From Xestospongia bergquistia (lineage: Eukaryota > Porifera > Demospongiae > Haplosclerida > Petrosiidae): a stretch of DNA of 64,000 nucleotides. The stretch's first letter is position 1; each line of letters begins with the position of its first letter. The position numbers were made by a program, and so were the translations under genes. Shown here one piece after another: positions 1 to 64,000 of this stretch. The notes under the pieces were generated by a model that was not told where the DNA came from, searched no databases, and saw only the letters and a program-made list of their open reading frames with translations. The DNA is taken from the NCBI GenBank assembly GCA_963965975.1, contig OZ014418.1, forward strand, positions 570,501 through 634,500. Direction: 5' to 3'.

Positions 1-277
1 TTAGTAACTATAGCTGCTGTTATTCCCAATAAAAAATTTTAATTAAAGGCTGTTTTGTGTATATTAGATATTTTGTATGCTATATAATTGTTATAAATTT
101 AATTATTATCAAAGTCGTTGCTAATTGGAAAGGGACTTTGATGTATGAAAGTAGGTACTTGCTCCTCCTATTTAGAGGTATGTAGGTATCAGGCAGTAAT
201 GTTAATTATGCTATGTCTGAATAACTAATATAATGTATAATACAATTATATTACGAGTGGGAGGTGTCATCATTGTT

Positions 278-1447
278 ATGCATTCAATTGAACTTTCTTC
301 CTTCAATATCTCCCATACCGGTTTCTTACCTCAAGAGCCGCAATTATCAAGACTTCCGGATCGCTATGAACAATGGGAGACCATTATTGATGTACTACCT
401 CACCTATTGAAAGAATGGAAATTAAGAGATAAAATCAAGGAACTTCCTCTCCTTCCTGTCTCAGATAGCTGGTTACCAACTGAACAACATTGGCAAAGAG
501 CATATTGTGTGTTGACCTTACTCTCTCAAGGCTATTTATGGGAGAGAGGAGAAAGTGGGACAGTTGACACCCTCCCTCAACAACTAGCTATCCCATGGTA
601 TGAAACATCGTTTAGATGTGGTCTACCTCCAGTAATTACATATGCTAGTGCAGTCTTGTGGAACTGGAGTTTGAAAGATCCTGATGAACCAATTTCATTT
701 AATAACTTACACACCATATTTTCCTTCACTGGTGATCGTAGCAAAGAATGGTTTTATCTTGTTCATCAGGGCATTGAGCTAGAACCTACAGTTAGAGTGA
801 AGGCAGCTGTTGATTGTCTAAAAGCTGTAGCACATCAAGATAACAATTGTATTGTACAATGTCTTAACAAAGTTGCTGAGGGTATCAAAAATATGGTGTC
901 ATATTTGGTGAGAATGTATGATGAATGCAAGCCTGATTTCTTCTACAACAAAATGTGTCTATATCAAGCTGGTAGCAATAATTTAATTGCACTCTCTGGT
1001 GTTCTAATATTAGAAGGAGTTGATACTGACCCTAAAAAGTTTATTGGTGGCAGTGCTACACAAAGTCTACACTCCCTGAATTTTATATCTTACTGGGAGT
1101 AGAACATCATGGAACTGATGATAAAGAATTTCTAGACATGCAAAAATGGCACATGCCATGTTCACATTGTCAGTTCCTTGTCACTCCAACCCTCTCTGAG
1201 AGAGTATGTTCAGCATCATAGATCTAATGAGGTCTTAGTAACAATCTATAACAACTGTATTAAAGAATTGGGTCACTTTCGTAGTCAACACATTATATTA
1301 GTAACACGATATATTGTGGGTCCTGCCAATAAGCAAAACATAGAGAGGAAAGAAGGTACATTAGCTACTTGTGGAACAGGTGGATAAAATTTCATGGTGT
1401 TTTTGAAAAATGTTCGTGATGATACACTTCACTGTATAATTACATAA
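278..1447 (+). pseudogene. Indoleamine 2,3-dioxygenase-like pseudogene
   Basis: IDO family enzymes are cytosolic haem dioxygenases that open the indole ring of tryptophan. The reading frame from the ATG at 278 carries family landmarks in order: FLPQEP near the N-terminus, LPPVITYASAVLWNW, FTGDRSKEWFYLV, and FIGGSATQSL. The frame then breaks near 1085. LLGVEHHGTDDKEF continues in another frame, a second shift near 1180 leads into LREYVQHHRS and FRSQHIILVTRYI (with the haem-ligand His), and the final GTGG motif is cut by TAA at 1385, after which FLKNVRDDT follows in frame. So it has two frameshifts and one stop. No intron is seen, although neighbouring genes are intron-rich, so a retrocopy or naturally intronless gene is possible. 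The family call is strong; loss of function is inferred from the breaks. Confidence 0.85.
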
Positions 1448-1542
1448 GTTGCTATGGCAACAACAACGTATAATGCTAATATTTTATTTACTAGACAATA
1501 ATATTATACATTGATTTTTTTGCTTTGATAAAGCTTTCTTGA

Positions 1543-3100
1543 TTAGTATTCTTTCTTCCAATCAATGACATATTTAAGAGGACAATTGGAGAGGTACCTT
1601 GATATTTGATCAGTGACCAGTTCTGCTAACTGTTAATAAAGAGAATTAAATAAATCATTTGACTAACAGAATATTACTGACTTCATCAACTTGACCAACA
1701 GCAGATACATGTGGAGTAATAGTCACCTAATAATATATTATAAGATATTACAGAACAAAAGTATAACTTACTCCTGGAAGGTCCCACAGTTCACTGGTTG
1801 GTGGGAGGGGCTCTGTTTCAAACACATCAAGGATTGCACCACTTAACCATCCAGCTCTATATATAATAATTATTAATAATAATGTTGTCATGACAACAGA
1901 CCTCATAGCTTTTAATATACTAGCTTCATCTGTAACATCACCTCTTCCAACATTAATAAATACTGACTTCTGTATTATCAGAGATAAATAAAATGGATGG
2001 ATTGATGGTATTAACCTTTGGTGAACAATGTTTAAACACTTCTCCACTAAGTAAACCACGAGTATCAGAAGTACTAGGTAATACACTACATACATAATCT
2101 GATGTCCCTAACAACTCATGTAACTCATCCAGTAATCTATTAGACAAAAGGGAACATTGATATCTTGTCTGGTACAAGGGTAAGTTACTTATGTTGGTCA
2201 ACATAAGGAATCCTCTTATCCGAGGGAACTGGTTCTCTTGTTAAACCCAATACAGTCATACCAAATTGTTTACATTTCTTAGCAACTAATGGTGTGACAT
2301 TATTAAAAACAATAACAATAAGGTTATACTCACTTTCTTTTCCAATATTCCCTAGACCTATGATTCCAATAGTAAGTGTAGAGAGACGCCTGTATTGATT
2401 ATATGATCTGGTATTCCTTAAGAGAAGTATCTTAATAAACTAATATTTATTCACTCTCTCTCACCAAGTAAGGTCTTTTTGATCACATGACATACGTAGG
2501 AACTCCCTTTCTCTTGCCACTATCTGTCCTATTACATACTCTGCCATATGATCACCATAAAATGCACCATTTCTTGCTACAGGATAACCAGGTGGAGACT
2601 ATAAAAATTAAAAGACACTTCATAAAATATTGCTTTGATTCCTTACTTGTTCTTTAATAGCTTTCAGAAGTAGCTCAATACCAGCAAAAGTACTTTGTAA
2701 AAACTTTAAATGGCAATCTCCATTACAAAATACACCTGCACAACCTTCAAAAACAATTGGATCAGTTACTACAACATCAGAAGTTGATAACCATGACTTT
2801 AACTCTAGCAAAAGAGGACAATGATCATTTAATATATAATATATAATGTCAATGTTGTATTAGTTAATAGTTTAGGTTTGGTTGTAATATGTAAGGTGGT
2901 AGATATCTAATTCAGCCCCTCCCACTTATATCTATACCATCTTGAGCGGGAAGTTGATCTTGTTTAAGGTCATGATTTACTAACTCCACTTTGTTCAGCA
3001 ACTCTTTCTTCGTCAGTGAAGTAAAAATAGACTTTGCTAGAGAGCCTGGTACAACAATAGTAGCATTGCTTGCTAATACAGCCACTCTCAACTTGTTCAT
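1543..3100 (-). CDS. D-2-hydroxyacid dehydrogenase, copy 1 (about ten exons)
   Basis: A D-isomer-specific 2-hydroxyacid dehydrogenase (glyoxylate/hydroxypyruvate reductase or phosphoglycerate dehydrogenase-like) that should reduce 2-oxoacids with NAD(P)H. Exon 1 is 2938-3100 (MNKLRVAVLASN), exon 2 2647-2804, exon 3 2465-2598, exon 4 2334-2389, then short exons to the stop at 1543. Spliced in order they give the NAD-binding motif GIIGLGNIGKE, the substrate/catalytic Arg motif INVGRGDVTDE, the Glu motif DVFETEPLPP, and the catalytic His in ITPHVSA. The protein ends near VIDWKKEY. All splice sites used are GT-AG and the phases agree. Total length, about 330-340 residues, is normal. It converges on the IDO-like pseudogene. 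Substrate cannot be told from sequence. Confidence 0.85.
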
Positions 3101-3121
3101 TTTTTACTAATTAACCACGTG

Positions 3122-3275
3122 TATGGTGGGCGGTTCAAGGAATGTCTGCATTGAAAACTATTGACGATGTATCAGACATGTTGACAGGTTCTTATTATAT
3201 CATGACACGTTATGTTGTGGGGAGGCTGAGATGAAAGAAGATACATTGACTACTCATAGAACAGGTGTTGGGGTG
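3122..3275 (+). pseudogene. IDO 3' remnant 1
   Basis: A degraded copy of the end of the IDO-like gene. The stretch around 3198-3270 aligns with 1282-1380 of the pseudogene (the segment coding for the haem-ligand His helix through the GTGG motif), with many substitutions and no open frame. It sits in the same position relative to dehydrogenase copy 2 as the parent does to copy 1, so it travelled in a tandem duplication of the pair. Confidence 0.6.
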
Positions 3276-3354
3276 TATTTAAAATAACTTATTCAATCAT
3301 ATAATAATTAATACAATGGAATGTATCATCATTGATTTGATAAAGCTTTCTTGA

Positions 3355-5311
3355 TTAGTATTCTTTCTTCCAATCAATGACATATTTAAGAGGACAATTG
3401 GAGAGGTACCTTGATATTTGATCAGTGACTAATTCTGCTAACTGTAAATAAAGAGAATTAAATAAATCATTTGACTAACAGAATATCACTGACTTCATCA
3501 ACTTGACCAACAGCAGATACATGTGGAGTAATAGTCACCTAATGATATATTTAACATATTACAGAACAAAAGTATAACTCACTCCTGGAAGGTCCCACAG
3601 TTCACTGGTTGGTGGGAGGGGCTCCGTTTCAAACACATCAAGGATTGCACCACTTAACCATCCAGCTCTATATATAATAATTATTAATAATGTTGTCATG
3701 ACAACAGACCTCATAGCTTTTAATATACTAGCTTCATCTGTAACATCACCTCTTCCAACATTAATGAATACTGACTTCTGTACTATCAGAGATAAATAAA
3801 ATGGATGGATTGATGGTATTAACCTTTGGTGAACAATGTTTAAATACTTCTCCACTAAGTAAACCACGAGTATCAGAAGTACTAGGTAATACACTACATA
3901 CATAATCTGATGTCCCTAACAACTCATGTAACTCATCCAGTAATCTATTAGACAAAAGGGAACATTGATATCTTGTCTGGTACAAGGGTAAGTTACTTAT
4001 ATTGGTCAACATAAGGGATCCTCTTATCCAAGGGAACTGGTTCTCTTGTTAAACCCAATACAGTCATACCAAATTGTTTACATTTCTTAGCAACTAATGG
4101 TGTGACATTACAAAACAATGACAATAAGGTTATACTCACTTTCTTTTCCAATATTCCCTAGACCTATGATTCCAATAGTAAGTGTAGAGAGACGTCTGTA
4201 TTGATAATATGATCTGAAATTCCTTAGGAGAAGTATCTTAATAAACTAATATTTATTCACTCTCTCTCTCTCACCAAGTATGGTCTTTTTGATCACATGA
4301 CATACGTAGGAACTCCCTTTCTCTTGCCACTATCTGTCCTATTACATACTCTGCCATATGATCACCATAAAATGCACCATTCCTTGCTACAGGATAACCA
4401 GGTGGAGACTATAAAAATTAAAAGACACTTCATAAAATATTGTCTTGATTCCTTACTTGTTCTTTAATAGCTTTCAGAAGTAGCTCAATACCAGCAAAAG
4501 TACTTTGTAAAAACTTTAAATGGCAATCTTTATTACAAAATATATCTGTATAACCTTCAAAAACAATTGGATCAGTTACTACCACATCAGAAGTTGATAA
4601 CCATGACTTTAACTCTAGCAAGAGAGGACAATGATCATTTAATACATAATATATAATGTCAATTTTATATTAGTAATGCAAGGTGGTAGATATCTAATTC
4701 AGCCCCTCCCACTTATATTTATACTTAGTATGTTGAGGCCAGCCCTTTGCTCAGAGAAAAAAGGTCAGGTAGTGCCTTTATATTGCCATTATTGAATTTT
4801 AAATTTATGTAAACTGTGGTTAATTCATGATGTGTTAATGTCAACATCTTACAAGTCAGCCTTATGGCATGAGTTTGTAACAAAAGGTTACAAAGTGATA
4901 TAGTGTCAATTATAGTATATTATATTGTATGAATTTTGAATACAATGTGTTATTAACTAACTTATGATGTATACATCATAATATTGTATACAATGTAAGT
5001 AAAAATAAATAATACTTGCAATAAAATACTAAACACTATAATTATAATGCCACAATTGTCATTATAATTATACCATTACATGATATTACAAACAGTGTGC
5101 TATACCAGAATTCTTCCTCTCTAAGCAAAAGGGCTGACTAATTTATACCGTCTTCAGAGGGAAGTTCATCTCGTTTAAGATCATAATTTATTAGCTCCAC
5201 TTGGTTCACTAACTCTTTCTTTGACAATGAAGTAAGAATAGACTTTGCTAGAGAGCCTGGCACGACAATAGTGTCATTACTTACTAATACAGCCACTCTC
5301 AGTTTGTTCAT
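3355..5311 (-). pseudogene. D-2-hydroxyacid dehydrogenase, copy 2, probably inactive
   Basis: A tandem copy of the 1543-3100 gene, about 95% identical in exons and introns. Exon 1 (5149-5311) is separated from exon 2 by an intron enlarged by a MITE. The Rossmann, Arg, Glu and His motifs are all still encoded. At the exon 3/exon 4 junction copy 1 reads TG|G CGT (Trp-Arg). Copy 2 has A instead of G at position 4195, giving TG|A, a stop codon, if the same splice sites are used. An alternative acceptor could avoid this but none in frame is obvious. Called a probable pseudogene; RNA would settle it. Confidence 0.6.
4725..5140. mobile_element. hAT-like MITE in intron 1 of dehydrogenase copy 2
   Basis: About 416 bases with imperfect terminal inverted repeats: CAGCCCTTTGCTCAGAGA near 4740 and the reverse complement of TCTCTAAGCAAAAGGGCTGA near 5118-5138. 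It is flanked by an exact 8-base duplication, ATTTATAC, at 4717-4724 and 5141-5148. Dehydrogenase copy 1 retains the empty site (single ATCTATAC at 2930-2937). An 8-bp target duplication is typical of the hAT superfamily. No coding capacity is seen. Confidence 0.75.
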
Positions 5312-5334
5312 TATTACTAATTAACCACGTGTAA

Positions 5335-5462
5335 TAATACCTGTAGTGGGCGTCTCAAGCTTTTTCACCGGACAGTCTTTATTATATCAGTGACATGTTA
5401 TGTTGTGGGGGCTGAGATGAAAGAAGATACATTGGGTACTCATGAAATGGATGAATCATATC
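5335..5462 (+). pseudogene. IDO 3' remnant 2
   Basis: A second degraded copy of the IDO 3' end, similar to 3180-3270 (shared text such as GACATGTTATGTTGTGGGG then a GAGATGAAAGAAGATACATTG-like run). It lies upstream of dehydrogenase copy 2 and next to the surviving tail of copy 3, marking a third tandem unit. Confidence 0.5.
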
Positions 5463-5573
5463 TTTTTTGTATTTTTTAAAACCAACTTCAATCATATAAT
5501 AGTTTATACAATGGAATGTATCATCATTAATTTTTTTCCTTGATAAAAATGTTCTTAGCTTGATTAGTATTCT

Positions 5574-5652
5574 TTCTTCCCATCAATGACATATTTAAGA
5601 GGACAATTGGAGAGATACCTAGATATTTGATTAGTGACTAATTCTGCTAACT
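5574..5652 (-). pseudogene. D-2-hydroxyacid dehydrogenase copy 3, last exon only
   Basis: Matches the last exons at 1543-1630 and 3355-3440 (coding for ELVTDQISRYLS-like sequence and a stop after KEY). The rest of the gene does not follow. After about 5670 the sequence jumps to an intron 3-like piece and then to satellite DNA. Exons 1-3 of the same copy reappear about 4.5 kb away at 10.1-10.7 kb. Confidence 0.7.
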
Positions 5653-5769
5653 GTAAATAAAGAAAATTAAATCTGGAATTCCTTAACACAGGAAAAAAAT
5701 ATTGAATACATTCATTGTTTTTATGTTAAAAATGTATTTATTTTTTGTGTAATTACAATCTTAAAAAGG

Positions 5770-6032
5770 AAACATAATATTTATATTAGTTATATTAGTT
5801 ATATTAGTTATATTAGTTATATTACTATATATTAGTTATATTAGTTATATTAGTTATATTAGTTATATTAGTTATATTACTATATATTAGTTATATTAGT
5901 TATATTAGTTATATTAGTTATATTACTATATATTAGTTATATTAGTTATATTAGTTATATTAGTTATATTACTATATATTAGTTATATTAGTTATATTAG
6001 TTATATTAGTTATATTAGTTATATTACTATAT
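5770..6032. repeat. 9-bp minisatellite with higher-order periodicity
   Basis: Tandem copies of TTATATTAG, four to six at a time, punctuated by the variant TTATATTACTATATATTAG. The combination makes a higher-order unit of roughly 55-65 bases repeated about five times. No coding potential. Confidence 0.9.
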
Positions 6033-7039
6033 ATCTATGCAAATTTACCACTGGTTTATAATATTGATAGTTTTTGGATGAAATATTACAACTGTACAAT
6101 AGAAACGATTAAAACATATGTCACTAATCTTATTATTATAATATTTTACGTTAACATCAATATAAAAAATATCCAACTGTTAATTGTATTATTAATGATT
6201 TAACAATGTATCATCAATAAAATTAAATCCAATGATCATATTATTAATGATATAACATTGTAAAAAGAATATAATAATGCATTGCTTTTCTTTTGTAGTC
6301 TTACAATTGTATATGTGATGATAATTAATCCAATGATTGAATTATTAATGATATAATATTGTAAAAGCAATACAAATATTAAATTTCTTTCTTTAGTAGT
6401 TCTGTGATGATAGTAATCCAGTGGTTTTATTATCATCATAAAAATGATGGAAACTGGACTATTGTAGTCTCACTATTGTAATTAAGCCTTTATGCAATAA
6501 CATATTATTGCTTTGCAAGTTATTTGAGTTATACAAGCCATATAATTGATATATATTTGATTATCTTGACAAAATTATATGAAGAAAGATTAAATGTACA
6601 TGTACACTGAACATGTATATGACACATGTCATTTCTAGAACCTATATGTAGTTGTGATAGACAACTTCTTGAAACTTTATTAGAATAAGAATATGATAGA
6701 ATACTTAACCAGAAGACACTTAATACAATTCATTTATGGTGACTCTATAGCTAAATAACCAGTCAAAACCAGTTCAATCTGGTATTAACCAGTTGAATGT
6801 AAGAAGCACAACATCTAGTTAGTCCTTTAAATAGTGATCCTTTAGTTACCTTACATGTACTATTCCAAAAATAAATGCAATACTTGATAACTACATTTGA
6901 CAATTCTGTAATACTGAGTGTGACACTAAATAGTATAGTTAGTTGTCTGCTTGTGTCAAAATATTTGTTTTATTGTGTTAATTTCATATTACTAATGCAT
7001 CCACAACATGTAACTTTCTTCATTCACAGAAAACAATAC
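6033..7039. other. AT-rich intergenic DNA without recognised genes
   Basis: No splice-consistent coding sequence was seen. It contains short imperfect repeats around 6180-6440 (ATTATTAATGATATAACATTG-like text repeated). From 6851 to about 6997 it holds a 147-base segment that recurs nearly unchanged at 9692-9842 and partly at 55212-55302. Confidence 0.6.
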
Positions 7040-8510
7040 TTAATAGTTCTACATCAGTAACAGTAATGTATGTTCAAAATTGCATTTTGTACAATCAATC
7101 GCCAGTAACATAAGTTACTCCTGTTAATGCAGCAAAATCATTCAACAAGATCCATTCATGCTTTTCTATCAATCAGATGAAGGTTTGAATGTACATGCAC
7201 TTTTCATATAGAAAATGTAAACTGCAGGCAATAGAAACAACCACTGTCTATGTCATCTATTATATGTCTCACTACTTGGACTACCTAACAGATGAAATGA
7301 ATACTACAACTATACTATATGGTCTGTTTGAAGAAAATGATTTCAGGTCATTCGAGTGTATACAGACATCATAATGGGCTATTAATGGCAAAGGCATTAA
7401 CAAAGATCAGGACATTGTCCCTTCACAAGATCAATGTACAACTGAGAAGTTAATATTAGAAGTACCTGAAAGACTTACACCTACTAAAGAGAGATAAAAT
7501 GGAGCCTCACCTCTTTCCTTATCTCCACTTCCAGAAGGGAGTTGACCCCTGTCCCTTGTTGCTACTGATAATATAGATTTATTATATCCAAAACCTGCTT
7601 GACTGGTATTTTTAACTTTGTTCTTATAACTTATTATTTATCTGGCTTCTCTTGATTTACCATTGCACTTTTTAAAAGCTTAAAGTTATGCCACCACTTC
7701 TTATAAAATTGAGACATAAAAATATGAATGTCCATTTCTGTATTAACTGTTGTTATATAAACAGTCTTAGGTTGACCCTATATAATTAGCTAATTATAGC
7801 TACGACAAGGTAAGTCAATAGCCATTAACTGAAGAAAGTTATCCAAAGCTGGAGGACTTGAAGAACTAAAGGAGCTGTTATAAATTTAGATAATGAAGAG
7901 TGTTTAGGTAATGATTTTTATTTTTTTAAGCCCTATAAAATTAAGATATGATAAAAATTATTATAATTAGTAATGTTGTTCTAGTTTGCTTAAGTAGAAC
8001 TAATTTTCAACTTTTTTGATAGTAATCATAATTATTCATCGGTACCGTTAATGAGATTCATAAGCGTACACAGAGCCGCCCCACAAGAGACTGAAGACAA
8101 AATCTGCAGTACATATAAAAGGAAATGAAAACCACCTTGGATAGGTTGTGTTGTGGGCCAGCGTTCTGCAATGCATCAGACCTCTGAGATGGTTACCAGC
8201 ATACTCTACGGAGTATCCGAAAGGCCGACTAGGATAGGGCTGGTAGTCTCCCTTTAAACGAGAAGAGGCTGGTGTATTTGTGGTTCCCGGTTCCTGAATG
8301 CGATATTCCCTAAGAGCTGGAATCCCGTACGGCTGGTTTTAAGTTAGGGCGATGCTCCAGCCAGGATTACCTCGCGAAGACGAGGGTTACCAAGCCAGGT
8401 GGCGGTCCCAGCTAGCAATAGCAGGGAATCCTGGAGCCTAAGTGGAAGCCTGAGTGGGTGAGCGAGTAGGAATCGTTTGGGCAACACAACATGTTTTTTT
8501 ATATTATTTT
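7040..8510. repeat. Long dispersed repeat, copy A (paired with 53.75-55.14 kb)
   Basis: This stretch aligns over its length, same orientation, with 53750-55140. Outside the GC-rich core the two copies differ by a few percent plus small indels. The shared left part is AT-rich and has no clear gene; the right 450 bases are the structured block listed separately. It is either a duplicated chromosomal segment or a composite transposable element. No terminal repeats or transposase were recognised. Confidence 0.7.
8036..8498 (+). ncRNA. GC-rich structured element, copy A (candidate Pol III RNA or SINE)
   Basis: About half G+C by eye in an AT-rich region. Predicted hairpins read directly include ATACTC-TACG-GAGTAT (a UNCG-type loop) followed by CC-GAAA-GG, both enclosed by ACCAGC/GCTGGT; CCTCG-CGAAGA-CGAGG; and GGCTGG...CCAGCC. 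A TATA-like TATAAAAGG lies near 8116, about 25-30 bases before the GC-rich part begins, and the block ends in a T-run after GGGCAACACAACATG. That layout resembles a type 3 Pol III gene of about 345 nt, but this is inference. No long open frame. It did not match my memory of 7SL, 7SK, RNase P/MRP, U1, U2 or U3. Copy B at 54.7 kb differs by one substitution in about 450 bases. Confidence 0.55.
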
Positions 8511-9915
8511 TAATTAAAATCTTAACTTTATTTTAAACTACAAGAAATGTCAGTCAATCCAAAGTAAAGTTAATGTTAATTTTTAGTAGCCAGCTAAGAT
8601 TAGTAGAACTACTACTAAATAGAGAACAACAATACATAATAAAATAGAACTATGAATTGGAGAAGTTAGAGATATCGAGAGACATTTGACGACGTATGAT
8701 ATGGCAGGAATATTTTATCAGAAATTCATGAAATGGGTGTTGCAATTACAGATGCCATGAATAATAGTATCTGACACAAATAATATATCATTCTTTTGGA
8801 AGCATTCCTAGGAAACATTCCTGTCTTTAGACACTTCTCCTAGTTTAAAGGTACCCATTAAGTTGTTCTTCACTGTTGTATTATAATTTGCAGGTAAATA
8901 GCAATGCATTAACTGGAAAGAAAGAAGATCATGTAAAACAGCATGGCTATAATTTTATTTCCATGAATACGCGCCTATAGTTTTGCATCTTAACTTAACC
9001 AGGGACATTCTCTTATGAAGGTGATGTTACCAGACCAGCTGGTAAAATATTATTAGTATAAATCTTTCATATAATAATTTTTAATTGGTTTGACTGGTTT
9101 AATAGATATGTTGAAATCCTGATATGTCATAAAAAATTAAAGACATGATATTCAAGACACATCAGTATCATTATGATTGAAGTCATAATACCTGACCACT
9201 AATATAGATTTTATTTATTTTTTAGGAGCAATTAATATTTACATTATTTATATTTTTAAGTGTCTAGGTAGCCTGTAAAGAAACACCATACTTTAATGTA
9301 AAATTAATGTTTTTCATGTTACTTTTTATTTATGAAATAAATACATTTACATGTATTTGGTGTTCATTTTTGCTGGTCGAGTTTGAAAAAAATAGTAAGA
9401 AAAAATTATAGACTTCATATCTTGATACTATGATATTACAAGTGTCACATATACTACAATAAGAGACAATAGATATAAACATGTACATGTTTATTTGTAC
9501 ATGTACATGTAAATAAAGTAACAAGTCAAAATAAGTTAAGGTTCTATCTCCAGTGAGGTTGGTATTGGTACAGTTGTACTTACACCTACTCATAAAACAT
9601 TTAATTATATAGAACTTTAGATGTACCTTCATTGCACTTGTCTTTTGTGCATTAAGTTCTGTGTAGACAGAGTCAGACAAATAGTGTTGTACCTTACATG
9701 TACTATTCCAAAACTAAATGCAATACTTGATAACTACATTTGACAATTCTGTAATACTGAGTGTGACACTAAATAGTATAGTTAGTTGTCTGCTTGTGTC
9801 AAAAATATTTGTTTTATTGTGTTAATTTCATATTACTAATGTGAAGTATCATTGTCTCTTAATTTTTTGTTGTTTAAAAGGTCATGGTGATGATGAAGTA
9901 AGAGAGAAAAGAGAA
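8511..9915. other. AT-rich DNA, repeats only
   Basis: No gene recognised. Contains a near-palindromic ACATGTACATGT cluster near 9480-9512. From 9692 to 9842 it holds the direct repeat of 6851-6997. From 9860 to 9915 it has a short piece matching an exon-like segment at 55345-55398 (coding for HSDDEVREKRE there). Confidence 0.5.
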
Positions 9916-9962
9916 GTGGGTGAGTGAGGAGGGATCGTTTGGGCAACACACAAGGTTTTTTT
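9916..9962 (+). repeat. 5'-truncated 3' end of the GC-rich element
   Basis: GTGGGTGAGTGAGGAGGGAT followed by CGTTTGGGCAACACA and a T-run matches only the last 45 or so bases of the structured block (8453-8498). It interrupts sequence homologous to 55360-55400 exactly after AGAGAAAAGAGA. A truncated copy with an intact 3' end is what target-primed retroposition of a SINE produces. Confidence 0.6.
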
Positions 9963-10104
9963 ATATCAAAACAACGTTACAATTATTATACAAAATATGT
10001 AATATATCATGTATATATACTATATCCAACACCTTAAAGAAATACATGGTACATTATCATAGCAATATAGAAGTAAATTAATGTTTATTATCTCTCTCTT
10101 TCTC

Positions 10105-10712
10105 TCACTCTCTCTCACCAGGTATGGTCTTTTTGATCCCATGACATATGTAGGAACTTCTTTTCTCTTGCCACTGTATGGCCTATTACATACTCTGCCA
10201 TATGACCACTAGATGCACCATTCCTTGCTACAGGATAACCAGGTGGAGATTACAAAAATTAAAAGACACTTCATGAAATATTGTCTTGATTCCTTACTTG
10301 TTCTTTAATAGCTTTTAAAAGTAGCTCAATACCAGCAAAAGTACTTTGCCAAACTTTAAATGGCAATCTTTATTACAAAATATATCTGCACAACGTTAAC
10401 CTTGAAAACAATTGGATCAGTTACTACCACATCAGAAGTTGATAACCGTGACTTTAACTCTAGCAAGAAAGGACAGACAGTCTTATAAAACACATGTCAG
10501 TGCTATGTAGTGAATTTTGGTTTAGGCTGCAAGGAAAATCGGACATACCGTATGTTATACATACTATTTTCAGTGGGCAGTTGATCTCTCGCGATTTACT
10601 AGCTTCACAGCAACTCTTTATTTGTCAGTGAAGTAAAAATATACTTTGCTAGTAAGCCTGGCACAATACCTGTAGCATTGCTTGCTAATACAGCCACAAT
10701 CAGTTTGTTCAT
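10105..10712 (-). pseudogene. D-2-hydroxyacid dehydrogenase copy 3, exons 1-3
   Basis: Recognisable exon 1 (ATG at 10712), exon 2 (about 10275-10460) and exon 3 (about 10120-10250), in the order and orientation of copy 1. Small indels disrupt each exon: a loss of several bases near 10608 in exon 1, an insertion near 10395 and a 1-base loss near 10350 in exon 2, and a deletion near 10207 in exon 3. Exons 4 to 9 are absent. It abuts DCAF15 head-to-head. Confidence 0.75.
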
Positions 10713-10804
10713 AATTTGTTTCAGTAATAAATAGTCTCCTTGCTTGCATCCTCTACTGTTCTCACCACGTGGGTAATAGTTTAGGCGGTAAAAGGTTGGG
10801 CCGG
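10713..10804. promoter_or_regulatory. Short divergent promoter with E-box
   Basis: Ninety-two bases separate the dehydrogenase copy 3 ATG (-) and the DCAF15-like ATG (+). It contains CACGTG (in CTCACCACGTGGG, about 10761-10773). The same CACGTG lies just upstream of dehydrogenase copies 1 (about 3115) and 2 (about 5325), so it was copied with the gene. Function as a promoter is inferred from position. Confidence 0.5.
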
Positions 10805-12778
10805 ATGTCCCTCTTGCACTATTTAAGATCTAAACAGGTGAGTTCTTTATGAAATATTGAAAATAACGAATTTTCTCATTTCTAGATTATTGTTAGTAAT
10901 CATGACAACAGGAGGAAAGATTTAGAACAATTAAATAGATTACTTTCTCCACGTCATGTTTTGCTTGGACAAGTTTTGGACGACAAGTGTCAGCTCTTGG
11001 AGGGGTAAGCCTATGAGCTATGTAGAACAGTGTAACATTGATGTGTGTCTATTTGCAGACATGTTGTGCTGGGATTTTCAACAGACAGTTTCTTTCTGAT
11101 ATCGTACCAGCTGCAAGTTGAGGGCGAAGATGTCAGTGATACGCACTTTTCTTATTCACTTCACTGGTGGCAGTTGGAACTTGGACGGCCACTTATCTTG
11201 GTAAAAAAGTTCTGCATCAACTTACATTTATTCTAATGGCTATATATAATAGTTCTGTTTCTTTACAGGTTAAGAGCAGCGAGTTATTTGCTGGTCATAA
11301 TATTAACGATAGTTTAGAACTACTGGTTTGTCAGAGAGAGCAAGAAGAAATGGCAGCTGTAACAGTATTAGGATACAGGTAAGTAAGAATAACATTCCTA
11401 ATGATTTCTACTCATATATGTAGCAATGTTACAGCTGGATTAGAATCCAGTACTTGCTATATTTCTATTCTGTCTCCTCCCTCTCTCCCTCATTGTCAAG
11501 ATGACAAACAGATATCATTACATTTAAGTTATGATCTTCTACCACCATTTCCTAAATTTAACCCTTCTCTTTCTTTTCGGCTTCCAGGTTAGCTCTTATG
11601 GAATGGAATTATTAGTGTGTCTATTATAACCCTCCCCTCTCTTCTAGAGGCTGTATTACTGAATACTGGTTGTAGTCTAGTAGTTGTGTGTCACCAACTA
11701 TTATCAGCTGACACTCCTACATGGATTATTGCGTCAAAGTCTGAAAAATCAAGATCGGACAATTGTTATATGGTTGTGCAAACATTTCTTGAAGATGCAA
11801 CTGGTCATCATAACACATGTACATAGAATATATATGACCACTCTCATTATAATGACGTCACTTTGTGTAGTGTCATCTCCTTGTCAATTGTTGCCACTGG
11901 AGGTTTATCAGAGACAAGAACCTCTGGTTGAGGTAGCTGGTGTATTGGACTCACTACCTGAAGATGCTGTTCAAGTGTGTCAATTTACTTTTGATCTAGA
12001 ACAATGGCTAATACCTACATTAGAGGAAGTTTTTACTGGTCATAGCTTGTCTCTTTGTTCCCTTACTGACTATGATGTACAACTAGTGGAGGTAATATTT
12101 TCATGGAACCATTTAAGTACTAGATTTATTATGTATATTTTTGGGACTTCAAGCAGCTGGTTTTTATTAGGATCATTGTTATTTTAACATTTCTCTATTA
12201 AAGGTTTGCGAGTTGGAGTGGATTGTTGTATTTATTGTGGTAGCTTTTACTGAAACATCTTCGAGTTCAGGAGGATTCAAGTAAGCCATTGTTATAATAT
12301 TGTAATTATGTGTCTTATTTTAAAATATTAGTGGACATTTGGTTGAACTTGTAGGTCAATGGTCAGTTCTAGATAACAAAGTTGAGATAGTCACACATAC
12401 AGATCCTGTTTTATTATCTTTACATGAGATACAGTGAGGAGAATATTTTGAGGAGAATTACAACAATCCTCTGTTTGTTTGTAGTGGTACTTCAAAGAGT
12501 CCTTATCGTATTGCATATTCACGTGCTGGAAGTCTTCGGCAAATACTCAGTTCTCTTTCCAATACAACAATCCAAGTTCTCTCTAACTACACTGTTTTCT
12601 CAGGTAGTTATTATCTGACAGATAGTCTTTCTGTTATTAATGTGTTGTACTCTTCATGTCTGTTAGTATCATTATATTGAGATGTTTTATTGCCACAGGG
12701 AAGAGCTTATCAAGTCTTCGACATCCCAGACTGCCCCTCTCACTTATTCTAACAAAACCTGAACGACAAAGATTATAA
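10805..12778 (+). CDS. DCAF15: DCAF15-like substrate receptor of CUL4-DDB1 ubiquitin ligase
   Basis: About ten short exons with GT-AG introns: 10805-10837, then from about 10886, 11059, 11269, 11422, 11646, 11874, 12204, 12335, 12485 and 12701 to the TAA at 12776-12778. The spliced protein begins MSLLHYLRSK and shows DCAF15 signatures in order: RHVLLGQVLDD, GHVVLGFSTDSFFLISYQ, HWWQLELGRP, SLELLVCQREQ, LLPPFPKFNPSLSF, AVLLNTGCSLVVVC, then after a short linker CQFTFDLEQWL and SLTDYDVQLVEVCE. Vertebrate DCAF15 is about 600 residues with a long disordered insert; this one is about 470 and lacks most of it. DCAF15 is known as a DDB1-CUL4 receptor; substrate here is unknown. The start is the first ATG, immediately after the divergent promoter. 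Confidence 0.85.
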
Positions 12779-12944
12779 AATAACTTTTGTTTATTTTATT
12801 TCACTATAAAAAGTTATGAATATATTCGTAGGTAATTTCCAGAATGAGTGTTCCGGGAGGTGTATTATTTTTGCAGTGACCTGGAAAATCTGATTGGTCA
12901 ATTAAGGCAAAAAAGGTGATTTCGTCATCAGATCAAACTTACCA

Positions 12945-15749
12945 ATGGATAATAGTGTTTATCAATTGTTCGTTTTATTGCTAAGTATTAGCTGTGTTTT
13001 ATCAGCTTGGGAGGATGGTCATGATGGTGTGGATAGAAAAAATGGTGACCTACCTGGTATGCCCATCACTCTCAATAGTACATCACCTCCCAGTCAATGT
13101 GCTAAGCTCTGTGATACGAAGAGTGAGTGTAAAGCGTGGGCTTATTGCAAAATGAACTGTGATGGACAACAACAAGCACCTTTATGCTATTTGAAAGCTC
13201 AAGTGACAGCTCAATCACTTGATCCATGCAGAGTAAGAGAAATGATGTCCCTGCTCTTTTTATCTCTGCTATCCTAAGGTATCTGGTGTTAAGAATGCAA
13301 CTCTCCTTCCTCCAAAGTTCCATTCTTTACCAGTGGGAGCCATCAAACCTGAAGGTAGTAACTAATACTCTATTGCTAATATACCTTTCTTCAACTAACA
13401 GGTTGGCTTAAACAACAACTACAAACTCAAGCCACAGGATTATCTGGTCATCTTCCATTGTTCTGGGCTGATGTGGAAAATTCAAGCTGGATTGGTGGCA
13501 AAGCAGATACAGGCCTCCATGAGAGAACCCCATATTGGTTGAATGGGTTTGTCCCATTGGCATACCAACTAAATGACCCTCAACTCATTGCAATGACTGA
13601 GAAATATATTTGGTATATATTAGGTCATCAAACTGAAGACGGTTGGCTAGGAAATGATGATATAGGAGATGGCAATTGCTACTGGTCAAAGTATCCAATT
13701 ATGTTTGCATTGCGAATGTATTATGAAGCTACTGGTAATACTACTGTCATTCCTGCCATCTACAAGTTCTTACATACAGCATATACAAGAATGTTCACTA
13801 GACCGTTGGGTGTTACTTGGTAAGTTGAAGATAGTATTAATCTCTCCATCATTACCTCTTTCTTATAAGGTCTGGTGCTCGCTGGCAAGATTTTGTACTT
13901 ACTGTACACTGGTTGTTAGATTTCCATAGCAACGGAGAGGAACAATTTCTATGGGATTTAGCAGAGTTGGTTCATGATCAAGTAAACAACAAAAAGAAAA
14001 CATTTAAAATTTTGCTATCTCTCTTGGTCGGTTAGGGATTCAATTGGAAAGAATATTACGCTGGTCCAGATTTCCCCAAGGATTCAGCTACTACTTTGAC
14101 TTTATACACACATGGAGTTAATAATGGTCAAGCTATCAAGTCAGCTGGTGTCTGGTATCGACAGTCTCAGAACAAATCTGACTGGGACTCCTCATACCAA
14201 AGAATACAAGTACTAGACACTTACCACGGCCAAGCATCAGGGATATTTGGTTGTGATGAACATTTAGCAGGGAAAATGCCATCAAGAGGTACCAATAAAT
14301 GAAGAATGTCAAATTGTTAATACTTTTTTATTGCTAGGTACTGAGCTGTGTACTGTTGTAGAAGCTATGTATTCATATGAGGTTCTCTTTGGTATTCAAG
14401 GAGATCCAATGTTTGGTAAGTACAAGGACTTGGTATTTAACTTGTTTTATTAATTACTCTTATTAGCCGAAAGAGCTGAACAGCTGGGTTATAATGCACT
14501 ACCTGCTACTATAACCTCTGACATGTGGGCTCATCAATATTTGCAACAGGATAATGAAATGAATGCAATACACAGTGATGACCATGTTTGGTATAGTGAT
14601 GGACCTGATGCCACTCTGTAAGATTCTATAATGTTACTAATAATAGCACTAAATACTATTAATAGAAATATTCAACATAGTGCACATTATTAATAATAGA
14701 CTCAGTGTACTATTAATAGAAACATTGCAGCTGTCATTATTAGCTATTCTTGTTTTAGTTTTGGTTTAGCGCCCAACTATGGATGTTGTACAGGTAATTT
14801 CAACCAAGGATGGCCCAAACTTACACAACATACTGTCATGATATCACCTGACAGTAACACGATTGTCATTGCTATATACGCTCCCCTGTCAGTGACCATT
14901 GGGGGGACAACCCTGACAGTTAATACCCAATATCCCTTTAATGAATCAGGTAAAAAACAAGAGTGTCTGACAATGTTATTGAGAGACTTCTATCTTCTCT
15001 AGTGACTATATCTGGTACATGTTCGGGTAAAAAGAGTATTCTCCTTCGAATACCATCTTGGGCAGATGGTGCCACTCTTCGTTGGGGTAGCACCCCGTCA
15101 GCACCTGTAACACCTGGCACTCTCCACCCAACAAGTTGTGAGGGTAATGTAGAAATGGAATTGATACTTCCAATGAAAATTAGAGTTACTAGACGTTATA
15201 ATAATGCAGCTTCTATATATTGTGGGTCAGTTTTATTAATAATTAGTATAATGGCCATATATTATATAGGCCATTGTTATATGGATTAGCAATAAAGGAA
15301 GAGTTTAAAGAATTGAGAAGTTATGCCTATCAAAGCAAGGACTACCAAGTAAATAACAATGACCAATAAGTTCTCAGTAAACAGCTGTTTTATTTACAGG
15401 TAACACCAGGCTCTCCTTGGAACTATGCCATCCATTTGACTGACGATAATAATCCAAGCAATGATCTCAAGTACCAGTACACTGGTTGGAAAGAAGGTAT
15501 TTTTCCATTCTCTAATGATGGAGCTCCATCAAAAATACAAGCGACGGTACCTAATAGAACTAATCTAATTATTGTATTAATGTCTGTCTTCAACAGGGTC
15601 GTACTCTTGATACATGGGGTATAGTTCATAATGCTGCAGATGCTCCTCCTACTTCCCCCGTTACTACCAATAATGCTGATACCCCAGTGACCTTGCTACC
15701 CTTTGGAGCTACTGACCTTCGCATTGCTGAACTACCCACATACAAATAA
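12945..15749 (+). CDS. Secreted GH127/DUF1680-like glycoside hydrolase with N-terminal Cys-rich domain
   Basis: A multi-exon gene. The N-terminus is a signal peptide (QLFVLLLSISCVLSA), followed by a cysteine-rich segment of about 75 residues (CAKLCDTKSECKAWAYC...CDGQ) that resembles a PAN/apple-type domain. The body matches the DUF1680 / GH127 beta-L-arabinofuranosidase-like fold: PEGWLKQQLQTQATGLSGHL, LHERTPYWLNGFVPLAYQL, DGWLGNDD, then TELCTVVEAM and NYGCCTGNF. In bacterial GH127 the E-x-C pair and the adjacent Cys-Cys hold a zinc ion, and the ELC and CC seen here (about 14343 and 14782) fit that pattern. The C-terminal beta region runs to LRIAELPTYK. It likely acts outside the cell or in lysosomes on arabinofuranose-like sugars; the substrate is inferred from family only. 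Confidence 0.85.
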
Positions 15750-16703
15750 ACACATCTTAATATGTCCCATGATAAAGGGGACATGTTGTATGCTGCACAT
15801 TGTCTGTTGTTGAGAACTAATTAAAAAGTGATTTTAATTTTTTTTATTTTTAATTTCCAACCATCAAAGTATGTATGTTATCTGATGAACTAATTAATGT
15901 GGGTGTTCTCTCACTACCTACAATACGTTGTAGGGACAACGTATCATATTTTGAATATAATACAATTACTTTGCCCTCGTCTTTTGTTTCCATCTGATTC
16001 ACAAGCTCTGAATAAAATTCTGAATATGTGGGTGGAGCATAAAATACTAAGTGATGAATCCCTCGGAAATGATATCGTCGAAAAAAGTGGAGACGTTCTG
16101 TTATTAGAAGAAATTTTTTGCGTCCATCAGCAAAAAAAGATCTAGCTCTTGAGACGCTATCAGATTTAGTATACCTAATAAAATATTGAACACATTCAAA
16201 TGTAAATCTTTCATATAGTTATGATACATGAACTTGTTGTTTAGTATAATTATAATTAATTAATTAATTAATTACCATAAATGTCAAAATTTTCGAGGTA
16301 GTTATATTTTCGCGGTTGACACAAAATGCGAAAATATGAGTTTGGGAAAATTTTACGTGTGAAAGTTTGAGCAGCGAAAATTTTGACATTTACGATAACC
16401 AATTATACTATATGAGGAAATATTTTTGCAATAAAAATATTTCATAATTCTTCCCAAAGTACAAACTTTGCATCCTCCTCATATAAAGCTATATGCAAAA
16501 CTATTTGTATATATTGTATGACTATATTATAACAACAAATAGTTATAGTAATCACTGCTAATTGGATCAGGGACTTCCTCATATTGTAAGTTAACCAAAC
16601 CTTATATGGTCACAAGAGCAATAATGTAGTTGCCATCGTCAGTATTTGATAGTGACATATTGTATGTATTCAAACATCATAACAATATTTCCTTTTTAAG
16701 AAC
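15750..16703. other. Intergenic DNA with a small MITE
   Basis: No convincing gene. A short open frame at 15897-16145 has no recognisable domain. Holds an AATT microsatellite at 16250-16275 and the inverted-repeat element listed next. The left edge of the large segmental duplication lies at about 16470. Confidence 0.5.
16277..16396. mobile_element. 120-bp MITE with nested palindrome
   Basis: Terminal inverted repeats ATAAATGTCAAAATTTTCG and its near-perfect complement CGAAAATTTTGACATTTACG. Inside lies a second inverted repeat, ATATTTTCGC/GCGAAAATAT (about 16307-16340). No coding capacity. Very short MITEs of this kind are mobilised in trans; superfamily not determined. Confidence 0.7.
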
Positions 16704-19179
16704 TTACTCTGAAATATGACTGAAATTATATCCTTCTCTTTTGAAGTGGTTACGTAATCGGATAAAGTCAAAATATGATGAAACATAGATACAGACGTGG
16801 TCAACTGATGGACTCAATAATTTAGGTAATACCTTAAAAACAAAAATTAATCATATTGCAGTCTTTAGTTCTTACTGTATCAATGAAATATTGAAGCCTA
16901 ATTTCTGGCAGCTGGTGATGATCAGGAGAAGTGAGTCTATGAAATATCTGAGGGACTGGTTGCAGTATCTGACATACAGATCCTTTCCAGACGGGGGTAT
17001 GCACCCTTACCTGACCCTCATAATCTAACACAATAGGTCAAGGCAGATAAAAACAGAAATATCAGATACTTAGAACACTGCCTCTTCAGGACATTTGTTC
17101 TAGTTCCAATGAATATTTCTAGATATCATTAACCTCTGCACATGACAATGGACTAAGAGTATGTCACAACTCTTAAGGTGTCTGCTACAGAGATGTTTAC
17201 ATTTAAAAGTTTAGATAATTCACATTATAAGGATACTGTGGCAGTAAGTGGTGATTAAGGAATTAATTTCAGGAGTTGGAAATGCAGAGAAGACAAGAGT
17301 CTGACAATAGTGTTTACCCCAACAATTTAACGACCATTCTCTTACTCTTGAGAAATCCACACCATGACTGTCTATAGGTTTTAAATGAAGATGATTGAAC
17401 AAGTGCTAAAAATAAAATAAACATAATTAATGGGCGTGGTTAACCACACCCACCAGAACATGATCCCAATTTTGCATTAGAAGCACATCAATTTGATCAA
17501 CAATAACCATTTCTATAGAGGAGAGGAAGTCATACTCTCGTTTCTTATCTCCTTCTCCTCCTATAATTGTTCTTAGACCAAGTGGAGATGCTATGATAAT
17601 GTCACTAGAATAAAAGGTAGTATAAAGTTTGAGTCTATTCTTTTTAATAGCCACGCCCATCTTGAAACAATCATCAGTATTACCAGAAAATAGATGAAGA
17701 TAAGAATCTAGAGAGATAATAGATTAGAAGCATTTGAAAGACTTCTAATACTTGGTTTATAACTTGGTGGAGTGCTCTCTTCCCCTTCCTCAAATTGTTG
17801 AAAAAACTTTTTACGATTTGCTACTTCACCCTGTGGTAGTAAGTCATAACAAACCACACCCACTGAACATCACATATATACCTTTCCAGGTTTTATAAGT
17901 ACATCAATCAGTGTCTTGACAATTTTCAGAACTGAACTTCGAAATGGAACTAGAATGAGAACTTTAGGACGAGTCAACCCTTGGTCTCTAATTTCTCTAT
18001 AGAACAAACAAACTATACTTTAACACATCATAACAGCTTACCCTAAATCACGACCATCCTTAGCAGCTAATGTGAGACGAACATTGTTCTTTAGAACACG
18101 TGTTCGATTTCTAGAAAGTTATGTCCATATCATCTCATACACCCCACCCACTTACTTAATAACATGATTTAATAAATGTAACACATACAATTGTCTAATC
18201 TCCATCTCATTGTCATGTGATTGACATGTGAAAATGAGATCCTGGGAATGTTAATTGTAATTAATGGGTGGGGCTTAGTTAGTACCTTGTATGAATTCAT
18301 AATATCGAACAGATAATGCTGTAATGAAGTAAAAGGTTCTAAATAGGTGGAGTCAATGGGTGGTGATTGGAACTTAGTTACATACTTTTAACACTTGTCT
18401 TGTTACTCATAGGCCATAACGTAGCAATAGGTTCTCTCACCTGATATAAGTACATGTACATTAGTTACATGTACATGTAAATCTTACATGTAAAAATTTT
18501 AAAGGACGTGTGATGGAAACTTGATCAGGTGGAGACCAGGTCTTATTACAAGTGGGTGTGGTCAACCATTGGACCAGACCTAGCTCTTTACACTAATATT
18601 GATAACCAATATAATGGAGAGATCATATTACATATGATGGACTTACATTATGACAACTGAGTGGGAGTGGTTGTGAGTATAGCTCATTTAAAGTTGTCAC
18701 ATGAGCTTCATCTAGGATTCTATCATAATGAGTAGAGAATGGCTCCTCCCCTTGAGCCACACCTATTTCGTCTATTAAATCTTCCTCTTCATCGTCTGTA
18801 TTAAGACATTCAATGACATCATCGTTCTAAAAAAGATAATTATAAACATCTTACATAATTATTACCTCAACATCAACGTCAAATTTAGTATTTGTGGGTG
18901 GGGACTGTTGCCGTGGGAAACTATACTTAGACTGTGTAGGAAGGGAGTTCAGTAGGATTTCATAGGCAGTGGGTGTGTCTTCCTAAAATACATGTACATA
19001 GTTGTAGTAAGATTATTACATATCTTTACCTCATCACTAGAAGGAATGGTTTCTAATTTTGGAAGAGATAGACGTTTGTTTGATGTAGGAATGTCTCTCT
19101 TCCTCTGAACAAGGCTTGAATAATAATATTACTGGTATATATGATTAAGACTAACCTTTTTACCTGCTCTGGTAGCCAT
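16704..19179 (-). pseudogene. UTP25: UTP25 (DEF/DIEXF)-like gene, copy 1, frameshifted and C-truncated
   Basis: UTP25 is a nucleolar small-subunit processome protein with a degenerate SF2-helicase fold. The spliced product starts [19 protein letters not shown] at 19179, passes an acidic segment (about 18780-18830) and reaches the hallmark [19 protein letters not shown] and MQNWDHVL (about 17460-17610), then [12 protein letters not shown] and [21 protein letters not shown] 1-base deletion near 17718, relative to copy 2, shifts the frame before the hallmark region. The sequence ends at a GTAAGT splice donor (TAA at 16704 if read through). The conserved C-terminal part (the family's YTK...R segment and beyond) is not found downstream. 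Probably a non-functional duplicate of a gene located elsewhere. Confidence 0.8.
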
Positions 19180-19235
19180 AACCTGTCGTGTTTACTTTTT
19201 CGAAGCAACAAGGGACTAAGCCAGGTTACTGTGAA

Positions 19236-19432
19236 CCACGTGTCCTCAAATGTTAGCTTTATAGTATACGGACTTTGCAAAATTATAACTCCCATTACAT
19301 TCTTATATAAATTTCAGAACGTTCCGTTCACGTCTGTAATCGTTTCTCATGTTGTAATAAAAAAGGAAAATTTTATTAAATTAATTTACATCAATACAAA
19401 AAACGGAATATGAGATTTCTAAACATAAAAAC
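19236..19432 (+). repeat. Dispersed repeat of about 190 bp, copy 1
   Basis: The segment beginning GTCCTCAAATGTTAGC and ending GAGATTTCTAAACATAAAAA recurs at 27491-27689, 31730-31915 and 41880-42078, always on the + strand. Shared internal text includes GGAAAATTTTATTAAATTAA. The two copies inside one duplication unit differ more than the copies at equivalent places in the two units, so the family is older than the duplication. Confidence 0.75.
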
Positions 19433-19455
19433 CAAGTTACTGTGAACCGGGTACA

Positions 19456-19534
19456 TCCCATGAGATCAATTCCCACGAGATCAACTCCCTCATAATCAAC
19501 CTTTTTTGATCAATCCCGTGAGATGAACTCCCTT
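19456..19534. repeat. Degenerate GAGATCAACTCCC tandem repeat
   Basis: About five imperfect repeats of a 14-17-base unit of the type GAGATCAACTCCC, partly inverted (GATCAATCCCGTGAGATGAA). The same array is at 31940-32020 in unit 2. It lies between the divergent UTP25-like and death-fold genes, and its origin is unclear. Confidence 0.6.
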
Positions 19535-20092
19535 TGAACAATTATTAAATAATGTCATACTATCTTAACTAACATCAGCTTTAGTGTCTTTGAGCAATAA
19601 ACTTTAGCTTATCAAAATTTGGTAATAACTTTCTTCACAAATATAAAAGCTCTTTCATTACAAACACAGACTGTACAGTTACATTTCCCAATTGTAAGTT
19701 AGTATGACTGAATTTGTTGAAACAATATTTTTCTTCTAGCATCTGCAGAAATTCTAACAACATTACACACACAGTGTATATAACTAATAAATATTGCTAT
19801 ATACCCAAAGTGTATGCTTCAATTTTTTCTTGGGTAACGTGTCTCACTCCATAGATTCCAGTTGTTGCCTCACGTATTCTCTAGCAACTGACAAGTCCAT
19901 ACTGATAGCCATAATTGTTTAAACTAGCCCGCCACTAGCTCCCAGTATTAAGGAATATATGGTATAGTATACTGTACCATCATTTGTACTTAACGAGCCC
20001 CACCCCCTACAAATGTCAATAGAATATGAATATTGTTATTTGTGTGCTCTCACCCGTTAAAGCAACTAAGGTCAGCGAACACAGAAACAGTT

Positions 20093-23000
20093 ATGGCAAA
20101 GAAACAAATTGATGCAAAGCTATTAATATCCTTTCTGGGTCAGGTTCAACTAGGTAAGTAGATAGTTAATTGTCTTCTTTACTATTAAGTATGAGGATTG
20201 ACTGTCTGAGTCATTATTGAGTATTTTAAACTTATTTCTCAGATATCACTCATTTAAGTGCTGTATTTGAAGCTTTGAAGAAACATATGTTTTCATATCG
20301 AAGATGGTTTGAGTTAGGTCTATTTTTGGGTATACTACAGCCTACACTGCAAAAGATTGAAGTGGATCATCGTGATGATGTAGTTCGATGTCTTCAGGAG
20401 TGTTTAACTTGTTGGCTGAGAAGAGTCGATCAAGTTAATGAGAATGGAAGACCATCATGGGATGTACTAGTTAGTGCTTTGAAGAAGATGGAAGAAAATT
20501 ATGTGGCTGAAAATATCACTCAAACAGGTATAATATGATCTTAGGATTATGATATTTATGATTTATTTATTAGTGGAAGGACAAATCCAGTCTGCTGGAC
20601 AAATTCTGATATATCCTGCACAAATGTCACAGCTGTTATATAGTGAGAGATGCATCACTGAAGTGACCCTTGATGAGGTGGAGACACTAGAGGGCATGGT
20701 TGATTATAAGAGAAAAACCCTCTTGTTTGCTATACGTAATGCAGTGTCTTCTGATCACAAGAATATCAAAGTGCTAGCTAAAGTGTTGTCTGAATTTGAA
20801 GAGACAAAAGAATTAGCTGATAAACTACTCAATGAATATGGTAAGTTATCTGTTGTTAATTAAAGATGACATTTCTCTCATTAATTGTATAGTTCAAAAG
20901 TTTCCAGAGGATGACGACATTTCAACAATTCCTCAAAATACATGTAGTCATCAACAATCTGCTAGTGATGTTCTTCGTTGTCACTATGGTACTTTGTCCA
21001 AGTCTCTATATGATCCTATTAGTGTTGGGTGGCTACTTTGTGAACAAGATCCAATGATAATATCAGAAGAAACACTTACTAGTGTTGAGTTTATAAGGAA
21101 ATGTGAGTCAGAGAGAAGGGTAGTCTTATTGAGAGCTGTACGTTGTGCTGTATGTAGTAACTCTAATAACTTGGAAATATTTGTTAATGTGTTATTAAAG
21201 TTCTCTGAAAATGTGCTGTTAGCTAAAGCTATTTGGAATGACTACAGTAAGTAATTAAATTACATTAATGAATATTAAAAATTTATGTCCATAGATAAAG
21301 AGATTGAAAGAAAAAAGAAAGATGAAGAACCTTTAACAGATGAGGGTATAGTCAATATAACATATCGTAGATTGAGAAAATTTCGCACTACAAATACTGT
21401 AAATATTTCAATGTGTAATAATGTTCGTGTAATTAATTTTCATACACCGTCCAATGTTTGAATTTTCTTTAACAATGAAACTTTCCCAATCTACGGTAAT
21501 ATATAGTTATAATAGATATAGGAGGGCTATATTATTTGACACTCATTTTAAGATGAGGTGGATCAGTCCTCTTAGATCTGTTATCATGTGTTATAATAAG
21601 TGACTAGCGCAATTGTATGTGAATATTATTATAGTAACCAATATTCATAGTCCATCCACTCACTCAATAAAAAATTATAATTCAAATACATAATGTGTGA
21701 AATTTTGTACCACATTTAGTTACAACAGAAGTATTAGTACCTTTGGATATGGCACCAACATTTACATCAATCAGAGGAGAATTTGTGAAAGCTGTTTTCA
21801 ATATCCGTTGTTGTATTACTAAGAGTCAAGCGTCTACAAAAGAAGTTAAAAGTTTACTTAATGGTTTCCCTGAACTGAAACCAGAGTTATCTAATGCAGA
21901 AACAATGGATGATATATTGGATATTGTACGTGACAAATGTACACTGATTAATATCAGTTATTTAGAAGTTGTTGTGGACCAGTTTAACATTGAAGATGCT
22001 AAGGCATACATTGAAGAATATAAGGATATCATTGAGAAGTTCTCTCAGAAAGTAGCTATTAAATTATGTCTTGGTGAACGTTTCCAGATTACACAAAATC
22101 TTCTTCCTCTTAAATGTGAAACAGCTAAGTTTGTTCTCGACTGGAATCCAGAGAACACCACTTTGAATGATGTTAGAAATATTTTAGCAGTATCATTTCA
22201 GAAATTGGAGAAGTCTGTTAAAATTGATGTCATCAAAAAAAGCAACTCCTTCACTGTGACCTGTATTTTTCCTCTCCACCTACTTGCACGACTCGTTAGC
22301 ATTGCTCAAGAGACTATTGAAGTTGTAAAGAAAAGAGGATTAATCCGACTTATAATTGGTCCTTGTATCATTTGGGATATCAACAATAGAGATCAGGTAT
22401 ATATATAAATTTACACTACAACAGTATCCATGTATTGTTGATATAGGAGATGAAATCTTTGGTGATGGAGATAAAAGAGAACCAGAAAAAATTTGAGAAG
22501 CAGTTGGAGACACAGTATGTAATTAACAGGAGAAAGACTTTGGAAATTGAAGATTTGAGAGCTAAACTCAAACAGCAGGAAGGTAACAGGACTATAATTG
22601 TAAAAATCATCCTTTAAAGATGGTACAGTAAGACATTGACTATGAAAAGATTGCATAAGACATCCAGAGGCTAGCAGCAAGGAAGCAAGCTAGTTAGAAG
22701 CCTCCAACTCTGACAAGTCACATGACCTTTAATGTAATGCTTGTATAATATAGGATCTTAATCATTGACTGTAAATCTGTGATTTGAGTAAATATATATT
22801 TAAATGTTATTAGTTTGTTGTTTTAAATTGACATTCAACAATACAAGCTGATGGTATACTGATATATCTATTACTTCATAGCTCTAAATAACTATAGGAT
22901 TGTTTACATGTCAGGTAGTAAAGGTATTAATGTTTATTGTTATATTGTAATTGTTACATTATAATGTTTTGTAATATTAGCTGATAAAGTGGAGTTCAAG

Positions 23001-26000
23001 TCAGAGACACAAATGTCAGAATTAAAGAAGAAAGATGAGGAGATCAATGCATTAAAATTAGCTCTTAAAGAAAAAGAAAGTAAGGAAACATGAATTGTCA
23101 CAATATAACATGTAATAGTGTTAATGTAACATGTAATATATAATGTTATATAGTGGATTATTTAGACTACACTGGGTTAAATAGCAGTGAATTAATTTTA
23201 CAAAGTTTTTACCACCACACCCACACATTATATTAGATTCATTTCTTAATATGAAGTTTATAATTTATTATTTCAAATACCAATTTACAAGCAGTTCATT
23301 ACCAAATTAGCTCAACATTGATATAAATTAGTGTTTATTAAAAAATATTTTATGTATAATATTATAGTGTATTAGGTAATATTGAGGTATAATATATTTT
23401 ATAGAAACTGTTCAAGAAATATTAGACGACAAACAAAAAGATTATGTTAAGTTGAGAACTAAACTTAAAGTACAAGAGATAACAATTAATGAGAAGACAA
23501 TGGAGATAGATGATTTAGAATCAATTCTTAAAGACAAAGAAGGTATATATCATTACAAATACTATATCATTAACTATACTCTATTTTAGTTGAGTTACAT
23601 TTATTGAAGAAGACATTAGAACAGCAACAAGTAGAGATCAAAGAGTTAAAGTCTATTCTTCAAGAACCAGATGTTAAAGAAAAGTTTCCACAGCATGTAC
23701 AGTCTGTACCTTCTACTAGTGAAGGTAAATTTAATACAAGTATAGCTACACTATATTTTAAACCCTTTAATGAATTTTTTGCCAAATTAATTATAAAATA
23801 TTGCAATCAACTCTTTCAATGATGTTTATTGTTACTATATACCTTTGTTGTCACACCTATTTAATATAAATTGGACACACCCACTGAATTTCATTTCATA
23901 TTATCAATAAATCTAAAGTAGTGATATAATAGAAACATTTATTGTTTTATTTAGTAGAGTCAGAGATGATAGTGTTGTCAAAATTAACAAAAGATGACAT
24001 ACCAATAGAAGCAGAACCAGAGGTTAAAGAGAAGCCATTACAGTCTCTATTTACAAGAAAAAGTGAGTAAATGTTATTGTTTTAATTGATATATTTAGTT
24101 TTAATATACTTTGTATCAAAAGACCCATAATCTTAAAACACAACACTCTATTTATAGAGATGTAATCATGAAAAAAATGAAACCTAATGATAAGAGTATT
24201 ATGTGTTATTGTTAGTATAATAGAGTAGTAGTGAGATCTATACTGAGGAGACCATTTTTATTTGTTAGAGTCACAGCCAATGAAAGATGACATTCCAATA
24301 GAACAAGAAGATAAGGAGACGTCATCTAGTCTTCTACAAGATCCAAAAGGTAATATATGTTACTATTTTAGTTAACTCCATTATTGTGTTCACTGTTAAA
24401 ATATTCATCATCAAAGAGGTCATAGACCATCATCTCATCCTCAGCTAGCCTCATACCCAGTCGTTTGCAAAGAAAAGAACACCTGGTAACTACTGTTTGC
24501 ACATGCACATAATTTCCATAGATTTCTTGGAAAATAGTATATTCTAGGAATCCTCTGTAAACTATGACATAAAATTCCTTTTACCCACAATGTTCTACTA
24601 CTATCTACAATGACTACCTATAGTGCATATAGTATAACTTCTCTGCTGCTCTACTCAACAATCTAGGAAGACTAACTCTATCTCTTAAAAAGAGCTTTTT
24701 ATCCATTGAAGCTGTATATGACAGAAAAGATGACTTAGTCTGGTTACCAACTGATTTTGGAAAAAATTTGCATACCCAAGTCCTCTCATTGATGATGGAT
24801 AACAAGGATGGTCTTGTTGGCACTGAGAAGAGCTGCTCTGCATTGATAATAAGTGAATAATTATGCACATGCGCAAGCAGTAGTTACCAGGCATTCTTTC
24901 CTTTTACAAATACCTGTGTACGAGGTTAATCCTCAGGTTAACATACTCCATTGTGAAAAATAGTTTGGTATTTTTGCTTGATTTTCATGGGACAAGATAT
25001 AATATTTACATTGGTAATGTTGTGGCCAATGAAATTACTGTTCAAATATTGGGAAATGAATATTGTTATATTATCGCATGACATCTAAAACTAGAGTTAC
25101 TATTTTTAGGAACAGGGCCTGGAATGATAAATAATATAATTCAACATTTAAGACTTCTTGTTACAAGCCAAAACACTTTGTACTGTACTATACTGTGGAA
25201 TGTGATAATTACTTCATGTGTTTAGTGACTTAGTTACTTAATAAGTGAGTCCTACCTTCATATGTGACTGATGTAACAGATTACTGTCAGCAAAGAGTCA
25301 TTTATGATAATTGTGTCAGCATAATATCATAAAATATGTACAGTAGGAATAGCTATAAATGACCAAATCTTTACTATCTACTGTTGTATACAATGTCTGC
25401 ATTATATCAAACATGACTAAACTCATATTAGTAGTACTGAACAAACTAGTCAGATCAATAGCTATTATAAAGTACATTAATGATAGTAAGATCATCATAA
25501 CAATACTAATTAGTAATAATTCAGACTAATTGTTAAACTGTTTACTTATCATGTTAGCTTTGTAATCATGTGTATCAAACATGATTATCCTAGTTTCTTA
25601 AAGAAAAAGATGGCAATAAATCTATAGATTATTAAAGTAGCTCCACCCACTTCATCTGCAGTGATATTTTCATTATTATATTACAGCACTACATTTAACA
25701 AGTTGGTTTGCATTAATAGTAACCTAACACTAGTAATGACGTCATCTTCTTCGTTAGGCCTTGACAATCGTATTTGAGCATGTTAGAGACTGAGTGTATG
25801 TATAACTATTGTTGTGTGTGTAAAATATTAAATAGTAACTATATTTTATTATAGGAGACACTGGAAGTGTTAAGTGGTACAGTGATAGAGTTATACTTAC
25901 TTCATCTACTGTGGCACAATGTAAAGAAGTGATACATCAATTAAAGAGACGACAACATACAACATGGTGGATTGAACTCAACACATTATCTCCTCAAAGT

Positions 26001-26417
26001 TTACTAACAGTATTAACTGATATTAATAAATGTCAAGTGAGGGTACTTTATATATGGAACACTCATTTTGATAGTAACTGTATCAGTCAACTATCACAAG
26101 TAATAACTTTTAACAAAACAATGGTGGTCCTACGTCTTTGGTCCTCACCTCTCTTACCAAATACTTACCAATTACTAACAACAGCTCTAACTAATAATAC
26201 AATAATCAAGGTATTACACTTGTATTATGATACTACCATTACTGATAATGATATACCACATTTCTCTCATTTAATTAATAATAATAATACATTACAAGAA
26301 CTAGATCTCGCTGACTGTACTAATATTACTAAATTTGGTATACAACAATTACAAAATGTTGTTGTTAATAATAATAGTTTGAAGATATTGTATGTTAATG
26401 GTAATAGACTCCGTTAA
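20093..26417 (+). CDS. Death-domain / CARD-like / coiled-coil / LRR protein, copy 1
   Basis: About thirteen exons, all GT-AG: 20093-20153, 20243-20527, 20574-20840, about 20893-21246, about 21296-21343, about 21719-22396, about 22447-22581, 22982-23080, 23405-23541, 23590-23724, 23957-24062, 24270-24349, and 25856-26417. The product is about 980 residues. An N-terminal death-fold domain (WFELGLFLGILQPTLQKIE) is followed by two similar alpha-helical CARD-like repeats (RKTLLFAIRNAVSSDHKN; RRVVLLRAVRCAVCSNSNN). Next comes a 220-residue module (RDKCTLINISYLEVVVDQF ... LIRLIIGPCIIW), a charged coiled coil over exons 7-12 with Lys/Glu heptads, and a C-terminal ribonuclease-inhibitor-type LRR tail (NNTIIKVLHLYYD, NNNTLQELDLADCTN, NNNSLKILYVNGN). 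No NACHT or kinase motif is seen. Likely a cytosolic innate-sensing or cell-death adaptor; function is inferred only. The first ATG follows a short 5' leader. Confidence 0.75.
21362..21505. mobile_element. Short MITE in an intron of the death-fold gene
   Basis: Inverted termini TATCGTAGATTGAGAAAATT and the complement of AACTTTCCCAATCTACGGTA bound about 145 bases. The same element is at about 34970-35345 in unit 2, where an extra 235-base insertion splits it. Confidence 0.6.
24448..24930. mobile_element. MITE of about 480 bp in the last large intron
   Basis: Long imperfect inverted ends: the left contains CACCTGGTAACTACTGTTTG then CACATGCACATAAT (24480-24513), and the right contains its complement ATTATGCACATGCGCAAGCA then GTAGTTACCAGGCATTC (24859-24897). 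Homology extends outward to CCTCATACCCAG / its complement. The unit 2 copy (about 38257-39010) carries a nested insertion. No coding content. Confidence 0.65.
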
Positions 26418-27859
26418 TTATTAGTTATTTTTGTACTATTGTTATTGTTGTATTTTTAATAAAAAAAATTATTTTAAATTCCAATAAGTCAATTATTAAT
26501 TAAATACTTTAGTTTCCAGTTCTTTGTCTTCTAAAAAAGTTAACAATTTTTATAATTCACTTCTCTAGAAAAACTCAACTTCTCTACTTGACAATTGACC
26601 ACACCTACATTAATTAATAATAAAAGCTTATTTCTAATATTTACAAATACAATTATAACAAACAAACTAGACTAAATTGTACATTAATAGTCCTCTAGTT
26701 AGTAGATATATAAAATTAAATATTATCGCTACGTCTAATACCACTAATTAGTAATTACTACTGCTAATAAAAAATCCATTAATTAAAGCCAATTAATTTG
26801 TCAAATCACTTAAAAACTTATTTCCTACACACAAAAATTCACTTAACAAGTTGTTATATTTAATAACACGTTCTATTTAATAATACACTCACTTTTAACA
26901 ATTCCATTAAAGTACTGATCCATACAACATCAGATGATTTCTTGATAACATTACAACTATTAACTTACTACTAAATAAACTTAGTTTCTATTAACAGTAG
27001 TAGAATGTATCTAGTAGTTAGCAGTTTTGCTAGTTAGTTATCTTCTATCATTAGTAGTTTCTAGTAAAGAAGACTTAAAGCAGTAAAGACTTAAGCAGCA
27101 AACTTTTTCTCACCGACAGCTGCTGGCTCTCCAGCTGCTACTTTAATGGGTGTGGTCTGTAACTATGGAAAAATGCAAACCCGCGAATATACATGGCGGT
27201 AAGTTTACTTAGAAGATTGTTGTATTATGTTTTCCCATTTAAACAGACTGGAGGAAGAGATGATATAAGACACAAAGAAGAAGTAAACAATGTGAGAGTA
27301 GCTCTATGATGGATAGATATAGAAATGTACCTATGATCTATTAATATAATTACAACATTGTCTTCAACATGATGTCCTATTGACTGATTTACAGTCTTCA
27401 TACATAAATTATCATAATATACTTGACCAGGGAGTTTACCAGTAATATTTATTGGTTATTTTAAGAGAATACAGCAGCTGTAATAAATACACATGTCCTC
27501 AAATGTTAACTTTTGAGTTTGCAAAAATTATAACGCGAATTACATTCTTAAGACAAATTTCATAGCGTTTCTGTTCACATCTGTAATTATTTCTCATGCC
27601 GTTTCATTTAATAAAAAAGGAAAATTTTATTAAATTAATTTACATCAATACAAAAAAAACGGTATATGAGATTTCTAAACATAAAAAAGAAACAGCAATT
27701 GATTCCAGCTCTAAACCAGCTGGTCAATTCCATAAATGGTAAAGGAGGCAAATATACAACAAAAGAAGTGAAGCTGTTCTGATAATAATAATTAATGTGC
27801 TAAATATAAATCACTACTCACACTACGATTTGAATTAACAAGTGGAGAGGATATGGAGG
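26418..27859. other. AT-rich spacer between LRR gene and ARP2 fragment
   Basis: No gene recognised. It is matched by 40804-42241 in unit 2 with few differences. It includes a dispersed-repeat copy at 27491-27689 and a possible polyadenylation signal (AATAAAAAA at 26458) for the LRR gene. Confidence 0.6.
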
Positions 27860-28799
27860 TTATGTCTTAACAGCCACACCCAATTTCTCTAACACCCTTT
27901 TGCCTTTCTCTTGGTATTCTTCCCGAGACATCCAGAAACTGTCCTTGTCTTTCATGATATCAGCTAGAACAGCACCACCCAAAAATACCATGTGCTTACG
28001 GCGAGGTGGATCCTCGATACGAATCTTGAATTTCTATGAGAGAGAGAGAGAAAGTGAATAAAAAGAGACATAGGGGTCTGTATTTCTATTCAGCCATTAA
28101 TCAAAACACTATATTAATGTGTTTCTTACTGATAATTTAGTGGTATCTCCCTTGAGGACTCTAGCAAGATAAAGTTGTTTGATTTCTCTCTCCAAACGTG
28201 ATGGCAGACCAGGATACATTGTTGAACCACCACTTAACACAATGTGCTTATAAAATTCAGGCCTTGTATCAATATCAGCTGCTTGAATGGTATTAAAAAG
28301 CAACTCAGCCACACCCACTCTCTCAACATTAATGAGATGAGGTTGGAAGAGCACTTCAGGAGCTTCAAACCTTTCTCCACCAAGTTTGACCACACGACCA
28401 TCAGGTAACTGTACAGAAAAATGGAAAACAAATCTTGAAAAGTTGATAATGTTAAACTTACTGTGTAACTTTCAACTAACACAGTTGTTTCTGTGGCCAA
28501 TTTTTGTTCTTGTTCAACATTATATCTGTTAATGAAAGACAGCTAGAGAGAGAGAGAGAGAGAGAGAATGACTTACGCTACATAACAAAGTTTTTCCTTC
28601 ATCATACGAATAGTCTCAAAGTCAGCTGAGTGATTGAAGGCATATCCTCGCAAGAGAAGTAGTTTAATAAGATAACAAGTTATATCTCGTCCAGCAACAT
28701 CAAGTCGTCGGGTGAGATGAGGGAGGGAGAACCCATCGTACACCGGACATATATGAGTAATACCATCTCCACTATCAATAACCATACCTGTTAATAGAC
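27860..28799 (-). pseudogene. ACTR2: ARP2, 5'-truncated duplicate
   Basis: Contains the last four exons of ARP2: from [20 protein letters not shown] (acceptor at 28800-28801) through [25 protein letters not shown]-like [19 protein letters not shown], and [16 protein letters not shown] to the stop at 27860. Frames are open and splice sites intact, but the exons for the N-terminal half, including the first nucleotide-binding loop, are missing because the duplication junction at 28960 lies upstream. It cannot make a normal actin-fold protein. Confidence 0.9.
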
Positions 28800-29214
28800 C
28801 TGGAAAACAAGAAAAGAAAACAAGTATAACAAGAATGCATTGAGTAATTTGCTAACTATTTCAAACAACAACAATCAATAGTAAGTACATAGTAAAACAA
28901 ACATTACATATCCTTTAATTATAAAAATATTAAATTCTATTTTATAACATTACAAATTTTGCAAAATTGGTCCTCCTTCATATAATGCTATATGCAAAAC
29001 TATTTGTATATATTGTATGACTATATTATAGCAGCAAATATGTCTAGTAATCACTGCTAATTGGATCAGGGACTTCCTCATATTATAAGTTAACCAAACC
29101 TTATATGGTCACAAGAACAAGACTATAGTTACCATTGTCAATATTTGATAGTGACATATTGTATGTATTCAAACATCATAGCAATATTTCCTTTTTATAA
29201 GAACTCACTCTGAA

Positions 29215-31672
29215 ATATGGCAGAAATTATATCCTTCTCTTTTGAAGTGGTTACGTAATTGGATAAAGTCAAAATATGATGGAACATAGATACAGACGTG
29301 GTCAACTGATGGGCTCAATAATTTAGGCAATACCTTAAAAACAAAAATTAATCATATTGCAGTCTTTAGCTCTTACTGTATCAATGAAATATTGAAGCCT
29401 AATTTCTGGCAGCTGGTGATGATCAGAAGTGAGTCTATGAAATATCTGAGGGACTGGTCGCAGTATCTGACATACAGATCCTTTCCAGACGGGGGTATGC
29501 ACCCTTATCTGACCCTCATAATCTAACACAATAGGTCAAGGCAGATAAAAACAGAAATATCAGATAATTGGAACATTGCCTCTTCAGGACATTTGTTCTA
29601 GTTCCAATGAATATTTCTAGATATCATTAACCTCTGCACATGACAATGGACTAAGAGTATGTCAACTCTTAGGGTGTCTGCTACAGAGATGTTTTACATT
29701 TAAAAGTTTTAGATAATTCACATTATAAGGATACTGTGGCAGTAAGTGGTGATTAAGGAATTAATTTCAGGAGTTGGAAATGCAGAGAAGACAAGAGTCT
29801 GACAATAGTGTTTACCCCAACAATTTAATGACCATTCTCTTACTCTTGAGAAATCCACACCATGACTGTCTATAGGTTTTAAATGAAGATGATTGAACAA
29901 GTGCTAAAAAAAAACATAATTAATGGGTGTGGTTAACCACACCCACCAGAACATGATCCCAATTTTGCATTAGAAGCACATCAATTTGATCAACAATAAC
30001 CATTTCTATAGAGGAGAGGAAGTCATATTCTCGTTTCTTATCTCCTTCTCCTCCTATAATTGTTCTTAGACCAAGTGGAGATGCTATGATAATGTCACTG
30101 GAATAAAAGGTAGTATAAAGTTTGAGTCTATTCTTTTTAATGGCCATGCCCATCTTGAAACAATCATCAGTATTACCAGAAAATAGATGAAGATAAGAAT
30201 CTAGAGAGATAGATAGATTAGAAGCATTAAAAAGACTTCTAATACTTGGTTTATAACTTGGAGGAGTGCTCTCTTCCCCTTCCTCAAATTGTTGAAAAAA
30301 CTTCTTACGATTTGCTACTTCACCCTGTGGTAGTAAGTCATAACAAACCACACCCACTGAACATCATATATATACCTTTCCAGGTTTTATAAGTACATCA
30401 ATCAATGTCTTGATAATTTTCAGAACTGAACTTCTAAATGGAACTAGAATGAGAACTTTAGGACGAGTCAACCCTTGGTCTCTAATTTCTCTATAGAACA
30501 AACAAACTACACTTTAACACATCATGACAGCTTACCCTAAATCACGACCATCCTTAGCAGCTAATGTGAGACGAACATTGTTCTTTAGAACACGTGTTCG
30601 ATTTCTAGAAAGTTATGTCCATATCAGCTCATAAATCCCACCCACTTACTTAATAACATGATTTAATAAATGTAACACATACAATTGTCTAATTTCCATC
30701 TCATTGTCATGTGATTGACATGTGAAAATGAGATCCTGGGAATGTTAATTGTAATTAATGGGTGGGGCTTAGTTAGTACCTTGTATGAATTCATAATATC
30801 GAACAGATAATGCTGTAATGAAGTAAAAGGTTCTAAATAGGTGGAGTCAATGGGTGGAGATTGGAACTTAGTTACATACCTTTAACACTTGTCTTGTTAC
30901 TCATGGGCCATAACGTAGCAATAGGTTCTCTCACCTGATATAAGTACATGTACATTAGTACATGTACATGTAAATCTTACATGTAAAAATTTTAAAGGAT
31001 GTGTGATGGAAACTTGATCAGGTGGAGACCAGGTCTTATTACAAGTGTGTGTGGTCAACCATTGGACCAGACCTAGCTCTTTACACTAATATTGATAATC
31101 AATATAATGGAGAGATCATATTACATATGATGGACTTACATTATGACAATTGAGTGGGAGTGGTTGTGAGTATAGCTCATTTAAAGTTGTCACATGAGCT
31201 TCATCTAGGATTCTATCATAATGAGTAGAGAATGGCTCCTCCCCTTGAGCCACACCTATTTCGTCTATTAAATCTTCCTCTTCATCGTCTGTATTAAGAC
31301 ATTCAATGACATCATCGTTCTAAAAAAGATAATTATAAACATCTTACATAATTATTACCTCAACATCAACGTCAAATTTAGTATTTGTGGGTGGGGACTC
31401 TTGCCGTGGGAAACTATACTTAGACTGTGTAGGAAGGGAGTTCAGAAGGATTTCATAGGCAGTGGGTGTGTCTTCCTAAAATACATGTACATAGTTGTAG
31501 TAAGATTATTACATATCTTTACCTCATCACTAGAAGGAATGGTTTCTAATTTTGGAAGAGATAGACGTTTGTTTGATGTAGGAGCGTCTCTCTTTCTCTG
31601 AACAAGGCTTGAAAAATAATATTACTGGTATATATGATTAAGACTAACCTTTTTACCTGCTCTGGTAGCCAT
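29215..31672 (-). CDS. UTP25: UTP25-like gene, copy 2, C-terminally truncated
   Basis: The same exons as copy 1 but without the 1-base deletion, so the central exon is open from about 30330 to 29930 ([15 protein letters not shown] ... [13 protein letters not shown] ... [14 protein letters not shown] ... MQNWDHVL). The start codon is at 31672 (MATRAGKK). The last recognisable exon ends [14 protein letters not shown]-like and runs into GTGAGT, an intact splice donor in both copies, with TGA at 29215 if unspliced. The family's C-terminal segment is missing here as well, so the ancestral unit was probably already truncated before it was duplicated. It may make a shortened protein; otherwise it is a pseudogene. 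Confidence 0.7.
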
Positions 31673-31729
31673 AACCTGTTGTGTTTACTTTTTTGAAGCA
31701 ACAAGGGACTAAGCCAGGTTACTGTGAAC

Positions 31730-31915
31730 CACGTGTCCTCAAATGTTAGCTTTATAGTATACGGACTTTGCAAAATTATAACGCCCATTACATTCTTATA
31801 TAAATTTCAGAACGTTCCGTTCACGTCTGTAATGGTTTCTCATGTTGTAATAAAAAAGGAAAAATTTATTAAATTAATTTACATCAACGGAATATGAGAT
31901 TTCTAAACATAAAAA
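31730..31915 (+). repeat. Dispersed repeat of about 190 bp, copy 3
   Basis: Same family as 19236-19432, 27491-27689 and 41880-42078. This copy has lost a short ACATCAATACAAAAAACG-like stretch near its end. Confidence 0.7.
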
Positions 31916-32136
31916 CCAAGTTACTGTGAACCGGGTACATCCCATGAGAACAATTCCCACGAGATCAACTCCCTCATAATCAACTCTTTTTTGATCAATC
32001 CTGTGAGATCAACTCCCTTTGAACAATTATTAAATAATGTCATACTATCTTAACTAACATCAGCTTTAGCGTCTTTGAGCAATTAAGGTAAAAATACCTG
32101 AAATTTTTTTCAGCTTTTTTTTGATGCAATCATGTA

Positions 32137-33284
32137 AAGATACTTGTTCTAATAATTGATCATGCTTTAAAAAATTTTTTAAACCCAAGTACTTTGCAGA
32201 AATGTAGTTTGATTCCTTAATATCTGTAATGCTTTGGAGACGTCAAATAATAATATTAAAGAACCTAGAGAGCTGAAACTTTTGAAAATTAAAGATGAAG
32301 TCAATTACTACAATTATACGGATGGATTTATTTCTACAATAATATTTGACATTTTTACAAAGCTATAAACCTTCCCTACTTTAATCACTATTATTATTAT
32401 ATGTTATACAAATCGTACAAAGAAATGCATCCGTAAAAGTACTAAAAATTGATCATTTTCTTTCTTGAACTTGTCAGCAGGTTGTTACATTATCCATAGA
32501 ATCAAAAATCACAACAACAGTATCTAACAGTGCAAAAATTGCCATCTTGATAATGAATAATCGATTTTCATTAATTAAAGCCAATGAATACACTTAGTGT
32601 CAGGTTATTGATAAATGACTTTCGCGGGGTTAGAATAGTTAAATAAAATGTATTAATTATTATTACTATTATTATTATTATTATTATTATTGTTCGTAGT
32701 CTTATGTGCCTTCATCTCAAAGCAGACCATGCTTTAATAACAATAATAACAACAATAATAAAATTAGTAATAATACATTTAACTATTTTAACCCCGCGAA
32801 AGTCACTTATCAATAACCTGACGCTAAGTGTATTCATTGCCTTTAATTAATGAAAATCGACTATTCATTATCAAGATGGCGACTTTTGCACTGTTAGATA
32901 CTGTTGTTGTGATTTTTGATTCTATGGATAATGTAACAACCTGCTGACAAGTTTAAGAACAAAAATGATCAATAGTTAGTACTTTTACGGATGAATTTTT
33001 TTGTACGATTTGTATAACATATAATAATAATAGTGATTAAAGTAAGCAAGGTTTATAGCTTTGTAAAAATGTCAAATATTATTGTAGAAATAAATCCATC
33101 CGTATAATTGTAGTAATTGACTTCATCTTTAATTTTCAAAAGTTTCAGCTCTCTAGGTTCTTTAATATTATTATTTGACATCTCCAAAGCATTGCAGATA
33201 TTAAGGAATCAAACTACATTTCTGCAAAGTACTAGGGTTTAAAAAATTTTTTAAAGCATGATCAATTATTAGAACAAGTATCTT
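32137..33284. mobile_element. Foldback (long inverted repeat) element
   Basis: Two arms of about 555 bases in inverted orientation around a spacer near 32692-32735. The left end AAGATACTTGTTCTAATAAT is the exact complement of the right end ATTATTAGAACAAGTATCTT. Matching inner landmarks include ACTTTCGCGGGGTTA (32620) with AACCCCGCGAAAGT (32792), and GGTTGTTACATTATCC (32481) with GGATAATGTAACAACC (32926). Arms are about 95% identical. The equivalent place in unit 1 (about 19600-19690) lacks it and has different sequence, so it arrived after the duplication or replaced local DNA. No coding capacity seen. Confidence 0.9.
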
Positions 33285-33701
33285 CAGTTACATTTCCCAA
33301 TTGTAGATTAGTATGGCTGAATTTGTTGAAATAATAATTTTTTTCTAGCATCTGCAGAAATTCTAACAACATTACACACACAGTGTATATAACTAATAAA
33401 TATTGCTATTTACTGAAAGTGTATGCTTCAATTTTTTCTTGAGTAACGTGTCTCACTCCCATAGATTCCAGTTGTTGCCTCACATATTCTCTAGCAACTG
33501 ACAAGTCCATACTGATAGCCATAATTGTTTAAACTAGCCCGCCACTAGCTCCCAGTAATAAGGAATATATGGTATAATATAGTGTACCATCATTTGTATT
33601 TAACGAGCCCCACCCCCTACAATGTCAATGGAATATGAATATTGTTATTTGTGTGCTCTCACCCGTTAAAGCAACTAAGGTCAGCGAACACAGAAACAGT
33701 T

Positions 33702-36700
33702 ATGGCAAAGAAACAAATTGATGCAAAGCTATTAATATCCTTTCTGGGTCAGGCTCAACTAGGTAAGTAGCTAGTTAATTGTCTTCTTTACTTTTAAGTA
33801 TAAGGATTGACTGTCTGAGTCGTTATTGAGTATTTTTAAATTATTTCTCAGATATCACTCACTTAAGTGCTGTATTTGAAGCCTTGAAGAAACATATGTT
33901 TTCATATCAAAGATGGTTTGAGCTAGGTCTATTTTTGGGTATACTACAGCCTACACTGCAAAAGATTGAAGTGGATCATCGTGATGATGTAGTTCGATGT
34001 CTTCAGGAGTGTTTAACTTGTTGGCTGAGAAGAGTCGATCAAGTTAATGAGAATGGAAGACCATCATGGGATGTACTAGTTAGTGCTTTGAAGAAGATGG
34101 AAGAAAATTATGTGGCTGAAAATATCACTCAAACAGGTATGATATGATCTTAGGATTATGATATTTATGATTTATTTATTAGTGGAGGGACAAATCCAGT
34201 CTGCTGGACAAATTCTGATATATCCTGCACAAATGTCACAGCTGTTATATAGTGAGAGATGCATCACCGAAGTGACCCTTGATGAGGTGGAGACACTAGA
34301 GGGCATGGTTGATAATAAGAGAAAAACCCTCTTGTTTGCTGTACGTAATGCAGTGTCTTCTGATCACAAGAATATCAAAGTACTAGCTAAAGTGTTGTCT
34401 GAATTTGAAGAGACAAGAGAATTAGCTGATAAACTACTCAATGAATATGGTAAGTTATCTGTTGTTAATTAAAGATGACATTTCTCTCATTAATTGTATA
34501 GTTCAAAAGTTTCCAGAAGATGATGACATTTCAACAATTCCTCAAAATACATGTAGTCATCAACAATCTGCTAGTGATGTTCTTCGTTGTCACTATGGTA
34601 CTTTGTCCAAGTCTCTACATGATCCTATTAGTGTTGGATGGCTACTTTGTGAACAAGATCCAATGATAATATCAGAAGAAACACTTACTAGTGTTGAATT
34701 TATAAGGAAATGTGAGTCAGAGAGAAGGGTAGTCTTGTTGGGAGCTGTACGTTGTGCTGTTCATAGTAACTCTAATAACTTGGAAATATTTGTTAATGTG
34801 TTATTAAAGTTCTCTGAAAATGTGCTGTTAGCTAAAGTTATTTGGAATGACTACAGTAAGTAATTAAATTACATTAATGAATATTAAAAAATTATGTCCA
34901 TAGATAAAGAGATTGAAAGGAAAAAAAAAGATGAAGAACCTTCAACAGATGAGGGTATAGTCAATATAACATATTGTAGATTGAGAAAATTTCGCACTAC
35001 AAAAAAAATTACATGTTAAAAAATTTCAAACACAAGAGGCGTGTACAAAAATTTATTAACCCCAAATATTTTGCCTCCTTAACTTCTTCATTTACTTGAG
35101 CATTTGCCTGTGGCTGCATGGAAGATGATAGAGAATCTTTTGGGTCTGGAAGTCCATCTGTTGGTTTCAGATATCTCAAAGGAGCCATATTCACTTTAAA
35201 CACTAACACCATATGACATAACACATGAATTATATACTGTAAATATTTCAATGTGTAATAATGTTCATGTAATTAATTTTCATACACTGTCCAATGTTTG
35301 AATTTTCTTTAACAATGAAACTTTCCCAATCTACGGTAATATATAGTTATAATAGATATAGGAGGGCTATATTATTTGATACTCACCTCATCTTAAGATG
35401 AGGTGGATCAGTCCTCTTAGATTTGTTATCATGTATTATAATGAGTGACTAACATAAAAACTTGCATGTGAATATTATTATAGTAACCAATATTCATAGT
35501 CATCCACCCGCTCAATAAAAATTTATAATTCAAATACATAATGTGTGAAATTTTGTAGTTACAACAGAAGTATTAGTACCTTTGGATATGGCACCAACAT
35601 TTACATCAATCAGAGGAGAATTTGTGAAAGCTGTTTTCAATATCCGTTGTTGTATTACTAAGAGTCAAGTGTCTACAGAAGAAGTTAAAAGTTTACTTAA
35701 TGGTTTCCCTGAATTGAAACCAGAGTTATTGAATGCAGAAACAATGAATGATATATTGGATATTGTACGTGACAAATGTACACTGATTAATATCAATTAT
35801 TTAGAAGTTGTTGTGGACCAGTTTAACATTGAAGATGCTAAGGCATACATTGAAGCATATAAGGATATTGTTGACAAGTTCTCTCAGAAAGTAGCTATTA
35901 AATTGTGTCTTGGTGAGCGCTTCCAGACTACACAAAATCTTCTTCCTCTTAAATGTGAAACAGCTAAGTTTGTTCTCGACTGGAATCCAGACAACACCAC
36001 TTTGAATGATGTTAGAAATATTTTAGCAGTATCATTTCAGAAATTGGAGAAGTCTGTTAAAATTGATGTCATCAAAAAAAGCAACTCCATCACTGTGACC
36101 TGTATCTTTCCTCTCCACCTACTTGTACGGCTCGTTAGCATTGCTCAGGAGACTATTGAACTTGTGAAGAAGAGAGGATTAATCCGACTTATAATTGGTC
36201 CTTGTATCATTTGGGATATCAACAATAGAGATCAGGTATATATATATAAATTTACACTACAACAGTATCCATGTGTTGTTGATATAGGAGATGAAATCTT
36301 TGGCAATGGAGATAAAAGAGAAGCAAACACACTTTGAGAAGCAGTTGGAGACACAGTATGCAATTAGCAGGAGAAAGACTCCGGAAATTGAAGATTTGGG
36401 AGCTAAACTCAAACAGCAGGAAGGTAACAGGACTATAATTGTAAAAATCATCCTTTAAAGATGGTACAGTAAGACATTGACTATGAAAAGATTGCATAAG
36501 ATATCCAGAGGCTAGCAGAAAGGAAGCAAGCTAGTTAGAAGCCTCCAACTCTGACAAGTCACATGACCTTTAATGTAATACTTGTATAATAGAGGATCTT
36601 AATCATTAACTGTAAATCTGTGATTTGAGTATATATATTTAAATGTTAATAATTTGTTGTTATAAATTGTCACATTCAACAATATAAGCTGATAATATAG

Positions 36701-39700
36701 TAATGTATATCTATTACTTCATAGCTCTAAATAACTGTAGGATTGTTTACATGTCTGGTAGTAAAGGTATTAATGTTTATTGTTATATTGTAATTGTTAC
36801 ATTATAATGTTTTGTATTATTAGCTGATAAAGTTGAGTTCAAGTCAGAGATACAAATGTCAGAATTAAAGAAGAAAGACAAGGAGATCAATGCATTAAAA
36901 TTAGCTCTTAAAGAAAAAGAAAGTAAGGAAACATGAATTGTCACAATATAACATGTAATAGTGTTAATGTAACATGTAATATATATAATGTTATATAGTG
37001 GATTATTTAGACTATATATGGGTTAAATAGCAGTGGTTTTACAAATTAATTTTGTAAAGTTTTTACCACCACACCCACACATTATATTACATTCATTTCT
37101 TCATATGTTTATAATTTATTATTTCAAATACCAATTTACAAGCAGCTCATTAACAAATTAGCTCAACATTGATATAAATTATTGTTTATTAAAAAATATT
37201 TTATGTATAATATTATAGTGTATTAGGTAATATTGAGGTATAATATATTTTATAGAAACTGTTCAAGAAATATTAGAAGACAAACAAAAAGATGATGTTA
37301 AGTTGAGAACTAAACTTGAAGTACAAGAGATAACAATTAATGAGAAGACAATAGAGATAGATGATTTAAAATCAATTCTTAAAGACAAAGAAGGTATATA
37401 TCATTACAAATACTATATCATTAACTATACTCTATTTTAGTTGAGTTACATTTATTGAATAAGACATTAGAACAGCAAAAAGTAGAGATCAAAGAGTTAA
37501 TGTCTATTCTTCAAGAACCATATGTTAAAGAGAAGTTTCCACAACATGTACAGTCTGTACCTTCTACTAGTGAAGGTAAATTTAATACAAATATAGCTAT
37601 ACTATATTCAATGTAAGTGTTACTATATACCTTTGTGTTGTCACACCTATTTAATATAAATTGGACATACCCACTGAATTTCATTTCATATTATCAATAA
37701 ATCTAAAGTAGTGATATAATAGAAACATTTATTGTTTTATTTAGTAGAATTAAAGATGATAATGTTGTCAAAATTAACAAAAGATGACATACCAATAGAA
37801 CCAGAAGCAGAACCAGAGGTTAAAGAGAAGCCATTAGGTTTTCTACAGTCTCTATTTACAAGAAAAAGTGAGTAAATGTTATTGTTTATCTGATGTGTTT
37901 AGTTTTAATATACTTTGTATCAAAAGACCCATAATCTTAAAACACAACACTCTATTTATAGAGATGTAATCATGAAAAAAATGAAACCTAAAGATAAGAG
38001 TATTATGTATTATTGTTAGTATAATAGAGTAGTAGTGAGATCTAGACTGAGGAGACCATTTTTATTTGTTAGAGTCACAGCCAATGAAAGATGACATTCC
38101 AATAGAACAAGATGATAAGGAGACATCATCTAGTCTTCTACAATATCCAAAAGGTATTATACATGTTATTATTTTAGTTAACTCCATTATTGTGTTCACT
38201 GTTATAATATTCATTATCAAAGAGCTCATAGACCATCATCTCATCCTCAGCTAGCCTCATACCCAGTCGTTTGCAAAAGAAAAAGAACACCTGGTAACTA
38301 CTGTTTGCACATGCACATAATTTCCATAGATTTCTTGGAAAATAGTATATTCTAGAAATCCTCTGTCAACTATGACATAAAATTCCACAATGTTCTACTA
38401 CTATCTACAATGACTACCTATAGTGCATATAGTATAACTTCTCTGCTGCTCTACTCAACAATCTAAAGAATCTAGGAAGACTAACTCTATCTCTTAAAAA
38501 GAGCTTTTTATCCATTGAAGCTGTATATGACAGAAAAGATGACTTAGTCTGGTTACCAACTGATTTTGGAAAAAAATTGCATGCCCAAGTCCTCTCATTG
38601 ATGATGGATAACAAGGATGGTCTTGTTGGCACTGAGAAGAGCTGCTCTGCATTGATAATAAGTCCTTTAATAGTTCTAATAATAGATCAATAAGTTATTA
38701 ACAAAGCTTAATCATTTTGGATCCCAAATGTACTGAACAAGTGTAACAATTTTTTTGTTTGCACTAATTCTCTGAACAAAAGACAAACTTGACTGTTGGA
38801 AGTCATGACCTTGTTTGTGATCCAACAAGAATGGGAGGACTCCTGTAGTGAATAAAACATCATCAATATAAACCCAACCTATTGATTCATCATTCTTTAA
38901 AATGTTGTAATTATGATGTCATATTATTGAATAATTATACACATGCACAAGCAGTAGTTACCAGGCATTCTTTCCTTTTTACGAATACCTGTGTATGAGG
39001 TTAATCCTCAGGTTAACATGCTCCATTGTGAAAAATAGTTTGGTATTTTTGCTTGATTTTCATGGGACAAGATATTATAATATTTACATTGGTAATGTTG
39101 TGTCCAATGGGAAATGAATATTGTTATATTATCACATGACATCTAAAACTAGAGTTACTATTTTTAGGAACAGGGCCTGGAATGATAAATAATATAATTC
39201 AACATTTAAGACTTCTTGTTCCAAGAAAATCAAGCCAAAACACTTTGTACTGTACTATACTGTGGAATGTGATAATTACTTCATGTGTTTAGTGACTTAG
39301 TTACTTAATAAGTGAGTCCTACCTTCATATGTGACTGATGTAACAGATTATTGTCAGGAAAAGAGTCATTTATGATAATTGTGTCAGCATAATATCATAA
39401 AATATGTACAGTAGGAATAGCTATAAATGACCAAATCTTTACTATCTACTGTTGTATACAATGTCTGCATTATATCAAACATGACTAAACTCATATTAGT
39501 AGTACTGAACAAACTAGTCAGATCAATAGCTATTATATAGTACATTAATTATAGTAAGATCATCATAATAATAATAATTAGTAATAATTCAGACTAATTC
39601 CTAAACTCTTCAATTGTGGACACTGTTTACTTATCATGTCAGCTTTGTAATCATGTGTATCAAACATGATTATCCCAGCTTCTTAAAGAAAAGATGGCGA

Positions 39701-40803
39701 CAAATCTATAGTTTATTAAAGTAGCTCCACCCACTTCATCTGCAGTGATATTTTCATTATTATATCACAACACTACATTTAATGCTTTATTACATCATGA
39801 TATTTGTATAGTAAATGTCAACTAAGTTGAGATGAATACACAAAAGACAAACTATAAACAAAAACTCTGTTATCAGATATCATGATGATTCGTGATTGAG
39901 AATTACTGCTTGTAAGTCATTTTAGCTAGTGAGACAACCAAGTAATCCTCACTGACAGCTATATGACAGTTCATTATCTTGTGTGTCCGTCGATAGTTAT
40001 GTCCCCATCTTATCTCAGATCTTCTAATATAGTAAATTATTAGTATAACACTCAGTAAATTGAACTCCGTTTTTTGTAGAATCCGTTCATCTCCGTACAT
40101 CGTTGTTATAGTAACCTACTAGTAGTAATGGCGTCATCTTCTTTGTTAAGCCTTGACAATCGTATTTGAGCATGTTAGAGTGTGTGTATAACTATTGTTG
40201 TGTGAGTAAAATATTATATAGTAACTATATTTTATTATAGGAGACACTGGAAGTGTTTTGTGGTACAGTGATAGAGTTACACTTACTTCATCTACTGTGG
40301 TAGAATGTAAAGAAGTGATACATCAATTAAAGAGACAACAACATACAACATGGAGGATTGATCTCTACACATTATCTCCTCAAAGTTTACTAACAGTATT
40401 AACTGATATTAATGAATGTAAAGTGAGGGAACTTGATATACATAACAGTCATTTTGATAGTAACTGTATCAGTCAACTATCACAAGTAATAACTTATAAC
40501 AAAACAATGAAGGGACTAGGTCTTTCCTCCTCACCTCTCTTACCAAATACTTACCAATTACTAACAACAGCTCTAACTAACAATACAATAATCAAGGGAT
40601 TAGTCTTGTATGATGATCCTAACATTACTGATAATGATATACCACATTTCTCTCATTTAATTAATAATAATAATACATTACAAGAACTATATCTCATTAA
40701 CTGTACTAATATTACTAAATTTGGTATACAACAATTACAAAATGTTGTTGTTAATAATAATAGTTTGAAGATATTGTTTGTTAATGATAATATACTCCGT
40801 TAA
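33702..40803 (+). CDS. Death-domain / CARD-like / coiled-coil / LRR protein, copy 2
   Basis: A paralogue of the 20093-26417 gene with the same exon order and intact splice sites. Exon 1 starts MAKKQIDAKLLISFLGQ at 33702. The death-fold exons (33852-34136, 34183-34449, 34502-34855) are almost identical to copy 1. The 220-residue module (about 35558-36234) shows scattered changes, e.g. SQVSTEEV for SQASTKEV. The coiled-coil exons differ by small in-frame changes, including an extra EPEA-like repeat near 37801. The LRR exon (about 40241-40803) has the most replacements, concentrated at solvent-facing strand positions: NNTIIKGLVLYDDPN against NNTIIKVLHLYYDTT, and KGLGLSSSPL against VVLRLWSSPL. 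That pattern suggests diverging ligand specificity, but no rate test has been run. Confidence 0.75.
35002..35238 (-). mobile_element. Insertion of about 235 bp carrying an exon-like piece
   Basis: Present in unit 2 and absent from unit 1, where CACTACAAATACTGTAAA is continuous. On the - strand it can code for MAPLRYLKPTDGLPDPKDS and about 20 more polar residues, and it ends at a run of T after a stop. It may be a 5' piece of a transposon protein or of a host gene. I do not recognise the protein with certainty. Confidence 0.5.
38663..38928. mobile_element. Nested insertion in the intronic MITE of unit 2
   Basis: About 266 bases between TTGATAATAAG and TGAATAATTA that are continuous in unit 1 (24843-24862). 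No inverted ends or open frame recognised. It could also be an ancestral segment lost from unit 1. Confidence 0.5.
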
Positions 40804-42241
40804 TTATTAGTTATTTTTGTACTATTGTTGTTGTTGTATTTTTAATAAAAATAAATTATTTCAAATTACAATAAGTCAATTATTAATTAAATACTTTAGT
40901 TTCCAGTTCTTTGTCTTCTAAAAAAGTTAACAATTTTTATAATTCACTTCTCTAGAAAAACTCAACTTCTCTACTTGACAATTGACCACGCCTACATTAA
41001 TTAATAATAAAAGCTTCAATATTGTTATTTCTAATATTTACAAATACAATTATAACAAACAAACTAGACTAAATTGTACATTAATAGTCCTCTAGTTAGT
41101 AGATATATAAAATTAAATATTATCGCTACGTCTAATACCACTAATTACTACTGATAATAAAAAATCTATTAATTAAAGCCAATTAATTTGTCAAATCACC
41201 TAAAAACTTATTTCCTACACACAAAATTCACTTAACAAGTTGTTATATTTAATAACACGTTCTATTTAATAATACACTCACTTTTAACAATTCCATTAAA
41301 GTACTGATCCATACAACATCAGATGATTTCTTGATAACATTACAACTATTAACTTACTACTAAATAAACTTAGTTTATATTAACAGTAGTAGACTGTATC
41401 TAGTAGTTAGCAGTTTTGCTAGTTAGTTATCTTCTATCATTAGTAGTTTCTAGTAAAGAAGACTTAAAGCAGTAAAGACTTAAGCAGCAATTTTTTCTCA
41501 CCGATAGCTGCTGGCTTCTTCAACTATTACTTTAGTGGGTGTGGTCTGTAACTATGGAAAAATGCAAACGGCGAATAAACATAGCGGTAAGTTTACTTAG
41601 ATGATTGTTGTATTATGCTTTCCCATTTAAACAGACTGGAGGAAGAGATGATATAAGACACAAAGAAGAAGTAAACAATGTGAGAGCAGCTCTACGATGG
41701 ATAGATATAGAAATGTACCTATGATCTATTAATATAATTACAACATTGTCTTCAACATGATGTCCTATTGACTGATTTACAGTCTTCATACATAAATTAT
41801 CATAATATACTTGACCAGGGAGTTTACCAGTAATATTTATTGGTTATTTTAAGAGAATACAGCAGCTGTAATAAATACACGTGTCCTCAAATGTTAACTT
41901 TAGAGTTTGCAAAAATTATAATGTCAATTACATTCTTAAGACAAATTTCATAGCATTTCTGTTCACGTCTGTAATTGTTTCTCATGCCGTTTAATTTAAT
42001 AAAAAAGGAAAATTTTATTAAATTAATTTACATCAATACAAAAAAACGGTATATGAGATTTCTAAACATAAAAAAGAAACAGCAATCGATTCCAGCTCTA
42101 AACCAGCTGGTCAATTTCCATAAATGGTAAAGGAGGCAAATATACAACAAAAGAAGTGAAGCTGTTCTGATAATTAATGTGCTAAATATAAATCACTACT
42201 CACACTACGATTTGAATAAACAAGTGGAGAGGATATGGAGG

Positions 42242-44080
42242 TTATGTCTTAACGGCCACACCCAATTTCTCTAACACCCTTTTGCCTTTCTCTTGGTATT
42301 CTTCCCGAGACATCCAGAAACTGTCCTTGTCTTTCATGATATCAGCTAGAACAGCACCACCCAAAAATACCATGTGCTTACGGCGAGGTGGATCCTCGAT
42401 ACGAATCTTGAATTTCTATGAGAGAGAGAGAGAAAGTGAATAAAAAGAGACATAGGGGTCTGTATTTCTATTCAGCCATTAATCAAAACACTATATTAAT
42501 GTGTTTCTTACTGATAATTTAGTGGTATCTCCCTTGAGGACTCTAGCAAGATAAAGTTGTTTGATTTCTCTCTCCAAACGTGATGGCAGACCAGGATACA
42601 TTGTTGAACCACCACTTAACACAATGTGCTTATAAAATTCAGGCCTTGTATCAATATCAGCTGCTTGAATGGTATTAAAAAGCAACTCAGCCACACCCAC
42701 TCCCTCAACATTAATGAGATGAGGTTGGAAGAGCACTTCAGGAGCTTCAAACCTTTCTCCACCAAGTTTGACCACACGACCATCAGGTAACTGTACCAAA
42801 AAAACAAATCTTGGAAAGTTGATAATGGTACACTTACTGTGTAACTTTCAACTAACACAGTTGTTTCTGTGGCCAATTTTTGTTCTTGTTCAACATTATA
42901 TCTGTTAATGAAAGACAGCTAGAGAGAGAGCGAGAGAGAGAGACTTACGCTACATAACAAAGTTTTTCCTTCATCATACGAATAGTCTCAAAGTCAGCTG
43001 AGTGATTGAAGGCATATCCTCGCAAGAGAAGTAGTTTAATAAGATAACGAGTAATATCTCGTCCAGCAACATCAAGTCGTCGGGTGAGATGAGGGAGGGA
43101 GAACCCATCGTACACCGGACATATATGAGTAACACCATCTCCACTATCAATAACCATACCTGTTAATAGACCTGGAAAACAAGAAAAGAAAACAAGTATA
43201 ACAAGAATGCATTGAGTAATTTGCTAACTATTTCAAACAACAACAATCAATAGTAAGTACATAGTAAAACAAACATTACATATCCTTTAATTATAAAAAT
43301 ATTAAATTCTATTTTATAACATTACTATATATGTAGTTACCATGCATTGCTAGTGGGAGGGACTAGGTCACGCCCACTATAAAATCCTAATTACTTCTGT
43401 AACCATGGTAACCAAAGGAAGGGATTTAATATTATCTTCCCTTACCTTGAGCATACAATGTTAGGACAGCTTGAATAGCAATATAAACACCGGCACATTG
43501 ATATTCTTCAAACATCACTTCCACCATTTTCTCACGGTTCTTTGTAGGATTCATCGGAGGCTCTGTCAACAGCACCTATATCATGTGATCATCATGTGAT
43601 GTGTCACATGATTATTAATATACCTTGCAGTCCTTAGTGTTAACTTTGAGTTTTTCATTGAATGTATAGTTCCAAACATGTTTCATGTCCTCCCAGTTTC
43701 GAACGATCCCATTCTCCATGGGATAATTAACCTCTAACATAGAACGCAGTTGACTAGCTTCATCACCAACCATTAGGTCCTGTAATTAAGTTAATTAATT
43801 AATATTAATGACAATCATTATATATTCTCACTTTGACTTCAATGTTGCCTACTTTAGCAGTCGATCGAATGATGGGCTTACCAACAAGAGATGGAAAAAT
43901 ATGTGACGGGAAATTGCTCCCTGCATAGCCACATTTTACAAACTATTATTCAAACAAGAGAGATAAACATACAGACAGGATGAGAGAGATAATATTAATT
44001 TACTGTATTGGTGAGTTAATTTTTCTTACCCCAGTACCATTGTCACAGACAATAACTTTATGACCCGCAGAATCTGTCAT
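42242..44080 (-). CDS. ACTR2: Actin-related protein 2 (Arp2/3 complex)
   Basis: A complete ARP2 gene of about eight exons. The start at 44080 gives [17 protein letters not shown], followed by [20 protein letters not shown], then [93 protein letters not shown], and [20 protein letters not shown], ending LGVAVKT. ARP2 with ARP3 nucleates branched actin filaments. The nucleotide-binding loops (DNGTG and DSGDG) are intact. It shares a divergent promoter with the EXOSC5 homologue. One intron has a short GAGA microsatellite. Confidence 0.97.
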
Positions 44081-44212
44081 CTTGGTTGAAAAAGTCCGAG
44101 ATCAGTGAAACCTTCCCTCAAGTAACAACCATAAACGGGCAGTGCTTCCGAAGGATCTACTGCGCATGCGTAAAACAATGAATATGATTAGCCACATGGT
44201 CAATGGAGGTAC
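44081..44212. promoter_or_regulatory. Bidirectional ARP2/EXOSC5 promoter with NRF-1-like site
   Basis: Only 132 bases separate the two start codons. The palindromic TGCGCATGCG at 44161-44170 matches the core of the vertebrate NRF-1 binding motif, common in CpG-type promoters of housekeeping genes. No TATA box is seen. Use of the site is inferred. Confidence 0.6.
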
Positions 44213-45356
44213 GTACAAGAAAGATCCTGTGTGAATTGGATGCCATTAGCAGAGCAGATGGATCTGCTAAAGTACAACATGGAGACACAATTGGTAAGTC
44301 AGATCACATGATCATCACATGACATTATTATTCTATAGTTACTTGTGGAGTATATGGTCCAGTTGAAGTCAAATCAGTAAAAGAGCAACACAATAAAGCA
44401 GTCATAGATATGGTTGTCCGTGCAGAGACAGGCTTACTGGGTACATCTGAACGACAGCTAGAAGGATTGATGACTTCATGTTGTGAGAGCTGTATTCTAA
44501 CTCATCTTCATCCTCATACAGCTATCAGTATTACATTACAAATTGAAAACAATCAAGGATCAGTAAGTTATTTGAGAAGTCTAATAGAAATTACTATGTC
44601 GAAAATAATAGCAATTTAAAGATTAAGTACTACACTTAATAATTTATTTTTATTAATTTATTTAAATTAATTTAAGTTGTTACATGTTAACTTTGAAGGT
44701 TAGGGATTTGGGATTGATATTATATTTCTATTGGTCTCTCTATACTAGTGGAGTAGGTGTGGTCATTTAACTAAATCATATATTTATCCTTTATTATTGT
44801 TGATTTATTTCCTCATCCTATTAATATTTTATTCCATATAAGGTAATATCTTGTCTGACACATGCATTATGTTTGGCACTAATGGACGCTGCTTTACCTC
44901 TAAAGACAACATTTTCATCATTGACATGTGTCTTCACAGATAACAAAGAAATGTTAACAGATCCTGACATAAAAGAAGAAGAGAACAGTGTCTCTATGCT
45001 TACTTACATAGTAGATAGACAAGGATCATTGATCAGTTCACATTCAAAGGGAACTTTCAGTACAGAACAGGTACATGTACATTTACATGTACTTGTATTA
45101 TATCATGACTATATTGTGCTAGATTTTTAAATACAATTTTATTGTACAGTTAGCTTATGAATTGTTAGGGTTGTCATGGTTACTTTGTTTAGTTTTTACA
45201 AGGACTAGCAGCTGCTGGTAGCACTGTCACAAACATGACAGATTTTTATAGGACAGCTATATCTCGTAAAATGTCTCGAGTAAGTTGTTTGTAATTTACT
45301 TTATTATTTTATTGTCATTATAGATTAATGGAAAACCAGTTAAAATTGGAGAATAA
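44213..45356 (+). CDS. EXOSC5: Exosome component RRP46 / EXOSC5
   Basis: Five exons: 44213-44293, 44339-44562, 44843-45070, 45193-45279, 45324-45356. The protein begins MEVRTRKILCELDAISRADG and contains the RNase PH-fold landmarks GDTIVTCGVYGPVEV, KAVIDMVVRAETGLLGTSER, HPHTAISITLQI and LCLALMDAALPL, ending INGKPVKIGE. It is a subunit of the PH-ring of the RNA exosome, which processes and degrades RNA in nucleus and cytoplasm. Length, about 217 residues, is normal. The ATG at 44213 is chosen because it puts the conserved sequence in frame right after the promoter. A partial duplicate lies at 49050-49563. Confidence 0.93.
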
Positions 45357-45786
45357 AACAAAAGACAACACATAATTATATTCATTAACAATATAACTTT
45401 TGTTAATAAAATTTAACCACAGTATGTTATGATAAGATCATTATTGTTAAATTTATCTTAACATTTTTTAATGATATTATCATTGTTGGTTTATTGATAA
45501 ATTTTAAGACTGGAGAGTTGGAAGAAGTTATGTAACTGCTCAAAAACTCAGAATTCCAAAGCTTCAATAAGTAACTAGAATTGTCTTATGATGTATCTTG
45601 TCAGTTACTTTATAGTTAATTAGTTTATTTCATTTATTGTTCAAAAAAGCTCAACAACAACAACAATATATTAAAATTATGACATTACTATAATACATGT
45701 AATACAAAACAATACTAGCATTGCCATGCAGTATAGCAGGTAGTAAAAATAATAACAATTTTATAAACAACATTTAATAAGATAAG

Positions 45787-46430
45787 TCAGTTAATAGGTT
45801 CATAACCATTTCTTGGATTATATCTTTTAATTTTATAAATACCAATGCAAAAAACTAATATAGCAACTACTGCCAAAAACAGTACATAAATGGACAGATG
45901 GTATATAAATGGACAGATGGTATATAAATGGACAAATGGTACATAAATGGACAGATGATATATAAATGGAGATGGTACATAAATGGACAGATGGTACATA
46001 AATGGACAGATGGTATATAAATGGACAGATGGTATATAAATGGACAGATGGTACATAAATGGACAGATGGTATATAAATGGACAAATGGTACATAAATGG
46101 ACAGATGATATATAAATGGAGATGGTACATAAATGGACAGATGGTACATAAATGGACAGATGGTATATAAATGGACAGATGGTATATAAATGACATATAC
46201 TTCCATTGATAGAGATAACTTACACAATAGGGCAAAACCACCATATATAATATCAGTTACTATCTGTAATTCTTTAAAACCATTCTTCATTAAAAGATCC
46301 TTATAATCATTAGTAAGTTGAGTATTCTATTAAGATATTTTAAAATATGTTATATTAGAATTATCATTGTACCTCATCAATGTATAATATAGGAAAGTAG
46401 ATTGTACCATTAATACCTTTAAGTTGTCTG

Positions 46431-46461
<31 letters not shown>

Positions 46462-48392
46462 GGAGAGAGAGAGAGCAGTGATTATCATCATCTCATCATC
46501 ATATAACTAACTCAAATTCATTGGTTTGATTTATTTGTAGATTAAGTTGAAGTCTTCTATTAAACTGCAGTGTGGCTCCAATCATCTGGTAAATAAAATA
46601 CAATGTATGATATCTGTCCATCCATCTATTTGTAATTGTCTATCAATCTATACTAAATATCCATTGATCCATTTATAACTTACAGGATGGACATATACAA
46701 ATGTGTCATGTTTCTCTTGATCAGGAGGAAGATAAGGATCAATTTGATCTAATGTCTGCTCTGGATCAGCATCTAAAAACCGAGGTTTAGATCCATAAAC
46801 AGGAGCATTTGGTTTCTATGGTAACAGTCACATAACACTAGTGGGAAATTTACTGAACCTACCTGGATTACACCAAGATATATGAGACCATCAGGACACC
46901 AGGATCCCCAGCGAGCATTCTCTGGGTTAGTGAACGCACTCTTGAATACAGACTGTGGTAACATGTATTTGTAACTGTCTAATCCTTTCAGTTTAACTTT
47001 ATCTTTGTATTCCAAGGGAAATGAGCGCAAAACATCATCTACAAATCCTGTAAGATTGTCACCTTCCTTTAAGTTAGGACGAAACACCAATCCCTCTGTA
47101 CCATTAATTTTATTAGCAGACTCTCCAGGCCACACTCCTAAGTCTCGAAGTCCATCCCATTGCACAAACTCAGCTATTCTGTTAATATCACCAACTCCAG
47201 TATGTATAATACTGGGATAAGAGTCATTTATTGATGCATTCTGCTGGATGGAGATATAATTTGTTGGTAAGTTCATGTTAAATAAATGAAGAAGAAAATT
47301 GTTATGCAACTCTTGAATCAGAGCATCAGTATAATTGAAGACTAGGTCTTTTGCAGGTTGACAGATATATAATTTTGCACCAGATACATCAAAAATAGTT
47401 TTTATTAATGGAATACCAAGTATCCGTAACAAACCAGTTAGATTTAAAGCCAGATTTATAGCACCCTATATGAAGGGATATTCAAATGACAATCATATGA
47501 CAGTCATATGACATTGAAGAACAAAATTATTTCATATGTTCATTATAATGTATGGTAATCACATGATCAGTATTTTGTTATCACTTACAACCATTGGCAT
47601 ATTAACAGTACAAATAATATCATTTTCATTTCCTTGAGAAGTTTCTTCTGAGAAATGGTACGTTTTCAGTTGAGTATATTCCAACAGTGTCCTGTTCTTA
47701 GATAGATTAGAGTCATTGAAAAACTTATGACGGTATTCCCTATACTCAGAGAAATGATCAAGGAGTTAAGTATTGTTAAGAAACTATATAACTGAATATT
47801 GTTAATCAAATACATCATTGTATCTTTTACTATATTCTTAATTCTTCTTTGTATTTAACTTTGGTTTACATAAGTATTATTTATTGTCCATAAAAGGTAA
47901 TATTAGGATAATGGTGATAAACAGTTACCAGTTAAGGCTGTTAGTTAGACAAATCACAAGTTATTATATAAGACTATATTACAGTCCTATAATAGTCCCA
48001 AAAAGATACTCTTTAAGTTACAATAATTACTGTAACTTAAAGAGTATCTTTTTACCTGAAAGAATATGGACCAACTTCTTTAACTCTTGGACGTGCACCA
48101 TTTGCAAATTCTTCAGTATTAGTTAAATTATAAAAATATATATCTTTATATATTGGTACACTGGGATGTTGAAATTGTTCATAAGGGAGATGACCAGGTA
48201 CTATAGTCACTTTCTGAAGAGAAAAATCAAAGAAACAGTCATTTTAAAAGGACTTACTTCTTGTACTTGCTGGGCCAGTAGAGATGGATACAATAGAAAG
48301 ATAGTTACTGCAGCACCAGCTAACATCAATGAAGTTAAGAGACAACATGGAGTTAGAATGTACCAACACACTCTACGATTGCAACATCCCAT
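45787..48392 (-). CDS. CD36-family scavenger receptor, tandem copy 1
   Basis: About nine exons. The N-terminus MGCCNRRVCWYILTPCC followed by LMLAGAAVTIFLLYPSLL is a cytosolic tail and first membrane helix. The ectodomain has the family features VGPYSFR, YREYRHKFFND, AGVLNLAL-like GAINLALNLTGLL, CQPAKDLVFNYTDALI, FRPNLKEGDNLTGFV and SWCPDGLIYLGV, with several N-X-S/T sites. The second membrane helix spans the last intron: IIYGGFALL joins VAILVFCIGIYKIKRY, ending NGYEPIN. CD36/SCARB/LIMP-2 proteins bind lipids, lipoproteins or lysosomal cargo. The last intron is full of a 19-base minisatellite and an upstream intron has a GAGA tract. Confidence 0.9.
45886..46195. repeat. Minisatellite in last intron of CD36-like copy 1
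   Basis: About sixteen copies of ATGGACAGATGGTATATAA or its ACATAA variant, with a higher-order block repeated twice. On the - strand it stays open and would code for repeated YHLSIYVP-like text. However, it lies between a good donor (GTAAGT near 46224) and acceptor (TTTTTGGCAG near 45880) whose use restores the membrane helix. Copies 2 and 3 of the gene have only about two and four units. Confidence 0.9.
46434..46476. repeat. GA microsatellite, CD36-like copy 1 intron
   Basis: Interrupted (GA)n in the intron after the exon coding QLKGINGTIYFP. Expanded at the same place in copies 2 and 3. Confidence 0.9.
48000..48053 (-). other. 22-bp perfect hairpin abutting a 5' splice site
   Basis: Arms at 48000-48021 and 48032-48053 (AAAAAGATACTCTTTAAGTT plus AC against its complement) with a 10-base loop. 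In the CD36-like transcript the hairpin begins two bases after the GT of the intron following VGPYSFR. The same hairpin is at 51970-52021 and 58422-58475. Confidence 0.85.
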
Positions 48393-48479
48393 CTTAGTTA
48401 TGTTTACGCATTATAGTTGCTTGGATACCATTTATAGCATAAGAGGGTGGGGCAGGGAGCCACACCCATTAACTAGACA

Positions 48480-48860
48480 GCTGCTTGGTGAGCGAGTCTC
48501 CTCCGCCTTAGCTATTATGGGTCAATATGATGTAATATTCAGATTTGCTGACCACAAAGCAGAAAAATTCTTCTCTTGTCATGGATTTACTGATGATCTT
48601 ATTATAACAGCTAGATATAAGTATATTAGTATTTAGTCTGTTACCTTAACCATTTATTTGTTGTCAGACTATTAGGAGAACAGTACACTAATGGTCTACG
48701 TACCACCTTACTCTGGTAAGCTCCTACAATATTAAATAATTTAATGCTTCATTATTATTAGCTCAGACTGCAGGTTCACTTAAATCCATGGAAGCCATGA
48801 CCAACAATATCAAAAGCTGGTTAGTTGTGGATGTGGTTTTTCTATTAACTGTTAAGCCAT
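48480..48860 (+). pseudogene. GNAT acetyltransferase-like gene fragment 1
   Basis: From about 48503 the frame reads AIMGQYDVIFRFADHKAEKF then FSCHGFTDDLIITARYKY and a stop, a typical C-terminal end of a GNAT-fold domain. It closely matches 55926-56059. The N-terminal acetyl-CoA motif is absent. Exon-like pieces LLGEQYTNGLRTTLLW (48672-48716) and AQTAGSLKSMEAMTNNIKSW (48761-48821) follow. Exact family not identified. Confidence 0.5.
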
Positions 48861-49049
48861 TACTTAAAAGCTTTGAAAGGTTAGGGATTTGGGATTAATG
48901 TTATATCTCCAAATGGCAATGGTCTCTACAAAAGTGCAGCAGGTGTGGTCATCTAACTAAATCATATATTTATCCTTTATTATTGTTGATTTATTTCCTC
49001 ATCCTATTAATTCATTTCCTCATCCTATTAATATTTTCTTCCATATAAG

Positions 49050-49563
49050 GTAATATCTTGTCTGACACATGCATTATGTTTGGCACTAATGGACGCTGCT
49101 TTACCTCTAAAGACAACATTTTCATCATTGACATGTGTCTTCACAAATGACAAAGAAATGTTAACAGATCCTAACATAAAAGAAGAAGAGAACAGTGTCT
49201 CTATCCTCACTTACAAAGTAGATAGACAAGGATCATTGATCAGTTCACATTCAAAGGGAACTTTCAGTACAGAACAGGTACATGTACATTTATACGTACT
49301 TGTATTATATCATGACTATATTGTGCTAGATTTTTAAATACAATTTTATTGTACAATTAACTTATGAATTGTTAGGGTTGTCATGGTTACTTTGTTTAGT
49401 TTTTACAAGGACTAGCAGCTGCTGGTAGCACTGTCACAAACATGACAGATTTTTATAGGACAGCTATATCTCGTAAAATGTCTCGAGTAAGTTGTTTGTA
49501 TTTTACTTTATTATTTTATTGTCATTATAGATTAATGGAAAACCAGTTAAAATTGGAGAATAA
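49050..49563 (+). pseudogene. EXOSC5: EXOSC5 partial duplicate (exons 3-5)
   Basis: Exons 49050-49277, about 49400-49486 and about 49531-49563 match EXOSC5 exons 3-5 with a few replacements. Exons 1 and 2 are missing, so no start codon or N-terminal half of the RNase PH fold is available. Upstream sequence from about 48870 matches EXOSC5 intron 2. Confidence 0.9.
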
Positions 49564-49962
49564 AATAAGAGACAACACATATATTCATTAACAATATAAC
49601 TTTTGTTAATAAAATTTAACCACAGTATGTTATGATAAGATCATTATTGTTAAATTTATCTTAACATTTTTTAATGATATTATCATTGTTGGTTTATTGA
49701 TAAATTTTAAGACTGGAGAGTTGGAAGAAGTTATGTAACTGCTCAAAAACTCAGAATTCCAAAGCTTCAATAAGTAACTAGAATTGTCTTATGATGTATC
49801 TTGTCATAACTAAGTTAATTTGTCATTCATGAAAGTTGAAACAACAATAGATTACAGTTGAGAAAGTGGATACTACAGGTTTACATGTAATACAAATATT
49901 AGAGTTACCTGATAGTGTACCAGGTGGTAGGCAATAACAACAACATTTAATAAGATAATAAG

Positions 49963-50324
49963 TCAGTTAATAGGTTCATAACCATTTCTTGTACAATATC
50001 TTTTAATTTTAAAAATACCGAACAAGTAAACTAATATAGCAACTGCTGCCAAAAACACTACATAAATGGACAGATGATATATTAATGGACAGATATTTCC
50101 ATTGATAGAGATAACTTACACAATAGGGCAAAACCAGTATATATAATATCAGTTACTATCTGTAATTCTTTCAAACCATTCTTCATTAAAAGATCCTTAT
50201 AATCATCAGTAAGCTGAGTATTCTATTAAGATATTTAAAATATTTTATATTAGAATTATCATTGTACCTCATCAATGTATAATATAGGAAAGTAGATTGT
50301 ACCATTAATACCTTTAAGTTGTCT

Positions 50325-50403
<79 letters not shown>

Positions 50404-52361
50404 CAGTGATTATCATCACTTTGTCATCATAAAACTAACTCAAATTCATTGGTTTGATTTATTTGTAGATTAAGTTGAAGTCTTCTATGAAACTGCAGTG
50501 TGGCTCCGATCATCTGGTAAATAAAATACAATGTATGATATCTGTCCATCCATCTATTTGTAATTATCTATCAATCTATACTGAATATCCATTGATCCAT
50601 TTATAACTTACAGGATGGACATATACAAATGTGTCATGTTTCTCTCGATCAGGAGGAAGATAAGGATCAATTTGATCTGATGTCTGCTCTGGATCTGCAT
50701 CTAAAAACCGAGGTTTAGATCCATAAACAGGAGCATTTGGTTTCTATGGTAACAGTCACATAACATTAATGGTAATATTACTGGACCTACCTGGATTACA
50801 CCAAGATAAATGAGACCATCAGGACACCAGGATCCCCAGCGAGCATTCTCTGGGTTAGTGAATGCACTCTTGAATACAGACTGTGGTAACATGTATTGAT
50901 AACTGTCTAATCCTTTCAGTTTAACTTTATCAATGTATTCCAAGGGAAATGAGCGTAAAACATCATCTACAAATCCTGTAAGATTGTCACCTTCCTTTAA
51001 GTTAGGACGAAATACCAACCCCTCTGTGCCATTAATTTTATTAGCAGACTCTCCAGGCCACACTCCTAAGTCTTGAAGTCCATCCCATTGAACAAACTCA
51101 GCTATTCTGTTAATATCACCAACTCCAGTATGTATAATACTGGGATAAGAGTCATTTATTGATCCATTCTGCTGGATGGAAATATAATTTGTTGGTAAGT
51201 TCATTTTAAATGAACGAAGAAGAAAATTGCTATGTAACTCTTGAATTAGAGCATCAGTATAATTGAAGACTAGGTCTTTTGCAGGTTGACAGATATATAA
51301 TTTTGCACCAGTTACATCAAAAATAGTTTTTATTAATGGAATACCAAATTGCCGTAACAAACCAGTTAGATTTAAAGCCAGATTTATAGCACCCTATATG
51401 AAGGAATATTCAAATGACAATCATATGACAGTCATATGACATTGAAGAACAAAATTATTTGATATGATGCTCATTATAATGTATGGTAATCACATGATAA
51501 AGGTCATATAATCTAGTACTTTGTAATCACATGATCAGTATTTTGTAATCACTTACAACCATTGGCATATTAACAGTACAAATAATATCATTTTCATTTC
51601 CTTGAGAAGTTTCTTCTGAGAAATGGTACGTTTTCGATTGAGTATATTTCAACAGTGTCCTGTTCTTAGATAGATTAGAGTCATTGAAAAACTTATGACG
51701 GTATTCACTATACTCAGAGAAATGATCAAGGAGTTAAGTATTGTTAGCAAACCTATCTCTCTTAATATTGTTAATCAAATACATCATTGAATCTTTTACT
51801 ATATTCTTAATTCTTCTTTGTATTTAACTTTGGTTTACATAAGCATTATTTATTGTCCATAAAAGGTAATATTACGATAATGGTAATAAACAGTTACCAG
51901 TTAACGCTGTTAGTTAGACAAATCACAAGTTATTATATAAGACTATGTTATAGTCCTATAATAGTCCCCAAAAGATACTCTTTAAGTTACAATAATTACT
52001 GTAACTTAAAGAGTATCTTTTTACCTGAAAGAATATGGACCAACTTCTTTAACTCTTGGACGTGCACCATTTGCAAATTCTTCAGTATTAGTTAAATTAT
52101 AAAAATATATATCTTTATATATTGGTACACTGGGATGTTGAAATTGTTCAAAAGTGAGGTGACCAGGCACTATAGTCACTTTCTTAAGAGAAAAATCAAA
52201 GAAACAGTCATTTTAAAAGGACTTACTTCTTGTACTTGCTGGGCCAGTAGAGATGGATACAATAGAAAGATAGTTACTGCAGTACCAACTAACATCAATG
52301 AAGTTAAGAGACAACATGGAGTTAGGATATACCAACACACTCTACCACAGCTACATTTCAT
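49963..52361 (-). CDS. CD36-family scavenger receptor, tandem copy 2
   Basis: The same exon structure as copy 1. It starts at 52361 (MKCSCGRVCWYILTPCC, helix LMLVGTAVTIFLLYPSLL). The ectodomain exon 50780-51390 contains CQPAKDLVFNYTDALI and SWCPDGLIYLGV. The C-terminal helix is SVAILVYLFGIFKIKRY, ending NGYEPIN at 49963. Splice sites and frames are intact. It differs from copy 1 at scattered residues, e.g. a Cys-Ser change in the cytosolic N-terminus. One intron carries a 75-base (GA)n tract. Confidence 0.9.
50325..50399. repeat. GA microsatellite, CD36-like copy 2 intron
   Basis: A nearly pure (GA)n of about 37 repeats, the longest of the three equivalent tracts. Its reverse strand reads as a spurious poly Ser-Leu frame. 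Confidence 0.95.
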
Positions 52362-52599
52362 TTTAGTTATGTTGAAGTATCAGCCAGTTGGACAGCAACT
52401 AACGTAGGTGGGGTGTTAGCCACACCCACTAATTAGACGACTGATTGGAGGGATTTTATGTGGAGTGAAGAGTGTTATCCATGCACAAACTATATACGTG
52501 TATTCGTGGAATAAAATTATAGCCATGCTGTTTTACATAATATTACAGCCTCCTTGTATCACTAACACAGCTAGTAATTCCTATGTTAGTGGTGTCCTC

Positions 52600-53600
52600 C
52601 AGTGTCTGATAAACCACTCTATTTTTTTAGAATTCCTGTAATCAACCAGCAAACATGCATGTTGTGAATGTACAAAGTCAGGTATAATATTTTAAAGTTA
52701 AAAAAATTCAAATTAATGCAACCTTATGCTGTCACACAAGAGTATGTGTACTGAAGGTGTTACTAAACTTATACAGCATGTACAGGTATAGCAGTGGTAC
52801 AATAACACTTTGTCAGAATCTCTTGTTCAAACTCTATCAAGTAAAAAAGAAAAATACAATAAATATCAGAGCTTATTATTGAAAACAGATATATATGAAT
52901 CATTTGTTCCTGATAGATACCAAGATGTTCATGAGTATTATGTTCATGAGTATTATGTTCAACTAGTCAATAATTTAACTGAGTTACTTGATCCAAAGGT
53001 AAGGCCTTGTATCACATTTTAAAATGTTTATTATTGACTACAGGACAAAACAACTAGTAGAACAAAATTTTCTAATGACTGGATGGAAACAGGTTACAAT
53101 TCAGTAATATTTTTATCAGCTATCTGACCCTTTTTATCACAGTGACATGTAACAAATGCAATTACAGCAACAGTAAGACACAGACTAGTAGTGTGTGCTT
53201 GTATTGAAAATACATGTTAGTAATGATATTAAGAGTGATACTCAATATTATGTTGAACAGGGTGACAAGAAAATTCGCCTTCAGGACTTGATTTTTGATA
53301 AGTTAGATAATTCAGACAATATTCTATATTTGTGAAGGGTATGCACCTATAATCCTGTTATTTGACAAGATCAGTCATAGATTTCTCCCTAAGTTTAGTA
53401 TAATATTAATTTAGGTATGGAAGCTGTGGTGAATCTCTTCAGACTATTGATGTAACAAAACATGCCAACCTTTATGTATTCACATGACAAAGACTTCAAC
53501 ATCATTAGTCAAACATATTGTAACAAATAACATTTACGACATCAATTGTTATGTTTAATAGAACTGACTGTCCAGTTGTTCAAGTACAGGTATAAAACAT
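52600..53600 (+). other. Unidentified gene pieces
   Basis: Exon-like frames: SESLVQTLSSKKEKYNKYQS ... YESFVPDRYQDVHEYY (52813-52999, ending at GTAAGG), KTTSRTKFSNDWMETGY (53047-53094) and GDKKIRLQDLIFDKLDN (53261-53317). A 15-base direct duplication gives the doubled HEYYVHEYYV. I do not recognise the family. They may be upstream exons of the GNAT-like gene, now separated from it by the repeat at 53.75-55.14 kb. Coding status uncertain. Confidence 0.3.
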
Positions 53601-53749
53601 TAGATAAGATGTATGTAGCTAACACATACATCTGTATATTAACAATGTATGTATCGCATTCAGAAAACTACATTAAAAGGCACTGCCATTTATAAACTTG
53701 TGGGGATAGTGAAATATCAGAATAGACACTACTCTTCATTATACACTCC

Positions 53750-55140
53750 ACAGAAAACAATACTTAATAGTTCTATATCAGTAATACTAATGTATGTGCA
53801 AAATTGTATTTTGTACAATCAATCACCAGTAACATAGGTATATGTATAATTACGTATAATTGCCCCTTCTATTAAGAAAAATTTACTTTTTGATGACTAC
53901 TCCACCATGTTTCAAAGTCTTGTTGTAACTGAGGTGAATACTACAACTATACTATATGGTCAGTCTGAAGAAATGATTTCAGGTCATTCAAGTGTATACA
54001 GACATCATAATGGGAAAGGCATCAAACTACCAAAGATCAGGACATTGTCCCTTCACAAGATATGTGTACAATTGAGAAGTTAATATTAAAAGTACCTGAA
54101 GGACTTACACCTACTAAAGAGAGATAAAATGGAGCTTCACCTCTTTCCTTATCTCCACTTCCAGAAGGGAGCTGACCCCTGTCCCTTGTTGCTACTGATA
54201 ATATAGATTTATTATATCCAAAACCTGTTTGACTGGTATTTTTAACTTTGTCCTTATAACTTATTATTTATCTGGCTTCTCTTGATGTACCATTGCACTT
54301 TTTAAAAGCTTAAAAGTTATGCCACCACTTCTTATAAAATTGAGACATAAAATTATGAATGTCCATTTCTGTATTAACTGTTGTTATATAAACAGTCTTA
54401 GGTTGACCCTATATAATTAGCTAATTATAGCTATGACAAGGTAAGTCAATAGCCATTAATTGAAGAAAGTTATCCAAAGCTGGAGGACTTGAAGAACTAA
54501 AGGAGCTGTTATAAATTTAGATAACGAAGAATGTTTAGGTAATGATTTTTATTTTTTTAAGCCCTATAAAATTTAGATATGATAAAAATTATGATAATTA
54601 GTAATGTTGTTCTAGTTTGCTTAAGTAGAACTAATTTTCAACAGTCTTTTTAGTTCATCGATGATAGTAATCATATTCGGTACCGTTAATGAGATTCATA
54701 AGCGTACACAGAGCCGCCCCACAAGAGACTGAAGACAAAATCTGCAGTACATATAAAAGGAAATGAAAACCACCTTGGATAGGTTGTGTTGTGGGCCAGC
54801 GTTCTGCAATACATCAGACCTCTGAGATGGTTACCAGCATACTCTACGGAGTATCCGAAAGGCCGACTAGGATAGGGCTGGTAGTCTCCCTTTAAACGAG
54901 AAGAGGCTGGTGTATTTGTGGTTCCCGGTTCCTGAATGCGATATTCCCTAAGAGCTGGAATCCCGTACGGCTGGTTTTAAGTTAGGGCGATGCTCCAGCC
55001 AGGATTACCTCGCGAAGACGAGGGTTACCAAGCCAGGTGGCGGTCCCAGCTAGCAATAGCAGGGAATCCTGGAGCCTAAGTGGAAGCCTGAGTGGGTGAG
55101 CGAGTAGGAATCGTTTGGGCAACACAACATGTTTTTTTTT
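53750..55140. repeat. Long dispersed repeat, copy B
   Basis: Aligned with 7040-8510, same orientation. The AT-rich left part differs by a few percent and several indels, while the GC-rich right end is almost identical. Its right edge meets sequence shared with 9692-9915 as well. Confidence 0.7.
54676..55138 (+). ncRNA. GC-rich structured element, copy B
   Basis: The same as 8036-8498 apart from one substitution (ATACATCAG for ATGCATCAG, near 54811) and a slightly longer terminal T-run. The TATA-like TATAAAAGG near 54755, the tetraloop hairpins and the terminal GGGCAACACAACATG are all preserved. Confidence 0.55.
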
Positions 55141-55344
55141 ATTATTTTTAATAATAAATCTAACTTTATTTTAAACTACAAGAAATGTCAGTCAATCCAA
55201 AGTAAAGCTAATGCTAATGTGGCACTAAATAGCATAGTTGTCTGCTTGTGTCAGAATATTTGTTTTATTGTGCTAATTTCATATTACTAATGCAAAGTAT
55301 CATTGTCTCTTTTTTATGTTACAACAAATAAAAATCAATTAATT

Positions 55345-56059
55345 TTTTGTTGTTTAAAAGGTCATAGTGATGATGAAGTAAGAGAGAAAAGAGAGAGTTC
55401 TAATGGCTGGAGTCCTATCCGTGGTGTCTCCCCACACATCGATTCACGTAATCTCTTTCACTCCATGGCAGCTAACTCTCTATTCAGCTGCTTTCCAGAC
55501 ATGGAACTAGAAGCAATTTAACAAAACATTAAATATAATGATATAAAATGATAACAAGTAAGTAAGTAAGACATTAATTGGATGAACTTATTAATTATTT
55601 CTTTATTATAGGGCTGAGGAAGAGGAAGAGAGTGAAGAAGTAAAAACTTATGACAAAGAACGAGACAGATTTTTGACTCGAGTTAAAGAGAGAAGGAACA
55701 TGGATCCATTAGATTTTGCTTCAATTGGAATAGAAGATAGGTTGGTCAGTTCTATTACATTTATGAGGTTATCTAGGTATGGGTGTGTATCTGTTTGCCT
55801 ATATGTCCATTGATCTATTCATCTGTCCATTTGTAGTAAACCAGGTGAGTCATCAGTTCAAGTACTTCTATTAGCTGTTCGTCATCGTTGGAGAGGACTT
55901 AGGGATATTTCCTCCGTCTTAGCAAAGACCCAGCTATTGTGGGTCAATATGATGTAGTATTGACATTTGCTGACCACAAAGCAGAAAAGTTCTTCTCTCA
56001 TCATGGATTTACTGATGATCCTATTATAACAGCTAGATATAAGTACATTGGTATTTAGT
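55345..56059 (+). pseudogene. GNAT acetyltransferase-like gene, damaged
   Basis: Three exon-like pieces. The first codes for HSDDEVREKRESSNGWSPIR and DMELEAI (to 55520). The second codes for AEEEEESEEVKTYDKERDRF ... MDPLDFASIGIED (55614-55739). The third (55838-56059) begins KPGESSVQVLLLAVRHRWRG, which is the start of GNAT motif A. The frame is lost just where the acetyl-CoA-binding RGxGxG should be, and resumes one frame over as YFLRLSKDPAIVGQYDVV ... FADHKAEKFFSHHGFTDD, ending YKYIGI at 56059. A small deletion in the cofactor loop explains this. The part after motif A matches fragment 1 at 48.5 kb. Which GNAT family it belongs to is not clear. Confidence 0.5.
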
Positions 56060-56408
56060 CTGTCATCTTAACATTTTTATGATGCTACCATTGTTGGTTT
56101 ATTGCTAAATTTTAAGACTGGAGAGTTGGAAGAAGTTATGTAACTCCTCAAAAACTCAGAACTCAGAAGCTTCAATAAGTAATTAAATTGTTTTGTAATG
56201 TATCTTGTCACTTACTTTATGTTAGTTTATTACATTTATTGTTCAACAACAACAGAACTAGTATATTAATATATTAAAATTAATATATTAAAATTAACAA
56301 TGTGGACATTACTATTACATGTAATACAAACCAATTATATTAGAGTTGCCTGGCAGTGTACCAGGTGGTAAAAATGATTTTATAGACAACATTTAATAAA
56401 ATAACAAG

Positions 56409-56813
56409 TTATGTAATTGGTTTATAATTATTTCTTGTACAATATTTTATAATTTTATAAATACCAATGAAAGAAGAAACTAACATAGCAACTGCTGCCA
56501 AAAACACTACATAAATGGACAGATGGTATATAAATGGACAGATGGTACATAAATGGACAGATGGTATATAAATGGACAGATATTTCCATTGATAGAGATA
56601 ACTTACACAATAGGGCAAAACCACCATATATAATATCAGTTACTATCTGTAATTCTTTCAAACCATTCTTCATTAAAAGATCCTTATAATCATTAGTAAG
56701 TTGAGTATTCTATTAAGATATTTTAAAATATTTTATATTAGAATTATCATTGTACCTCATCAATGTATAATATAGGAAAGTAGATTGTACCATTAATACC
56801 TTTAAGTTGTCTG

Positions 56814-56884
<71 letters not shown>

Positions 56885-58814
56885 ATCATCTTGTTATCAC
56901 ATAACTAACTCAAATTCATTGGTTTGATTTATTTGTAGATTAAGTTGAAATCTTCCATGAAACTGCAGTGTGGCTCCGATCATCTGATAAATAAAATAAA
57001 ATGTATGATATCTGTCCATCCATCTATATATTTGTAATTCATCTATCAATCTATACTGAATATCCATTGATCCATTTATAACTTACAGGATGGACATATA
57101 CAAATGTGTCATGTTTCTCTCGATCAGGAGGAAGATAAGGATCAATTTGATCTGACGTCTGCTCTGGATCAGCATCTAAAAACCGAGGTTTAGATCCATA
57201 AACAGGAGCATTTGGTTTCTATGGTAACAGTCACATAACACTAGTGGTAATATATTACTGAACCAACCTGGAGTACACCTAGATAAATGAGACCATCGGG
57301 ACACCAGGATCCCCAGCGAGCATTCTCTGGGTTAGTGAAAGCACTCTTGAATACAGACTGTGGTAACATGTATTGATAACTGTCTAATCCTTTCAGTTTA
57401 ACTTTATCAATGTATTCCAAGGGAAATGAGCGCAAAACATCATCTACAAATGTTGTAAGATTGTCACCTTCCTTCAAGTTAGGACGAAATACCAATCCCT
57501 CTGTACCATTAATTTTATTAGCAGACTCTTCTGGCCACACTCCTAAGTCTTGAAGTCCATCCCATTGCACAAACTCAGCTATTCTGTTAATATCACCAAC
57601 TCCAGTATGTATAATACTGGGATAAGAGTCATTTATTGATGCATTCTGTTGAATAGAAATATAATTTGTTGGTAAGTTCATTTTAAATGAACGAAGAAGA
57701 AAATTGCTATGCAACTCTTGAATCAGAGCATCAGTATAATTGAAGACCAGGTCTTTTGCAGGTTGACAAATATATAATTTTGCACCAGTTTTGTTAAAAA
57801 TAGTTTTTATTAATCGAATACCAAGTTGCCGTAACAAACTAGTTAGATTTAAAGCCAGATTTATAGCACCCTATATGAAGGAATATTCAAATGACAATCA
57901 TATGACAGTCATATGACATTGAAGAACAAAATTATTTGATATGATGCTCATTATAATGTATGGTAATCACATGATAAAGGTCATGTAATCTAGTACTTTG
58001 TAATCACATGATCAGTATTTTGTAATCACTTACAACCATTGGCATATTAACAGTACAAATAATATCATTTTCATTTCCTTGAGAAGTTTCTTCTGAGAAA
58101 TGGTACGTTTTCAGTTGAGTATATTCCAACAGTGTCTTGTTCTTAGATAGATTAGAGTCATTGAAAAACTTATGGCGGTATTCACTATAGTCAATTATCA
58201 TTATCTAACCTCTCACTCTATCTATTTCTCTCTTTCAATGTTGATCAAAAATACAATATAAAATTCTCCTTTGTATTTAACTTTGGTTTACATAAGCATT
58301 ATTTATTGTCCATAAAAGGTAATCTTAGGATAATGATGATAAACAGTTACCAGTTAAGGTTGTTAGTTAGTCAAATCACAAGTTATTATACAGGATTATA
58401 TTATAGTCGTATAATAGTCCCAAAAAGAAACTCTTTAAGTTACAATAATTACTGTAACTTAAAGAGTATCTTTTTACCTGAAAGAATATGGACCAACTTC
58501 TTTAACTCTTGGACGTGCACCGTCTGCAAATTCTTCAGTATTAGTTAAATTATAAAAATATATATCTTTATATATTGGTACACTGGGATGTTGAAATTGT
58601 TCAAAAGGGAGATGGCCAGGTACTATAGTCACTTTCTGAAGAGAAAAATCAAAGAAACAGTCATTTTAAAAGGACTTACTACTTGTACTTGCTGGGCCAG
58701 TAGTGATGGATACAATAGAAAGATAGTTACTGCACCACCAACTAACATCAATGAAGTTAAGAGACAACATGGAGTTAGAATGTACCAACACACTCTACAA
58801 TTGCAACATTTCAT
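56409..58814 (-). CDS. CD36-family scavenger receptor, tandem copy 3
   Basis: It starts at 58814 (MKCCNCRVCWYILTPCC). The exons match copies 1 and 2, with the ectodomain exon at 57270-57870 (CQPAKDLVFNYTDALI, SWCPDGLIYLGV). The last exon gives VAMLVSSFIGIYKIIKY and ends NNYKPIT at 56409. Frames are open and splice sites intact. The last intron has about four minisatellite units and an upstream intron has a 64-base GA tract. Codon changes relative to copy 2 are mostly scattered. Confidence 0.9.
56816..56879. repeat. GA microsatellite, CD36-like copy 3 intron
   Basis: An uninterrupted (GA)n of about 32 repeats at the position equivalent to 46434 and 50325. Confidence 0.95.
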
Positions 58815-58829
58815 TCTAGTTATATTACA

Positions 58830-59785
58830 TCAGCCGGTGAACAGCATCTATAAAAATAATGCAATGTTTGCAGTAGTCTAGCGAGCTACATCCTGCTTAT
58901 CATGATAATGAGGGTCTAGCTCGCTCGAGTATAGGTTGCAGATGGAGAGGGTGGGGTATTGAGCCACACCCACTAAGCTAGACAGCTGAGGTGATTAAAG
59001 GGAGGTGTTAATTAAGATGGGGCTAGGTGGTGAAACCCCTCAGGCCTTTTCTGTAAGTTATATTATCTGGTTTTAAATTAGTATGAAGTATTCTAATCAT
59101 AAATTAATAGTAATAGTTATTAATCATTGTCAATTATCTATTTCTATAAATTATATTTCTATATTATAATAATTATGGTATAGTTTGTGTAGCCTACCAT
59201 AGGAAATGATGTCATCATTAAATCTGGTCTATTGTTTTTATTTATACTTCTCTCTATTGTATTACTACTGATATGAGATAATATGAGAATAAAGGTTTAG
59301 AGGTAAGTAGAATGAATGGACAGATTGACAGATGAATGGATAGATGTTATGAATTAATTGACGTAATGTATTGATAACAAACAATATGAGGTAACAATTA
59401 CTAGATTATATTGGTATATTAAATGTATTATGTATGATTGTAGGAATTGAGATTTGAGGACTACTTGTATAACAGACAATAGATATCTCTACAATAGAGA
59501 ATAGACAAAAAGAAGATTACACTCACAAGAGAAAGGAACAAAGGAGACACTTTCACTTTTAACTAGTTTGAGTTGTTATAATTAATATTAAACATTATTA
59601 TAATTCATTGTTATTATCACTAGCTGTTTTTATATATGTAAGTGTCATTAAGTAGTTTTTTTCACTTTCAGTGCTGTAGGTTTTTTGGTTAGCATGTAAA
59701 AATATTATTCATAGCTGTCAAAATAGGGTGTGGCAATTCAATTTTACGAGCCCCACCCTTCTTTGTGATGTGATCATAGATCACA
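58830..59785. other. Intergenic DNA
   Basis: No gene recognised. AT-rich except a short GC-richer piece at 58900-59050 upstream of the CD36-like copy 3 start. It likely holds that gene's promoter and the one for the following + strand gene. Confidence 0.5.
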
Positions 59786-61849
59786 ATGGTTGACTCACTC
59801 GAAAGCTACAGGAAAGCCGTTACTGACACCTTTAATTCTCAATATGCCAACCTCAATTCAGCTCTACAAGGATGTATGACAGAATTTACCAAGGAAGCAT
59901 TTGCCGCTAGTCTGATAACTGAGTCTGTTATGATAAGCGAGAATTTTGCTGACATAGCTAACGAATTTAAAATTGGATTGAAGTTGAGGAAGACTGTAGA
60001 GGAAATACAGACACATTGTCATTGTCTTGTTAGAATTCTTGAGAATCTTGGTGGACCAGCAGCAATTGTTGGTAGTAATCTTGCAGCAGAGCTGTCAACA
60101 TTAGCTGCCCAGTATCGTGGTATGTCATGTTAGAATGGAATAATTAAGTGTACCTTTAATTGGAGATCATGCTTAGGAATTAGGAACTTGTGTAAAAATT
60201 TTGAAAATTCCACTGTTATGGAACTAAACAAGGTTTAGTTATAATGTCATTGTTAACACTAGTATTATGTAGTCTCATCCCCAGACTGTATACCCCCTTA
60301 GGGAGACTTGCTTTAAATTCTTGGTCCTAGTGTCATTAGCATGATGTGAGTGATCATATGACCTTGAGAAAAAATACGTGATTGCAAATTGATGCCTCTT
60401 AGGAGTGCTGATGTAACAAATGTTTTTATGCATTTCTTTTATAGAAAGGATATTTACTATACTATTAATAGAATGTTATAATGATGTCATAAGATGTAGT
60501 TGACCATCACGTGGTTTGATGTTATCATTAATTTCAAATACAGACTTTATAATTGTAACAAATACTTCATCAAGAGCTGTAGTTTGTAGTCTCAGAACTA
60601 TCATGATTACTTATTGATTTCTTAAAAATTTTCTATGTCAAGTAACCATCTGTTACTTGACATGTGACCATTAGTATATGATTGGATGGAGTTGACATGT
60701 CATATTGATGACACTAGGACCAAGAATTTGAAGCAAATATACCAGACTGCCTTTTACCTAGGGTGTATGGCAATCTGGGGACAAGATTATAAGTCAATAC
60801 TATGATGAACTATACTTGTAAATTACCAAGTGACTATCCATTACTTGTAAATGTAGTTCTTGTGTGACTTTGTGATCATTCCATTTCTGTTGTTTTATAT
60901 TACATTTCATTTCCTGTTAATAGTGAAATATTCTATTACAGTTATTAATAGTATTCATATCAAAGACACTAACAGTGTTTGTATATATCATAATTGGAAT
61001 ATACTTAGTATATGAAAATTCATACAGTGCTGGTAGGCGGGGCTATTTATATGATAGCTATAATTGTATCATTGTATGAAGGTAGTTATAAAGTTTACTC
61101 ACTGTAATAATTAATTTGTTATTTTAACAGCCAACTTGTAGTTTACATAAGTGGTTATTATGGAATACATATTTAATATAAATTACTCATTTATTATATA
61201 ATTTGTTGTTATATTATTATAAAGTAACTAGTTAAAGTATAATAATATTAATTTTTATAATGTTCATGAACTTAACTTTCGCATTTTAATTATCTATACT
61301 AATGATAGTCACACAAACAGTTAAACAATCATCATATTATGAGACATTGATCAGTTCTAGTATCATTATAAATCATTTAAAGTACTGATCTATTCTCATG
61401 TTATACACTATATATTGTAATTAGGGTGTGTCTTAATGCTCATGGCTAGCACTTTTCCTAGTGAGATATTGACCCCACCCATTATTGTATAATAATACCT
61501 CTCATATAATTAGTAAATATGCTAATTTAAATAAGAATTATATATTTAAGTATTACTTATATTATCTTTATTATTGTAATGTCTCTTTAATTACATTAGA
61601 TCTATCAAGTCTATTCAGTCAGTATGGTCTATCATATGAAGAAGTAGATAAAGAGTGTGATGATGGAGTTTTCATTGAGGTCTCACAACATATGAATGAC
61701 GACTATATAACAGCTGGTCATTGTCTTGGTTTATCAACTGAAAAAGTGTGTCACATTTCACAAAGTGATAAAAATGATGTACAAAAGAAGAATGAGTTGT
61801 TGTGGGTATGGAAAAGAAAGAATGGGAGTGGAGCTAATTACAAAGAATT
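59786..61849 (+). CDS. Small death-domain protein
   Basis: Exon 1 (59786 to about 60119) codes for an all-helical N-terminal region (MVDSLESYRKAVTDTFNSQY ... TLAAQYR). After a 1.5-kb intron containing a MITE, exon 2 (about 61600-61849) codes for a death-fold domain: LSSLFSQYGLSYEEVDKECD, then HCLGLSTEKVCHISQSD and LLWVWKRKNGSGANYKELV, a layout typical of death domains (helix 2-3 GLS, helix 5 W-K). The exon ends at a possible GTATAT donor. The open frame otherwise continues to 62030 across the convergent gene, which is unlikely to be real. The final exon is not resolved. Probably an adaptor in a cell-death or immune pathway, by family only. Confidence 0.65.
60271..60793. mobile_element. MITE of about 520 bp with diverged inverted ends
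   Basis: The left end (60271-60345: CCCCAGACTG ... TTAAATTCTTGGTCCTAGTG TCAT) is the imperfect complement of the right end (60705-60793: ATGACACTAGGACCAAGAAT ... CAATCTGGGG). It lies within the intron of the death-domain gene. No open frame. Confidence 0.75.
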
Positions 61850-61855
61850 GGTATA

Positions 61856-64000
61856 TCAATACATATGGAACTCTGATATATCAACACATTTTATTTTAAG
61901 TTGCATTATACATGTAATATGTATTGGACAAGACATTAGACTATGCAATTCAAACCACGATGGTTTCTTTTCCCGTAGTCCATTTTTCTCGACACGTGTT
62001 AGACGTTGTTCACACAAATTTGCTAATTGAGCAACAGCAGTTTGCAAAGAACCCATTGTTGATCTCATACGAGTGAGAAAGTTTTGTAAGTACCACTGGA
62101 AGAGTTTTCTTCTTGGTAGAAAATGTGGCAATAACAACGACAAGAGATACCAACTTTGTAGAATACAGAAATTTTCTAAGTTAGGAGGACCTGATATTTG
62201 TCTTAACATTTGACAGTATAGTTCATCACGTAGTTCAGGGTGTGTGAGACATTTGTTAGCTAACTGCTGGACAGAATGTATGTGATAATCAAGACAGAGA
62301 GGATCAAATTGTGTTGTGATGAAGAGATGTACAGTCTGAGGATAAGAAAATTTTTAAAGTTATATAAATATCATATGATCATCATTTACTTTAAACATTT
62401 GGATAGCTTCTGTACCAAGAGCAGCTGAAGATATAAGTGGTTCATGAATCGTTTCTTTTGTGTAATTTAGTACAGGATTACACTACAGGGCAGACGCTTT
62501 AGGAGGAGAAAATATAATGTTACATTTCATTACATTTACAATACATGTACTTACATGTAGTGAGACCTTCTCGTTCAGTACGCCAAAGTCTGGCTACTAA
62601 TTTCTCTGTCAGTGTGAGCTCAGGTCCTGTTTCACCACATGAAGCTGACACTAAGTGATAATACCATAAGTCCTGTGTGTGTGAGAGAGAGAGAGAGAGG
62701 CGGGCACTGATTTATAACAGACACTATAATTACTAACCTTTTCATCTTTATTTGACAGAGATATTGAGATCCAGTCATCTCCGTCATTGAGTCCACTTCC
62801 TCTTTCATTTCCAGCTCCTCCCATTTCGACAACAATAGTGAACTCCTCTTTGACTTGGCTAGAGAACAATGTTGAAGAGGAACGACCACGTTGATCTGGT
62901 ACATCAACACTATGGCGTATCATAGCATCAACCAAAAGAAATTTCTGCATAGGCTCTGCATTAGGGTCTTGGTAGACCAGTAACGATTGATCAACAAGAG
63001 TAATCCACATTTTTTGAGGGACATGAGACAAAATTAAATTAAATTGATTATAATACTAACCACTTTAGCCCAACCAGCTGGTAAATCTTTAGTAGACGAT
63101 GATGATAAATTTATCTGACACATTCTCATAACAGTCTGTAACACTAGAGAATGAGTATATTAGAATATGTAATATATACACTATTATATTATATTATATT
63201 ATATTATATTATATTATATTATATTATTATTATATTATATTATATTATATTATATTATATTATTATTATATTATATTATATTATATTATATTATATTATA
63301 TTATATTAATTATATTATATTATATTATATTATATTATTATATTATATTATATTATATTATATTATATATTATATTATTATATTATATTATATTATATTA
63401 TATGTGACCATAAATACGAAAATGGTACCTAACGCACAAGCAAATTTCGAAGAAATGCTTGTTTAGAAACGGTTGCTACGCATTCATCTTCAACAGGAAA
63501 TCAATATAATTTGGTATTCATAAAGGTTAATCAGTGATCCTGTCGCATACTAAATATTAACAACTTCCTGTTTAAAATGGCTGCATAGCAACAGTTTATA
63601 TGCAAGTGTTCATTCAAAATTTGTTTGCACGTTAGGTACCATTTTCGCATTTATGGTCACATATTATATTATTATATTATATTATATTATATTATATTAT
63701 ATTATATTATATTATTATATTATATTATATTATATTATATTATATTATATTATATTATTATATTATATTATATTATATTATATTATATTATATTATTATT
63801 ATTAATGTATATACTGTCTCTATTGTACCTTTAATCCATTCTTCACAGTCAGCATTGCTATCGGCAACAAAATGATAGGTTCTGGTGGGTGTGGCCAGCT
63901 AATGAGGGAGAGCATGATATAGGAATGGTAATATTTCATTGAGTCTTACTTGAAAAGAACTTGTCATTTCATGTCGAGTTATTTTACACCAAGCAGCAAG
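61856..64000 (-). CDS. PLEKHH-like PH-MyTH4 protein, 5' part outside window
   Basis: Runs off the right edge. From the edge inward the exons code for the end of a PH domain (TRTYHFVADSNADCEEWIKG, about 63829-63890), TLVLQTVMRMCQIN (63120-63150), a second PH-like region (MWITLVDQSLLVYQDPNAEP ... DDWISISLSN), LTEKLVARLWRTEREG, and a MyTH4 domain (HPELRDELYCQMLRQISGPP ... WYLLSLLLPHFLPRRKLFQW, about 62040-62300). It then enters LREKKPSWFELHSLMSCPIH, the usual entry to a FERM domain, but stops at 61856 with no FERM lobe visible. PH-MyTH4-FERM proteins of the PLEKHH/MAX-1 group work in cytoskeleton-membrane linkage and axon guidance. It is either truncated here or has an unusual C-terminus. Confidence 0.75.
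63183..63401. repeat. ATATT satellite, left part
   Basis: Nearly pure TATAT/ATATT pentamer array with occasional ATT insertions, in an intron of the PLEKHH-like gene. It continues after the MITE as 63663-63800. Confidence 0.95.
63403..63661. mobile_element. mariner/Tc1-type MITE inside the ATATT satellite
   Basis: Inverted ends TGTGACCATAAATACGAAAA then TGGTACCTAACG, and their complement at 63620-63661, about 85% identical over 80 or more bases. A TA dinucleotide flanks both sides, as expected for Tc1/mariner target duplication. 259 bases, non-coding. Confidence 0.85.
63663..63800. repeat. ATATT satellite, right part
   Basis: Continuation of the pentamer array interrupted by the MITE. The open frame across it (poly Tyr-Ile-Leu) is an artefact. 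Confidence 0.95.

Follow-up and report, generated by a model that had tools for sequence, protein, structure and literature searches.

The window analysed here is a stretch of 64,000 nucleotides from the sponge Xestospongia bergquistia, spanning positions 570,501-634,500 of contig C8 in a genome that was searched as 146 Mb in 21 contigs. An earlier note, made from the letters of the window, had pointed to a near-identical, G+C-rich block at two sites, and we confirmed its presence at 8036-8498 and at about 54674-55136. The single differing position that the note had reported is 8173, which is the sole mismatch over 8040-8493; small alignment gaps between the two copies lie just 5′ of 8040. The 500-base bin that contains the block has the highest G+C content of the window (0.474, with 0.422 in the next bin), in keeping with the enrichment described before, and the RNA predicted from the block has a G+C content of 0.527. 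The TATA-like box upstream, the terminal T-run, and the UNCG and GNRA-type hairpins with a closing helix that the note had listed were likewise recovered, the hairpins (UACG and GAAA) and the helix as predicted structures. The two copies and the features assigned to them are as follows.

7298-8580 (+ strand): duplicated segment with copy 1, matched by 53935-55218 with copy 2; 1.29 kb, 95.5% overall identity
8047-8062 (+): upstream conserved element GTTAATGAGATTCATA; the ATTCAT motif is also present 5′ of U6, U4 and U2 genes
8080-8087 (+): PSE-like element CCCACAAG, copy 1; a similar motif is present 5′ of U1, U4, U5, U6 and RNase P genes
8097-8111 (+): box ACAAAATCTGCAGTA between PSE and TATA box; both U6 genes found have CAAAATCNTCAGTA there
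8114-8121 (+): TATA box TATAAAAG, copy 1, 34 bases from the start of the PSE
8143-8497 (+): predicted RNA, copy 1, about 350 bases, give or take a few at either end, the putative start being placed from U6 geometry
8146-8154 (+): closing helix, 5′ strand, predicted to pair with 8481-8489
8163-8286 (+): predicted domain I, with a UNCG hairpin (8201-8216) and a GAAA hairpin (8217-8224)
8288-8475 (+): predicted domain II, including a hairpin at 8370-8385
8481-8489 (+): closing helix, 3′ strand
8494-8500 (+): T-run, candidate Pol III terminator, copy 1
9914-9965 (+): fragment of the 3′ end of an old copy, on the same strand as copy 1 and downstream of it
54718-54725 (+): PSE-like element, copy 2
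54752-54759 (+): TATA box, copy 2
54781-55135 (+): predicted RNA, copy 2
55132-55140 (+): T-run, copy 2

Other repeats were also seen in the window. A long tandem duplication extends over 16431-43325, where 16431-28953 resembles 28921-43325 in pieces that are 91-97% identical. A unit that carries similar open frames on the minus strand is present at 46126-58850 in three diverged copies (89-92%), and the one frame of this unit that was tested matches the CD36 family. At 45882-46192 there is a short tandem repeat, open on the minus strand, whose period is roughly 100-110 bases. Of the eight nearby open frames tested, three have matches in Pfam, to families that animals are known to have (IDO, CD36 and MyTH4).

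A count of the copies in the whole genome had been proposed in the earlier note. Using a 40-mer from the 3′ half of the block, we obtained 289 matches with up to three mismatches (159 forward and 130 reverse), which puts the count at 289 or more for this half, and a 37-mer from the 5′ domain gave 680 matches; neither the reversed-pattern control of the 40-mer nor the control of the 37-mer matched anywhere. A 22-mer specific to a second subfamily, designated group B, gave 393 matches at up to one mismatch, among them those in the tandem arrays formed by a short version. For the comparisons described below, a first set of 41 full copies was selected on BLAST rank or on an exact 40-mer match, five of these copies belonging to group B, and a second set of 44 group B loci was chosen by an exact 22-mer. 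Both sets together yielded 84 full-length RNA copies with 61 distinct sequences. Alignment A1 comprises 60 distinct RNAs, with one of the 61 (L074) left out as it is truncated at the edge of its locus.

The contrast between a conserved block and diverged flanks, first noticed between the two copies in the window, stands across the 41 copies of the first set. Median identity to copy 1 was 1.00 in 17 of the 18 20-base bins over 8136-8495 and 0.95 in the remaining bin, values that are biased upward because resemblance to the window copy, or an exact 40- or 22-mer, was the criterion of choice. In the first bin past 8495, the median fell to 0.70. It was 0.85-1.00 over the promoter region (8036-8135) and mostly 0.5-0.75 farther out, where some subsets have longer flanks in common; an identity of 0.5-0.75 might correspond to the chance alignment of AT-rich DNA. 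The group B copies, which had been picked at the 5′ end, are equally conserved at the 3′ end although their flanks differ. When ordered pairs of copies were compared, homology stopped less than 40 bases past 8056 on the upstream side in 653 of 1604 pairs, and less than 40 bases past 8500 on the downstream side in 997 of 1604. More than 250 bases of flank are common with another copy in 36 of the 41 copies, which indicates that segmental duplication is common. Selection or gene conversion, both of which the earlier note had considered, is a plausible cause of the preservation of the block, and recent amplification could account for part of the likeness among copies.

The PSE-like element CCCACAAG is exact in 79 of the 84 full copies and carries a single mismatch in the other five, the TATA box is present in all 84, the spacing between the two is 34 in 82 of them, and a T-run (TTTT or longer near the end) was found in 83. 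In the window, the pattern of a PSE, 26 bases and a TATA box occurs exactly twice, at the two copies, and one further match appears at three mismatches, where the chance expectation is 0.98.

We compared these elements with the upstream regions of known genes in the same genome, namely U1 (four genes), U2 (eight of the 13 found), U4 (three), U5 (three), U6 (two) and MRP (one). An element of the CCCACAAG type is positioned mostly near −59 and a TATA box mostly near −30 in these genes. At most one mismatch to the PSE between −75 and −43 was found in 12 of the 21 known genes, as compared with a mean of 0.17 and a maximum of 3 in shuffled sequences; the U2 genes have two mismatches, with the form CCCCTAAG in most. 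The two U6 genes found have PSE-TATA spacings of 34 and 33, and among the four RNase P loci, which were fetched later as a check, three have 34; the fourth RNase P locus is a weaker match with neither a PSE nor a TATA box. A spacing of 28 is seen in 14 of the 18 U1, U2, U4 and U5 genes, a count that is not made of independent cases since several known snRNA genes are near-identical duplicates. One of the 18 has a spacing of 24, and no TATA box was found near −30 in three. The MRP gene, with a spacing of 20, fits neither the 28 nor the 33-34 class. In addition, a box CAAAATC..CAGTA 5′ of the TATA box is common to the block family and both U6 genes. Because the spacing of 34 in the block is like that of the U6 and RNase P genes, we assign its promoter to the U6 class (Pol III, type 3), and what is established about type-3 promoters makes Pol III the likely polymerase.

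The two spacings, 28 in the U1, U2, U4 and U5 genes and 33-34 in the U6 genes and three of the four RNase P loci, are a candidate rule for polymerase choice in this genome, to which MRP with 20 is an exception. The PSE sequences together with the spacing of 28 versus 33-34 may tell the snRNA-type genes of Pol II from those of Pol III here. It was also observed that RNase P RNA and U4 genes, at 8258235-8275789 and 965620-980217 of contig C5, are each present in three copies on one strand, with about 7-9 kb between copies.

Consensus folding of the 60 distinct copies gave 118 pairs arranged as an end-to-end helix, domain I and domain II. In this fold, which was derived from the same sequences on which the pairing was tested, the share of paired cells is 99.8% and the covariation score 0.015, each of these values being reached by none of 500 shuffles; slid versions of the fold are 35-45% paired. 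Among the copies of this genome, pair-keeping changes speak for the fold, and double changes do not outnumber those of shuffles. With the outermost pair set aside, each change type counted once and kinship ignored, the pair is kept by 13 of the 18 substitution types in paired columns, where 8.6 are expected (P 0.0009). Changes on both sides occurred in a single pair, the outermost one of the end helix, between groups A and B (G-C in 31, U-A in 26 and unpaired in three of the 60 distinct sequences). All 500 shuffles attained this count of one two-sided change, and likewise the 14 pair types seen; the RNAs resemble one another too closely for covariation to be tested strongly. Variable columns make up 17 of the 234 paired and 16 of the 108 unpaired columns (P 0.047, ancestry being ignored), and the folding energy of the single sequence is only mildly better than that of shuffles (z −1.73, 5 of 100 at least as stable). 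Some of the commonest differences reside in loops: UACG alternates with UUCG, and the loop of the hairpin at 8370-8385 is CGAAGA-like in the majority of copies, with others having an extended stem and a UUNG loop instead. One locus (L073) joins the 5′ end of group B to the 3′ end of group A, which breaks the outermost pair of the closing helix; the hybrid suggests recombination between the groups.

An open frame of 96 codons lies on the antisense strand of the block, with relatives of at least 70 codons in 21 of 21 sources and no Pfam match at E up to 1. Nine of its 18 changes are synonymous, nine of the 18 are at third positions, and one of 60 copies is frameshifted. As judged from these figures, a coding role for the frame is formally open. 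We also considered whether the block had hitch-hiked with one gene family, and rejected this, as no flanking frame of at least 70 codons is common to more than five of the 21 sources.

Among the exact group B 22-mer matches listed on contigs C3-C7, 81 of 83 lie less than 1 Mb from a contig end, as do 40 of the 42 clusters that they form; other copies, such as those on contig C1, are more dispersed. On contig C6, matches recur over the first 18.2 kb, spaced by multiples of about 345 bases. The sequences of 1-3000 (L070) and 17400-20400 (L071) of this contig consist of tandem units in which the promoter and domain I are followed by a different 3′ part, a form that we refer to as type C, and contig C6 starts inside such an array of units of about 345 bases. 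The idea that the array is the RNA alone in tandem was rejected because its units carry the promoter and domain I and no domain II. In another type-C array (L072; contig C3 near 11.462 Mb, an approximate position), a unit is interrupted by an insert at about 2105-2965 of the locus. The insert has CAGGGTCTCCA at its start and the inverted form at its end, with the 8-base sequence CCTCTGAG repeated on either side; we take it to resemble a hAT DNA transposon. Partial copies number 18 in the 41-copy set, and 16 of them reach the 3′ end and lack the 5′ end. In the loci that also contain a full copy, the partial copies, 17 in all, are without exception on the same strand as the full copy and downstream of it, and three (L015, L017 and L021) also repeat the downstream flank, an arrangement that looks like the product of unequal exchange.

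The earlier note had offered as interpretations of the block a new Pol III RNA on the one hand and a SINE, or the young part of a mobile element, on the other. The first is backed by a U6-class promoter with matching spacing, the T-run, conservation bounded by the predicted RNA and changes that keep pairs; the second found no support. A SINE or another retroposed element would agree with the hundreds of dispersed copies and with the predominance of partial copies that reach the 3′ end and not the 5′ end. However, the block contains no B box at up to two mismatches, no flanking open frame is common to more than five of 21 sources, and target-site duplications gave no signal in the 120-base flanks of 41 copies, given that the longest repeat common to a copy's own flanks has a mean of 7.15 versus 7.37 ± 0.13 for swapped flanks. 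The promoter, moreover, lies outside the transcript and was copied too, which argues against retroposition of the RNA, and the strand and position of the partial copies fit unequal exchange. Retroposition as the origin of the family is, in our estimate, extremely improbable. One could also envision a repeat that is selfish at the DNA level, that is, a Pol III gene that spread through subtelomeric exchange and tandem amplification while performing no service for the cell, and that is partly decaying to satellite in the form of the type-C arrays. The 680 matches to the 5′ domain, the closeness of nearly all listed group B matches on contigs C3-C7 to contig ends, and the regularly spaced matches in the first 18 kb of contig C6, with tandem units of promoter and domain I and no domain II at 1-3000 and 17400-20400, all speak for such a repeat. 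Scattered copies in dissimilar flanks, on the other hand, retain the whole RNA, the T-run and the exactly spaced promoter, and their changes tend to keep pairs, and we consider a selfish repeat of this kind unlikely.

A further alternative is that the block encodes a known RNA, such as 7SK, SRP or telomerase RNA, that has diverged beyond recognition. Its length and promoter class do resemble those of 7SK. Yet Rfam 15 gave no match in the whole window at the gathering cut-off, and on the block, at E up to 10, it gave only two chance-level matches on the other strand (E 2.5 and 3.1) and none to the models of 7SK, RNase P or RNase MRP; a tRNA scan identified no known RNA. Loci for RNase P, MRP, U6, U2, U4, U5 and U1 were found elsewhere in the genome, the tetranucleotide GATC, which is the HEXIM-binding word of 7SK, is absent from the predicted RNA, and the copies number in the hundreds. 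A search of the genome for 7SK found nothing, and its control likewise gave no signal. We judge it very unlikely that a known RNA is concealed here. A likeness of short words to 7SL, to domain V of group II introns and to self-cleaving ribozymes had been entertained and was dropped because Rfam gave nothing. As for a foreign origin, phages and plasmids gave no blastn match, and prokaryote and viral contigs gave no exact match to one 25-mer, which is a weak test. Among the literature entries listed, none described such a family in its title or in the start of its abstract.

We favour, and consider likely, the view that a structured non-coding RNA of about 350 bases is encoded by the block, which would then be a complete gene and one copy among hundreds. 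It would probably represent a new family of multi-copy, externally promoted Pol III RNA genes that have been duplicated as DNA and homogenised. In the scheme that we infer for polymerase, start site, transcription, ribonucleoprotein role, spread and homogenisation, a SNAPc-type factor would bind the CCCACAAG element at about −63 and a form of TBP/TFIIIB would bind the TATA box at about −29, whereupon Pol III would start near 8143 and stop within the T-run at 8494-8500. The RNA would fold into two large arms joined by the helix of its two ends, and it would most likely serve as the scaffold of a ribonucleoprotein that is required at high dose. The genes could have multiplied at the DNA level through segmental and tandem duplications and through exchange between chromosome ends, while homogenisation and selection on the transcript may maintain the likeness of the copies.

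A more far-reaching proposal, which we advance tentatively, is that the family specifies a small nuclear RNA that would be very abundant in an early-branching animal. The RNA would be a two-armed ribonucleoprotein scaffold of about 350 bases, encoded by up to about 290 near-identical genes with promoters of the U6/RNase P type; group B would be linked to chromosome ends, and the shortened tandem type C would possibly give rise to a short RNA of its own. U6-type promoters usually belong to genes of one to a few copies, and we know of no type-3 Pol III RNA in animals that has more genes than the up to about 290 considered here. The case is of interest in that hundreds of copies of an unrecognised structured RNA carry a U6-type promoter. 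If they are expressed, an abundant ribonucleoprotein may have been overlooked in an animal lineage; if they are not, the family would illustrate how an externally promoted RNA gene can multiply as DNA, something that the usual route taken by SINEs does not permit.

Among known systems, the genes for U6 and nuclear RNase P RNA in this genome have a PSE of the CCCACAA- type and a TATA box 33-34 bases apart (in three of the four RNase P loci), as the block does. They differ from it in that their RNAs are unrelated and in number, with at least two U6 and at least four RNase P loci over the cut-off versus hundreds here. The 7SK gene is usually a type-3 Pol III gene. 7SK is like the predicted RNA in being a metazoan RNA of similar length and unlike it with respect to GATC, which is absent here, and to Rfam, where the block finds no match. 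GATC is the word of 7SK to which HEXIM binds, and mammals have a single functional 7SK gene (PMC8406779).

Two further systems are similar in the way in which their genes behave. The dictyostelid class I RNAs, which are much shorter than about 350 bases, resemble the block family, by their description, in being multi-copy and in having an snRNA-type upstream element, an end stem and a T-run. They are described as multi-copy and lineage-specific, with 126 candidates over several species, a DUSE about 60 bases upstream, a stem of the 5′ and 3′ ends, a T-run and possibly transcription by Pol III (PMC7919456). The 4.5SH RNA differs from the block RNA in that it is about 100 bases long, derived from 7SL and equipped with internal boxes A and B. 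It is encoded by many tandem genes in rodents. Two accounts present this rodent RNA as a Pol III RNA of narrow taxonomic range (PMC10137851, PMC3440375), and the title of one states that its complementary ends lengthen the life of the RNA (PMC3440375). We would place the predicted gene nearest in kind to the type-3 Pol III genes and nearest in behaviour to the class I RNAs and 4.5SH RNA.
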